From Mesostigma viride (taxonomy: Eukaryota; Streptophyta; Mesostigmatophyceae; Mesostigmatales; Mesostigmataceae), in contig RPFO01000104.1 of NCBI GenBank assembly GCA_009746045.1, positions 5,323,395 to 5,387,394 of the forward strand: DNA of 64,000 nucleotides, given 5' to 3'. A model generated the notes under the pieces. The model made no database searches, was not told the DNA's origin, and worked only from the letters and a program-made list of their open reading frames with translations. Position numbers and translations under genes: made by a program. This document shows positions 1 through 64,000 of this stretch, one piece after another (positions within the stretch are counted from its first letter, which is position 1; each line of letters begins with the position of its first letter).

Positions 1-522
1 TGATGCGCTGATGCGCTGTCTGTGTAATGGTTCACTACCTCATGGTGGCAGTGCGTCCGCGCTGGTATGATATACATGTCATGGTTTGCTGGAATGCACC
101 AGGTGGGTAATGCGGTGTTCCGTCTTCCTTGTGGCTTATCTGTCATAGGCAAGACGGTTCGCCTACAGACCACTATGATCCTGCTTACTGCTGGCGTTGG
201 ACTCATCACTCACCTGTCTGTTGTAGACATGCTATCTATCTAATGGTTGTCTGTGATGCATGCCAGGGGTTTTGTCCCTTTAACTGCACATTTCTAAATA
301 GCATCTAAATGTAAATAACATGTATATGTCTAATTTGCACGATAATGACGCAAGGGGTATGGGTGGCATCCCACCCCACCCCCCACCCCCCACCCCCCAC
401 CACAACTTGCTGACTGCCTGCCATCGTTACATGCCCCGCCCCCCCCCCCATCCCCCCGTAATGGCAGCTACGTCATTGCTGCGGAGGACCCCTGGTGGGC
501 CCCAGGGCGCCTCCCCCTCCAG
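1..522. other. Sequence upstream of first recognised exon (probable intron)
   Basis: No convincing coding exon is seen. A C-rich stretch at about 370-460 runs into a pyrimidine tract that ends in AG at 521-522. I read that as the 3' splice site of the first recognised exon, so most of this stretch is probably intron of a gene that begins outside the window. Confidence 0.45.
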
Positions 523-1690
523 CTGGAGCTGATGGACCTGGCGGGGATTAAGGCATCTGTGACCGCCGCGACCGACGGCAACACACTGGCAGGGGGCGGC
601 GGCGGCGGAGGTGGCACCGTCGGCGCATCGGCCCCCTCCATCACAGGCCTCGTGGTGGACCCCCCGGCGGGCGTCATGAGCGAGGGCGCAGTCATCCTTG
701 TCACTTTGTTTGCGGCCAACAACGAGACGGCGCTGATGGCGGGGCCCACCGCGATGATCGCCGGCGTGGACGTTCGCACTACATTTGCCGAGGTGGTTGG
801 CAGGCCGGGCGCATACCGCTACAGGTAAGGGGGGACCAGCTGGCAGCTTTAGCGAGGGTGGTCGCTTGTATTGCTACGGGCTAAGGGGGGGCGCGTACTG
901 CCCCGGGTAAGGGGGTCTGTTGATCGGTATGTGGCTACACGAAATGGCGGTCAAGGCAGCCGGCTTCAAGTAAGCTGGCATGTACTTCCACAAGTACAGG
1001 TAAGGTATACAAGTAAGCTGGTCACTCTAGCTGCTTCAGGTGCGGGGTCAGCCCAGCGGCTTCACGAAAGCTGGTCACTCTAGCGGCATTTAGTGAGGGC
1101 TTCACTCTAGCGGCGTCTGGACATGCAGTGCCAGTCTGCGCCCAAACATTGGGGTTAGGTACTTGAGGGGGTAGTGGGACTTGGACAAAGGGGGGCAGGA
1201 CGCGTGGAAATGATTTCGCCGTGTTACGAACCACCCTGCCTGCTTCTCCGCGGTCCTCTCTTCCACCCCTACCCCTTCCCCCCCCCCCCCCCCCTTGCGC
1301 AGCCTCACGGTGCCAGCGGCACGCCTCATCTCCTACAACTTCCCCACCCAGCCGCTCCCCTTGCTGCTCACGCTGCGCGACTATGCGGGCAACGAGGCAA
1401 GCGTGGCCTTTGGGTTCTACACCCCCCCCGCCCTGTCCTCCTCCCCACTGCCCCCTGGAGCCACGGCACCAAGACCCGCGATCGGCATGCCGCCGGGGAT
1501 ATCTGCCCCGCCGCCGGTCATGGTCCCACCTGTTGATGGCGAAGGGGACAGTGGGGGAGGCGGCAGCCCTCGGTGGCTGGTCCTTGTCTTGGTCATCGTC
1601 GTGGGCTCGCTTCTAGTCCTGCTCACCATCGCGGGAATCGCGCTGTATGTGCGGCTCAAGCGGCGGCGTGAGCGGCTCGACTTCGAGGAG
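523..1690 (+). CDS. Multi-exon single-pass membrane protein: ectodomain and transmembrane exons (5' partial)
   Basis: Two exons join in frame. Exon 523-824 follows a pyrimidine-rich acceptor and ends ACAG|GTAAGG. Exon 1303-1690 follows a long C tract ending GCGCAG and ends GAG|GTGGGT. The join restores an AGC codon and one continuous reading frame. The product has a Gly-rich loop, then a beta-rich segment that resembles an Ig-like or other beta-sandwich surface domain (inference from pattern only). A Pro-rich stalk follows, then about 22 hydrophobic residues (LVLVLVIVVGSLLVLLTIAG) and a basic stop-transfer RLKRRRER. That topology is a type I membrane protein with the N-terminus outside. The start codon lies upstream of 523 and probably outside the window. 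The protein family is not recognised. The gene continues in the exons at 3870-4545 and 5014-6441. Confidence 0.7.
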
Positions 1691-2050
1691 GTGGGTGGAT
1701 GTCTGGGGATGCGAGAAGGTGGGTCGTGGCTGGGCATGCGAGGAGGTGGGTCATGGCTGGGCATGCAAGGTGGGTCATGGCTGGGCATGCGAGAAGGTGG
1801 GTCATGGCTGGCAATGCGAGGAGGTGGGTCATGGCTGGCCACGCGAGGAGGTGGGTGGTGGCTGGGCATGCAAGGTGGTGGGTCATGGCTGGCAATGCAA
1901 GGTGGTGGGTCATGGCTGGCAATGCGAGGAGGTGGGTGGTGGCTGGGCATGCAAGGTGGTGGGTCATGGCTGGCAATGCAAGGTGGTGGGTCATGGCTGG
2001 CAATGCGAGGAGGTGGGTCATGGCTGGTATCTTGAGGGGGTGGGAGGTGG
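1688..2050 (+). repeat. Intronic 27-bp minisatellite carrying splice-donor-like sequence
   Basis: About 13 copies of a 27-bp unit (one copy is 24 bp) start exactly at the 5' splice site of the transmembrane exon. Nearly every unit contains GAGGTGGGT or AAGGTGGGT, the same core as the real donor. The array reads open in three forward frames and one reverse frame. That is a consequence of the period being a multiple of three and is not evidence of coding. Confidence 0.9.
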
Positions 2051-2769
2051 ATACCCTGTTGAAAGAGGCAGTCATGTGATTGAGGCGGTGATGTCTTCAT
2101 GACTACCGAGCTAGGGGCGTGATGACTTTCATGAATGTAGGTGAGGGCATGTGGGCAGGCGGGTTTTTTCGGGTGGACTTTTCGAGAAGAGGATCTTGTA
2201 TAGTTGCCCAATCATATTTTACAGCTGTCCTCTGAGGGGTGATGTCCACGGGTGCACGGTTGGTGCCTTTCAATGTCGGTTGTGATGGCACCCAAGTTGC
2301 TGTCTATGGGCATTTTAATATGGCACGGAATGACCATTTTCTCATTCATCATATTGTATCGCATCATCAACTCATTGTAGTATATTACCATGTTCTCACC
2401 GTATATCACATGTTGTCATCTTCTCTTTCTACTGCTGTACATACAGACTCTTGTAGTTATACTACTATACTATAAAAAAGAATGTAGTAATATAAATACC
2501 GTGTTCTCGTGAAGCGCCGCGCAGGCTGCTGTCCCCTGTAACTGGAACATGACTTGCTGCGCATGTGCATGGTGGCCGGTATGCTGCCATCCTGCACCCC
2601 GCAAGCCACCACCTGGAGCCCTTGCTACACGCGGCATGGTTTGTTATCGCAGTTCTGATGGTATGCTTGTCGCCCACGCCCCATGATCCCCCACTGCTGT
2701 CGTCCGCCACCGCACAGGGTACAGCGTGGAACCCGGTTAACCCAACCATGGCGCCACTGCCCGCCGCAG

Positions 2770-3153
2770 GCGAGCTGGGCATCAGCAAGGAGGTGGGTTT
2801 GGGTTGTCCCTATGTCGATATCGTAGTAGTATATGTACTGATTGTCTCCTTGGTATTTAATCGTAGTAGTATATATACTGGTTGTCTCCTTGATATTTAT
2901 CGTAGTAGTATATATACTGGTTGTCTCCTTGATATTTATCCTAGTAGTATATATACTGGTTGTCTCCTTGATATCTATCATAGTAGTATATATACTGGTT
3001 GTCTCCTTGATATTTATCGTAGTAGTATATATACTGTTTGTCTCCTTGATATTTATCGTAGTAGTATATATACTGTTTGTCTCCTTGGTATTTATCGTGT
3101 GCAAAAGCTATAGCGGAGCCGTGGCTCTAGAGGAGCTGGGCATGACGATGGAG
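2770..3153 (+). other. Two candidate 23-nt microexons of the membrane-protein gene
   Basis: At 2770-2792 and 3131-3153 there are two 23-nt segments, each preceded by an acceptor-like AG (GCCGCAG and GCTCTAG) and followed by GTGGGTTT. They are similar to each other and could encode ELGISKE and ELGMTME. Both donors match the donor of the transmembrane exon. Two 23-nt exons do not by themselves restore phase 0 into the exon at 3870, so a further exon or a different junction is needed. Confidence 0.4.
2821..3098 (+). repeat. 39-bp AT-rich minisatellite between the two candidate microexons
   Basis: Seven tandem copies of a 39-bp unit built on CGTAGTAGTATATATACTGG plus TTGTCTCCTTGATATTTA. The copies differ by a few substitutions and one single-base indel. 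The unit length is a multiple of three, which produces apparent ORFs on both strands. No coding role is supported. Confidence 0.9.
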
Positions 3154-3364
3154 GTGGGTTTGACTTTGCCTGCTTGGGATCCTACTTGGGGTACTGCTTT
3201 GGCTTCGCAATAGAAGCCGTTTCCATTATTTTTGCGTCGATTGGTATGGGTTTAGTACTTGTTGTGGGGGAGCCGTGCATCCCCAAGGACGTGGTTTGGT
3301 CGGTCTCTTTGGCTCTGCCCGTTGCGATACCTGCAGTGCTGTGCACTGCACGCGATCGATCAAC

Positions 3365-3660
3365 CAACTGGTTCGCGTAGTCAACTGTTAGTATCTATTA
3401 ACTGTTTTGCACGTAGTCAACTGTTTGTATCTATTAACTGTTTGGCGGCTCGACTGCCGCGTAGTATGCTGCAGAACAATGGGGAGACTGCCCACAGTGA
3501 ACTCTCTTGTGGGCTGAAAGGTCATGCCAGACTGACACGAATGCAAAACGCTGTGCCTGCCCTTTCTCGGCCCGCCCCGTACAGCCTGCTCCTTCTTTGC
3601 CTGCTCCTTTGCCTGCTCCTTCTTTGCCTGCTCCTTTGCCTGCTCCTTCATTTTGCCTGG
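3365..3660 (+). repeat. Short intronic tandem repeats
   Basis: Two copies of a roughly 35-bp unit containing TAGTCAACTGTT and TCTATTAACTG lie at about 3377-3444. A CTTTGCCTGCTC-type repeat lies at about 3585-3655. Both are within the probable intron before the exon at 3870. Confidence 0.7.
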
Positions 3661-3869
3661 CCCTTGTGTTCCTGCTCCGCATTGGCCTGCTCTTTGTCTG
3701 CTCGCTCGTCATCCCCCCCAGACAAGGGCGAGTGACCCGCGCTGTGCCATTTCCGTGCCAAACATGTCTGATAACCTGACCTCGTAGTCTGATCTGTAAC
3801 CTGACCTGATAATCACATCACAAATGCATGTTTTCGCCTGCTCCCTTGCCCACCCCTCACCCCCCCCAG

Positions 3870-4545
3870 GACAAGGGAGGGAGGCCCAAGCTCGGCCGCC
3901 GGTCCAGCGACGGCGTGCTCCTCCGCAAGGTGTTTGACGACGAGGAGGCGGTGGGCCTCACCGCGGGCGTGACGTCACCCTTTGGCAGCAGCCCGATGGC
4001 GGAGGCCCCCCTGGCCCGCGCAATGACCAACCCGATGACGACGCTGGACCTGGACGAGGTGGACCTGCTGGACAAGTACAGGAGCCAGGCAATGGTGAGA
4101 GGGCTTTGCTGTAGAAAGGATGCGGTGTTATGGTCTCTCTGCGCGCCGTGATGATAGCGGGCATTGCTGGGGGAGGGGGGGGGGGGCATTGTCTAGTGTG
4201 TGCTTGAGGGTGTGCTTGAGGGTGTGCTTGAGGGTGTGGATCTGCTGCAGAAGTTCACACACCAAGGAATGATGAGTGGGCTTTGTTACAACGGTGGCCG
4301 GGGTTATTGCCTAGAGAGGGTTGTCTAGGGGGGTTATTGCCTGGGGGGACTGTCTAGGGGGATTTATTGCCTCAAGGGGGGGCTTCTAGGGGGGTTATTG
4401 CCTAGGGGAGGCTGTCTAGGGGGTAACGTTCAGAGGGTCCGTCTTGGGGTTCCTGCCTACGCTGCATGATGTCGTATGGGGGCCCCATGTCTAGTGCGTG
4501 CTTGCACAGGCTGACCTGCTAGACAAGTACACGAGGAAGGCCATG
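3870..4545 (+). CDS. Membrane-protein gene, cytoplasmic exons with DLLDKY motif
   Basis: Exon 3870-4094 follows a C-tract acceptor (CCCCCCCAG) and ends AATG|GTGAGA. It encodes 75 residues in phase 0 and finishes with VDLLDKYRSQAM. A second short exon, 4510-4545, follows TTGCACAG and encodes ADLLDKYTRKAM, apparently a duplicate of the end of the previous exon. The segment lies on the cytoplasmic side of the transmembrane helix at 1566-1650. Boundaries come from splice-site consensus and frame only. The donor after 4545 is weak (GAAGTGACC), so inclusion of the second exon is less certain. No known domain is recognised. Confidence 0.5.
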
Positions 4546-4785
4546 GAAGTGACCCACTTAGTGAGGTTTATGCTAGTATTAATGCGACCCGTGTGCCTTA
4601 ATGGGCAGTTGTTTACTGCGTGGTGGTGGAGGCTGGACAAGCACGCGAGCAAAGCAATTCGAGGATGGAGCGGTGGGGTGTACGTAGAATGCCGTATGTA
4701 TGGTGCAAGTCACATCGGTGTTTATGGCGCAAGTTTCTATCTATGGTGCATGCACCTGTTGGACAAGTATAGGAAAAGAGGGATG
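4059..4785 (+). repeat. Array of five diverged copies of a 36-nt exon motif
   Basis: Related segments occur at 4059-4094 (VDLLDKYRSQAM), 4236-4271 (VDLLQKFTHQGM), 4510-4545 (ADLLDKYTRKAM), about 4626-4659 (RLDKHASKAI) and 4753-4785 (HLLDKYRKRGM). They are spaced 120-270 bp apart with intron-like DNA between. Only the first and third have reasonable splice sites. The others look like decaying exon copies. Confidence 0.6.
4193..4432 (+). repeat. Intronic short tandem repeats
   Basis: GTGTGCTTGAGG is repeated about four times at 4196-4236. It is followed at about 4299-4432 by imperfect copies of a unit containing GGGGTTATTGCCT and TGTCTAGG. Both sit between the DLLDKY exon copies. Confidence 0.75.
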
Positions 4786-5013
4786 AGAGAAAGAGTAGGG
4801 TTGAGAAGCATGTCAGGATGGGGTGTACGTATGTCAGGCTGCAGTCTTGGGTGAGCCAATCCCTTGTGCCAAATGGGGGGCAGCCAACCACTCAAAGCCT
4901 TCATAGTGACCAAGCCATGGATTCCCTGTTCTTCCCACTTGCCCACATGCCCCACCCCCCTCCCCCCATGCGCGCGCGTGCCACCCGACTCGCACAACCT
5001 CACCACCGTGCAG

Positions 5014-6441
5014 AGCCCCCTCGGTGGCTCCCAGCCCGCCACGTACCTGCAGCCACTCCCCGAGACGCTATCCAAGGCCGAGATCCACCGGCTGCTGCCA
5101 CCTGGCGAGGGCCCCTCGGTCGAGCTACCCTCTATGGACGCTGCGTTGCGGCTGATAGAAGAGGCCAAGTCGGTGCCTCCCGTCCACACGAGCCGCGGAC
5201 CCCCCGGCGGCGCCTCCGGCTTCCCTCCAGGCGCTGGACTCGGATCTCGCGGGGGAGGCGGGGGGGGGCCATGGCCTGGTGCCCGAGTAGGCGAGGGCCC
5301 GCCGCAAGACAGGCCCTACGAGCAAGGAGGGGGTGCGGGGGGGGTATCCTACGGGAGCGGGAATCAGGACTTGTGGGATAGCAGCGGCCCCAGCCCCAGC
5401 AGCGGGCGGCACCTCTTGGCGGGCGAGCGGCGCGTCTCTTCTGGCGCCCTCGCCATGTCTCCCGTTGGGGGGATGGGCGGGGGGGGTGCGTGGGGTGCCA
5501 CTGAGGGGGGCGACGGAAGGGAGGAGTTTGGGTTATCGGGACGGGGCGGCGCGCACCTCGGCTCCCCCCAACGGAGTCGCCTCGTTCGAACCGTCCTTCG
5601 CAGCCTGCAGGGTCTCGGCGTGGGTGGAGGGTCCTTTTCCGTGGATCCCGGCGGCAGCAGCCGAGGGAGGTTGCTTGCGGAGGGGGGGAGCAGCAGGGGT
5701 GGAGAGGCCCGTGCCGCACCGGGGGTTGCCTCGTCTTCATCGTTATTGTCATCGGGAGCAGCAGGAGGAGGAGCAGCGGAGGGGGCGTCATCAGATGGCG
5801 TACAGCTTGCAGCATCGAGGGAGCTGGTCCTGCTCGTCATGGGCAAGGAAGCTGTCGATGACTTGGTCTCCTCCGTCGAAGGTAACCTGCGGGAGCTCGA
5901 GCGCGTCATGCTCGTGTCCTGTGGGGGTGGGGGCGGGGGCAGCCCCGCACTCCCCCCCGATGAAATGCATGAACTGGAGACCCGGCTGGACGAGGTGCGA
6001 GCCGACGTGGCCGCCGTGCTGGACCAAGTGGACGAGGCAGCAGAAGTTGCGGGCCAGTGGCGCGCAGTGGGGGGTCTGGGCGCGGGTGGTTCGGCCGGGG
6101 AAGGCTCCGGCACGGCGGATGGCAGTGCCGCTTTGCACACGAGGGCCCAGGAGGCGGCGGAGAAAGCATGGGATGCGGTGCGACTCGCCCGCAAGAACCT
6201 GCGGGTGTTCCGCCGGGTGGTCTCCGCGCTAGGGGACGCGCACTCGAGTCGTGGGGGGAGGGCCGGTGGCGGCGCCCGTGGTGGCATGTCGGACCAGGCC
6301 GTGCGTGTGTTTGTCGGGTCGATCGCAAGCTTGTATCATACGTTGGGTATCGTGTTGGCGGTCGTGCAGTTGAGTGCGGATGAGTTTGCGGCGATGGGGG
6401 GTGCGGGCCAGCCGGATTCGCCCGGCTCCCCGATGATCTAA
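5014..6441 (+). CDS. Membrane-protein gene, large C-terminal cytoplasmic exon
   Basis: A 1428-nt terminal exon follows a pyrimidine-rich stretch ending CCGTGCAG and ends in TAA at 6439-6441, giving 475 residues. Order: a short helical segment (about residues 15-60, rich in Leu/Glu); a long low-complexity Gly/Ser/Arg region (about 60-260); an acidic, helix-forming region (about 270-360) with heptad-like leucines and the motif ELETRLDEVRADVAAVLDQV, probably a coiled coil; then a Gly-rich C-terminus. The combination of transmembrane helix plus disordered tail plus coiled coil suggests a surface receptor or adhesion protein with a cytoplasmic scaffold, but that is inference. No catalytic motif is visible. 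The antiparallel ORFs of 200-300 residues in this exon follow from its high third-position GC. Confidence 0.6.
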   Translation, partial: SPLGGSQPATYLQPLPETLSKAEIHRLLPPGEGPSVELPSMDAALRLIEEAKSVPPVHTSRGPPGGASGFPPGAGLGSRGGGGGGPWPGARVGEGPPQDRPYEQGGGAGGVSYGSGNQDLWDSSGPSPSSGRHLLAGERRVSSGALAMSPVGGMGGGGAWGATEGGDGREEFGLSGRGGAHLGSPQRSRLVRTVLRSLQGLGVGGGSFSVDPGGSSRGRLLAEGGSSRGGEARAAPGVASSSSLLSSGAAGGGAAEGASSDGVQLAASRELVLLVMGKEAVDDLVSSVEGNLRELERVMLVSCGGGGGGSPALPPDEMHELETRLDEVRADVAAVLDQVDEAAEVAGQWRAVGGLGAGGSAGEGSGTADGSAALHTRAQEAAEKAWDAVRLARKNLRVFRRVVSALGDAHSSRGGRAGGGARGGMSDQAVRVFVGSIASLYHTLGIVLAVVQLSADEFAAMGGAGQPDSPGSPMI

Positions 6442-6957
6442 TTATGTTGATTCGAGCATATTATGCCAACTGTCCTTCGGGGGATCATGTCGTGTGACGT
6501 GCATTTCTGTCGTGTGACATGCATTACCGACCGAAATTCTTTTGTTCTAATGATGATGAACCGAACTAGACGATATTCTTTGGTGATTTTACGAGGCGAT
6601 CGTGAAAAGAAACGATCTTACTTGGAAAAATCGCATTCCAAATAGAAAGACGTCCAGAGCTTCAAAGGCCGCCACCGTACCTAATACAGCACCCATGCAA
6701 CTTTTGCACATTGTTCCTGTAACGTTGATGTGCATGCGCGCTGAGCTAGAAATGATCGATATCGGTGTATAGAGAGAAGATATGAGCATGCTGCTCATAG
6801 TTGCCTAATGGAGTTAAGAATGTTATGTATTCTTTTCCTAATTGAGTTAAGAATGTTATGTATTCTTTTCAAGGCTCTTATTCTAATTATTCTTACCTAG
6901 GGGGACCTCGGAAGCCTGGACACTCACCTAGTCCAGATTGAATGGTACGGTTACTAG
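6442..6957. other. Intergenic sequence
   Basis: Lower GC than the gene before it. A 30-bp direct repeat (GAGTTAAGAATGTTATGTAT and flank) occurs at about 6812 and 6844. No gene or element is recognised. Confidence 0.5.
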
Positions 6958-7000
6958 GATTAATTAATTAATTAATAAGCACGTGACTGCGTCACGTGGG
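6958..7000 (-). repeat. LINE-type 3' end: hairpin plus TTAA-type tail (minus orientation)
   Basis: A TTAATTAA-type simple repeat (6958-6976) is followed at 6980-6998 by the 8-bp palindrome CACGTGAC / GTCACGTG with a 3-base loop. The same hairpin-plus-tail occurs in the opposite orientation at 9035-9079 and at 30942-30986. I read these as LINE or SINE 3' ends. Alternatively, 6958 and 9079 could be inverted termini of one element. Confidence 0.5.
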
Positions 7001-7071
7001 TGCCAATACAGAGTAAAGGAACCTTCAACCCTATATACACAGCGAGAAGGAGGGAGGGCGCCCTAGCTTCT

Positions 7072-7330
7072 CTCACTGCCGCAGGTGGGCAGGCCACAGA
7101 GCGCTCTCTCCACTAGTATATCTTGGGGGTGAAGTGCGGCGAACACCACCACTAGCTTGGCGCCGTTGGATCGATGATGGGACATCTGCCCCATGGTCTG
7201 CCCGCACCACATGGTCCTCGTATTGGCAGCAGCGCATGTCCCTCGCCCTCACTCGCACGGTTGCTGATGTGTTATTCCGCCTCGTCCGGGCCGACTTTGT
7301 TGCGACCCATGCAGGCCCTATGTTTCCCAC
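7072..7330 (+). pseudogene. Fragment of LINE polyprotein C-terminal region
   Basis: This segment is similar to 10690-10870. Shared stretches include the coding equivalents of WSSYWQQR, LALTRTV and LFRLVRADFVATHA. The family pattern (a DVSVARPL block, an EEFGAMGP block, then SYWRQRLS and FRRVRADLVA blocks) looks like the C-terminal tail of algal and fungal non-LTR retrotransposon polyproteins, as far as I can recall those sequences. Only the last part is present here and the reading frame is not maintained upstream. Confidence 0.45.
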
Positions 7331-7614
7331 ATTATTAGGCACAGGCGCCTGGGCCTAGCCGGGCACCTGGCCCGCACAGATTATAGGTTTATATACATCA
7401 GATAGACTAGCTGGCACCAAGCCCGCCCAGCCTGGGCGATATGTCCTCACCTGGCGTGCCCCAGGCCGCGCGCGCGGCAGGGCCGCCACCCGTGGACTTT
7501 TCGTGATAGACTCGGCATGGACATGTGCTACACTAGACGTGACGGGCTCACACCCGGGCAGCCTCCTGGAATTTGTCTGTAAAATGGAGGCAGATGGTGC
7601 GCAAGGATAGATGG

Positions 7615-7866
7615 CAAGTAGTAAGTAAGTAAGTACTTGCGTGTCATGCGCAAAGGCAGGCAACGGAGTACTATGCTAATCTCATAATTAGAAAAAAAAA
7701 ATTACACAAAAGTTTAAACAAATATGGCAAGTAGTGATGAAGGAGACCACCCCCAAGTCTGTGGGGGCTCCGTGTGTGACCGCGTATGGTATTCATAGCG
7801 ATTCGGGGCCGCAGTGCCCACACCCTTGAAACTAGGACCTAGATTAAGCCTACACCATCCATTCCA
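7615..7866. repeat. Dispersed repeat segments shared with other parts of the window
   Basis: About 7622-7720 is similar to about 63001-63085 (shared blocks TACTTGCGTGTCATGC and TGCTAATCTCAT). About 7772-7866 is similar to about 30818-30910 (shared block TTCATAGCGATTCGGG, then ACTAGGACCTAGAT). These are probably non-coding parts of the local LINE families. Confidence 0.6.
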
Positions 7867-8385
7867 TTTCCTCCGCCGTTGACAGCACAGCTCCAGCGGC
7901 AGACGCTTGACCTCCGCAAGGAGGCCGAGCTCGCCAAGCGCAGCCTTAACGTCATCGTCAAGAACTTCGCCATGGAGGAACTAGGTGAGAATTCCGAGAA
8001 GCTTGCGCGTGCGTTTGAGAGAGAAATCCTTGGTCGCATGGGCCTTACTGGTGAGATCGAGCTGGTCGCCCACCGCCTTCCCCGCGCGCGGGGTAAGCCG
8101 GCAGGGGCGCCCCCGCTCCTTCTCACCTTTAAGCACCCGGCGGACAATATTTCTTTTCTCAGACGCCGGCCGCAAGCGGCTCGAGAAGACTCTCTTCACC
8201 CTTGACGACGACTTGACCCTGGCGCAGCAACAACGGCGACGGGAGCTATGGCCGACCTACCTCCAGCGATCCGGCAGACCAAGGCGGGGCAGCCGGTGTA
8301 CTGGAAGGGGGCGGCCATCTACGTCGGCCACAAGCCCTGGCAGGCGACCCCCGCGGCCCCAGCGAGTCCAGACGCCCCAGCTTAG
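7867..8385 (+). pseudogene. L1-type LINE ORF1 protein, C-terminal fragment
   Basis: The translation resembles the RNA-binding ORF1 protein of L1-clade LINEs. A helical segment leads into SLNVIVKNFAMEELGENSEK, then an acidic helix, a basic RLPRARGKP block, the strand LLLTFKH, and after a frame change the C-terminal-domain-like stretch RKRLEKTLFTLDDDLTLAQQ with RRELWPTYLQ, and GQPVYWKGAAIYVG before a TAG at about 8383. In L1 elements ORF1 coats the RNA as a trimer. The N-terminal coiled coil is missing and one frame change near 8155 breaks the ORF, so this is a remnant. The neighbouring repeat copy at 30818-30990 lacks this segment entirely. Confidence 0.55.
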
Positions 8386-9033
8386 GGGAATACAGCAGTA
8401 GTAGTGTAGAATAGGTAGACCGTGGCCATGTACATGTACGCCTCCTACAGGCACTATACCAGCTAAGCCACGCGCATTATTTAACCAATGATGTACATGC
8501 GTGCCTATGATGTGCCACACTCCAGATGATGCCTAGCTTTATGTAGTTAAGCTGTGCCCATGCAGAGAGCTGCTCTCTGCTGAGATGCCACGCTCTAGCT
8601 TTTGTATTTTCTGATCCTCTGATCAGGCACTGACTCCGCAAAGGTGAAAACCATTTGCGTTCAGTGCCGGGCCGCGGAAAACGCGGAAAAACGCGATCTG
8701 CAAATGAATCCGACCGGAATCGAACTGGGGACCTCTTGCTATGATATATGGTATAGCTATGATGATCTTCCCCACCGGCCTATGACGGGCTCCCCTTAGC
8801 TGGGAGTTGCCAGAGACTCTGGGTGGTGCAGGTGCCCTGGGGCACCTAGAGCAAGTGTTGTTTACATTCCCACCCTTAAGCAGGAAGTAGCTTAGAATGT
8901 ATTATAGGCCATATGCCCCTTTTCTGGGCTATATGTGCTACAGATACTCCCAACAGAGTTATGTTCCTAATTAATTAATTGACGTACTAATCCATTCCAT
9001 CCCATGTTCCCCTCCCACTGAGGACTTGACTGC
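8386..9033. other. Non-coding tail of the LINE ORF1 insertion
   Basis: No open frame of note. Contains a tRNA-like stretch (8704-8790, minus strand) and, near 8985, a second ATCCATTCCAT matching the one at about 7857, where the flanking repeat resumes. Confidence 0.45.
8704..8790 (-). other. tRNA-like sequence with B-box (possible SINE head)
   Basis: On the minus strand, AGTTCGATTCCGGTCGGATTC matches the T-arm/B-box consensus (GGTTCGANTCC), and about 55 bases upstream TAGGCCGGTGGGGA resembles an A-box. The T-stem has two mismatches and I cannot fold a clean cloverleaf. I would call it a tRNA-derived SINE or relic rather than a working tRNA gene. Confidence 0.3.
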
Positions 9034-9034
9034 T

Positions 9035-9079
9035 CACGTGACGCAGTCACGTGTCTATTAATTAATTAATTAATTAATG
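9035..9079 (+). repeat. LINE-type 3' end: hairpin plus ATTA tail
   Basis: CACGTGAC-GCA-GTCACGTG at 9035-9053 is followed by TCT and a run of ATTA repeats to 9079. It is the inverted counterpart of 6958-7000 and the direct counterpart of 30942-30986. Confidence 0.55.
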
Positions 9080-9084
9080 CAGGC

Positions 9085-9350
9085 GGTGTAGGTCACTTCC
9101 CCGGCCTGGTGGGCCGGCAGAGGTGTTGCTGCGTGTCGTAGTTTGGCCGGCATGCTGTCGTTAGTTGTACCTTGTGCTGCCAGGCTTGATCCTTGCATGC
9201 CCATGTCGGATTCCTATTATTGTCTTGAGGGTTCGATCTTCTTTTCGGGTACGTTAATTTAATTTCCTTACCTAACTAGGGTGCATTCATGCCATTGTCG
9301 CCTCCGTAAATTATCATTCTCAATATCTCTTGCAGTCGTTTGTTGGTCAA
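9085..9350 (+). repeat. Dispersed repeat, copy 1 (probable LINE 3' UTR)
   Basis: Similar over its length to 10880-11130, and over its last 100 bp to 63108-63210 (shared blocks GATCCTTGCATGC, AATTTCCTTA, TCGCCTCCGTA). At 10880 it directly follows the LINE C-terminal coding remnant, which suggests it is the 3' UTR of that LINE family. Confidence 0.6.
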
Positions 9351-10139
9351 AGACTATGACCGAGACATTATGCCCCGTCAAGTCCAGTGTTTTTTGCAAC
9401 GTCACCCACATCTGTTCTGACGCGGTGCTGCCCCTTGGCACAAGCTCTACAAACAGGTCGTGGACCGGCTGGATCGCGTAGCCTATCTCCGCACATCTGA
9501 ACCCTGTGATGCCAGATCTCGATCCTTTAATTGCGGCCGTTCCGAGCTTGGCATGCACTGGATTCGTTGTCTACACCGTCGCGTCGCTGCAGCATTGAAC
9601 ACGATGTTTTCTGGCATACGCGCGGGCTTTTGGTTCCCGCCGCACATTTTCAAGAAAGTGCTGGACCCTCCGGATTTTTGCCTTTACATCGTGTCCATGC
9701 AGTTCTCGGACGTTTGGAAACATGGCATGGCACGCTAACGTAATGACTGACAGTCTAGCTAGACCTTTTCAGTGATTTTCCATTTGCGGGTATTTCCTCG
9801 TATAAATGGTGGGAGAGCAATCGCAGCAATGGTGCTCACCCCTATAGACACTCCCGGCCAGTACGGTTCGAAACACACGCCCTGATCAAGCAAGCTGTTT
9901 CCGGCCCCACTGTCTACTGTAGGTCATCTAGTCGCTCTACATGTTAGCCAGCCATAATTTCAATGCACAAGCTAGGCTACACATATTTTTCATCTCTGAT
10001 TCATATTCATCATCCTGAACGACTCGAAAACGCGGACAAGATAACGGCGCAGGCTTGAGCTACCATGGTCCGGATTCTCCCGATTTCTGGCCAGCCTGCG
10101 CTGGTTGTCTCCTTGATATATCAACCGGCCAGGCATTAC
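9351..10139. other. Unassigned sequence
   Basis: Open frames of 66-96 codons exist on both strands but none shows a recognisable motif or a duplicate elsewhere in the window. I do not support a gene here. Confidence 0.4.
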
Positions 10140-10870
10140 TGTGCTGGACTACGATGGGCAGGTTTGCCACCTGCTCATTGATGTCTCCGTTGCTCGGCCG
10201 CTTTCCGAAAGTTGCTGGTCGCCACATCCTCTGGGTGGCTGTTGATGCCGGTGCTGCTGCCGCTGTGGCCAAGCGCGACAAGTTTGCCTTCTACGGCAAT
10301 GTGGCGCCCCATCGGGTCATCCCCAATTTGTCCTTGAGGAGTTCGGGGCCATGGGCCCCAACAAAGACGGCGGAGTTTTTTCACGCGTGCTGCCAGCGGC
10401 CGGCAGGAAGACCGCCTCGCCCTCGAGGATCAGACTACCCCGTGGTCAGACTGCCCATGCAGACATGGTCCTCGTATTGCATGGCGGCATGCAGCGCCTG
10501 TCACGAGGTCAGCGCCCTCATGCACTCGCGCACGGTGCGGCAAGCGCGACAAGTTTGCCTCCTACGGCAATACGTGGCGCCCAATCGGGTCATCCCCAAT
10601 TTGTCCTTGAGGAGTTTGGGGCCATGGGCCCCAACAAGACGGCGGAGTTTTTTCACGCGTGCTGCCAGCGGCACTGAGGAAGACCGCCTCGACCTGAGTC
10701 GAGCGAGGATCAGACTGCCCCGGGCGTGGTCTGCCCATGCAGACAGGTCCTCGTATTGGCGGCAGCGCCTGTCCCGAGGTCGCCCTCACTCGCGCACGGT
10801 GCACTGATCAATGTGTTATTCCGCCGCGTCCGGGCCGACCTTGTCGCAACCCAGGCGGTCTACGTACAGT
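10140..10870 (+). pseudogene. LINE polyprotein C-terminal domain, frameshifted and internally duplicated
   Basis: Three frames together give a block beginning VLDYDGQVCHLLIDVSVARP (10140-10205), then DAGAAAAVAKRDKFAFYGNV (about 10240-10300), then EEFGAMGPNK (about 10336-10366) with AEFFHACCQR. Part of this is repeated at about 10530-10700, followed by SSYWRQRLS and FRRVRADLVATQA. The arrangement resembles the tail of non-LTR retrotransposon polyproteins after the reverse transcriptase, where an aspartate/alanine-rich block is typical (recalled, not searched). At least three frame changes and the internal duplication make this a pseudogene. Smaller fragments lie at 7072-7330, 30708-30745 and about 62860-62990. 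Confidence 0.5.
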
Positions 10871-10879
10871 ACCCAGGCG

Positions 10880-11130
10880 GTTTAATACTTCCCCGGCCCG
10901 CATGGTGGGTGCGCCGGCATGGAGGTGTGCTGCGTGTCATCGTTTTGTGTTGTATAGTTTTAGTTGCATGTACCTTGTGCTACCACCGTTGATCCTTGCA
11001 TGCTTGTGTCGGATTCTTATTATCGTTGTGAGGGTTCTTCTTTTCGATCGGGGTTTACAATTTCCTTATTTTGCATACCATTCTCGCCTCCGTATAAGTG
11101 ATCAGTCTCAATGAATATGATATATCTCAG
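10880..11130 (+). repeat. Dispersed repeat, copy 2 (probable LINE 3' UTR)
   Basis: Matches 9085-9350 and, at its end, 63108-63210. It abuts the LINE coding remnant that ends at about 10870. Confidence 0.6.
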
Positions 11131-13083
11131 GCCTGCTCACGGTCCGCGTGCATGCGGCCGGCCCTACTAGCCTCGCCCCAGCCGCCTTCCAATTGGCTGC
11201 GATGCTCAGTCTGGCGCCTGCATGGTGTTGCAATGTCCCAACGCAACGGCAGTATGTAGTGTTATACGCTCCCGCCGTAACTGCTTGGACGTAGAGTTTG
11301 TCACGTCCGTTCAATCGCCCCAGTTTCCGCTGAATTTGGACAAGTGTGCAGAAAGTTATATGATGCCACTAATCCAGTGCAGCTGGTTGTGTACCCGATC
11401 GGAACCAATGTGGTACCGTCCGGTAGGTTTAGGTATATCGTCAGCACTTGCGCTGCGTACAGTAGTACCTACCGGCGTGGCAACAAGAGTCACGTACCCT
11501 TGTGCCGAATGCACGTCCCTAATTCTGTGTACCATGTTTGCTAAGGGCCGGATGGCCCGGCGCCCTTTAGTAGGACCAAAAGACAAGTGGGAATTGTGCA
11601 GATATAAATGTGTGTGCCACGTACTTAGTATTCTTTGTGTGTTTGCGCCCGACGGCCCATGTCGGCGCCCACTGTCAAGTGTGGTCAGGACAGGGCCGCG
11701 GTGGCAAGGAATATTAGCAAGGAAGGTGGCCCAACCTTCCTACGCGCTTGATAAGTACTCAGCTAATAATATGGAGTAGCGTCATCACCGTGATGGGTTA
11801 AGGAGTGATTAGGTCTTCAACCTTGTCCCGTTTAGGTATAAAGCCGACCCTGGCATGATTGATAATTATTAAATGTAATAATGACGATTTATAAATTGTA
11901 AATTGGCAAATGCATCCCCTGTCCAGTAGGAAAAGATCTTTCCCATTTGAATTACCGGTGCTACCTCGGCCCGAGGTTAGACGCCGGGGCTAGGTCATGT
12001 TACAATGAGTATCAGAGGTTCACCTGCAGCGAACAGCCCATGGCTGCAGCGCTTAAATTTAAACCAATCGTCATGCATTTTATCACCTGCCATCACTTTG
12101 CTGCAATCGGGCAAGCGACATAAGGTAAGTTTTTCCTGTTGAGCAAGCTAGATCGACCGTAGTGCTGCCTTAGATCTGGGACACCAAATCTACTGAGCAA
12201 CGAAATAAACAGATAGAAGCCTGGCATTGAACCTGTCTTGGTAGCGCCAAAACGTAGTGAATTTACCCAAGGTTTTTTTTGCAGCCCTGCCTCAGTGGGC
12301 AGCAACGTGAAATTTAGACTCTTTTTGCTGATCACGCACCGCGACCCCCGGCCGGTGCAGCCCTTGACAGCAAGCGTTAGTAGCTCGTCCTTTTAGTGAC
12401 GTTTCCCTTCTCGTATGCATTATAGAAAGCTAGTATGATTTAGCTTTCACAGTCTGCCCCGGCCGCCCGTGTCGAATTGCTTTTGCCTGGCCGCCATTGC
12501 CCCTATAGCTTTTCCTGCTGATTATAAAGCGGCCGGCCAGATTCGGGTCGCCCTCCTGATAGCATAGTAAACTGAAATCTTGTGCGTCACTTGCATGCAC
12601 GAATCTGCATGCACTAATCTGACCCGTTTTGACGATCCCGTTGCTGCGTAGAGTAACCTGTGGCATGGCTCGCGCAGATTAGCCCAAGTTGCCTGTGTTG
12701 GTTGCTTCTTTTTCTTTATAAACACGAGGTGACAATCTGCATGCCCGGACACCAAGCCCCCAGTCGCCGAGCTTTTAATTGTTTTCTGCATGAAATACTC
12801 GTGTTTCTTTTGCAGGGATTTACCTGCTGGTGGGTTTTAACCCCCTTCAGTTATTCTGACTGCGAGCAATGACATCGTTAACCTCTTGCTTGTTGTTTTA
12901 ACTTTCATGTCAGCCCCCTTTGCTGGTTCATTGTCTCAGGAGTGGTAGCAAGAATTTTTTTTTTCTCTCCCATGCATATCCTTCGGGGATTGCTAATCCC
13001 TCTTGCTATCACGTCAACCTTTGGCACGTTCATACTTCGATTATGCTATTGTTGGCTTGTAAGCCAATTAATTTCTGTGTGCA
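11131..13083. other. Unassigned sequence with a possible LTR/primer-binding relic
   Basis: No supported gene. At 12006-12020 the sequence GAGTATCAGAGGTTC, preceded by ATGTTACA, resembles the end of an LTR followed by a primer-binding site of the TGGTATCAGAG type. Neither the upstream LTR boundary nor a partner LTR could be found, so this is only a hint of a decayed retrotransposon. Confidence 0.35.
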
Positions 13084-13088
13084 GCTAC

Positions 13089-13713
13089 AGTTAACGTAAA
13101 GGACTTACGTTAGATGGATAGAGATTGTTACGCTCTTTCCAACGGCACCTTGAACGCCTCATTTGGTTAAGGAACGTAAAAGTTATGACGTTTCCTAGGC
13201 TGTGCCGACAGTACCCGGCGCGCCACTGTGGGCGCGTACGGACACAGGATGTACAAGTGTCACTTTGATAGTCCGCAGGACGTTGACAGGACTTGTACAG
13301 GACTTGATGGTCAATTGATAGGTAGGCGCGCTGTAGCGCGCCAGGACCTATGAGACAATTGATGCTGAGCAGCGTACGGATAGGTCCACAGGACTAGCCT
13401 ATGGACAATTGATGATAGATCTGCGCGCCAAAGGCGTGCCAGAGTCTGTGTAATCAATTGATTGACAGTTCAGCTGTGACAGTGCAGCTAGCTGAATACT
13501 TGGACGCGTCCCTAGCAACCTATATGTGTGACTTGGTAGCACCGGGACGCTAGTTCTTGCGTGCACGTTCTCTTGGCACTGCGACCCTGTCTGTCGCCTG
13601 TGCTGCGTGCAGTCTTGGAAGTGACGTGACTTACGTCTGTGTTCCTTATTCATAATAAAGGCAACATTTCCTGCAAGAACCATGGCGGAATTCTGCACAA
13701 CCCTCTCACAACT
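13089..13713 (+). repeat. Copia-A copy 1, 5' LTR
   Basis: 625 bp, beginning AGTTAACG and ending CTCACAACT. Internal features: an inverted repeat close to the left end (TAACGTAAA / TTACGTTA, one base changed in this copy), a GC stem-loop GGCGCGC-TGTA-GCGCGCC near 13324, four CAATTGAT sites spaced 44-50 bp apart (13312, 13356, 13406, 13455), and AATAAA at about 13653. The internal region starts CGTATTAC, the same in all three copies. That may be part of the primer-binding site, but I cannot assign the tRNA. Confidence 0.92.
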
Positions 13714-13737
13714 CGTATTACTCGCCTTTTCACGATC

Positions 13738-14647
13738 ATGCCGAATTCCGAAGACTTCCGCATTCCTACCGATGAGGAAGTAGCTGCTCCGCCGGCCGCA
13801 GATCCATTACCGGCTCCACGTCCGCGTGAGCCGCAGCCGGTTGCTGCATTGTGGCAAGCTCTCGTTGATGAGGTCACGATTTCACTCGACGAATTGCATC
13901 GTCGACAGCGAGCAGCGCTCCCGTTGCTGGGAGATTTTCCAGAAGACCCCCGCTTGCCGCCGCTGGTGCCGGCGATTCGTGGTCCATTAGACCAAATCCG
14001 AAATATTCTTTCGGCTTTTACGGTCCAGGTCCGCGGAGGCCTGCGTTCGGTGAACGAGGTCACCACCGCCATTGAGGAGGTGGATAACGCCATTTCGTCG
14101 CTCACCGGGTATCAGCGCAATTTACAAAACTGGGCCTCGACGCGCATGGGGGGCGCGCCTGTGCATGGTCTCAACAAATTTGTTTCAAGACATCGCGTTG
14201 CTCTCGCTGCTCACTCGCGGCGTCCGCACTCGCGAGCGCCAGGTACTCATAAACCTGGTGGCATTTCTCTCGGCTTTGCGTGAGTGGATCCCAGCGGGCT
14301 GGGAGCTTCTTTCCATCTTTACGCATCCTCTTCGCCTCGTCGCGCGTCGGCGCGTTGCGATTTTCATTCCGACGCAAAATCCGGCGAATACGCCGGTGTT
14401 GATCCACACCGGTGCGGGTCCGGCTATCACGCCAGACATGGAGGACGCCGAGTTTGCATATGAGTACTGTGATTTTCGGGGCCTTGACTATGTATTAAAC
14501 GTACGTCGGCCATTTTTCCAGTGCTCGTCGGCATTTAGTCGACACTTCAACGGCATTTCGCGGGGGCGGCGGCGACACCGGCGCAGGCGGCAATACTCGA
14601 CAGTTTTGTACATACTTTGTTTTGCTGCTTTGCTCAGGTGTTTCTAA
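13738..14647 (+). pseudogene. Copia-A ORF1 (unknown function), copy 1, frameshifted
   Basis: The counterpart of the intact ORF1 in copies 2 and 3. It starts MPNSEDFRIP, 24 bp after the LTR. A 4-bp insertion near 14163 (in GCCTGTGCATGGTC) shifts the frame; downstream the alternative frame continues with NLFQDIALLSLLTRG and ends CDFRGLDY, after which the usual stop is lost. It is too damaged to act, but it confirms that ORF1 is a regular part of the family. Confidence 0.8.
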
Positions 14648-16321
14648 GACAGCTTGTAGTGCATCATGGCAGACGGGCGCCGTAGCAAGGGTGCCCCAGC
14701 CAGTGGGAATAATGGTGGTGCTGGTAGTGGGACAGCTCACGTAGATGACGTGGGTGTCACCGGGGAAATTACCAATGTACATCACAACACTAATAATACA
14801 CAAGCTGTACATGGATTTGACCTTACCACTCAGGGCTTATTAGTTGTAAATCAGCTACAACCTGTGACATCTGACTCCAAGCCTAAGCAGGCTGAAGAGT
14901 TTGTAGAAGGGCTGGAAGGGTTTCCTAGTTTGTACGGGGGTACCAACTACTATCAGATCTGGATAGGCAGCAGCACGTTTGGCAAGTGCACTGATCAGAT
15001 CAAGGACCTAACCAGGGAATGCAAGAAGGCCAACAAGGCCTGGGCAGTATATGTAGCTGAGCTGAAGGAGCTGCTTGAAGACCAGCGCAAGAAGGTCGGC
15101 ATCCATTGGCAAGACAAGTATCAAGGGTGGGAGGTCAAGGGGGATCTCATCCAGAATTTCCTTAACTATTGCAAAATGGTTGAGGAAGGCAGGGCCCACG
15201 GTTTCAACGTGGCAGACAATATATAGCCCTGACCAACTGGTTGAAGGTCTCTGGGCTGGATAAGGCCACACGTGGATCTCTCAAGGTCATGTGTGCTCCT
15301 CACTCCACCATGAAGGCCTACAAGGTCATCATCAAGCAGGCCCTTGAAGCTGAGGAGCTGTTTGAGGGTGGGGTGCCAGCAGTGAAGGCAACCCAGGCAG
15401 GTGGGCGTACCCAGGGGGGCTCCAAATCGTCTGAGGCTGACAAAAGCCAAGGAGGGCACGTAGGGGCAACCACAACAAGCGGAAGGCCAATCATTCACCC
15501 GACCCTGACGGGAGGTCACACTCCAAGTCGCCCTGCCAGCCGTTAAGAATGTACTCCAGCACAAGTACATTTTGAGTTTTTCCAAGTTTCTTGTTTTTTG
15601 CTTGTTTCAAGTTCAGTTTTGCATAAAACGTGTCCCCATAGCCCCTGGATCTCATCTGGAGGTAGTTGAACTAGTATATGCTACAATATACTAGGTTGTA
15701 CTATTTTCTACTACATTTATACTATAATGTACTAAATTGAACTACATCTGAACTAAATGTAACTGTGATTGATGCCCCTGTAACGTCTCCCAATGCTCGA
15801 TAACAGGTCTGGCCACCATTGGTGACCTCCTAGAGCCATTCACAGCTGCATTTCGTGGATCACCGCACAAAAAAAAATGTTGTACTTAGCCTTATCAACA
15901 TGGGAATGAGGGCTTTGGTGTGCAAACATGCATGTGTGCTAAAAATTGGACATTCTGACACTGCGCGAGAGTCTGGTAATACTTAAGCACTTCAGGTCAT
16001 GATCGAAGTATAGAATGAACTGATGCAAGCAATCAAGCATTATGCAAGGAATGGAATGCTGCGATGAATTTTAGCAGTAATACTTGCAACTAGGGAACAC
16101 ACGATAAAGTCACGAATCTGACATGCATTGTGCCGTCATGGCACATGCATGAACACGTACACGAACAGAGGATCACGCGGACGCCCACGTGCACGCGCAT
16201 GGCAATGCCAATGCCCCCCCCCCCACACACACACACAAGCCCCAACTCCAAACATTGCACCAATCACCCACCCACCCAAACCCAACCCCAGCCCCCCTGA
16301 CCCCCCAACGCCCATGCACAC

Positions 16322-16668
16322 GCCCATGCCCCCGCCCCCGCCCCGCCCCCGCCCCGCCCCCCCCCGCCCCCGCCCCCGCCCCCCCCCGCCCCCGCCCCGC
16401 CCCCGCCCCCGCCCCGCCCCGCCCCCGCCCCCGCCCCCGCCCCCCCGCCCCGCCCCGCCCCCGCCCCCGCCCCCGCCCCGCCCCCGCCCCCGCCCCCATC
16501 CCCGCCCCCGCCCCCGCCCCCGCCCCCCCGCCCCGCCCCCGCCCCCGCCCCGCCCCCGCCCCGCCCCCGCCCCCGCCCCCGCCCCGCCCCCGCCCCCGCC
16601 CCCGCCCCCGCCCCGCCCCCGCCCCCGCCCCCGCCCCCGCCCATGCCCATGCCCCTGCCCCCGCACCC
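16322..16668 (+). repeat. C-rich hexamer-like array (CCCCGC-type)
   Basis: Nearly pure C/G sequence made of CCCCCG and CCCCG units in irregular order. It generates long Pro/Arg/Ala or Gly/Arg/Ala open frames in all directions. These are repeat artefacts. Confidence 0.9.
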
Positions 16669-16679
16669 GCCCATTCTCA

Positions 16680-16897
16680 CCCACGCCCACGCCCACGCCC
16701 ACGCCCACGCCCATGCCCACGCCCACGCCCACGCCCACGCCCACGCCCACGCCCACGCCCACGCCCACGCCCACGCCCACGCCCACGCCCACGCCCACGC
16801 CCACGCCCACGCCCACGCCCACGCCCACGCCCACGCCCACGCCCACGCCCACGCCCACGCCCACGCCCACGCCCACGCCCACGCCCACGCCCACGCC
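16680..16897 (+). repeat. (CCCACG)n hexamer array, first block
   Basis: About 36 tandem CCCACG units with rare changes such as CCCATG. The following 115 bp of non-repetitive sequence (16898-17012) is repeated after the second block at 17668-17780. Confidence 0.95.
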
Positions 16898-17012
16898 CGC
16901 GGCTACGCCCACCCTAGCCTCACCCCTACTCCAAGCCACAATTATACCCAAAGCCACAGCCAGAAGTAGAGCGCAGCTGCAACAATAGCAGATGTAGCTG
17001 AGACACACACCT

Positions 17013-17667
17013 ACCCACGCCAACGCCCACGCCCACGCCCACGCCCACGCCTACGCCCATGCCCACGCCCACGCCCACGCCCACGCCCACGCCCACGCCC
17101 ACGCCCACGCCCATGCCCACGCCCACGCCCACGCCCACGCCCACGCCCACGCCCACGCCCACGCCCACGCCCACGCCCACGCCCACGCCCACGCCCACGC
17201 CCACGCCCACGCCCACGCCCACGCCCACGCCCACGCCCACGCCCACGCCCACGCCCACGCCCACGCCCACGCCCACGCCCACGCCCACGCCCACGCCCAC
17301 GCCCACGCCCCCACCCACACCCACGCCCACGCCCACGCCCACGCCCACGCCCACGCCCACGCCCACACCCACGCCCACGCCCACGCCCACACCCACACCC
17401 ACGCCCACGCCCACACCCACGCCCACGCCCACGCCCACTCCCACGCCCACTCCCACGCCTACGCCCACGCCCACGCCCACGCCCACGCCCACGCCCACGC
17501 CCACGCCCATGCCAACGCCCACGCCCACGCCCACGCCCACGCCCACGCCCACGCCCACGCCCACGCCCACGCCCACACCCACGCCCACGCCCACGCCCAC
17601 GCCCACGCCCACGCCCGCGCCCATGCCCACGCTCACGCCCACGCCCACGCCCACGCCCGCGCCTGCG
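17013..17667 (+). repeat. (CCCACG)n hexamer array, second block
   Basis: About 108 hexamer units, mostly CCCACG with scattered CCCACA, CCCACT and CCCATG variants. Together with the repeated spacer it forms a two-unit higher-order repeat of unequal lengths. Confidence 0.95.
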
Positions 17668-17939
17668 CCCACCCTAGCCTCACCCCTACTCCAAGCCACA
17701 AATGCACCGTAAGCCACAGCCAGAAGTACAGCACAGCAGCGACAATGGCAGACTTAGCCCAGACACACACCTACCCACATCAATGCCCCTGCCCAGAGAC
17801 TCGCGGCCTCATCCCACCCCCCTGCACGAACAGTTCCCAAACAAAAGAAAAGGCAAACAAAAGGAACAAGAGTAGCAAGCTGCATTGCGAGCACATATGC
17901 CAGTTCTGGTGCACATGCCAGGCCGAAAGCAACTCATGA

Positions 17940-18064
17940 TTGCCCCTGCCCCTGCCCCTGCCCCTGCCCCTGCCCCTGCCCCTGCCCCTGCCCCTGCCCC
18001 TGCCCCTGCCCCTGCCCCTGCCCCTGCCCCTGCCCCTGCCCCTGCCCCTGCTCCTGCCCCTGCC
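17940..18064 (+). repeat. (CCCCTG)n hexamer array
   Basis: About 20 near-perfect copies of CCCCTG. A short AAT/AAG-rich simple repeat follows at 18100-18155 and an imperfect GGCAAA/CGCAAA hexamer run at about 18575-18635. Confidence 0.95.
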
Positions 18065-19257
18065 ATCACCATTCTAACCACCACACATTACGAAAAGCAA
18101 GAAGAAATTATAATAATAATAAGAAATAAGAAGAAGAAGAAATAATAATAATAAACAAGCACAAAGTTGACTGCACATGCGACTGTACCAGTAGGCACGT
18201 AGCAAATTTTAGCTGCAGCTTCAATTTCAACTTCATTGCAATTGCAAGTGTGACTGCATGTGTAATTGCACTACCAATGCCTAATGCCCACTGCATGTGC
18301 CCAGTGCGAATGCTATTCAAAAGCAACATGCAATCGAAATTACAGCTGAAGCCGGCTATTGACAAAGATATTTAAAGCAGTTGTTAACTACAGAGACCCA
18401 ATGAAAATGCAAATGCAATGAACAAGCAACAGAAGTTGAAGCCACTGCCACTCTACCTGCCGACAGTAACACCACCGCCAGCACCCACTCATATCCCAAC
18501 GACAAGGAAATAGAATTGCCCAAAGCCAGACATACATTGGGACGCATAAGCAAACGGCAACGCAAGCGCACATGCAAATGTATACGCAAAGGCAAAGGCA
18601 AAGGCAAACGCAAACGCAAACGCAAACGCAAGCTTGTCATGTACCTACGCTTAACTGCAAACGCAAACTGTGCACGAAGCAAAAAGATTGGATGGCCAAG
18701 ATCATGGCAAATACGAGGGCCGAAAACAATCCAACTTCATCTAAATGTCCGAAATCCTCACGACGTTTCGATGCGCGCTTGAATGTCGAAGGCCTGCGCC
18801 GATTATCGATCATAAGTCGAATGTGTAATTGTCGGCTTATGAGAACTGCTTTGCGACAGTATCACGTCAGGCCGTTCCTGTGCAGCCATTTTCCCTGTGC
18901 AGCGGGTGGACAACGTTCACTTTCCGCATTATTCATGGCTATCGAAGTTAATTCTTACCGACCCCGGCTGCCATGGCCACTGGCCACGCATATCAAGTTC
19001 AGGTATTCCCGACCTGTAGCGCAGCAGATTTCTGTCGGAAGGCATCCTAAGCATCGTGATAAAAGAAATCCGAACAATAGACATTCATGCTGCATCTAAG
19101 GACATTATGGCATTTGTATATACTGCAAGTACATGTATCGACATTGCCGTGATTGCTAACCCCGACTCACCATGAACAGGAACTTTCCCTCTGCCTCCAT
19201 GAAATGTACTTCGTGAAATGTACTGTAATACATATGATGTACTACGATGATAATCAT

Positions 19258-19870
19258 CCCAGCAAAGCCATAGCACACCTTCCGTTTCGACCGCCATGTC
19301 GGCCACTAGTCCGGATAGCTCAATGTGCACCTGACCTTGACACTAATCGCACAAACAGCCACAATTTTGCAAGCAAGAAGACATGGCTACCTCGGCATTT
19401 CATGAAATGTACTTCTTGAAATGCATTTCGTGAAATGTACTAAGGAACGTGATTGGCCGGCGTTCGCTCGCCAAATCTCGCAAAATGTACTAAGGCACGT
19501 GATTGGTCCCGCAAAATGTACTAAGGAACGTGATTGGCCGGCGAAGATTCTGTTTGCTGCAATTAAAATTCCCTACAGAATCTTCGCCGGCCAATCACGT
19601 TCCTTAGTACATTTTGCGGGACCAATCACGTGCCTTAGTACATTTTGCGAGATTTGGCGAGCGAACGCCGGCCAATCACGTTCCTTAGTACATTTCACGA
19701 AATGCATTTCACGAAGTACATTTCATGAAATGCCGAGGTAGCCATGTCTTCTTGCTTGCAAAATTGTGGCTGTTTGTGCGATTAGTGTCAAGGTCAGGTG
19801 CACATTGAGCTATCCGGACTAGTGGCCGACATGGCGGTCGAAACGGAAGGTGTGCTATGGCTTTGCTGGG
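19258..19870. repeat. 613-bp near-perfect palindrome
   Basis: Two arms of 296 bp (19258-19553 and 19575-19870) are reverse complements around a 21-bp centre. The outer ends are CCCAGCAAAGCC and GGCTTTGCTGGG. Each arm contains three copies of a motif with GTGATTGG and AATGTACTAAGG, and the repeated GCAAAATGTAC resembles the subterminal GTACATTTTGCG of the surrounding TIR transposon. It could be a foldback element or an accumulation of transposase-binding sites. I see no convincing target duplication. Confidence 0.9.
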
Positions 19871-20829
19871 ACATAATCGTGGCTATCTGCTTCCTGGCTT
19901 TCGCTATCATGGTGATGGGACACCATGGGAAGCGCAAGTTCGCAGCCATAGTGCTAAGCGGCAGCACCCATGCCGGCAGCCTAGTGACCGACGAGACGTT
20001 CGACTGTGAGTGCGGCCGTCGAGTGCATGAAGCCCATTAGAATATCACATCTCCAGGCATTGCGAAGCGCCTGGTTTTCGCCCGGGCGGAAGCAAGAGGA
20101 CAGGAAGGCGGCGATAAAGCAGCAGCTGCACCAGGGGGGGTACGACGCCATAACCACGATGTCGTCATCTACTCGTCACAAGTTCGTTCATGGCGCTGGT
20201 TTTCGGTTCGTTTTCGACGGGGGAGTCAAGGATATGAACATAGGGTTTGTGACCCCTTTTCACTTTCGCGTTTCACTTTCGAGGCGGCCTTCAGGCACTG
20301 CCTGAAAATTAGCAACCACGTTTGGAACTCTTCGGACCACCTGTGAAACTAATCACATTTGATGATGTGCTGGCGGGCCTGGGCATCGCATTTGAGCATT
20401 ACTTCGAGCAGGGCTCAACAAGCTCGATTCGCCAACTCAACCCGAAGAAGCCCTAAGCTGCGGTAAGACATATATTTGTGTGGATGGCTCTTGATATCAT
20501 GCTGAATTTCTAGACTTCTCTAGGTGGACAGTTCATGTGCAGCCATACAGGTCATCCATGTGTGTTTTAACCATGTTGCATGTGCCACAGATATCATGAG
20601 CAGTATTTACTAAGTGTGCTGGAGTCGTTGTTGCATGCTTGTTGTATTTCACAGTTCACGCCTGCATGAACGCATCGTTGATACTAATGATTATTCATAT
20701 TGCATGACTGTTCTGTTGGGGACGCCGCGCTTGATGTCACAACGTGGCTGAAAGGGTGTATCCACCGCGACTTTGGCCGGTGGGTGAAATCGATGGACGC
20801 ATTTCCGAAGAAGCCAGCCGCGGGCCACA

Positions 20830-21050
20830 CCCATGGCGCGGGCGGGGGCGCGGGCGGGGGGGGGGCGGGGGAGAAGGCGCGGGTGCGGGCGCGGGCGCCA
20901 CCCAAGGCGCGGGCGCGGGCGCGGGCCCGGGCGGGGGCGGGGGCGCAGGCGCCGGCGCGGGTGCGGGCGCGGGCGCCACCCAAGGCGCGCGCGCGGGCGC
21001 GGGCGGGGTGGGGGCGCAGGCGCCGGCGCGGGTGCGGGCGCGGGCGCCAC
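20830..21050 (+). repeat. GC-rich minisatellite (GGCGCGGGC-type)
   Basis: Imperfect repeats of GGCGCGGGCG and GGGGGCGCAGGCGCCGG, with two longer copies of a unit containing GGGCGCCACCCAAGGCGCG. All long ORFs over it are compositional. Confidence 0.85.
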
Positions 21051-21131
21051 CGCCGACTTGGATGATGAGCCAGCAACCGAAGCCAAGAGGGAGAGGCACC
21101 GCTCTTCGAAGGTGTTCGATCTCGAAGTGTT

Positions 21132-22481
21132 TTGGGGCCGGATATGACCGTGTATGTCCGCTGGCGCCTAGCCGCATCGGAGACGTTGGTAAATGCACCG
21201 GTGAACAAGTGGCGGCCCACAGGGCCTAATGGCGAGGCTTGTGACGGGGTCACGCCCATTGGGTACACCCCGCAGGGAGATCCTGTCTATGGGTGCCTCC
21301 TCATAGAGCGTGGCCAGGCCCCCAAAGGAAGTCCTGGTCTAGTGCTGCTTTTTGAATGGGACGAGGGCGGTGCCAGGAGATGTACCTGCGCTAGCCTTCA
21401 CAGCCTTTTTCCCGACATCGTCGCCGCTGAGAAGCAGCAGTTGCTGGACGGATGGATTGAGCAGGTGCCAAAGTCCGTGGAGGATGTGCGTGCCAACAAC
21501 GAGAATCTGTTCAACATCATGGAGCAAAAGCCCAAAGAGAAGCGTGAACTGCAAGCGAACAAGGCGGTACCCTTACCGCTGCGATCTGCAGGCGACCAGT
21601 CGGTTGCGCGGGCAACACGAGCACTGAGGCTGCCCATAAAACAAGTCATCTCACACGTCGCTTGCCCTGCCCGCGAGATTCAAGCGCAGATCAACCGCGC
21701 ATGTGCGCCCGCTGCGCGAGGGAGCACATCAACGGCAACGCCTGCTTTGCGCACACTGATTTCCGGCAGGCACACCTTCAAGGTGAATGGAAGCCTCGTA
21801 CGACGCGGCGGCCTACTCGTTGTTAAGCGGCCAGCCGTCACCTGCGGGCAGGGAATGCCGTAAGCACCACACATGCTGGTGAAGGTCCTTGATCTGAAAG
21901 GCGATCGCACGGAGCGTGACAGCATTGTCGCCTCTCCTTACTACGCACCGTCGTGGACGGGCCAGTTTTCTAGAGTGACATTAGGTGGCGGCAGCGCAGG
22001 GATGACGGTCCCCATTTCTGATGTACACCTGCAGCACTGGACAGTGGGCGGTACGGCAGAGGTGCACCAGCCTGAGCTGATCGGTACCGGCAAACTGTCA
22101 GCTGCCACGGTGGCGGCGTTGAAAGAGCACCCGCAGATTGACTTTGAGCATTACAAGACTGCCACCGCCGCCAGGGCAGCAGCAAAGGATGACTGCAATG
22201 CCTACTTTGCCGAGCATGGAGCACGTGCGCTTATCGGGATGCGCCTGTGTGCCATGTTTCCGGGGACAGCGAGGAAGAGGGAGCGCTTCCATGGCTGGGT
22301 CACTAAGGTTCAGGAAAGGGGAGGTCACCTGCTCATCAAGGCGATGTGGGCTGATGGGCAGGACTATCATGCCCTGGCGGAGGTGACGCAGTTCGTGTGC
22401 GGCTGCCCACACCCAGTCGAGGCATTTGGCCGCGCTCGCTTCTTTCCACAGGAGCTAGGCTGGCACCGTGAACGCAGGTGA
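21132..22481 (+). pseudogene. Unrecognised ORF of the TIR transposon, one in-frame stop
   Basis: Two open stretches (21132-21863 and 21873-22481) lie in the same frame, separated only by TAA and three codons. Together they would encode about 450 residues. The first part contains WRPTGPNGEACDGVTPIGYT and a segment with LLFEWDEGG. The second has GMRLCAMFPGTARKRERFHG, WVTKVQ, AMWADGQDYHALAEV, a pattern like a small beta-barrel chromo/Tudor-type domain, and then a Cys-containing tail. It could be a transposon-encoded or captured protein. The stop may be genuine decay, or CC|GTAAGC at 21859-21866 may be a splice donor. The transposase itself is not identified. Confidence 0.4.
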
Positions 22482-22527
22482 TGGCACCCACATAGACGAT
22501 GCCGTCCCTGCTGTGCACAGTGACAGT

Positions 22528-22690
22528 GAAGGCGGGGAGGAGGAGGAAGAGGGAGAGGAAGAGGGGGAGGAAGAGGGGGAGGAGGAGGGGGAGGAGGGGG
22601 AGAGGGGGAGGGAGAGGGGAAGGGAGAATGGGAGGGGGAGGGGGAGGAGGAAGAGGGAGAGGGAGACGGAGAGGAGGATGCGGAATGGGA
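22528..22690 (+). repeat. 160-bp polypurine tract (GGGAGG/GAGGAA)
   Basis: Almost uninterrupted purines on the + strand. In one frame it would encode an acidic Glu/Gly tail following DDAVPAVHSDSEGG, so it could be the C-terminus of the upstream ORF after a frame change. Otherwise it is a simple repeat able to form triplex DNA. Confidence 0.85.
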
Positions 22691-23127
22691 GCCGGGGATG
22701 ACTGGTAGATGAGACGGTGCCATCTACCGGCGCATGGAATGAAGTGGTACACAAGTTTACTCATGGTTATCGGCAAGTAGAGCATGCTCGCCTGGCCTAG
22801 TTGCATCAATGAGTTGAGTTTGGAGAGACTGCACTTTGCTTGGATGAAGAATGTGTTAGCATGGCCAAACTTTTATGGCTTGTAGCCAAATCCTCTTGGG
22901 GTATGCAGTGTACTAGCGGTGTGCAATTGCGAGGATTCCTGTCTTGTAGCGATGTGGCCTCTCACCCTGCAGCCTGGTAGATGTGTTGGCATGCAGCCAC
23001 CCATCATGGGTCATCCGATCTGGTGTGATTTGCATTTGCACACCTTGTATTAAGGCCATGATTTAATATTGTCTTGTTATTTTTAATGTGTATATGCGAA
23101 AAGAGGCATAATCTGCTCATATATAGT

Positions 23128-23900
23128 GCTAGCAAATGTCACTACCTTTACCTATGCCTGACCTTACAAGTTGAGGATGGTCTAATGTAGTGACAAACAG
23201 GTTATTTACAACAATTCACAGTTTTCTGACATAGTTTCAGGCAACTATACTTACCAAAATGCTTGAAAAAGGCAAAAATTGCACCATTATGCTAGCAAAC
23301 GTCACTATTTTGAGATCAAACTGGGCCCAAACTTGGCCCATGGTCTAATCTAGTGGTGTTTAGGTTGCTTCCAACATTTCATAGCTTTCTGACATAGTTT
23401 GATATTGTGTAGTAGCTTACACTGAGCAAAATGCTTGAAAATGGCAAAAAATGCACCATTTATGCTAGCAAACGTCACTATTTTGACATCAAGCTGAGCC
23501 CAAACTTTGTGCATGGTCTATTCTAGTTGTAATTAGGTTGCTTCCAATATTTCATAGCTTTATGACGTAGTTTGATATTGTTTAGTAGCTTACACTGAGC
23601 AAAATGCTTGAAAATGGCAAAAAATGCAGTATTTATGCTAGCAAATGTCACTATTTTGAGTTCAGATTGACCCCAAACTTTGTGCATGGTCTATTCTAGT
23701 GGTAATTAGGTTGCTTGCAAATATCCATGATGGTTTGACGTGATTTAGTACTGTTTCCTATTTATTACTATTTAATTTAATTTAAAATGACAAAAATGTA
23801 CCTGTATTGCTAGCAAATGTCACCAAGATGACGTCCGATCGATACCAAACTTTGTACGAGGTCTATTTTGGTTGCAAACATCATGCATGACAATTTTCAG
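23128..23900 (+). repeat. 173-bp tandem repeat near the right end of the TIR transposon
   Basis: GCTAGCAAAYGTCACTA recurs at 23128, 23291, 23464, 23637 and 23809 (periods 163, 173, 173, 172) with extended similarity between copies (TGGTCTATTCTAGTGG, TAGGTTGCTTCC, GAGCAAAATGCTTGAAAA). The first and last copies are the most diverged. The array is AT-rich and non-coding. Confidence 0.9.
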
Positions 23901-24231
23901 CATAAAAAGACAAACTTCGGTACGAAGTACATTTTGCGTGCTGGAGTACATCCTTAATGGCTGGTAGGGTCGGTGTTCAGGCGGGTGGGTGGTCAGCCCA
24001 AGCAGGGCGACGCATCTGACAACGGGGGCGGTGGCCAGGGCAAGTCAAAGATCCAATGCTACCTGTGCAAGGGGTGGGGGCACATCAAGAAGGAGTGTCC
24101 CAGCTTCAAGAAGACCCAGGGCCAGGGCAGCAACAAGAATAATAACAACAAAAACAACAACAAGAACAAGTCCCAGGCAGGCCAGCCTTCGATATCAAAG
24201 GGCAGTCAACAAGAAGACAGCAAGGAGCAGT

Positions 24232-27200
24232 GACTGTCTGAGGCAACCCCTACACACCTTAATTCACCCAAGGGGGAGGCCACTGAGGTGCTCCAATGCA
24301 GATTTTATATCTGGGCAACAAGAGGGTGATCTCCAGGTTCAGGATGGCCCCAGGTCACCTGGAGAGGTACAGGTTCCTATGAAGACGTCCTTGACAGCTG
24401 GTGCAGCTGTAAGAATGTCTGACCCCATGCATCCTCGTGCTGATCGAGCACGAGGGTGGACCTCTCATTTTGAGAGAAACCAATGTACAACCACAGAGGG
24501 GTGTGAAGGCTTCTGGTGGTATGCATGTGGTCCCTGCTGGCGGTCCAGGTGTTGGGCATGAGCAGGGTGACTCAGGCTCTGAGTCAGAACAGGATGGAAG
24601 TCAGCATGGTGCAATGCTGGACAACCTGACAGCACAGTCCTGACTGTGCCAGGGACTGCTTCCTCCGTGTACCAGGAGTTGGGTGCCCGAATCCACAACA
24701 TGTTTGGGCATGCCACTTCTCTGTCAAACAACTTTGCCTTCCGTATGGGCAGGGCACCCCTTCTCAAGGCGTGCCAGCAAGCTGCCTCACGGTGTAAGTG
24801 CCAGTTGTCCTCCAACAAGCCCAGGAAATCACATGCCAAAGCTCTACCTCAGAGCATTGGTGATCTGCAGTGTGATATCCAACACATCAGGGGCATGCAA
24901 CTGTTGGTGTGCGTGGACAGGTACACAAAGTACAAGGTGCTAGAGCATTTACCTTCTATGAAGAACAGGTACTTGCTGGCTGCCCTGCAGAATGTAAGAG
25001 CCAAGTTTCCTACCACAAGGATCCAGGTGGACATGCAGTTTCAGCATCTCAAGGGTGATCCCACCCTTCCTGAGTTGCTGGTTACACCTAGGGAGGCTCA
25101 TGGGCAGCAGGGTGCTATTGAGAGGGCAATCCAGGAGGTCAAGAAATTGATCATCTCTGAAGACTGGGTACCCTTGTCTGCACCTGCACTTGTCAGGAGT
25201 GCATGGTTGAGGAACGTGGAGCAGCAGCTGAACAGCAGGGTCAATTTCTACTATGATGGAGTTGCTGTCAGCCCAATGGGTCTATATCATGGCCTGTGCC
25301 CACCACATGTGCTGGAGGGCTGGAAACATGCTGCACATGTCACCTTTGCCAAGCTGAGGGAGAAGGACCGGGGTTGGAAGATGCTGGAGCCACAAGTGGG
25401 TCAGAAGGTCCTAGCTTGGAAGGAACCTAGCCTTATGGCAAACGTGGTAGCTGGAGTCCTGGGGTGGTTACCCAGGTTGATGAAGCTAGCCACGCATGCT
25501 TGGTCAGCATGGAGGACGAACCAAAGCATGTACACCGGCTGAGTTGGTCATATGTCAAGCCTAACCTGATGAATGAGGGCAGTCAGGCACAAGGCTCACA
25601 GGATCTGCAGGATTTTCAGGTCCCAGGTGACATCACTGACGCAACGACCACATCTGTTGCAGGGGAATCTGTCAGCCCTGGCCAGGTTGCAGAGGTACTT
25701 GTTGAACAGGCTGCAAGGTCAACAGCTGGGGAGTCAACTGTCAAGCCCAAGGCTCTAACCAAGCCCAGGGGGACAAGTTTGGCTGGATTGATTGGGGCTC
25801 TGCAAAGGGCCAAGAAGCAGCCCAAGGTAGCCAAGCTCAGGTGGCATGGCAATCTGGGGCTGGACACTGCCTTAGAGGTAGACACTAATTCTCAGGTTTC
25901 CATCATTGGGACCAGAGCTGCAGCAGGGTACAGCATGTCTGAACCCAGCTATCAGTTTGTGTCTGACTTCAGTGGCGGGGTACACGTGAAGGTACTGGGT
26001 GAGGTATCATTCCTATCCTTGGACAGGACACTGCTTTTTGTGTCTTGGAGGGCTATCAGGACCTGCTCTTCTGGGGCAGAATTTCCTATGCCAGGATGGG
26101 GTAGTGATCACGTCCTCTCTCCTGACTAAGGAAGGGGCTGGTCAGGTCCCACTGATTAATTTCAGGACCACTCACCTATCACGTGCAGTAACCAGGTCGG
26201 TTAAGCGTGTGCAAGTGTGCCAGGGGCAGGAGCCCTTGGTTGATGACCTCATACTGCCAGCTGCTAGTCATCCAAGCAGTTTGGGCATTGGTCCTCACTC
26301 ACTTGCTGGACACAGCCCTATCAACTACCAAGGCCTGGTGAAGCTCATGTCCTCTCCCATTATGTGTCCCCAGGTCACACTGGGTCTGATTAAATCTGGG
26401 GAGGACTGGATCTCCAAGAAATGCGTGGAACCTGTCAATGACCTGCCTCCTGCACGACGTCTACTCAAGCTCAAGTTTGTCATCAAGATGAAGGAGGTGG
26501 ACGGGGTCAAGGTACCACATGTCAGGCCAGTGCTGAATGAGTTCAAGGGTACTGGTGAGTGCACTGCTGAGGAGTTGTATACCCCTGGCATGTGCATGAC
26601 ACTTGGAGGCTGCTGCTGTGTGTATTTCTAGGCCTTCTCAACAAGGGCTTGGACTATGGCTCAGTGGTGGTAGACTTCAAGAGGGCATTTCTGGAGGGGA
26701 TGCAGATGTGGCACAGGAAAAGTGGGAGGGCAAGACGCCTTTCTATGTTAGGGTGCCTGCTGTATGGAAAAGGGACATCCACACGGAGTTCCTTAAAATC
26801 CTCAAGGGCCTGGAGGGCCTGAGGTCAAGTCCAATAATCTGGAGGGAGACTCTCAACCGTTTCCTGAAGGAGCATTGCAACTTGAAGGTCTCTCCTGTAG
26901 ACCCCTGTCTGTTTCTGGGGCAATGGGAAGGCCTACCAGTGTATGCTTCGCTGCACGGGGATGACCTACATCTGATAGCTCCCACGTCGTGGCTTAAGGA
27001 GCTGATCTCCATCATTAAGTCCAAGTTTCCTCTGGGTAGGGAGCAATGGCAGGTGGAGAATGAGCCTCTGCTGTTTGTGGGCATGGAGGCCACACTGGTG
27101 AAGAAGGGGGGGAGTGGCGTATGCTGCTGGTGGGGGGCAATGATTATCAAGAGACCCTCATTAGCAAGCTTCCTCCAGTCATCACACAGGCACTGTGTCC

Positions 27201-27864
27201 CATGGTGAGGGGCATGGTTGCTTGGGTGGCAGGCATTTCCAGGCCAGACCTTATGGTCATAGCCAGGTTGCCTGATGACATGCTGGTGGAGCTAGGGTCT
27301 GCCAAGGTGGCTGATCAGGTCAGGGCTTCATCTGGCATTCTGTTGTCTGCAGTGGATTTATCACAACCCATTTGCATGGAGCTGTATGTGGATAGCTCAA
27401 TGGACAGCAGGCAGGTCTCCAAGGTCAGGGGCAGGGCTGCAGGGCTCTTTGTGCTCAGACAGGAAGGCCTGGGGAGTTTGGTGAGCTGGTTTAGTCGCCT
27501 GCACAAACGGGTGGCTGTCAGCAGTGATGTGGCAGAATGCAGGGCTATTTGTGAAGGCATTCACACAAGCCTTTATCTGAAGGAGTTGCTTCATCAGATG
27601 ACTTCTAACACTCCTTGGCCACTTCAGGTTACCACTCTTCTAAAAACAGACTCCATGGGGATGGTGCAGTTTGTGCACAGGCAGATGGCCAGAAGTAGGG
27701 ACTTGGATTATCTCCTTCTTAAGGAATTGTCCTCCTTGGCCAATATTGAGCATATCCCTGGGGTTGACAATCCTGCTGATGCTTTGACCAAGCTAGTGCA
27801 GAAGGCAGCAGTGCAATACAAGGTTCTTCAGTCTCTGATGGACCCATCTCAGCAAGCTGTCTAA
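24232..27864 (+). pseudogene. Copia-A pol, copy 1, frameshifted
   Basis: Follows gag directly across the TGA. Domains in order are integrase (HNMFGHA zinc region, catalytic core, GAIERAIQ), the retropepsin-like segment (EVDTNSQVSIIG), RT (DFKRAFLEG, LHGDD) and RNase H (ending HIPGVDNPADALTK). Compared with copy 3 there are several frame changes: single-base losses at about 25435 (CCTTATGG), 26009, 26055, 26697 and 27111, and 2-6-bp insertions at 24274 and 24611. It is not functional as read. Several single-base losses are in homopolymers and could be sequencing errors. Confidence 0.85.
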
Positions 27865-28814
27865 GCTGGTGCATGGTTATAGGGCATTGGAGAGCAGATT
27901 GTGTGGTAGTGTCAGCATTGTGACTGGCATAATACCTGTATTTTAGTCTGTACTAAGGCTCATGGACCATGGTACACTCACTCTGATTTTAATCAGGATA
28001 CAGCCAGGTTTTGGCTGGGGTTCATGCTGTTGACTACACAAGGTTGACAGGTCCATTACAGACCATGTATTCTATTTTAAAAGAAATGTATATTTGTACA
28101 TACTTCTCACAATGGTCTGGGAACCTTTATACTGGGGTTTATAGGGCGGGGTTCGATTCCCTGGTATTATGTTTCTACAAGCTGGCCTGTTCAGGTGTTT
28201 GCCTGTTCAGACTTCCCTAGTTCCCCAGGGCAGGATTTAATTGTTGCCTATGTGTTTCATTTTGTCATTTGTTTGCTGTGGCAGTTTACCATCTGGCAAG
28301 TAGACGGGCGCCGTAAGACGGGCGCCAATAGACCCCTGTTGAGAGAATGACAGGCAAACTATTGTAATACGCCTTACTTTGTCAAGTGGTATTTTAATTG
28401 TCATGGATTTATTGTACTTATATTGAATATGTACTGGGTTTTATGGGATTAGTATCTGGGATTAATGTAACTCACCGCCAGAAGGTCATTGTACTGGAGG
28501 CTCTACCGAGGTGATGGGATTAATTCCTGGAGAAGACCTCATAGAATTAACCTGTATGTATTTAATTTTGTGTGTTTCTAATATCTGGCGGTACTCTGTA
28601 ATGCCACTTCCATAGGTTTTTATCCATTTCTCATGGAATGGTTTTCCCTGTGGCAGATCTGTTTCTTTTCCAGTTCCTTAAAAGAAAAGGCTGGGGGAAT
28701 GGCATTGGCCATTAAAGACATCTGTTCAAGCTTCAAGCTGGAGTGAAGGACATTTCAAGCTACTTCAAGGGTCCCTGGCAGGGGATGTGATCCCTAAAGA
28801 AAAGAAGGGATTGG
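27865..28814 (+). other. Copia-A copy 1, 3' non-coding region and polypurine tract
   Basis: About 950 bp between the pol stop and the 3' LTR, conserved in all three Copia-A copies. Contains a B-box-like GGTTCGATTCC at 28149-28159, paired ACGGGCGCC motifs near 28305-28325, and a purine run AAAGAAAAGAAGGGATTGG immediately before the 3' LTR, the probable polypurine tract that primes plus-strand synthesis. Confidence 0.75.
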
Positions 28815-29436
28815 AGTTAACGTAAAGGATTTACGTTAGATGGATAGAGATTGTTACGCTCTTTCCAACGGCACCTTGAACGCCTCATTTGGTTAAGGAA
28901 CGTAAAAGTTATGACGTTTCCTAGGCTGTGCCGACAGTACCCGGCGCGCCACTGTGGGCGCGTACGGACACAGGATGTACAAGTGTCACTTTGATAGTCC
29001 GCAGGACGTTGACAGGACTTGTACAGGACTTGATGGTCAATTGATAGGTAGGCGCGCTGTAGCGCGCCAGGACCTATGAAACAATTGATGCTGAGCAGCG
29101 TACGGATAGGTCCACAGGACTAGCCGTATGGACAATTGATAGATCTGCGCGCCAAAGGCGTGCCAGAGTCTGTGTAATCAATTGATTGACAGTTCAGCTG
29201 TGACAGTGCAGCTGAATACTTGGACGCGTCCCTAGCAAGCTATAATATGTGTGACTTGGTAGCACCGGGACGCTAGTTCTTGCGTGCACGTTCTCTTGGC
29301 ACTGCGACCCTGTCTGTCGCCTGTGCTGCGTGCAGTCTTGGAAGTGACGTGACTTACGTCTGTGTTCCTTATTCATTATAAAGGCAACATTTCCTGCAAG
29401 AACCATGGCGGAATTCTGCACAACCCTCTCACAACT
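28815..29436 (+). repeat. Copia-A copy 1, 3' LTR
   Basis: 622 bp, AGTTAACG...CACAACT. It differs from its 5' partner by several short indels, including absence of one AGCT duplication and of one GAT, so this insertion is older than copy 3. Confidence 0.92.
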
Positions 29437-29441
29437 GCTAC

Positions 29442-30707
29442 CCCTTGTCACATGCACAGTTCAATATGCATGTCTCCCATCTGTTGTTCGGGCATGAAAG
29501 CTTCATTCTGTTGTTTGGGCATGACAGCTAACTAATTTTCTGTGTGTAGCCCCAGGTCAAACATTTTATGTCACGCTTAATTCTGACCATTAGATGTTTG
29601 CACCAAACTTTTTATAGTTGGATAGCTGCAGATTACCTTTAGTCCTACAGCTGGAGCCCCTCTATTGTCCGCAGCAGGGTGCAGCTCATCGTCTCATGCC
29701 CATCATTGAATCTATGCTTCCGCCCCATGCATGTGGCTATGACAAACAATGACCCTCTACTGTCTCTCAGCTCCTGAGTGTCTCCTACCTCAACTGAGCA
29801 AGTGCTTTTGGCTGTCCTCTGATCCTGCTTACATGCCCTTTTGCACTTAATTCCATATAGTGAGAGCTGTGCGTTTACCTTTGGCAATAACCACTGGCAT
29901 TGCCCGGGGAGATCCGCTTAGTGGTCCCCAGCGCCGTGAACGCCATCACCGACAGTTTGGTCACCCCATCCCGCTTCCCCTTCGCGCACTGAGGCTGTGC
30001 AGGATTCTTACCCAAAGAGATCCACATGTGCAGCAGGCCTGCGCGACCTCCTCCCCGCCCAAGCCGTCCACCGTCGCGGCGTTGCCTGTCCCGGGCCCGG
30101 TCACGCCCGGCGGGCGGCGTGTCCGCAATGTCGTCAGTCCCACTGAGTGCACAGTTGTCTCCCCTGCCCGCGTTCATGAAAAACAACAAAAGGCCTACGC
30201 GGGTATACCGGCTACAAGCTGTGCCGCCTGGATGGGTCTGCATGCGAGAGTTGAACGAAATTTCAGGCCGGCGGGTTTGGCATCACTCCGTTTCCCTTGC
30301 AGCTAGGGCCTAGGGGAGCGGGGGGGCCGCCTTCCTTTGCGCCCTCCCCATGAACCCTCTGTTCACGCTGATTCCGGCCCTTTACTCCATCGCCATCCGC
30401 CACGGCGCCACCAGATTTTTGCCCCGCAATCTCTCATCACGGCGGGGCGGCCTGCGGCATGCAGCTGCGGGCCGGCTTGCTCTCCATTCTACTGGGACGC
30501 TCTACATCGTGTGTGCATGGCCCGTGCATAATAATGGCCAGCAGAACCAGAACTGGTTCCTCTACTGATCTCCACACCGCTCTCCTCCGGGTGGTGCATG
30601 TGTGCCTTGATTCGGTCGGTCTTTCCGGCACATCAAGTTCACAGGCCATCAAGTGTGAGGACGCGGATATGGGGCTGCCGGCCTCTATTCCCGGGCAACC
30701 ACCGCCG
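29442..30707. other. Unassigned GC-rich intergenic sequence
   Basis: Some open frames of 70-150 codons occur on both strands at 29860-30760. None shows a recognisable motif, repeated copy or consistent splice pattern. I cannot support a gene. Confidence 0.4.
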
Positions 30708-30990
30708 CCGGCCCGGACATATTACCGTGCTGGACTACGATATGGGCAGCTATATAGCTAGCTAGGTTGCCAACAGTGTGCTATAATAGCTCATATTTGA
30801 GGGCCTTTCCACGCGTGTGACCAAGTATGGCATTCATAGCGATTCGGGCCGCGGTGCCCACACCCCTGTAACTAGGACCTAGATACATAGCTTATACCAT
30901 CCATTCCATCCCATGTTCCCCTCCCACTAAGGACTTATGCTCACGTGGCGCAGTCACGTGTCTATTACTTAATTAATTACTTGAGGGCCT
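30708..30990 (+). repeat. LINE fragments with hairpin 3' end
   Basis: 30712-30745 repeats the VLDYD start of the LINE C-terminal block seen at 10140. 30818-30910 matches 7772-7866, and 30900-30986 matches 8985-9079, including the CACGTG hairpin (30942-30960) and a TTAATTAA-type tail. The LINE ORF1 segment that separates these two blocks at 7867-8985 is absent here. Confidence 0.6.
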
Positions 30991-31376
30991 TTCCACATTC
31001 GATATCGTTTTGAATCAGCCCGAAACTCGAGCGTGCCTTCTTGATCCCGAAACAATTATAAATACGAGACCTCCATTCTAGTTGGCCGGCGCACGAATCA
31101 GTAGCGAATTATGGACTTAGCCAGGCACCTCCAGACTGGTTCCTCGGCGTCCCGATACCGTGCCGCCGAATCTTTGGTTCATATGCACCGGATCGATCTT
31201 TCGTTCACTCTGAACAACCCGACCTCACGTCCGTATGGCCTGGTAATTGTCATGTTCCTTACCACATCGTTTGGATCCGGCTAGGTGGCCTTTGCATGCC
31301 TGACCGGTTCCACCTCTCGGAGACCCCAACCTGCACTTAGTACCTGCACCATTTTATATATTTTTACTTTTTAAAT

Positions 31377-32056
<680 letters not shown>

Positions 32057-32167
32057 AGTTGCCCACGTACGCCGCATATGTGCAGCAGCTAGAGATTTGA
32101 AAACGGCCGAGGGCCAGGACACCGGCCTAACATCAGCATGCCATCACAAACATACAAAGAAACGAAT

Positions 32168-32410
32168 GTACTCAGCGGGGACATGTACGGTTGCGTGATC
32201 ATGGCATAATATACCCGCGTTGGTACAACAGCTTGGTGTGTGACCTAGCAAACGATGCATGTTCCGCCAAGTAGCCGAGCGGCAGATTGTGGGCGAAGAA
32301 CAAAGATACTCAGGGGAGACATATGCACAGTTGCATAATTGGATATACACCCGCGTTAGTACAACAGCTTGGTGTGTCCGAGCAAATGAGGTTTCGCCAA
32401 GTATCCAAGC
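32168..32410 (+). repeat. Diverged tandem duplication of about 135 bp
   Basis: Two copies share ACAACAGCTTGGTGTGT, CCCGCGTT and CGCCAAGTA blocks at about 32210-32275 and 32345-32405. No coding potential is supported. Confidence 0.65.
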
Positions 32411-32689
32411 AGCCATGCTAAGGCAGCCATGATTAGACTGTTTGCCTAGCTGTGCCAACATAGCGATAGTCACGTGCCGCAAACGCAAGGTACACAACCA
32501 CACACAGCCATGCATGGCCTTAGCCTAGTCCTAGTACAGCCATGCTACGCCCTGGCTATGTTCAGATTACTTGCCCACGCTACTTGTTATGCCACGCTTA
32601 CATGCATGGGTCTTAGATATCGCACCCACAGTTTGCCGGATCGTTAGCCTGTCCTTTAGCTAGCGCGCCCGACTGCAGCTGTGGCATGC

Positions 32690-32826
32690 CTTTGGCATGA
32701 AGGAGACTGGGGGTCTCTGCCCTTTCTCCTGTAGTGCACGCACAGCTAGGGATTACAAGCACTTCGGTGCTCCGTGACTCCCCAACGGGAGCACGTGTTT
32801 AATTAATTAATTAATTAATTAATTAA
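32690..32826 (+). repeat. LINE/SINE 3' end with stem-loop and TTAA tail
   Basis: GTGCTCCG...GGGAGCAC (32767-32794) forms a 7-bp stem, followed by GTG and (TTAA)n. The same 28-bp stem-loop ends the minus-strand LINE at 60477-60504. This is probably a severely 5'-truncated copy of that LINE or of a SINE sharing its tail. Confidence 0.6.
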
Positions 32827-33191
32827 GGGGAGGGGACACCCCTAAAGGGCACTTTTCTGGAAACCATACCTATGCATGTGCTAAAAATCCAATGATGATT
32901 GGGGACCATAAATATGATTAAAAAAAAATTTCCAGCCACTTGGGGGTGGTACTAGCCCCCACCATACACCGGTTACGCGCTAAAAATAGAAAAAGACGCT
33001 ATTTTAGTCACATTTTTCCTAGGACAATGGGCAAACATATTGGGACCAAATCATATATTCCCGCATAGTTCCCCCACTTTTGAGAAAGCCTGCCTAATTT
33101 TGAGCACAAAATAATGATGTTTAGACACATTGATGGATTTTCCCGCAAAAAGGGTCCTTTTTTAAACAAAAAAAATAAAACAAATCATAAA
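32827..33191. other. AT-rich unassigned flank
   Basis: No gene. It is the original left flank of Copia-A copy 2. A short block CCAAATCATATATTCCC at about 33045 recurs just right of the element at about 59534, so the element inserted into locally repetitive DNA. Confidence 0.45.
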
Positions 33192-33196
33192 CACAT

Positions 33197-33813
33197 AGTT
33201 AACGTAAAGGATTTACGTTAGATGGATAGAGATTGTTACGCTCTTTCCAACGGCACCTTGAACGCCTCATTTGGTTACGGGACGTAAAAGTTATGACGTT
33301 TCCTAGGCTGTGCCGACAGTACCCGGCGCGCCACTGTGGGCGCGTACGGACACAGGGTGTACAAGTGTCACTGTGATAGTCCGCAGGACGTTGACAGGAC
33401 TTGTACAGGACTTGATAGTCAATTGATAGGTAGGCGTGCTGTAGCGCGCCAGGACCTATGAGACAATTGATGCTGAGTAATGTACGGATAGGTCCACAGG
33501 ACTAGCCGTATGGACAATTGATAGATCTGCGCGCCAAAGGCGTGCCAGAGTCTGTGTAATCAATTGATTGACAGTTCAGCTGTGACAGTGCAGCTGAATA
33601 CTTGGACGCGTCCCTAGCAAGCTATATGTGTGACTTGGTCGCACCGGGACGCTAGCTCTTGCGTGCACGCTCTCTTGGCACAACGACCCTGTCGTCTGTG
33701 CTACGTGCAGTCTCGGAAGTTGACGTGACTTACGTCTGTGTTTGCTTATTATAATAAAGGCAACTTTCCTGCAAGAGCCATGGATTCCCTCGGTGGTAAG
33801 CTCTCACACAACT
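33197..33813 (+). repeat. Copia-A copy 2, 5' LTR
   Basis: 617 bp, AGTTAACG...CACAACT, with the TAACGTAAA / TTTACGTTA inverted repeat at its left end and AATAAA near its right end. It belongs to a slightly different sub-type from copies 1 and 3 (for example GCTCTTGCGTGCACGCTC and CAACGACCC). Confidence 0.92.
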
Positions 33814-33840
33814 CGTATTACAATCTTCGTTTCAAGAAAA

Positions 33841-34626
33841 ATGCCGGACTCGATGGAGTTCCGCATACCGAGGGATTCTGAAATTTTGGGCAGTCCAGCG
33901 GACATCGCCGAATCTCCGGCTGGTCCTTCAACGACTCCTGCTCGTGAAGATTGTCCGGTTCTTAATCCGGCGTGGCAGCGTGTTGTTGACCAGGCGGTAG
34001 CGTCCAGTGCGGAGCTACGCGCTCAGCAGCAGGCACTGCTGCAAAACCTACGACTGCCGCCCCCGCCTCCGCAACCTTCGATTGTTTCGGGGTTTCGCGA
34101 TTACCTTGATTCCATTCGAGCTTTGCTCGCGGACTTCGAGGTCCATACCCGGGCGGGGTTGCAAGCGCCCAGCGCGGTTGCCGAGGTCTCTGAGGAGATC
34201 GACAACGCGGTTTCATCGCTTACAGGTTACCAGCGTAATCTCGCTAACTGGCTGTCGGTTCGTTCGGGCGCCATTCCGACGATCACGACCAACCTGTTTC
34301 AAGACCTTGCGATTCTGCAGTTGCTGTCGCGAGGCTTCCGGATGCGTGAGCGGCAATTGCTGCTCAATCTTGTCGCGTTCTTGTCTGCATTGCGAGAGTG
34401 GGCGCCGGACGGGTGGGATTTTCTAACGATTCTTACCAACCCGCTCCGCATCGTCACCCGCCGCCGTCGTCGCCGCATTGATCCGGTGACGGGCCGTCGG
34501 TTGGACCCCATCGTCATCGAAACTCCGGTGACGATTGAGGTTGGGCAAGGCCAGGAGGCGCCTGCGCCTGTCGCCAACGATCCAATTTACGACTACGACT
34601 ACTGCGATTTTCGTGGTCTCGACTGA
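33841..34626 (+). CDS. Copia-A ORF1, unknown protein (261 aa), copy 2
   Basis: Intact ORF between the 5' LTR and gag, starting at the ATG 27 bp after the LTR (MPDSMEFRIPRDSE). The N-terminus is acidic and Pro-rich. The middle (about residues 75-145) is helical with a conserved SSLTGYQRNL block. The C-terminal half has NLFQDLAILQLLSRGFRMRE, a hydrophobic stretch, an Arg-rich cluster RRRRRR, and ends YDYCDFRGLD. Copies 1 and 3 encode homologues of about 234 residues, so it has been conserved across diverged sub-types. It has no zinc knuckle, protease or nuclease motif. A structural, Gag-accessory or envelope-like role cannot be decided; I see no signal peptide. Confidence 0.75.
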   Translation: MPDSMEFRIPRDSEILGSPADIAESPAGPSTTPAREDCPVLNPAWQRVVDQAVASSAELRAQQQALLQNLRLPPPPPQPSIVSGFRDYLDSIRALLADFEVHTRAGLQAPSAVAEVSEEIDNAVSSLTGYQRNLANWLSVRSGAIPTITTNLFQDLAILQLLSRGFRMRERQLLLNLVAFLSALREWAPDGWDFLTILTNPLRIVTRRRRRRIDPVTGRRLDPIVIETPVTIEVGQGQEAPAPVANDPIYDYDYCDFRGLD

Positions 34627-34750
34627 ATTCGGCATGGTGGCGCGGTCGGCACCGGGGCAGGCGGCTTTATGACAGATTGTACATATATACCTGTCTTTTG
34701 TTTTACAGCTGCTTAGCTCAGGGCCATACACACAGCTAGTGTAGTTTACC

Positions 34751-35876
34751 ATGGCTGAGGGACGCCGTAGCAAGGGCCTAGCGGCAGTGGGAATAATAAT
34801 GGGGGTGCTGGTAGCGGGACCGCTCACGTAGATGACGTGGGGGTCACCGGAGAGATCACCAATATCCCTTTGAATAATAATAATACACATGCTGTTTCTG
34901 GATATGATCTCACCACCCAGGGTCTGCTTATTGTGAATCAACTGCAACCTAGCTGTCACGTCAGACTCAAAGCCCAAGCAGGCTGAGGAGTTTGTGGAGG
35001 GGCTAGAGGGGTTTCCAAGCTTGTACGGTGGTACAAACTATTACCAGATCTGGATAGGTAGCCAGACTTTTGGCAAGTGTACAGATCAGATAAAGGACCT
35101 CACTAGAGAGTGCAAGAAGGCCAGCAAGGCCTGGTCAAGCTACGTGGCAGAACTCAAGGAGCTGCTAGAGGATCAGAGGAAGAAAGTGGGGATCCATTGG
35201 CAGGATAAATACCAGGGGTGGGAGGTGAAGGGAGACCTGATCCAGAACTTCCTTATAACTATTGTAAAATGGTTGAGGAGGGCAGGGCTCACGGCTTTAA
35301 TGTCGCTGACAGCATATAGCCCTGACAAACTGGCTCAAGGTTTCTGGGCTGGACAAGGCAACACGTGGCTCTTTAAAGGTCATGTGTGCCCCACACTCTA
35401 CCCTCAAGGCCTACAAGGTCATAATCAAACAAGCCCTCGAGGCAGAGGAGCTGTTTGAGGGTGGAATGCCAGCTGTGAAGGCTACCCACGCAGGTGGGCG
35501 TGCCCAGGGGGGCTCCAAGACGTCTGAGGCTGACAGAAGCCAAGGAGGACGTGGGGGCAACCACAACAAGCGGAAGGCCAACCATTCACCCGACCCTGAC
35601 GGGAGGTCACACTCCAAGTCGGTGTTCAGGAGGGTGGGTGGTAAGCCCAGGCAGGGTAACGCGCCTGACAACGGGGGAGGAGGCCAGGGCAAGTCAAAGA
35701 TCCAGTGCTACCTGTGCAAGGGGTGGGGGCACATCAAGAAGGAGTGTCCCAGCTTCAAGAAGACCCAGGGCCAGGCCAGCAACAAGAATAACAACAACAA
35801 AAACAACAACAAGAACAAGTCCCAGGCAGGCCAGCCTTCAAAGGGCAGTCAACAAGAAGACAACAAGGAGCAGTGA
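34751..35876 (+). pseudogene. Copia-A gag, copy 2, frameshifted
   Basis: Starts MAEGRRSKG and ends KEQ before TGA. It is broken near the start (one base lost after AAGGGCC), near 34950 (extra bases in CCTAGCTGTCACG) and at about 35320 (the same two extra bases, CATATAGCCC, as copy 1). The CCHC knuckle CYLCKGWGHIKKEC at about 35708-35749 is intact. Confidence 0.8.
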
Positions 35877-36291
35877 CTGTCTGAGGCAACCCCTACACAC
35901 CTTAATTCACCCAAGGGGGAGGCCAGGTGCTCCAATGCAGATTTTATATCTGGGCAAAGAGAGGGTGATCTCCAGGTTCAGGATGGCCCCAGGTCACCTG
36001 GAGAGGTACAGGTTCCTATGAAGACGTCCTTGACAGCTGGTGCAGCTGTAAGAATGTCTGACCCCATGCATCCTCGTGCTGATCGAGCACGAGGGTGGAC
36101 CTCTCATTTTGAGAGAAACCAATGTACAACCACAGAGGGGTGTGAAGGCCTCTGGTGGTATGCATGTGGTCCCTGCTGGCGGTCCAGGTGTTGGGCATGA
36201 GCAGGGTGACTCAGGCTCTGAGTCAGAACAGGATGGAAGTCAGCATGGTGATGCTGGACAACCTGACAGCACAGTCCTGACTGTGCCAGGG

Positions 36292-36814
36292 TGTCAAAAT
36301 GTAGGACAGGTGGCAGGCTTAAAGATCGAATAATGCTTTACTGATTATATATATTGACTTTGAGTCGGCGTTCAAACGGGTAGCCATGACAATTGCAGGG
36401 GCAACATTAAGTGGAAAAACACACTGTCACAGTATCCGTCGATCTGGAAATAATCTACGGTATAAGTTAGAGTGCATCCAGCCGCCACACACAAGTGGGT
36501 GGCTTACATCAACACTAAAATGACGCGTCGGGTCACTAGTATGCAAGTACAAGGACATTGCGCCTCCAGGGCAGCACTTAGTGAACATAGGGTCGGCGCG
36601 AAGCGCAGATCCAGGCAAATTTTGTCAGGCGGCTACAGTACCACTAGGTACGGTACGGATGTCAGCTAACACCGCTGGAAATCGGATGTCAGCTAACACC
36701 ACTGGAAATATATTTAGTCAAATGTAGCAGAAAGTAGTCATATAAGTTCCGGTATACCCGAAACTAGCACACTCAATAAAAAGACTGTCAGGCATATTGG
36801 GGCATATCCTGACA
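36292..36814 (-). repeat. Gag-only element, left LTR (3' LTR in element sense)
   Basis: 523 bp. Appears identical to 38602-39124. Confidence 0.92.
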
Positions 36815-37389
36815 CCCCCCTTGCATACAATGTGCCTGTTCCCCCCTTGCTCAGAGAGACCTATAGCTAGTGAGGGTATAGCCGGGTACACTCCCATGGC
36901 ACCCCCCTTACACGGCTATCTGGTTGGAGCTGAGAGGAGACTTGATTCGACTGTAGCCCCCAGGTGTCCCTGGGAGTGCGCCACAGTGGCTGTCGCTTGG
37001 AGAATGCCGGTGACCCTAGAAAAACTTGGTTGTGGCTGCTGTTGCTGGGAAAAATACTGGGACCCTGGAAAGACATCCGGTGGCCCCCAGGTGTCCCTGG
37101 GAGTGCGCCACAGGAGAAAAGAACACGTACAGGTTGACTGGTTGATGCTGGTACTGCAGTACTGGTCACTGCTGGCTGCTGGCATGAAGACCTGCACCTG
37201 TCACGTCTGGCAGGGCGGGCTACTAGCCGCTAGCGATGCAGGAGGGCCAGAGGACGGGTTGGGGGGGGCTGGCTGCTGTCGCCTGCTGCAGTGCAGGTTG
37301 AAAAGCTCCAGGGCCCACGTCTGGTGCTAGCTGGGCCCAGCTGGCTGCTACCCCTTGTTCCCGGTCCCGGGGGGAGCTGGATAAGGCGT

Positions 37390-38288
37390 TTAGAAGCAGA
37401 AACCGGGGGGGAGGTCGGGGGCCTCGTGGGAGGGCGCCGGGGTGTCGGTGGTGTGGTGGGCGGCGGGCCCGCCGGTGTTGCCGCGAGTGTTGCGCAGGTG
37501 AGGATACTTCCACCAGCAGGTCGGCTCCTGGTGGGAGGTGCGACCGCAGTGGGTGCAGCTGGGCCGCTGCATGGGTCCCGCCATTGTGACCGCCACGCCC
37601 CCTGCCACGGCCGGTGCCACGGCCACCGCGCCCAGAATGGGAGGTATGATACACCCCGGTGGCGTCCGCAGAATCTTTGTCACCGTGCACGAGGTCCCAT
37701 GCCTTAAGAAGTGCCGCCTTAGTTTCCTGGAGGGTGATACTGGCCGTCTCCGAGGTTTAACTGGGCAAGGGACGGAAGCAGATCCTCGGTCACGCCGGCG
37801 AGCAGATTCTCGGCCAGATCCTCGGGTGCCATTTTGGCGCCGGTGGCAATCAGGTCGTTATAAGTTAGTTCCCCGTCGGTTATATATTGTCGCATTGTGA
37901 CGCCGTGTTCCAGCTTCATTCGATTTAGCTTGCGGCGTAGTGCTCGCCGGTTGCTCATCTGCAGTTTGAGATGCTCATACTCTTCACAGATGCGAATATA
38001 TGCCACGCTGCCAGTTTTCTGAGTAACACTGTTGGCCACTTTGAGTGCCGGTCCAATGAGGCACTGACAAAGGGCCGCAAAAAGAATCAAGTCGCGTTCC
38101 TCATTGACCTCGATGCCAAGCAGGACAGGCAGCATCCCGAAGGCTGTCACTACGGCCAGAAAAGGAATCTTGGTGTTATCCCACTTTACTGGGTCGAGGC
38201 CGTCGAACTGTGTAATATTTTTGCAGGCCTGTAAGATGTTGAGATCTTTCGTCGCTTTCGTAGCTGCTGCTGTCGCGGCTGCGGACAT
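37390..38288 (-). pseudogene. Gag of the non-autonomous LTR element, frame-broken
   Basis: Starts at 38288 (MSAAATAAATKATKDLNILQ). The first 189 residues resemble the capsid region of copia-type Gag (PVKWDNTKIPFLAVVTAFGM; conserved helices to MRQYITDGELTYNDLIATGA). The frame ends at 37719, but the next frame continues sensibly (SITLQETKAALLKAWDLVHG, then a Gly/Arg-rich linker). A third frame holds a CCHC zinc knuckle CTHCGRTSHQEPTC at about 37510-37560. Two frame changes therefore separate the parts. Given the identical LTRs, either the element transposed with a broken gag supplied in trans, or the changes are very recent or technical. Confidence 0.65.
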
Positions 38289-38601
38289 GATTGTCTCGGC
38301 AAGGTTAAAATCTGGTCACAACCGAGTCTCGGCAAGGTGAAAATCTGGAAACAACCGAGAAAACCGGAGACGCTCAATCCGTAATGGTAAAGATTAATAT
38401 TAATATGCGACGATGGTTGAGAACAGCGAATACGAGATAGAGACGATCGTCTAAATACTGGAGTTCTTGAATTTCGATACAGGGAAGCCCGTCAAGGATA
38501 TGCACGACTGGCATAAAGTGCCGACGTCGGATTCAGGGAGTCAATTTGCCCGATAAATGGGACCAGTTTCAGCAATTTAGTTGGCCACCCCTCCGATACC
38601 A

Positions 38602-39124
38602 TGTCAAAATGTAGGACAGGTGGCAGGCTTAAAGATCGAATAATGCTTTACTGATTATATATATTGACTTTGAGTCGGCGTTCAAACGGGTAGCCATGAC
38701 AATTGCAGGGGCAACATTAAGTGGAAAAACACACTGTCACAGTATCCGTCGATCTGGAAATAATCTACGGTATAAGTTAGAGTGCATCCAGCCGCCACAC
38801 ACAAGTGGGTGGCTTACATCAACACTAAAATGACGCGTCGGGTCACTAGTATGCAAGTACAAGGACATTGCGCCTCCAGGGCAGCACTTAGTGAACATAG
38901 GGTCGGCGCGAAGCGCAGATCCAGGCAAATTTTGTCAGGCGGCTACAGTACCACTAGGTACGGTACGGATGTCAGCTAACACCGCTGGAAATCGGATGTC
39001 AGCTAACACCACTGGAAATATATTTAGTCAAATGTAGCAGAAAGTAGTCATATAAGTTCCGGTATACCCGAAACTAGCACACTCAATAAAAAGACTGTCA
39101 GGCATATTGGGGCATATCCTGACA
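38602..39124 (-). repeat. Gag-only element, right LTR (5' LTR in element sense)
   Basis: 523 bp, TGTCA...TGACA. The primer-binding site lies immediately to its left at 38588-38601 (minus-strand reading). Confidence 0.92.
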
Positions 39125-40832
39125 CAGGGACTGCTTCCTCTGTGTACCAGGAGTTGGGTGCCCGAATCCACAACATGTTTGGGCATGCCACTTCTCTGTC
39201 AAACAACTTTGCCTTCCGTATGGGCAGGGCACCCCTTCTCAAGGCGTGCCAGCAAGCTGCCTCACGGTGTAAGTGCCAGTTGTCCTCCAACAAGCCCAGG
39301 AAATCACATGCCAAAGCTCTACCTCAGAGCATTGGTGATCTGCAGTGTGATATCCAACACATCAGGGGCATGCAACTGTTGGTGTGCGTGGACAGGTACA
39401 CAAAATACAAGGTGCTGGAGCATTTACCTTCTATGAAGAACAGGTACTTGCTGGCTGCCCTGCAGAATGTACGAGCCAAGTTTCCTACCACAAGGATCCA
39501 GGTGGACATGCAGTTTCAGCATCTCAAGGGTGATCCCACCCTTCCTGAGTTGCTGGTTACACCTAGGGAGGCTCATGGGCAGCAGGGTGCTATAGAGAGG
39601 GCAATCCAGGAGGTCAAGAAATTGATTATCTCTGAAGACTGGGTACCCTTGTCTGCACCTGCACTTGTCAGGAGTGCATGGTTGAGGAACGTGGAGCAGC
39701 AGCTGAACAGCAGGGTTAATTTCTACTATGATGGAGTTGCTGTCAGCCCAATGGGTCTGTATCATGGCCTGTGCCCACCACATGTGCTGGAGGGCTGGAA
39801 ACATGCTGCACATGTCACCTTTGCCAAGCTGAGGGAGAAGGACCGGGGTTGGAAGATGCTGGAGCCACAAGTGGGTCAGAAGGTCCTAGCTTGGAAGGAA
39901 CCTAGCCTTTATGGCAAACGTGGTAGCTGGAGTCCTGGGGTGGTTACCCAGGTTGATGAAGCTAGCCACGCATGCTTGGTCAGCATGGAGGACGAACCAA
40001 AGCATGTGCACCGGCTGAGTTGGTCATATGTCAAGCCTAACCTGATGAATGAGGGCAGTCAGGCACAAGGCTCACAGGATCTGCAGGATTTTCAGGTCCC
40101 AAGTGACATCACTGATGCAACGACCACATCTGTTGCAGGGGAATCTGTCAGCCTTGGCCAGGTTGCAGAGGTACCTGTTGAACAGGCTGCAAGGTCAACA
40201 GCTGGGGAGTCAACTGTCAAGCCCAAGGCACTAACCAAGCCCAGGGGGACAAGTTTGGCTGGATTGATTGGGGCTCTGCAAAGGGCCAAGAAGCAGCCCA
40301 AGGTAGCCAAGCTCAGGTAGTTATTCTAGGGCTTCAGGCCTAGACTATCAGTACACGTGGCGTTGTCCCCGTCTCCCAAGTGGGATACGGACATGGACGG
40401 TAGTGTAGTACACTGGACATATCTCTACTAGGATTTAGATCCGCACGTGCCATGATGGGCACGTGGGTGCTAGATATTAGCACTGAGATATGTAGTGCAC
40501 ACGCACGTGGGTATTCACGTGGTAGGGTTTATGAGCTGTGATGCAGACCACAAGGTGGCTGCAGTGCTAGTCCTGTACGGAGGTCCTAGGGGAGGTCCAG
40601 GATCGTCCACGTAGTGCTGTTAGGCAGTCGTTGCCTGCGGGCATCGTATCAGTCCTAGCTGGAGTAGATCTAGCTGGACGGAGCCAGCACCTCATTGGTT
40701 AGCACTAGTACAGGATAGCTAGGTTACCCTAACCTACGTGCCCATGCAATCCAGCTTGGCAAGCTTGCATGGGTTGATATTATGCCAGCCATTGCATAAT
40801 CCAACACACGTTCGCATCCATTGCACGAGTGC

Positions 40833-41449
40833 AGTTGTGAGGGTAGGAATGCCACGAATTCCGCCATGGTTCTTGCAGGAAGTTGCCTTTATTACTAATC
40901 AGGAAACACAGACGTAAGTCACGTCACTTCCAAGACTGCACGCAGCACAGACGACAGGGTCGCAGTGCCAAGAGAACGTGCACGCAAGAACTAGCGTCCC
41001 GGTGTGACCAAGTCACTCATATAGCTTACTAGGGACGCGTCCAAGTATTCAGCTGCACTGTCACAGCTGAACTGTCAATCAATTGATTACACAGACTCTG
41101 GCACGCCTTTGGCGCGCAGATCTATCAATTGTCCATACGGCTAGTCCTGTGGACCTATCCGTACACTAGTCAGCATCAATTGTCTCATAGGTCCTGGCGC
41201 GCTACAGTGCGCCTACCTATCAATTGACCATCAAGTCCTGTACAAGTCCTGTCAACGTCCTGCGGACTATCAAAGTGACACTTGTACATCCTGTGTCCGT
41301 ACGCGCCCACAGTGGCGCGCCGGGTACTGTCGGCACAGCCTAGGAAACGTCATAACTTTTACGTTCCTTAACCAAATGAGGCGTTCAAGGTGCCGTTGGA
41401 AAGAGCGTAACAATCTCTATCCATCTAACGTAAATCCTTTACGTTAACT
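40833..41449 (-). repeat. Copia-A copy 3, 3' LTR
   Basis: 617 bp. Differs from the other LTR of this copy by GGGTAGG/GGGTAAG and ATTACTAAT/ATTAATAAT. Confidence 0.92.
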
Positions 41450-42398
41450 CCAATCCCTTCTTTTCTTTAGGGATCACATCCCCTGCCAGGGACCCTTGAA
41501 GTAGCTTGAAATGTCCTTCACTCCAGCTTGAAGCTTGAACAGATGTCTTTAATGGCCATTGCCATTCCCCCAGCCCTTTCTTTTAAGGAACTGGAAAAGA
41601 AACAGATCTGCCACAGGGAAAACCATTTCATGAGAAATGGAGAAAACCTATGGAAGTGGCATTACAGAGTACCACCAGATATTAGAAGCACACAAAATTA
41701 AATACATACAGGTTAATTCTATGAGGTCTTCTCCAGGAATTAATCCCATCACCTCGGTAGAGCCTCCAGTACAATGACCTTCTGGCGGTGAGTTACATTA
41801 ATCCCAGATACTAATCCCATAAAACCCAGTACATATTCAATATAAGTACAATAAATCCATGACAATTAAAATACCACTTGACAAAGTAAGGCGTATTACA
41901 ATAGTTTGCCTGTCATTCTCTCAACAGGGGTCTATTGGCGCCCGTCTTACGGCGCCCGTCTACTTGCCAGATGGTAAACTGCCACAGCAAACAAATGACA
42001 AAATGAAACACATAGGCAACAATTAAATCCTGCCCTGGGGAACTAGGGAAGTCTGAACAGGCAAACACCTGAACAGGCCAGCTTGTAGAAACATAATACC
42101 AGGGAATCGAACCCCGCCCTATAAACCCCAGAATAAAGGTTCCCAGACCATTGTGAGAGGTATGTACAAATATACATTTCTTTTAAAATAGAATACATGG
42201 TCTGTAATGGACCTGTCAACCTTGTGTAGTCAACAGCATGAACCCCAGCCAAAACCTGGCTGTATCCTGATTAAAATCAGAGTGAGTGTACCATGGTCCA
42301 TGAGCCTTAGTACAGACTAAAATACAGGTATTATGCCAGTCACAATGCTGACACTACCACACAATCTGCTCTCCAATGCCCTATAACCATGCACCAGC
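41450..42398 (-). other. Copia-A copy 3, 3' non-coding region
   Basis: Conserved 950-bp stretch between pol and the 3' LTR. Read on the minus strand it has the B-box-like GGTTCGATTCC (42103-42113), paired ACGGGCGCC motifs, and the purine run before the LTR. Confidence 0.75.
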
Positions 42399-45300
42399 TT
42401 AGACAGCTTGCTGAGATGGGTCCATCAGAGACTGAAGAACCTTGTATTGCACTGCTGCCTTCTGCACTAGCTTGGTCAAAGCATCAGCAGGATTGTCAAC
42501 CCCAGGGATATGCTCAATATTGGCCAAGGAGGACAACTCCTTAAGAAGGAGATAATCCAAGTCCCTACTTCTGGCCATCTGCCTGTGCACAAACTGCACC
42601 ATCCCCATGGAGTCTGTTTTTAGAAGAGTGGTAACCTGAAGTGGCCAAGGAGTGTTAGAAGTCATCTGATGAAGCAACTCCTTCAGATAAAGGCTTGTGT
42701 GAATGCCTTCACAAATAGCCCTGCATTCTGCCACATCACTGCTGACAGCCACCCGTTTGTGCAGGCGACTAAACCAGCTCACCAAACTCCCCAGGCCTTC
42801 CTGTCTGAGCACAAAGAGCCCTGCAGCCCTGCCCCTGACCTTGGAGACCTGCCTGCTGTCCATTGAGCTATCCACATACAGCTCCATGCAAATGGGTTGT
42901 GATAAATCCACTGCAGACAACAGAATGCCAGATGAAGCCCTGACCTGATCAGCCACCTTGGCAGACCCTAGCTCCACCAGCATGTCATCAGGCAACCTGG
43001 CTATGACCATAAGGTCTGGCCTGGAAATGCCTGCCACCCAAGCAACCATGCCCCTCACCATGGGACACAGTGCCTGTGTGATGGTTGGAGGAAGCTTGCT
43101 AATGAGGGTCTCTTGATAGTCATTGCCCCCCACCAGCAGCATACGCCACTCCCCTCCCTTCTTCACCAGTGTGGCCTCCATGCCCACAAACAGCAGAGGC
43201 TCATTCTCCACCTGCCATTGCTCCCTACCCAGAGGAAACTTGGACTTAATGATGGAGATCAGCTCCTTAAGCCACGACGTGGGAGCTATCAGATGTAGGT
43301 CATCCCCGTGCAGCGAAGCATACACTGGCAGGCCTTCCCATTGCCCCAGAAACAGACAGGGGTCTACAGGAGAGACCTTCAAGTTGCAATGCTCCTTCAG
43401 GAAACGGTTGAGAGTCTCCCTCCAGATTATTGGACTTGACCTCAGGCCCTCCAGGCCCTTGAGGATTTTAAGGAACTCCGTGTGGATGTCCCTTTTCCAT
43501 ACAGCAGGCACCCTAACATAGAAAGGCGTCTTGCCCTCCCACTTTTCCTGTGCCACATCTGCATCACCCTCCAGAAATGCCCTCTTGAAGTCTATCACCA
43601 CTGAGCCATAGTCCAAGCCCTTGTTGAGAAGGCCTAGAAAGACACACAGCAGCAGCCTCCAAGTATCATGCAGCATGCCAGGGGTATACAACTCCTCAGC
43701 AGTGCACTCACCAGTACCCTTGAACTCATTCAGCACTGGCCTGACATGTGGTACCTTGACCCCGTCCACCTCCTTCATCTTGATGACAAACTTGAGCTTG
43801 AGTAGACGTCGTGCAGGAGGCAGGTCATTGACAGGTTCCACGCATTTCTTGGAGATCCAGTCCTCCCCAGATTTAATCAGACCCAGTGTGACCTGGGGAC
43901 ACATAATGGGAGAGGACATGAGCTTCACCAGGCCTTGGTAGTTGATAGGGCTGTGTCCAGCAAGTGAGTGAGGACCAATGCCCAAACTGCTTGGATGACT
44001 AGCAGCTGGCAGTATGAGGTCATCAACCAAGGGCTCCTGCCCCTGGCACACTTGCACACGCTTAACCGTCCTGGTTACTGCACGTGATAGGTGAGTGGTC
44101 CTGAAATTAATCAGTGGGACCTGACCAGCCCCTTCCTTAGTCAGGAGAGAGGACGTGATCACTACCCCATCCTGGCATAGGAAATTCTGCCCCAGAAGAG
44201 CAGGTCCTTGATAGCCCTCCAAGACACAAAAAGCAGTGTCCTGTCCAAGGATAGGAATGAATACCTCACCCAGTACCTTCACGTGTACCCCGCCACTGAA
44301 GTCAGACACAAACTGATAGCTGGGTTCAGACATGCTGTACCCTGCTGCAGCCCTGGTCCCAATAATGGAGACCTGAGAATTAGTGTCTACCTCTAAGGCA
44401 GTGTCCAGCCCCAGATTGCCATGCCACCTGAGCTTGGCTACCTTGGGCTGCTTCTTGGCCCTTTGTAGAGCCCCAATCAATCCAGCCAAACTTGTCCCCC
44501 TGGGCTTGGTTAGTGCCTTGGGCTTGACAGTTGACTCCCCAGCTGTTGACCTTGCAGCCTGTTCAACAAGTACCTCTGCAACCTGGCCAGGGCTGACAGA
44601 TTCCCCTGCAACAGATGTGGTCGTTGCGTCAGTGATGTCACCTGGGACCTGAAAATCCTGCAGATCCTGTGAGCCTTGTGCCTGACTGCCCTCATTCATC
44701 AGGTTAGGCTTGACATATGACCAACTCAGCCGGTGTACATGCTTTGGTTCGTCCTCCATGCTGACCAAGCATGCGTGGCTAGCTTCATCAACCTGGGTAA
44801 CCACCCCAGGACTCCAGCTACCACGTTTGCCATAAAGGCTAGGTTCCTTCCAAGCTAGGACCTTCTGACCCACTTGTGGCTCCAGCATCTTCCAACCCCG
44901 GTCCTTCTCCCTCAGCTTGGCAAAGGTGACATGTGCAGCATGTTTCCAGCCCTCCAGCACATGTGGTGGGCACAGGCCATGATATAGACCCATTGGGCTG
45001 ACAGCAACTCCATCATAGTAGAAGTTAACCCTGCTGTTCAGCTGCTGCTCCACGTTCCTCAGCCATGCACTCCTGACAAGTGCAGGTGCAGACAAGGGTA
45101 CCCAGTCTTCAGAGATGATCAATTTCTTGACCTCCTGGATTGCCCTCTCGATAGCACCCTGCTGCCCATGAGCCTCCCTAGGTGTAACCAGCAACTCAGG
45201 AAGGGTAGGATCACCCTTGAGATGCTGAAACTGCATGTCCACCTGGATCCTTGTGGTAGGAAACTTGGCTCTTACATTCTGCAGGGCAGCCAGCAAGTAC

Positions 45301-45884
45301 CTGTTCTTCATAGAAGGTAAATGCTCCAGCACCTTGTATTTCGTGTACCTGTCCACGCACACCAACAGTTGCATGCCCCTGATGTGTTGGATATCACACT
45401 GCAGATCACCAATGCTCTGAGGTAGAGCTTTGGCATGTGATTTCCTGGGCTTGTTGGAGGACAACTGGCACTTACACCGTGAGGCAGCTTGCTGACACGC
45501 CTTAAGAAGGGGTGCCCTGCCCATACGGAAGGCAAAGTTGTTTGACAGAGAAGTGGCATGCCCAAACATGTTGTGGATTCGGGCACCCAACTCCTGGTAC
45601 ACAGAGGAAGCAGTCCCTGGCACAGTCAGGACTGTGCTGTCAGGTTGTCCAGCATCACCATGCTGACTTCCATCCTGTTCTGACTCAGAGCCTGAGTCAC
45701 CCTGCTCATGCCCAACACCTGGACCGCCAGCAGGGACCACATGCATACCACCAGAGGCCTTCACACCCCTCTGTGGTTGTACATTGGTTTCTCTCAAAAT
45801 GAGAGGTCCACCCTCGTGCCCAGCACGAGGATGCATAGGGTCAGACATACTTACAGCTGCATCAGCTGTCAAGGACGTCTTCAT
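42399..45884 (-). CDS. pol: Copia-A Pol polyprotein: integrase, retropepsin-like, RT, RNase H
   Basis: 1161 codons from the first Met, but the frame is continuous with gag: only one UGA at 46026-46028 separates them and no other stop intervenes, so Pol is probably made by readthrough. Integrase: zinc region with H104 and H109 and a Cys cluster at 130-139; catalytic D164, D216, E246 (D-x29-E, shorter than the usual 35). Retropepsin-like segment at about 495-570: EVDTNSQVSIIG, then VFIPILG and ALLGQNFL. RT: DFKRAFLEGDAD near 763 and LHGDD near 860 in place of the usual YVDD. RNase H: YVDSSMDS, SWFSRLHKRVAVSSDVAECR, and HIPGVDNPADALTK near 1127. The protease position after integrase is abnormal for copia, where the order is PR-INT-RT-RH. 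Confidence 0.85.
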   Translation of the reverse strand: MKTSLTADAAVSMSDPMHPRAGHEGGPLILRETNVQPQRGVKASGGMHVVPAGGPGVGHEQGDSGSESEQDGSQHGDAGQPDSTVLTVPGTASSVYQELGARIHNMFGHATSLSNNFAFRMGRAPLLKACQQAASRCKCQLSSNKPRKSHAKALPQSIGDLQCDIQHIRGMQLLVCVDRYTKYKVLEHLPSMKNRYLLAALQNVRAKFPTTRIQVDMQFQHLKGDPTLPELLVTPREAHGQQGAIERAIQEVKKLIISEDWVPLSAPALVRSAWLRNVEQQLNSRVNFYYDGVAVSPMGLYHGLCPPHVLEGWKHAAHVTFAKLREKDRGWKMLEPQVGQKVLAWKEPSLYGKRGSWSPGVVTQVDEASHACLVSMEDEPKHVHRLSWSYVKPNLMNEGSQAQGSQDLQDFQVPGDITDATTTSVAGESVSPGQVAEVLVEQAARSTAGESTVKPKALTKPRGTSLAGLIGALQRAKKQPKVAKLRWHGNLGLDTALEVDTNSQVSIIGTRAAAGYSMSEPSYQFVSDFSGGVHVKVLGEVFIPILGQDTAFCVLEGYQGPALLGQNFLCQDGVVITSSLLTKEGAGQVPLINFRTTHLSRAVTRTVKRVQVCQGQEPLVDDLILPAASHPSSLGIGPHSLAGHSPINYQGLVKLMSSPIMCPQVTLGLIKSGEDWISKKCVEPVNDLPPARRLLKLKFVIKMKEVDGVKVPHVRPVLNEFKGTGECTAEELYTPGMLHDTWRLLLCVFLGLLNKGLDYGSVVIDFKRAFLEGDADVAQEKWEGKTPFYVRVPAVWKRDIHTEFLKILKGLEGLRSSPIIWRETLNRFLKEHCNLKVSPVDPCLFLGQWEGLPVYASLHGDDLHLIAPTSWLKELISIIKSKFPLGREQWQVENEPLLFVGMEATLVKKGGEWRMLLVGGNDYQETLISKLPPTITQALCPMVRGMVAWVAGISRPDLMVIARLPDDMLVELGSAKVADQVRASSGILLSAVDLSQPICMELYVDSSMDSRQVSKVRGRAAGLFVLRQEGLGSLVSWFSRLHKRVAVSSDVAECRAICEGIHTSLYLKELLHQMTSNTPWPLQVTTLLKTDSMGMVQFVHRQMARSRDLDYLLLKELSSLANIEHIPGVDNPADALTKLVQKAAVQYKVLQSLMDPSQQAV

Positions 45885-46025
45885 AGGAACCTGTACCTCT
45901 CCAGGTGACCTGGGGCCACACTGAACCTGGAGATCACCCTCTTGTTGCCCAGATATAAAATCTGCATTGGAGCACCTGGCCTCCCCCTTGGGTGAATTAA
46001 GGTGTGTAGGGGTTGCCTCAGACAG

Positions 46026-47140
46026 TCACTGCTCCTTGTTGTCTTCTTGCTGACTGCCCTTTGAAGGCTGGCCTGCCTGGGACTTGTTGTTGTTCTTCTT
46101 GTTGTTGTTGTTATTCTTGTTGCTGCCCTGGCCCTGGGACTTCTTGAAGCTGGGACACTCCTTCTTGATGTGCCCCCACCCCTTGCACAGGTAGCATTGT
46201 ATCTTGGACTTGCCCTGGCCACTGCCCCCATTGTCAGACGCGTTGCCCTGCTTGGGCTGACCACCCACCCGCCTGAACACCGACTTGGAGTGTGACCTCC
46301 TGTCAGAATCAGGTGAATGATCTCCCTTGCGCTTGTGATGGTTGCCCCTACGCCCTCCTTGGCTTCGGTCAGCCTCAGACGTCTTGGAGCCACCCTGGGT
46401 ACGCCCGCCTGCCTGGGTAGCCTTCACTGCTGGCACTCCACCCTCAAACAGCTCCTCTGCCTCGAGAGCTTGTTTAATGATGACCTTGTAGGCCTTCAGG
46501 GTAGAGTGTGGGGCACACATGACTTTTAAGGAGCCACGTGTCGCCTTATCCAGCCCAGAAACCTTGAGCCAGTTGGTTAGGGCTATGTTATCAGCGACAT
46601 TAAAGCCGTGAGCCCTGCCCTCCTCAACCATCTTACAATAGTTGAGAAAGTTCTGGATCAGGTCCCCCTTGACCTCCCACCCTTGTACTTGTCCTGCCAA
46701 TGGATGCCGACCTTCTTTCGTTGGTCCTCCAGCAGCTCCTTCAGCTCAGCCACGTACAGTGCCCAGGCCTTATTGGCCTTTTTGCACTCCCTGGTTAGGT
46801 CCTTAATCTGGTCAGTACACTTGCCAAAAGTGCTACTGCCTATCCAGATTTGATAGTAATTTGTACCACCGTACAAGCTAGGGAACCCTTCCAATCCCTC
46901 CACAAACTCTTCAGCCTGCTTAGGCTTGGAGTCTGAGGTTACAGGCTGCAACTGATTGACAATTAAAAGACCCTGTGTGGTAAGATCAAAGCCATGAATA
47001 GCTTGTGCATTATTATTATTGTGAGGAAGGTTGGTAATCTCTCCGGTAAGCCCCACGTCATCTACGTGAGCGGTTCCACTACCAGCACCCCCATTATTAT
47101 TCCCACTGGCTGGACCCTTGCTACGGCGTCCCTCAGCCAT
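46026..47140 (-). pseudogene. gag: Copia-A gag, copy 3 (one single-base frameshift)
   Basis: Starts MAEGRRSKGPASGN and ends KEQ before UGA-CUG. The capsid-like region contains EEFVEGLEGFPSLYGG and QIKDLTRECKKANKAW. At about 46686 one base is missing (GACAAGTACAAGGG against GACAAGTATCAAGGG in copies 1 and 2), which breaks the frame. The rest continues GWEVKGDLIQNFLNYCKMVE to the CCHC knuckle CYLCKGWGHIKKEC and an Asn/Lys-rich tail. Apart from this base the gene is intact, and unlike copies 1 and 2 it reads through FNVADNIALTNWLK. Confidence 0.85.
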
Positions 47141-47309
47141 CCTGCACTACCAGCTATTCAAAGAACACCTTAACAAAGCAGCAGAAAATATGTACAAAAT
47201 TTTTGTGTCGCCACTGCCGCCTGCGCCGGTGTCGCTGCCGCCCCCGCGAATTGCCGCCGAAATTCGACAAAAAAATGTCGACAAGTACTGCAGAAGAAAA
47301 TTAGGCCGA

Positions 47310-48014
47310 CTAGTAGTCAAGGCCCCTGAAGTCGCAGTACGTGTATACGAACTCACGATCCTCCATATCCAGCTCCGGACCTGCACCGGTATGAATTAAA
47401 ACCGGCGTGCTCCCCGCCGCGTAAGTTGCGACGCGCCGACGCGCGACGAGGCGCAGAGGATGTGTAAAGATCGTCAATAATTCCCACCCCGCGGGAATCC
47501 ACTCTCGCACAGAGGCGAGAAATGCCACCAGGTTAATTAAAACCTGGCGCTCACGACTGCGTACGCCGCGAGTGAGCAGCGATAACAGCGCGAGATCCTG
47601 AAACAAATTTGTTGACACCGCCGGCGCGCCCCCCGTGCGAAGCGATGCCCAGTTTTGCAGGTTTCTCTGGTAACCGGTGAGTGAAGAGAGGACGTTGTCC
47701 AACTCCTCAATGGCAGTCGTGACTTCGGTCACCGACCGCAAACCTCCCCGCACCTGGACCGTAAATGTCGATAAAATGTTGCGATCTGGTCCAACATGCG
47801 GAGCCGGCACCAGTGCTGGCAAATCGGGGTCCTCGGGGTTATCCCCGAGCAATGCGTGAGCTGCACGCTGCTGACGATGAAGCTCGTCGAGCGAAACTGT
47901 AACTTCGTCGAGCAATTGTTGCCACGACGGCACAGTTGGTCTTGACGAAGAACCAGCCGGCGGAGCGGCTATTTCCTCATCGTCCGGAATCCGAAATTCT
48001 TCCGAATTTGGCAT
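47310..48014 (-). CDS. Copia-A ORF1, unknown protein (234 aa), copy 3
   Basis: Intact, starting MPNSEEFRIPDDEE 25 bp into the interior and ending CDFRGLDY. It is homologous to the 261-residue ORF1 of copy 2 (shared SSLTGYQRNL, NLFQDLA, LLINLVAF-like helices, Arg cluster, acidic C-terminus). It has Pro/acidic N-terminal and helical central regions, a hydrophobic/Arg segment at about 140-195, and no known catalytic motif. It is separated from gag by about 170 bp and lies in its own frame, so it needs internal initiation, splicing or reinitiation for both to be made. Confidence 0.75.
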   Translation of the reverse strand: MPNSEEFRIPDDEEIAAPPAGSSSRPTVPSWQQLLDEVTVSLDELHRQQRAAHALLGDNPEDPDLPALVPAPHVGPDRNILSTFTVQVRGGLRSVTEVTTAIEELDNVLSSLTGYQRNLQNWASLRTGGAPAVSTNLFQDLALLSLLTRGVRSRERQVLINLVAFLASVREWIPAGWELLTIFTHPLRLVARRRVATYAAGSTPVLIHTGAGPELDMEDREFVYTYCDFRGLDY

Positions 48015-48038
48015 CTTTTTGACAGAGCGTGTAATACG

Positions 48039-48655
48039 AGTTGTGAGGGTAAGAATGCCACGAATTCCGCCATGGTTCTTGCAGGAAGTTGCCTTTATTA
48101 ATAATCAGGAAACACAGACGTAAGTCACGTCACTTCCAAGACTGCACGCAGCACAGACGACAGGGTCGCAGTGCCAAGAGAACGTGCACGCAAGAACTAG
48201 CGTCCCGGTGTGACCAAGTCACTCATATAGCTTACTAGGGACGCGTCCAAGTATTCAGCTGCACTGTCACAGCTGAACTGTCAATCAATTGATTACACAG
48301 ACTCTGGCACGCCTTTGGCGCGCAGATCTATCAATTGTCCATACGGCTAGTCCTGTGGACCTATCCGTACACTAGTCAGCATCAATTGTCTCATAGGTCC
48401 TGGCGCGCTACAGTGCGCCTACCTATCAATTGACCATCAAGTCCTGTACAAGTCCTGTCAACGTCCTGCGGACTATCAAAGTGACACTTGTACATCCTGT
48501 GTCCGTACGCGCCCACAGTGGCGCGCCGGGTACTGTCGGCACAGCCTAGGAAACGTCATAACTTTTACGTTCCTTAACCAAATGAGGCGTTCAAGGTGCC
48601 GTTGGAAAGAGCGTAACAATCTCTATCCATCTAACGTAAATCCTTTACGTTAACT
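48039..48655 (-). repeat. Copia-A copy 3, 5' LTR
   Basis: 617 bp. The interior starts with CGTATTAC immediately after the LTR, as in the other copies. Confidence 0.92.
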
Positions 48656-48698
48656 AGTGCCATAACTTGCATTTATAGGAACTCTCTCATTTTTAAAG

Positions 48699-51600
48699 AT
48701 GTCGAACGTTTCCAATACCGATTACTCTTCGGAGTCAAGCCTGTCCCCATCGTCCGAAGATTTGGACTACCGGGCGGCAGTGCGGGGCCGGCAGGGTCGG
48801 GACGATCACGCTGGCAGCGATGCCGGCAGTGGTCGCTCGTCTTCGGACGAGGACCAGCGGTTCCTGGATCAGTTGGCGGCGCGGCCGCCGCTATACAATG
48901 TATGGCGTCCCAACGCACCACCGGCGGAAGGGCAGCCCACGGCCCCCGAGCTGGTCACGGGGCCGGGGAGGGTGGTGCCGGTATTGGGGGACATACCGTC
49001 AGATGGCTACGACGAGGACGAGGACCTCGTGGATCTCGAGTTGCCGGAGGACAAGGAGAAACGCGAGGAGCTGCTCCGCCGAGAGGCAGAGCGCATTCGG
49101 CAGGAGGCCCAGCTCCGCAGAGAGCTGGAGCAACAGCGTGAGCTGGAGGCTCAGCGCGAGGCTCAGCTGCGGGCAGAGACTGAGATGGACAGGACAGCCC
49201 GGGTGCTCGCGGAGCGGCAGCAGGAGCGGGATCGCGTGGCCAGGGCAGGTCTGCGCGCGGGGCCGACAGGTGCGCGAGAGGCGCCCCCATACGTTCTCCG
49301 CAAGAAGAACGAGCTTTACACCTTTGCGCACAGGCGCACAGCGCGCTCCTTTAGGCGAATGGCTGGAGATGTGCTGCAGGAGACCGACTCGTCGGTGGAG
49401 ATGCAGCCAGGAGCGCGGGGAGAGGAGCTGGTTTTGATGGACCCGGCCATGGTGGAGGCAGAGCGTCTGGCCAAGATAGAGTACGCCAGGCATTGCCAGC
49501 GGAAGGCCAAGAGGGCAATGGTGCGGTCCATGGCGGAGAACAGTTTGGCTAGGGAGCGCGCAGCCAGGGAGGCGCAGCATCGGGAGATGAAGCGACTTCG
49601 TGCGAAGGCGCACGACGCCGCGGAGAAGACCCGGCGTCACCAGGCGCGGCTGGACGCAGCCTTGAAGAGGTCGGAGGCGACACTGGCAACGATGGTGGGC
49701 CCGGCGAGGCGTGAGCAGGAGGCCCGGCTGGCGAGGAAGAGCCGGCGTAATGCGCGTGCCCTAGACAGGCGCATGCGCAAGGAGGAGCGGGCTCTGCGCA
49801 GGTATCAGGAGGCGGCCAGGACCTGGGCTCTGCAGGGAGAATTCGGAGACGCAATCCGGTTTGAGCGTGGTCTGGCGCCACATGAGCCGCTGCCTGAGGA
49901 GGCTGTATTGGACTTCATGCGTACCCCACAGCCAGCAAGGGCCCAGCGAGGAACGGCCTTGTTAAACGCGCGTGAGCGTGTTCGCGCTGGCGCAGACACA
50001 CCCTACCCCCCACCCCCCACACCCACACACACCATGCAGACCGACACGGACCTGGAGCTGGACCGCATCGCTGCACTACTCCACCAGGAGCTGGATGCAG
50101 CGGAGGCCAACCCGACCAAGCGGGCGCGGGCAGCAGAGGCAGTAGAGCACCTGCTGAAGGCCGCCAAGCGGGTCCGCCAAGGAAAGTGGCAGGAGGGGTG
50201 TGGACCATCGTCTACGCCCCAGCGGTCGCATCCAGAGGAGGATGGTGACGAGGGGAAGGACGGGGGAGCACCAGGGGGAGGGGCACCAGCAAGCACCGGG
50301 GGTATGGCGGGCGGCAGCAACGCTGGAGCGGCAACCCAGCAGCAGCAGCAGCCACAGCATCAACAGCAGCAGCAGCAGCAGCAGCAGCGGCAGCATCAGC
50401 AACAGCAACCGCAGCAGCAGCAGCAGCAGCAGCAGCAACCTCATCCACAAGCGACTGTCGCTGTACCACAGCGACCCAGGTTTGATGCATCCCGCAGGGA
50501 AGATAGGATTACCTTCCCAGGTCTAGCTGAGGGATATGTGCAGGAGGACGCACTTGAGTTTCTTTTCAAGATAGAACATTCTTGGTCCCATGATAACATC
50601 CGTGATTGGTTTCCTGCTCTCAGGGTGTCTAACACAATCCACCAATCTGCACCTAGCATCAAACAAATGGTTCAGATGTATGAGAGGAGGGCCAGCACAC
50701 CTGGGGCAGAGGAGGTGCAAATCTTCACAGAATTCATAGCAGACCTAAAAGGGCTGTTGACCAAGGGGGAACACCTGCAGGCTCTCAAGGGGTTCACCTG
50801 GTTGGCCTCGTACAAAGTCAACAAGTCTGACTACGTACGTGATAACAAACAGTTTGTCCTGTACATAGACAGGGACGAGGAGTTGAAGAAACTCAACTCT
50901 AAGTACCTGATCCATCAGTGGCTCACCAAAGCTGAGCTGGACAAGAACACCAATGCAGTTCTGCTGGCTGGCCTTAAAGACAAGTGGGATGATTTTAGGG
51001 GGGCCATGTTGTTCATTCAGCAGAGCCTAGAACCCTTCTCAACTGTCAAGGAACCCAAGGTTAACAAGGTCCAAGGGGGGGGTGGTCAGGACGGTGCAGG
51101 TCCTAGCAGGAAGAAGCTCATCAAGGAGGTGGTAGCTCAGGTCAAGGCGGTGTTCAAGGGTCCCCAGCAAGGTAAGAAGGCAGGGGGATCATCCAAGCAG
51201 CAGGGGAAATCCGACAAGGGGGGAAAGGGGAACCCAGGCAGTAAGGCTGGGTCCTCCCAGGGGCCTAGTCAGAAAGGTAAGCCTCATGACTCCACCCTGT
51301 ATTGCACCAGGTGCTCATGCAAGGGGCATGAGAGGGATGATTGCTGGAAGGGCAAACCCGAACTTGGATCTGATGTGGATGTATGCCCAGGTTGCTGGGA
51401 GCCCCGCCACCCGTTACCTGCAGGGGGACGCTGCAACAAGCCCAGGAAGGGAGCCTCAACGGGGCGCCCCAACAAACAAGCCAGCACTCAGGATGACTGT
51501 AAGTCTCCTGTACCCTGGTTTCTCAATGGCCGTGTACCTTCCATTTGCTCTGTGTTGCCTGACAGTGAGGAAGTGGACTGGGACCTGGCTTATGACATGA

Positions 51601-54600
51601 CGCTAGCACAGGTGGCCCAGGATCCCACTATAGCCTCCTTAGACGCAGCAGCAGATAAGGTTATATCCTATGCCAGGTTAGCCCAACAGCTACACAAGGC
51701 AATGGGGCATGAGGCAGTGGCAGAAAGGCTGGCTAATAAAATTGATGGCCGTGACCTGGAACAGATGTGCAGGCATGTCAGGAAGCACTGTGAAGCGTGC
51801 CAACTGCATGCACCTAAACCCAAGAGATGGCATGTGGCCACCCCACCACTGGCTAGAGGAAAGCTAGTAGGGGATGTGATACACCTGGTGAAGGACACGG
51901 TGTATTACTTGGTCATAAAAGATGCCTGGTCTAGGTTTGTGGTGATAGAACCTTTGCCAGGCATGGCCAATGAACAACTGCACAGAGCCCTGCTGATTGC
52001 ACTAGCACGGTATCATCCTCAGGAAAAATTAATGCTGGATCAGCAGTTCACGTGGATACAAGATTATCCTGATCTGCCCAAGATAGACATTGCTGGGGCT
52101 CAAGATCATGAACGCCAGGGGATGATTGAACGTACCATGCGTGCTATCAGGGACCTCATAAAGAAAAATGAGTCCAGGACAGCAGAGTCTGGGAGCTATG
52201 CTGATAGGACAGCGTGGGCAGCTGAAGTGTGCAGAACTCTGAACACCAAGCCCCTCATGTCTTCTCCTTTTGGTGAAATCACACCAATTGGCCTGCAATC
52301 AGGTAGCTACTCTCAGGAGGTACTAGACCACTACAACACGCAGAGGCAACACTTGGCCAAGTTGCTGGCAAAAAAGGATAAGAGTAATGCCAGGCCTGTG
52401 TTTGAAGTGGGGGATCAGGTACTCTACTATAGGGAAGGGGAAGGGAACAAAGCCCACTCTGGTAGATGGCATGGTCCAGCTGAAATCATCAGGTTCTCAG
52501 AAACAGGGGACACGGTGACTATTCAGCATCACAGAGAGCGAATGGTTGGCAAGCATAGACTGAAGCTTTATTACCCTCCTTTGGCAGACGTGTCAGGGGT
52601 AGAATTCTTGGACATGGATTCAGAGCCTCAGTCTGGTGGGTTGGTCTCACCCAGTGAATTGGCTAGGGACATAGCTGATGCAAGCAACACAACCATAGAC
52701 GCTCCTGTGTTCCTCAGTGGTGCAGCCCCACCACAGCCCACTGGTCCAACTGGGCAGGAGGAACGTGCACTGGATGAGCAGCAGGTCGCTCCTCCCTCAT
52801 CTCAGGAACAGCCACACGAAGCAGCAGATCCTGTTGTCCCCAGGAATAAATTTGCTGAGGCTCTAAAAGCTCTACATAGAGCACACACTGCCAAGGCACA
52901 AATGGCAGCAGGTGCAGCACAAGTCAATGCTGTGGGTGAATCTAACCAGGATCCCAGTATTCTGGCAGTAGACACACAGGCACAGGTGAGCATCATCAGT
53001 GCACAAGCTGTATCTGGCCTAAGTCTGCAACGCTCGCCCTGGGCTAGAGTGTCAGATTTTTCAGGCAAAACAAAAATGGCAGTCAAAGGCCAAGTGCTAA
53101 TTCCCATTCTGGGTGTGCCCACTCCCTTCCAGGTAGTAGAGGGCTACAAGGGGAATGCACTGCTGGGGGAACCATTTGTCTCATACCCTGGAGTTGTCAT
53201 CTCAGCTGGGAGGTTGAGCGTGACTGGGGTGGGGCAGGTCACCCTGGACCATTTCAAAATTCCTTTAACACAGATCAGTGATGGCCTGGAAGCAGCCATC
53301 AATGCTGTCAACATAAAATACCTCCCAGGTCAGGAACCCTGTGTTGATTCCCTCATTCATTCTCAGAAGCTACACCCCTCTGCGTTTGGGCTTGGTAGAT
53401 GGGACATTGCGTCCATGTCTCCCTTGTCCTATGATGATGTGGTCAAAGACTGTCAAACGCAGATTGGTTTTCTGAAATGGATGGAAGCCTTTAACAGGGC
53501 TAGAGAGGAATGGGTTTGTCCTGATCCACGTAGTAAGTCCCAGGTACCACCTGTAACACCGATTGAGGCACTGCCACAAGGGGCCAGAAAGCTCAGACTG
53601 AAGTTTGTCTGCAAGCATAAACCCCAGGCAGATGGGACACCTCCCATTTTTCATGCCAGACCTTGTGTCACGGAGTTCAGGGGCTCCACTGAGCTAACAG
53701 AGGCTGAACTGTATACCCCTGGTATTCAGCAGACGTCTCTTAAGGTCCTGTTGGCCACTTTCCTTCACCATCTGAATGCTGGTAAGGACTACGTGTGTAA
53801 AGCCACTGACATTAAGCGTGCCTTCCTTAAAGGCAACCCTGACATAGCCCAAAAGGTGTGGAGGGGTCAAGTCTATGTGGTCAACACTCCCAAAGTCTGG
53901 TCTGGGGACATCAAGGAACCTCATCTAAGGCCTAACTTGGGGGTAGAAGGGCTTCAGTCAGCACCTAAAATTTTTAGGCTGTCTGCCCAAGAGGTCTTCC
54001 TGAAGCTGGGGGCCCAGTATGATGATATTGACCCTTGTTTCTTCACCATCCCTCATCCTGCTGGTTTGATGATGTTTGTGTGGCATGGGGATGATCAGCT
54101 CATTACTGGTCCCAGGGCAGCTGTGGAGGATTTCATTGCTCAAGTGTCTGCTAGCTTTGAATTAGGCAAGCAGCTGGAGCTGGGGAAAGATCCTGTCAAG
54201 TTCTGTGGCATCATTCTGAACCTGTTTAAGGAGCAGAAGGAGTGGGTGTGTTCTCTCAAAGCCTCCCCTGAGTATGTCATGTCTTGCAAAGATGTTCTTC
54301 CCTCTGACATCACTCCTGATCTCTGTCCCACTATTAGGGGTAAGCTAGGTTGGCTGTGTGCCACTTGTGCTCCTCACCTGGCGGTGGTCAGCAGAGTGGA
54401 TGATGATGTCCTCATGGAGGTAGGGTCTAGGGCTATTAAACAGGTGTTGCATGATGGCCCTCCCCTTATTCTTCATGCTCTGGATCTGTTCCAACCCATC
54501 CACATCACATGCATGATGGACAGTTCCATGGAGTCACGGGTAGTCACTAAGGTACAAGCCAGAGAGGCAGGTCTCTTTATGTTGTCTAACCCCACTGGCA

Positions 54601-54998
54601 AGCAATCTTTGGTTTCCTGGTTCAGCAGACTCCACAAGCGCAAGGCAGTCAGCAGCAATGTAGCAGAATGCCGTGCTGTGGTATCAGCTGTGTTGCATGC
54701 CAGGTATTTGAACCATCTGCTGGTGTGGTTGCAGCATCAGGCTGGTAGTTATGCTGGTGTCAAATCCCATCTGCTGACTGACAGTCAATCCCTTCTCTCT
54801 TTCCTGGACAACCCCTTGGCTGTGCACACCGATTTGGACTGGATTGTCCTCAAGCAGGAGTGTACCTATCTGGAGTCCAAGACTCACATCCGAGACCCTG
54901 ACAATGCAGCAGATGCACTCACAAAAGTGCCACAGGCTGCAGGGCCTCAGTACAGAGTCCTATACACGCTGATGAACCCATATAACGGCAGAGGGTGA
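48699..54998 (+). CDS. gag-pol: Copia-B Gag-Pol polyprotein (2099 aa, single ORF)
   Basis: Starts at the first ATG after the LTR and leader. Residues 1-560: acidic start, then a long charged coiled coil (ELEQQRELEAQREAQLR and similar). 547-584: Gln-rich tract. About 590-800: Gag capsid-like helices. 869-882: CCHC knuckle CTRCSCKGHERDDC, then a second Cys/His cluster CPGCWEPRH. 990-1046: integrase zinc region (HKAMGH, CEAC). Integrase core: GDVIHLV near 1060, D near 1113 and E near 1143 (x29). About 1420-1500: retropepsin-like VDTQAQVSIIS, VLIPILG, ALLGEPF. RT: DIKRAFLKGNPD near 1704 and WHGDD near 1796. RNase H: 1935-2075, ending DNAADALTK. Only about 110 residues separate knuckle and integrase and they hold no DTG/DSG, so the usual protease site is empty. 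Homologous to Copia-A Pol but without a stop between Gag and Pol. Confidence 0.88.
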   Translation: MSNVSNTDYSSESSLSPSSEDLDYRAAVRGRQGRDDHAGSDAGSGRSSSDEDQRFLDQLAARPPLYNVWRPNAPPAEGQPTAPELVTGPGRVVPVLGDIPSDGYDEDEDLVDLELPEDKEKREELLRREAERIRQEAQLRRELEQQRELEAQREAQLRAETEMDRTARVLAERQQERDRVARAGLRAGPTGAREAPPYVLRKKNELYTFAHRRTARSFRRMAGDVLQETDSSVEMQPGARGEELVLMDPAMVEAERLAKIEYARHCQRKAKRAMVRSMAENSLARERAAREAQHREMKRLRAKAHDAAEKTRRHQARLDAALKRSEATLATMVGPARREQEARLARKSRRNARALDRRMRKEERALRRYQEAARTWALQGEFGDAIRFERGLAPHEPLPEEAVLDFMRTPQPARAQRGTALLNARERVRAGADTPYPPPPTPTHTMQTDTDLELDRIAALLHQELDAAEANPTKRARAAEAVEHLLKAAKRVRQGKWQEGCGPSSTPQRSHPEEDGDEGKDGGAPGGGAPASTGGMAGGSNAGAATQQQQQPQHQQQQQQQQQRQHQQQQPQQQQQQQQQPHPQATVAVPQRPRFDASRREDRITFPGLAEGYVQEDALEFLFKIEHSWSHDNIRDWFPALRVSNTIHQSAPSIKQMVQMYERRASTPGAEEVQIFTEFIADLKGLLTKGEHLQALKGFTWLASYKVNKSDYVRDNKQFVLYIDRDEELKKLNSKYLIHQWLTKAELDKNTNAVLLAGLKDKWDDFRGAMLFIQQSLEPFSTVKEPKVNKVQGGGGQDGAGPSRKKLIKEVVAQVKAVFKGPQQGKKAGGSSKQQGKSDKGGKGNPGSKAGSSQGPSQKGKPHDSTLYCTRCSCKGHERDDCWKGKPELGSDVDVCPGCWEPRHPLPAGGRCNKPRKGASTGRPNKQASTQDDCKSPVPWFLNGRVPSICSVLPDSEEVDWDLAYDMTLAQVAQDPTIASLDAAADKVISYARLAQQLHKAMGHEAVAERLANKIDGRDLEQMCRHVRKHCEACQLHAPKPKRWHVATPPLARGKLVGDVIHLVKDTVYYLVIKDAWSRFVVIEPLPGMANEQLHRALLIALARYHPQEKLMLDQQFTWIQDYPDLPKIDIAGAQDHERQGMIERTMRAIRDLIKKNESRTAESGSYADRTAWAAEVCRTLNTKPLMSSPFGEITPIGLQSGSYSQEVLDHYNTQRQHLAKLLAKKDKSNARPVFEVGDQVLYYREGEGNKAHSGRWHGPAEIIRFSETGDTVTIQHHRERMVGKHRLKLYYPPLADVSGVEFLDMDSEPQSGGLVSPSELARDIADASNTTIDAPVFLSGAAPPQPTGPTGQEERALDEQQVAPPSSQEQPHEAADPVVPRNKFAEALKALHRAHTAKAQMAAGAAQVNAVGESNQDPSILAVDTQAQVSIISAQAVSGLSLQRSPWARVSDFSGKTKMAVKGQVLIPILGVPTPFQVVEGYKGNALLGEPFVSYPGVVISAGRLSVTGVGQVTLDHFKIPLTQISDGLEAAINAVNIKYLPGQEPCVDSLIHSQKLHPSAFGLGRWDIASMSPLSYDDVVKDCQTQIGFLKWMEAFNRAREEWVCPDPRSKSQVPPVTPIEALPQGARKLRLKFVCKHKPQADGTPPIFHARPCVTEFRGSTELTEAELYTPGIQQTSLKVLLATFLHHLNAGKDYVCKATDIKRAFLKGNPDIAQKVWRGQVYVVNTPKVWSGDIKEPHLRPNLGVEGLQSAPKIFRLSAQEVFLKLGAQYDDIDPCFFTIPHPAGLMMFVWHGDDQLITGPRAAVEDFIAQVSASFELGKQLELGKDPVKFCGIILNLFKEQKEWVCSLKASPEYVMSCKDVLPSDITPDLCPTIRGKLGWLCATCAPHLAVVSRVDDDVLMEVGSRAIKQVLHDGPPLILHALDLFQPIHITCMMDSSMESRVVTKVQAREAGLFMLSNPTGKQSLVSWFSRLHKRKAVSSNVAECRAVVSAVLHARYLNHLLVWLQHQAGSYAGVKSHLLTDSQSLLSFLDNPLAVHTDLDWIVLKQECTYLESKTHIRDPDNAADALTKVPQAAGPQYRVLYTLMNPYNGRG

Positions 54999-55373
54999 AG
55001 TGCCTCAGCCTAGGGATCTTAGCACCAGATAGGAGGGTGGTCATGGGGTGGCAGGGTCTGAAGTGTCCCACCCGTAAGACTCTCTTTGCGTCATTAAAGA
55101 TTGAGGTCAGAAGGGTCCTCCTTTATTGATGGCTTGTTCTTTGTCAATAAAACGTGTGGTCATATTTTTCTGACAATGGTTTTCCTAACACAGGCACCCA
55201 ACCAGTGGGGATGTTGTATCCAACACGGAGGAGCTATGGGCGCTTTTATAAATGCATCTCTTTCAGTGTCCTGGTTGTCCCTGTGGGGAACCTTGCTTAT
55301 CAGTAGTGGTTGGCATATGAGTGGGTTGTGGGAAGAGTCTTCCCCTCACTCCCCAAAGAAAAGTAATAATGGG

Positions 55374-55894
55374 AGTTATTCTAGGGCTTCAGGCCTAGAC
55401 TATCAGTACACGTGGCGTTGTCCCCGTCTCCCAAGTGGGATACGGACATGGACGGTAGTGTAGTACACTGGACATATCTCTACTAGGATTTAGATCCGCA
55501 CGTGCCATGATGGGCACGTGGGTGCTAGATATTAGCACTGAGATATGTAGTGCACACGCACGTGGGTATTCACGTGGTAGGGTTTATGAGCTGTGATGCA
55601 GACCACAAGGTGGCTGCAGTGCTAGTCCTGTACGGAGGTCCTAGGGGAGGTCCAGGATCGTCCACGTAGTGCTGTTAGGCAGTCGTTGCCTGCGGGCATC
55701 GTATCAGTCCTAGCTGGAGTAGATCTAGCTGGACGGAGCCAGCACCTCATTGGTTAGCACTAGTACAGGATAGCTAGGTTACCCTAACCTACGTGCCCAT
55801 GCAATCCAGCTTGGCAAGCTTGCATGGGTTGATATTATGCCAGCCATTGCATAATCCAACACACGTTCGCATCCATTGCACGAGTGCCATAACT
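55374..55894 (+). repeat. Copia-B 3' LTR
   Basis: 521 bp, AGTTATTC...CATAACT, preceded by AAAGAAAAGTAATAATGGG (polypurine tract). It matches the reconstituted 5' LTR without visible differences. Confidence 0.92.
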
Positions 55895-58800
55895 CAGGTG
55901 GCATGGCAATCTGGGGCTGGACACTGCCTTAGAGGTAGACACTAATTCTCAGGTTTCCATCATTGGGACCAGAGCTGCAGCAGGGTACAGCATGACTGAA
56001 CCCAGCTATCAGTTTGTGTCTGACTTCAGTGGCGGGGTACACGTGAAGGTACTCAGTGGGTGAGGTATCTATTCCTATCCTTGGACAGGACACTGCATTT
56101 TGTGTCTTGGAGGGCTATCAGGGACCTGCTCTTCTGGGGCAGAATTTCCTATGCCAGGATGGGGTAGTGATCACGTCCTCTCTCCTGACTAAGGAAGGGG
56201 CTGGTCAGGTCCCACTGATTAATTTCAGGACCACTCACCTATCACGTGCAGTAACCAGGACGGTTAAGCGTGTGCAAGTGTGACAGGGGCAGGAGCCCTT
56301 GGTTGATGACCTCATACTGCCAGCTGCTAGTCATCCAAGCAGTTTGGGCATTGGTCCTCACTCACTTGCTGGACACAGCCCTATCAACTACCAAGGCCTG
56401 GTGAAGCTCATGTCCTCTCCCATTATGTGTCCCCAGGTCACACTGGGTCTGATTAAATCTGGGGAGGACTGGATCTCCAAGAAATGCGTGGAACCTGTCA
56501 ATGACCTGCCTCCTGCACGACGTCTACTCAAGCTCAAGTTTGTCATCAAGATGAAGGAGGTGCATGGACGGGGTCAAGGTACCACACGTCAGGCCAGTGC
56601 TGAATGAGTTCAAGGGTACTGGTGAGTGCACTGCTGAGGAGTTGTATACCCCTGGCATGCTGCATGACACTTGGAGGCTGCTGCTGTGTGTATTTCTAGG
56701 CCTTCTCAACAAGGGCTTGGACTATGGCTCAGTGGTGGTAGACTTCAAGAGGGCATTTCTGGAGGGGGATGCAGATGTGGCACAGGAAAAGTGGGAGGGC
56801 AAGACGCCTTTCTATGTCAGGGTGCCTGCTGTATGGAAAAGGGATATTCACACTGAGTTCCTTAAAATCCACAAGGGCCTGGAGGGCCTGAGGTCAAGTC
56901 CAATAATCTGGAGGGAGACTCTCAACCGTTTCCTGAAGGAGCATTGCAACTTGAAGGTCTCTCCTGTAGACCCCTGTCTGTTTCTGGGGCAATGGGAAGG
57001 CCTACCAGTGTATGCTTCGCTGCACGGGGATGACCTACATCTGATAGCTCCCACGTCGTGGCTTAAGGAGCTGATCTCCATCATTAAGTCCAAGTTTCCT
57101 CTGGGTAGGGAGCAATGGCAGGTGGAGAATGAGCCTCTCCTGTTTGTGGGCATGGAGGCCACACTGGTGAAGAAGGGGGGGGAGTGGCGTATGCTGCTGG
57201 TGGGGGGCAATGATTATCAAGAGACCCTCATTAGCATGCTTCCTCCAGTCATCACACAGGCACTGTGTCCCATGGTGAGGGGCATGGTTGCTTGGGTGGC
57301 AGGCATTTCCAGGCCAGACCTTATGGTCATAGCCAGGTTGCCTGATGACATGCTGATGGAGCTAGGGTCTGCCAAAGTGGCTGATCAGGTCAGGGCTTCA
57401 TGATTCTGGCATTCTGTTGTCTGCAGTGGATTTATCACAACCCATTTGCATGGAGCTGTATGTGGATAGCTCAATGGACAGCAGGCAGGTCTCCAAGGTC
57501 AGGGGCAGGGCTGCAGGGCTCTTTAAGTGCTCAGGCATGCAGGAAGGCCTGGGGAGTTTGGTGAGCTGGTTCAGTCGCCTGCACAAACGGGTGGCTGTCA
57601 GCAGTGATGTGGCAGAATGCAGGGCTATTTGTGAAGGCATTCACACCAGCCTTTATCTGAAGGAGTTGCTTCATCAGATGACTTCTAACACTCCTTGGCC
57701 ACTTCAGGTTACCACTCTTCTCAAAACAGACTCCATGGGGATGGTGCAGTTTGTGCACAGGCAGATGGCCAGAAGTAGGGACTTGGATTATCTCCTTCTT
57801 AAGGAATTGTCCTCCTTGGCTAATATTGAGCATATCCCTGGGGTTGACAATCCTGCTGATGCTTTGACCAAGCTAGTGCAGAAGGCAGCAGTGCAATACA
57901 AGGTTCTTCAGTCTCTGATGGACCCATCTCAGCAAGCTGTCTAAGCTGGTGCATGGTTATAGGGCATTGGAAACAGCAGATTGTGTGGTAGTGTCAGCAT
58001 TGTGACTGGCATAATACCTGTATTTTAGTCTGTACTAAGGCTCATGGACCATGGTACACTCACTCTGATCATAATCAGGATACAGCCAGGTTTTGGCTGG
58101 GGTTCATGCTGTTGACTACACAAGGTTGACAGGTCCATTACAGACCATGTATTCTATTTTAAAAGACATGTATATTTGTACATACCTCTCACAATGGTCT
58201 GGGAACCTTTATTCTGGGGTTTATAGGGCGGGGTTCGATTCCCTGGTATTATGTTTCTACAAGCTGGCCTGCTCAGGTGTTTTACCTGTTCAGACTTCCC
58301 TAGTTCCCCAGGGCAGGATTTAATTGTTGCCTATGTGTTTCATTTTGTCATTTGTTTGCTGTGGCAATTTATCATCTGACAAGTAGACGGGCGCCATAAG
58401 ACGGGCGCCAATACTAACCTGTTGAGAGTATGACGGGGAAACTATTGTAATACGTCTTACTCTGTCAAGTGGTAATTTAATTGTCATGGTTTATTATGCT
58501 TACATTGAATATGTACTGGGTTTTATGGGATTAGTATCTGGGATTAATGTAACTCACCGCCAGAAGGTCATTGTACTGGAGGCTCTACCGAGGTGATGGG
58601 ATTAATTCCTGGAGAAGACCTCATAGAATTAACCTGTATGTATTTAATTTTGTATGTTTCTAATATCTGGTGGTACTCTGTAATGCCACTTCCATAGGTT
58701 TTTATCCATTTCTCATGGAATGGTTTTCCCTGTGGCAGATCTGTTTCTTTTCCAGTTCCTTAAAAGAAAGGGCTGGGGGAATGGCATTGGCCATTAAAGA

Positions 58801-58896
58801 CATCTGTTCAAGCTTCAAGCTGGAGTGAAGGACATTTCAAGCTACTTCAAGGGTCCCTGGCAGGGGATGTGATCCCTAAAGAAAAAAAGGGATTGG

Positions 58897-59518
58897 AGTT
58901 AACGTAAAGGATTTACGTTAGGTGGATAGAGATTGTTACGCTCTTTCCAACGGCACCTTGAACGCCTCATTTGGTTACGGGACGTAAAAGTTATGACGTT
59001 TCCTAGGCTGTGCCGACAGTACCCGGCGCGCCACTGTGGGCGCGTACGGACACAGGATGTACAAGTGTCACTGTGATAGTCCGCAGGACGTTGACAGGAC
59101 TTGTACAGAGTTAGGACTTGATAGTCAATTGATAGGTAGGCGTGCTGTAGCGCGCCAGGACCTATGAGACAATTGATGCTGAGTAATGTACGGATAGGTC
59201 CACAGGACTAGCCGTATGGACAATTGATAGATCTGCGCGCCAAAGGCGTGCCAGAGTCTGTGTAATCAATTGATTGACAGTTCAGCTGTGACAGTGCAGC
59301 TGAATACTTGGACGCGTCCCTAGCAAGCTATATGTGTGACTTGGTCGCACCGGGACGCTAGCTCTTGCGTGCACGCTCTCTTGGCACAACGACCCTGTCG
59401 TCTGTGCTACGTGCAGTCTTGGACTTGACGTGACTTACGTCTGTGTTTGCTTATTATAATAAAGGCAACTTTCCTGCAAGAGCCATGGATTCCCTCGGTG
59501 GTAAACTCTCACACAACT
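58897..59518 (+). repeat. Copia-A copy 2, 3' LTR
   Basis: 622 bp. Compared with 33197-33813 it has an extra GAGTTA-like block at about 59108 and a few substitutions (for example TTAGGTGG for TTAGATGG). Confidence 0.92.
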
Positions 59519-59523
59519 CACAT

Positions 59524-60440
59524 GCAATAGTGCCAAATCATATATTCCCAAATACTAGAGAGGGGGGGACATGCAGCCCCAATTTTTCAGGTCATTCTGA
59601 CAAGCGCAGCCCTACTTGATGGATATTCCTAGATTGCCACCTGTGACGAAGCTAAGGGAGGTTTTAGCTAGTATTTAACCACACTAACACCCCTTTATAC
59701 ATCTAAGCCTCATGAAAACTGGCCAAACCACATACTACCATTCTCTGCACATATGGTACCTCCTATTATGTTCAAGGTTTGACGCCATTCTGACAAGAAC
59801 TGCCCAAGTTACAACCATTCCAAGACGGCCACCCATGTAGACGCTACAAGGAAATTAGAGTAACCATTTAGCCACACTAGCACCTCCTTCTTCATCAAAG
59901 ACATCTGCAAACTGACCAAAGCACACATAATCAACTCTTGCACGCTGACGGCAACGCATGCTCAATGTGGGGGGTCATTGCGACAAGAACTGCTCAAGTT
60001 GATGGGTTTCCTATATGACCACATGACAAGGCGCTAAGAACAACTCAGTAAGTTAGTAACCCCACAGTGCCACTTAATATGCCATCCAACATGCACCAAA
60101 ACCATGCAGAGTATGTTTACAAAGTACAAAGGGGTGGCCACGCACCTCATATGTCTTCATCATCCCTCCAGCATGGCCAGCCTTGTAAATATGTGCACAG
60201 CCTTGACGATGGTAGCCCTAACATGCCTAAGCAGCATTTCCTATGTTTCTCCCAGGTTAGAGTGTAAGGTTGATGCCAACCAAGCTAATGAACACAACAA
60301 CACCTCCTAAACTGTCCTCCCCGGCGCATGGATGACAAACTGGGACTATGGAGGGCAAGGAACCAAGTAAGAACATGGTATATATAGCTTGCATGCAGTC
60401 ATGCATGTCAACCATGGTTGGCTCAGCACATTGTAGTCTT
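59524..60440. repeat. Degenerate tandem repeat of about 190 bp and unassigned flank
   Basis: Related blocks (GTCATTCTGACAAG, GCCATTCTGACAAGAACTG, GTCATTGCGACAAGAACTG) recur at about 59591, 59784 and 59974, with looser similarity between them. There is no gene. The remainder up to 60440 shows nothing recognisable. Confidence 0.55.
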
Positions 60441-60447
60441 GTCACAT

Positions 60448-61920
60448 CATCATTAATTAATTAATTAATTAGACTCGTGCTCCCGTTGGGGAGTCACGGA
60501 GCATTAACCCCGATGGATGGATGGATGGGTGCACACAGTCCTACCGGTCTAGTCTATCTACATCGGCTACATACTACATCTATCTAACAGCATTCTAACT
60601 ACAACATCTATCTAGACAGCCGCACGCTGTCCTAGGGGAGCTGTCTGGCGTGCCTCCCACGGGATTGCACACGCGGGCGCTTCCCCACCGGGGGGGGCTC
60701 GTTGTCCTCTATGACCTGGGCCCACTTGGCCTTGTCCATCATCTTCTTCCAAATCACGTACGGAGAGGCCTAGGCCCCCCATGTCCTCTACTAGCTGTTC
60801 TTTGAAGGTGCGGGCCTTGCGGCGTCTAACATCACTTGGCCCGGCCCACGTCAGGAGGTGCCGGCCAGGCTGGGCTGGTCGCAGTCCTGCGGGGGGGCCA
60901 CGTGAGGTGTCTACCTGGTTGGTGCGAGCTAGGTGCCCTACTAGCTGCAGGCGGCGCTGCTTAAATTAATGGTGCTGGTGATATAGGGCATGCCCTGGTA
61001 CAGGTCCTCATTGCGGACATTAGCAGCATATCCTACTCTGAAAATGGAACGCAGCATGCTGGTGACCGCGCCGTCCAGCTTGCGGGCCAGGTCGGCGGTG
61101 AGGGTCCACGTCTCGGCCCCATACGTGAGAACAGGAAGGACGAGGACCTTGAACAGGTCCTGTTTTTCGATCTTGCCCAGGGGCTTGCGCCACAGGGCCC
61201 GGTACTGGCGTAAAGCGTGCCAGGCGAGGGAGATGCGATGGTCCACATCAACCTCGCAGCTGGGGAGCAGGCTGCCCAGCAGCTTAACGCGGTCCCGATA
61301 CAGGACTCGAGAGCCGTCTAGGAGATAGAGGGGCGGCGGTGAGTTGGTGAGCCCAACCGCCAGGGCCTCTGTCTTCTTGCTGACCTCAAGCCCTGCACTG
61401 CACGGGCCTCGAGAGCCAGGCAGTCAAGCCATGTCTGCACGTGCTCAGTGTCCTCGAAGAGGGTGGTGTCGTCTGCGTAGATGATGTCTGCCAGCCGAAT
61501 CTCCGTGTCCGCACCGCCATGCCAGAATTTGTTAGCAACCTGCACTCCTGGTTCCCTGCCCAGTGCCCACGATGCGGGCAAATCGCTTGCGTGCCTGAAT
61601 CATTACGTATTCGACAACAATAATGAACAGGTAGGGCGACAGCACGCAGCCCTGCCACACACCCTTCTGTAAAGGGCATGGGGGCGTGGTCCCGTAAGAA
61701 GTGCGCACCGAAGTGGTGGACCCTTCATACAGGTTGCGGATGACAGCAATCAGGGGGCGGGGGATCCGGAACAACGTACTCGAGGATGTCCCAAAGCGCA
61801 GGCCAGAAAACCGAATCGAAGGCTTTGATGAAGTCCACCAGCACAAGGTGCCAAGGGGACTCACCAGGCACATCATCATAACAAAGGAAAGCTCAAACAA
61901 CCATTGGTGCCAGCTATCTA
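60448..61920 (-). pseudogene. 5'-truncated LINE with reverse transcriptase, frameshifted
   Basis: Read on the minus strand from about 61900 to 60448. RT motifs are LVLVDFIKAFDSVFWPALWD (61800-61860), IRNLYEGSTTSVRT, GVWQGCVLSPYLFIIV, the catalytic LADIIYADDTTLFED (about 61440-61500), then VLPVLTYGAETWTLTADLAR (about 61080-61150) typical of the region after the LINE RT domain, and ITSTINL. Further downstream a GHLARTNQ-like and Arg-rich tail follows. Several frame changes break it, and the N-terminal endonuclease is missing (5' truncation). The 3' end carries the stem-loop at 60477-60504 and a TTAA-type tail at 60453-60470. Confidence 0.75.
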
Positions 61921-62999
61921 CATGCAGTCACACAAATGCAATATCTCCAACATCATCATCACTATAACACTTCCATCCCTGCACGATAAAATGCAAAGAA
62001 ACCATTGGCGGCCCTTCACCGCATGAGCGCTGTGATGCCGCTGCGGCCTGTGAGGAGAGCCCTCCACCGGGTGCGTCACTCTCAAACAACAAGAAGCGTC
62101 CATACGCACAACATCCTTGCCAGAACACGTTTTATGAAATGCCTTATACCTTCCCGAAGAGCTATAGGCTGCGACTGAAGCGGCCCTGATCACGACATCA
62201 ACGAAAACAATCTAAAGCTGCCTGGAGGTATTCGACAACACAACGGCAAGCGACGGTGAGCTAGCTGGCGGAAACTGCCCAAAAAGAACGCAAAAAACCT
62301 CGAACGATGAGCTCATAGAAGAAAGCACCGATAGCAGATACAGGTTCGCGACAAATCTGTACCTTGCCCTCGTAAATCCCTCGCCCAGGCGCGCAACAAC
62401 AGCCGTTCTTCCATGGACAGGTCAGACACGCACTGCGCAGGTCTGAACAATTACTTACCGATAATGGCCGAAAATCTGGCAAAAAGCACCAGCTCGGTTT
62501 AGAATTCGATGCAACCGACTATAAACAGTTGCAGCGATGCGGCCGCACGGACGCTCGTGGCCGATCGCCAGTAGGCCAGGCGCGCCTGCGGGGGGGAGGC
62601 TTGGGCGTCCTTCTGGTGCACGGCGCGGAGTATGTCACATGTAGACGGGTGAGGGGAGCTAGAGGTGATGGCCGGACCGACTACCTGTACCAGAGTTTCG
62701 GCGGTGCAGCTAGTTCAGGACCTCAGTTTCAGGCACTTTTCATTTGAAACTCGGTAGTTCCGGTCGACCTGAACACCGAATGTGGTAAGGTCCGGGGTAC
62801 CCGGCAACGAGCTAGTTAGCCCGAATCCATGCACCACAGGTCTGCACTCGAAACGTGGAAAGGCCCTGATGTCTCCATGGCTCGGCTGCTCTCCGGTCGC
62901 CACATGCATCCTCGATCCCCCCGGCTGTTGATGCCGGCGCTGCTGTCGCGACTTCATAAAGATAAGTATCTCCCACGGCAACTAATTAATTAAGTATAA
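61921..62999. other. Unassigned sequence with a LINE C-terminal fragment
   Basis: Mostly without recognisable features. About 62860-62990 resembles 10185-10295 (GATGTCTCC..., GCTGTTGATGCCGG..., TACGGCAA), the LINE C-terminal block, and is followed by TTAATTAAG. Confidence 0.4.
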
Positions 63000-63000
63000 A

Positions 63001-63210
63001 GTAAGTACTTGCGTGTCATGCACATGGGCATGCCACGGAGTACCATGCTAATCTCATGAGAAAATAATTACACGAAAGTTACAAATATCGTCTGCATCAT
63101 ATTGTCTTTCAGTAGGGTTCTTCTTTTCGGGGTTTAATTTCCTTACATGTTGCATGCCACTCTCACCTCCGTAATTTATAATTCTCAATGAATATATATC
63201 TCAGGTGCGG
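63001..63210 (+). repeat. Dispersed repeats shared with 7622-7720 and 9228-9340/11028-11130
   Basis: 63001-63085 matches the block at 7622-7720. 63108-63210 matches the putative LINE 3' UTR repeats at 9228 and 11028. Confidence 0.6.
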
Positions 63211-63821
63211 CGCTTCATCACACGCATTTGCTTGCCCACATACAGAAGGCCGTTAGCCAGGAATGTACCCAGCCATGAAAAATTTTACGATGATGCCATC
63301 TTCTGAGCATCCCTTGCATTCACTTGTCACCAACCTCGCCAAACTAATCAAGATTAACGCATGAACGTGTGCCTCCACCCCCACCCCCACCCCCCGGCCC
63401 CTTCTCAAATACGTCGACGCAAAAGCGCGCGATTATTAGTACAGTCGAACTGTTGTAGTGCCAGATCTGCCTCGAAATCCCACGTGCATCGCATCCGGGA
63501 GTGCAAATGAGAGGACTGCTTCCAGAGCAGCTGCGTCCCCTGCAAAAATATACACACGGGAAGATAAAGGGGTCCGGAGTCGAGAGACAAAGCCAACCCC
63601 GCGTGAGGCGCAGTCGACACCGGTCGCTCACCCTAGCAGTTATCTTCTCGCAAACGTGGCCCCATTGGGAGATCACTTCGCTACAGGGCTCGAATACCAT
63701 GTCTCGAATGAAACAAAAATCGAGCACTCGAGCGATCCAGTCCTTTCTGCTCATGCAACCCCTGATGGAACAGGTTGAGAGGGGGACCCCCCCACCCCCA
63801 CCCCCCAATCATCCCTCCTTC
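63211..63821. other. Unassigned sequence, probably 3' flank of the right-edge gene
   Basis: Contains two C-rich tracts (about 63378-63400 and 63785-63806). Open frames on both strands show no motif and I do not support them as genes. Confidence 0.4.
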
Positions 63822-64000
63822 TCACGAGAATCGCCCCGGGATGATGCGCTTCACCTTCTGGAACAGGTCCTGCTCCAAGTACACGACGGCGACCGTCCAG
63901 TACCCGTCGCGCATCTTGACGAGGCGCGCGGCGTCCCCCGTCGGGTTCACCGCGACCGCAAAGTGCACGATGATCTGCACAAACTCGTTGAACGTGAAGC
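63822..64000 (-). CDS. C-terminal exon of an unrecognised host gene (partial)
   Basis: On the minus strand, an open frame enters from the right edge and ends TGA at 63822-63824. It encodes 58 residues including FNEFVQIIVHFAVAVNP, MRDGYWTVAVVYLEQDLF and KVKRIIPGRFS. GC-rich codon usage and clean hydrophobic/charged alternation look like a genuine globular C-terminus. The rest lies outside the window, and I do not recognise the family. Confidence 0.55.
   Translation of the reverse strand, partial: FTFNEFVQIIVHFAVAVNPTGDAARLVKMRDGYWTVAVVYLEQDLFQKVKRIIPGRFS

Follow-up and report, generated by a model that had tools for sequence, protein, structure and literature searches.

Two LTR retrotransposons, one nested inside the other, occupy part of a 64,000-nucleotide stretch of Mesostigma viride DNA (the window), and they raise the question of whether the protease (PR) of such elements can lie after integrase (INT) and before reverse transcriptase (RT). 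The outer element, Copia-B, has its 5' LTR split in two because the inner one, Copia-A, inserted into it. Their features are as follows.

40314-40318 and 55895-55899: target duplication of Copia-B, CAGGT
40319..40832, + strand: main part of the Copia-B 5' LTR (self-BLAST, 99.8% to 55371-55887; ends read from the sequence)
40828-40832 and 48656-48660: target duplication of Copia-A, AGTGC
40833..48655, - strand: whole Copia-A element
40833-41449 and 48039-48655, - strand: Copia-A LTRs, 617 bp, 99.7%, AGTTAAC...CACAACT (self-BLAST; ends read)
42399..45884, - strand: Copia-A Pol, 1161 aa, INT-PR-RT-RNase H (RH) (open reading frame, Pfam, alignment to Copia-B)
44091..44408, - strand: Copia-A retropepsin-like domain, D500-T501-N502 and LLG
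46026..46028, - strand: in-frame UGA (UGA CUG) separating gag from pol in Copia-A
48661-48667, + strand: final 7 bases of the Copia-B 5' LTR
48699..54998, + strand: Copia-B Gag-Pol, one open frame of 2099 aa
51303..51434, + strand: Copia-B zinc knuckles at the end of Gag, CTRCSCKGHERDDC and CPGCW...GGRC (motif by eye)
51690..52130, + strand: Copia-B integrase, HHCC from residue 999, D1059, D1114 and E1144 (DD29E) (Pfam rve, spacing)
52461..52560, + strand: what we take, by eye, to be a GPY/F-like (SH3-like) module at the Copia-B integrase C terminus, GRWHGPAEII...GKHRLKLYY
52956..53270, + strand: Copia-B retropepsin-like domain, 105 aa as modelled, D1425-T1426-Q1427 and LLG 1488-1490 (profiles, model)
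53568..54170, + strand: Copia-B RT, copia type, HGDD at 54084 (Pfam RVT_2, hhalign)
54513..54926, + strand: Copia-B RH, copia type (hhalign, motif reading)
55374..55894, + strand: Copia-B 3' LTR, 521 bp, AGTTATT...CATAACT (self-BLAST; ends read)

The motif positions agree with the original prediction, which placed a retropepsin-like domain between integrase and RT in both elements. VDTQAQVSII occupies residues 1424-1433 of Copia-B (Asp1425) and is followed by ALLG at 1487-1490; the counterparts in Copia-A Pol are VDTNSQVSII at 499-508 (Asp500) and ALLG at 562-565. These motifs lie downstream of the integrase HHCC and DDE residues, the last E being E1144 in Copia-B and E246 in Copia-A, and upstream of the RT motif HGDD, found at 1796 and 859, respectively. 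The two Pol proteins are 34% identical across 1129 aa, with the retropepsin-like domain covered, and the same order is common to more families of this 440-Mb genome and to one ENA protein. The order INT-PR-RT-RH is confirmed in several diverged families, as had been claimed, and is not a one-off rearrangement.

Copy number argues the same way. Copia-A has at least 40 intact pol copies, all 40 scored loci (of 10071 candidates) being 100% identical and free of stops, and the DNA is identical in 28 of the 30 loci fetched. Copia-C has at least 38, with stops absent from 38/38 scored loci, and family D has at least 11 rows at 100% (rounded) across 1150 residues or more. A one-off rearrangement or assembly artefact is rejected because so many intact, near-identical copies exist in these three families. 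Among the Copia-B matches listed, with 22 of 20270 candidates scored, the window copy is the sole full intact one. Searches of viral contigs and phages yielded nothing useful.

The usual site between zinc knuckle and integrase, predicted to be devoid of a protease, proved to be so. In Copia-B the HHCC starts about 115 residues after the first zinc knuckle and about 86 after the second (knuckles for which a Pfam scan of the ORF gave no match), and at a family-D locus only about 84 residues, counted by hand, separate the last knuckle from the HHCC. A scan of the three forward frames for D[ST][GA] gave nothing in the frame that encodes Copia-B and a single DTGN outside it. In Copia-A, the pol frame holds three DTA and a DSGS that sits in low-complexity sequence, and the remaining frames have one DTA, one DSGR and, where the gag region is rich in Gly and Ser, one DTGA. 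All of these matches, in both elements, lack the hydrophobic surroundings of a protease motif. With no second candidate in Copia-A, Copia-B or the family-D locus read, a protease concealed upstream of integrase is rejected.

The reading that best accounts for these observations, to which we assign a probability of roughly 0.8, is an undescribed lineage of Gag-INT-PR-RT-RH LTR retrotransposons, a mosaic or a deep sister of copia, whose retropepsin-like domain would cut from inside Pol. Gag-Pol of Copia-B would be made as a single chain, while that of Copia-A and Copia-C may be made by read-through of a UGA codon. This codon (UGA CUG) is kept in 30/30 Copia-A loci examined. A programmed frameshift within Copia-A gag is rejected, since the window copy carries an indel relative to the other copies seen there, and no frameshift heptamer was found at the family-D gag/pol overlap. 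The retropepsin-like domain would then dimerise within the particle and, via its conserved Asp-Thr, separate Gag, integrase and RT-RH, cleavage presumably proceeding from inside Pol and not from the Gag-Pol joint.

The active site raises the first objection to this scheme. All seven sequences compared have Asn or Gln at its third position and none has Gly, so that the D-T/S-G motif is absent, and canonical copia and gypsy elements abound in the genome (at least 150 scored rows each). The domain could therefore be a retropepsin that lost catalysis when DTG became DTQ or DTN and that persists in a structural or dimerising role; processing would then fall, in trans, to a host enzyme or to the proteases of canonical copia or gypsy elements. 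We consider this unlikely. The Asp and Thr of the motif are invariant in 7/7, as is the LG of the ILG motif (LLG or ILG throughout). Furthermore, the domain is shown to be under strong purifying selection: its dN/dS is 0.107 (B/B2) and 0.051 (D/D2), below that of the INT-PR linker (0.247 and 0.375), and in D/D2 it is the lowest among five Pol segments, while between Copia-A and Copia-C saturated dS yields no ratio. Nor is the Gly fixed in canonical copia of the same genome, where three of the four elements compared have DSA. We infer that the domain acts as a protease, its activity being predicted.

The second objection concerns origin. An ordinary copia protease could have been relocated downstream of integrase and diverged past recognition; one relocation is simpler than a gain plus a loss, and the RT-RH is copia-type. 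The homology of the latter runs along its whole length: a six-family RT-RH profile matches four canonical copia elements over 448 columns (hhalign, E 4.9e-17). Hhalign against gypsy RT does not discriminate, as a copia-gypsy control failed as well. RVT_2 is matched by five of the six pols scanned (Copia-A, Copia-B, P0003, P0006 and P0007), none above cut-off and Copia-B just short of it (E 2.6e-7); Copia-C has no RVT_2 match, and none of the pols scanned matches RVT_1, the gypsy-type RT. The profiles leave out P0005 and P0008, which are RT-RH pieces.

The protease itself tells against relocation, an explanation that we regard as improbable. It carries LLG or ILG where copia proteases usually have ILS, according to an excerpt of PMC2642776, and where LLS stands in all four local canonical elements. 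In hhalign it aligns with gypsy PR over 85 columns in register, a match equalled by 0/200 shuffles, while 20/200 equal its match to canonical copia PR; the profiles comprise just 4 and 2 sequences, and the probability against gypsy PR is only 15.7%. The integrase diverges as well. Copia-B matches Pfam rve below cut-off (E 5.6e-5), and the spacing from last D to E is 29 residues in all five new families measured (P0007, which has no integrase part, was left out) versus 35 in 7/7 local copia and gypsy elements. DD35E is the copia norm and is found in 4/4 canonical copia here. By sequence, the protease is apparently closer to gypsy and retroviral proteases than to the copia type, and the integrase a strongly diverged DD29E form. 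The label copia-like, given to these families at the outset, thus holds for RT-RH, which alone appears detectably copia-type, and not for protease or integrase. Since only RT-RH is of that type, Pol looks less like a copia element whose protease has moved than like a mosaic or a very deep sister branch of copia.

The prediction that the segment is a retropepsin is supported by several weak but specific resemblances. Pfam matches all fall below curated cut-offs in the seven sequences scanned: PF13975 in 5/7 (best E 0.0016) and PF12382 in 2/7 (best E 0.0015), with no protease match for the family-D member. Retroviral-type proteases make up six of eight PDB matches of the family profile (E 0.12-0.16), tethered dimers passing only when two repeats are summed. 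Reversed-sequence controls gave 0/7 (Pfam) and 0/3 (PDB); with 5/7 real Pfam matches against 0/7 reversed, the resemblance is not chance. Retropepsins have a standard order of strands and helices, and an AlphaFold2 model of the Copia-B segment (pLDDT 80.9, pTM 0.74) appears to reproduce it; two of the five models in that run remained below 50, and an earlier model (5 sequences, longer flanks) reached pLDDT only 41. Chance likeness of some other small beta-barrel, suggested by the sub-threshold Pfam matches and by apisimin (first in PDB with a 5-row profile at E 0.13, and E 0.19 in a later profile), is very improbable given that motif, ILG, model and controls all concur.

Among known systems, the proposed lineage shares with Ty1/copia (Pseudoviridae) the homologous RT-RH and an integrase upstream of RT; in contrast, its protease follows integrase and is of an ILG, DT[NQ] type. 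Ty3/gypsy elements (Metaviridae) have the most similar protease and, by eye, a comparable GPY/F-like integrase end, but their order is GAG-PROT-RT-RH-INT in excerpts of PMC6317226. The RT match of the pols scanned here is to RVT_2, not RVT_1. In the Gmr1 lineage of Ty3/gypsy, as described in part of PMC2774666, only the integrase occupies a copia-like position. With retropepsins (clan AA, family A2) the modelled domain would share D-T, flap position, ILG and element order, differing in its third active-site residue. An excerpt of PMC8742986 places the Pseudoviridae integrase upstream of protease; this conflicts with PMC6317226 and with four local canonical copia elements (L039-L042; L043 duplicates L040 and was excluded), which retain PR-INT-RT, and is therefore treated as a mistake rather than an earlier account of such an order.

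Together the comparisons point to a probably undescribed branch of LTR retrotransposons, as judged from the searches made here. Tentatively, and at slightly less than even odds, it may rank as a superfamily-level lineage, found so far only in Mesostigma and in two proteins, P0003 and P0005, whose Pol would combine copia RT-RH, a DD29E integrase and a non-copia retropepsin working with Asp-Thr-Asn/Gln between integrase and RT.

LTR-retroelement superfamilies are defined using Pol domain order, and the protease comes first in both plant superfamilies (PMC6317226, in excerpt). A high-copy lineage in which this order is broken, the active-site motif changed and the integrase triad shortened suggests that the taxonomy underestimates how modular Pol is. 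Annotation pipelines can overlook such elements, given that the same survey, in the part concerned, examined elements with unexpected domain order and removed all as likely mispredictions. The lineage also lets one test, on natural sequences, whether DTG needs its Gly. Its LTRs are distinctive as well, ending in AGTTA...AACT where TG...CA is usual.

Read from the N-terminus, the Pol of Copia-A and that of Copia-B present an HHCC and DDE integrase (INT), a GPY/F-like module, a variable linker and a VDT(Q/N) domain that ends with ALLG and closing strands, followed by reverse transcriptase (RT, HGDD) and RNase H (RH). This reading along both proteins bears out the original prediction that a retropepsin-like domain (PR; D1425-T1426-Q1427 in Copia-B, D500-T501-N502 in Copia-A) lies between integrase and reverse transcriptase. 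The elements are arranged as follows.

40319-40832 plus 48661-48667, and 55374-55894: LTRs of Copia-B, target duplication CAGGT
40833-48655: younger Copia-A, inside the 5' LTR of Copia-B, target duplication AGTGC
42399-45884 (-): 1161-aa Pol of Copia-A
48699-54998 (+): 2099-aa Gag-Pol of Copia-B

The usual protease site between zinc knuckle and integrase had been said to lack DTG/DSG in Copia-B, and neither the motif scan of both elements nor Pfam on Copia-B gave a protease-like candidate there. D[ST][GA] is absent from the Copia-B coding frame, and the sole Pfam match to its zinc knuckle-to-integrase stretch is unrelated (E 0.068). DTG, DSG or DTA strings are few in Copia-A and in the other forward frames of Copia-B, and protease-type hydrophobic context surrounds none of them; one, DTGA, lies within a Gly/Ser-rich stretch of the Copia-A gag region. 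Copia-A has recently amplified with the retropepsin-like domain as its sole protease candidate.

Several lines of evidence bear on the identity of this domain. Seven sequences of the segment align with few gaps, those of Copia-B and its relative B2 being close to each other, and the Asp, the Thr, a Ser six residues past the Asp and the LG of the ILG motif are invariant in all seven. Three Pfam aspartyl-protease families match below cut-off: PF13975 in five of the seven (best E 0.0016), PF12382 in two (E 0.0015) and PF13650 in two (E 0.073); the family-D member matches none. Retroviral-type proteases make up six of the eight PDB matches to the seven-row profile (E 0.12-0.16): four chains of retroviral-like aspartic protease 1 and two tethered dimers, which we take to be HIV-1 and which pass solely as the sum of two repeats. 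Apisimin (0.19) and an aminotransferase (1) account for the other matches. With a five-row profile, apisimin comes top (0.13), followed by seven tethered proteases (0.51-1.6). Reversed sequences gave no Pfam match (0/7) and three PDB matches, no protease among them. AlphaFold2 with the seven-row alignment modeled the Copia-B domain at pLDDT 80.9 and pTM 0.74 (other four models 74.8, 69.9, 49.1 and 45.0). In it, strands flank the DTQ turn, two long strands form a hairpin, ALLG lies on a strand, and a short helix precedes the closing strands. Five rows with long flanks gave pLDDT 41.3.

Against two gypsy protease sequences from the host genome, the profile aligns over 85 columns (E 0.0017, probability 15.7%), placing DTQ over DSG and LLG over LLG. 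Column shuffles reached the score in 0/200 cases, versus 20/200 for local canonical copia proteases (four sequences). Replacement of the active-site Gly is unusual; even so, three of the four canonical copia elements compared in this genome (L039-L042) lack it too, carrying DSA, and the fourth has DTG.

Selection was gauged by dN/dS. Between Copia-B and B2, a decayed copy, it is 0.107 in PR, 0.247 in the linker and 0.090 in the following part. Between family D and subfamily D2, PR is the lowest of five segments (0.051, with dS 1.64, near saturation), against 0.132 in INT, 0.375 in the linker, 0.087 in the PR-RT spacer and 0.083 in RT-RH. Between Copia-A and Copia-C, dS in PR is saturated. All 30 fetched Copia-A loci have a single PR sequence in common. 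We infer that the domain is proteolytically active.

The RT-RH profile matches that of the four canonical copia elements, chosen among 150 scored RVT_2 rows, over 448 columns (E 4.9e-17), and the Pfam matches of the RT, below cut-off, are to RVT_2 and none to RVT_1. The RT-RH profile does not align with a gypsy RT profile (two sequences), which says little because canonical copia fails the same comparison. The integrase, supported in Copia-B by Pfam rve (E 5.6e-5, below cut-off), has a second Asp-to-Glu spacing of 29 in 5/5 sequences (Copia-A, Copia-B, the Copia-C locus L031, P0003 and P0006), DD29E in contrast to the DD35E of all seven local copia and gypsy controls. Its five-sequence profile found no in-register match to copia (four) or gypsy (three) integrases of the same genome, which match one another at 91% probability (E 1e-6); with so few sequences, unmatched profiles are no proof of different origin.

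That diverged families have this order in common, as predicted, extends beyond the window: it was also read in Copia-C, family D, P0003 and, from within integrase on, D2. For B2 (68% to Copia-B) it is deduced from a single collinear match that contains stops. Within the host genome (439.9 Mb, 2243 contigs), where copy counts are lower bounds and scored loci a small share of candidates, Copia-A is 100% identical in 40/40 scored loci, Copia-C (63-64% to P0003) is stop-free in 38/38, and at least ten loci match the family-D protein P0006 full length at 100% (rounded), six with the top score; D2 stands at about 79% to family D. Three queries against 5.8 billion proteins, with about 8000 candidates scored per query, yielded six relatives among those scored: P0003, an ENA protein from a 6.2-kb contig (51% to Copia-A); P0005, close to Copia-C; and P0004, P0006, P0007 and P0008, all listed under Mesvir1 (Mesostigma viride). 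In P0007 the part read covers PR-RT. The viral contigs searched held no relative. One Copia-B-like copy, L034, is 76% identical to Copia-B overall, yet by eye its protease looks identical, a hint of mosaic copies.

INT-PR-RT elements are real, recurrent and unlike the elements compared here. No earlier report of the order appeared in the literature searched, which covered subscription journals thinly, and two M. viride genome papers, in the portions available, treat LTR elements in bulk. The suggestion of an undescribed lineage stands in that these elements are a new LTR retrotransposon variant; the rank of superfamily is possible.

Gag-Pol expression differs among families. Copia-B encodes gag-pol in a single frame. 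Copia-A gag and pol occupy one frame split by UGA then CUG in 30/30 loci (46026-46028 (-)), and those of Copia-C are split by UGA CUU in both loci read (L031, 1462-1464); this in-frame UGA-C may be passed by stop-codon read-through. At the family-D locus L058, two zinc knuckles lie in a frame (821-1429) other than that of pol (1390-4971), with a 40-nt overlap in which a search of the locus found no standard slippery heptamer.

The window records successive insertions: an older Copia-A copy contains Copia-B, whose 5' LTR contains the younger Copia-A. LTR pairs are 99.8% identical in Copia-B and 99.7% in Copia-A. The LTRs of both (40314-48667, 55374-55899) start AGTTA and finish AACT, as opposed to TG...CA, with 5-bp target duplications. 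Nearby lies a 2.8-kb element (36292-39125) whose 524-bp LTRs are 100% identical and whose minus strand carries gag-like frames; it is probably a recent non-autonomous derivative of canonical copia.
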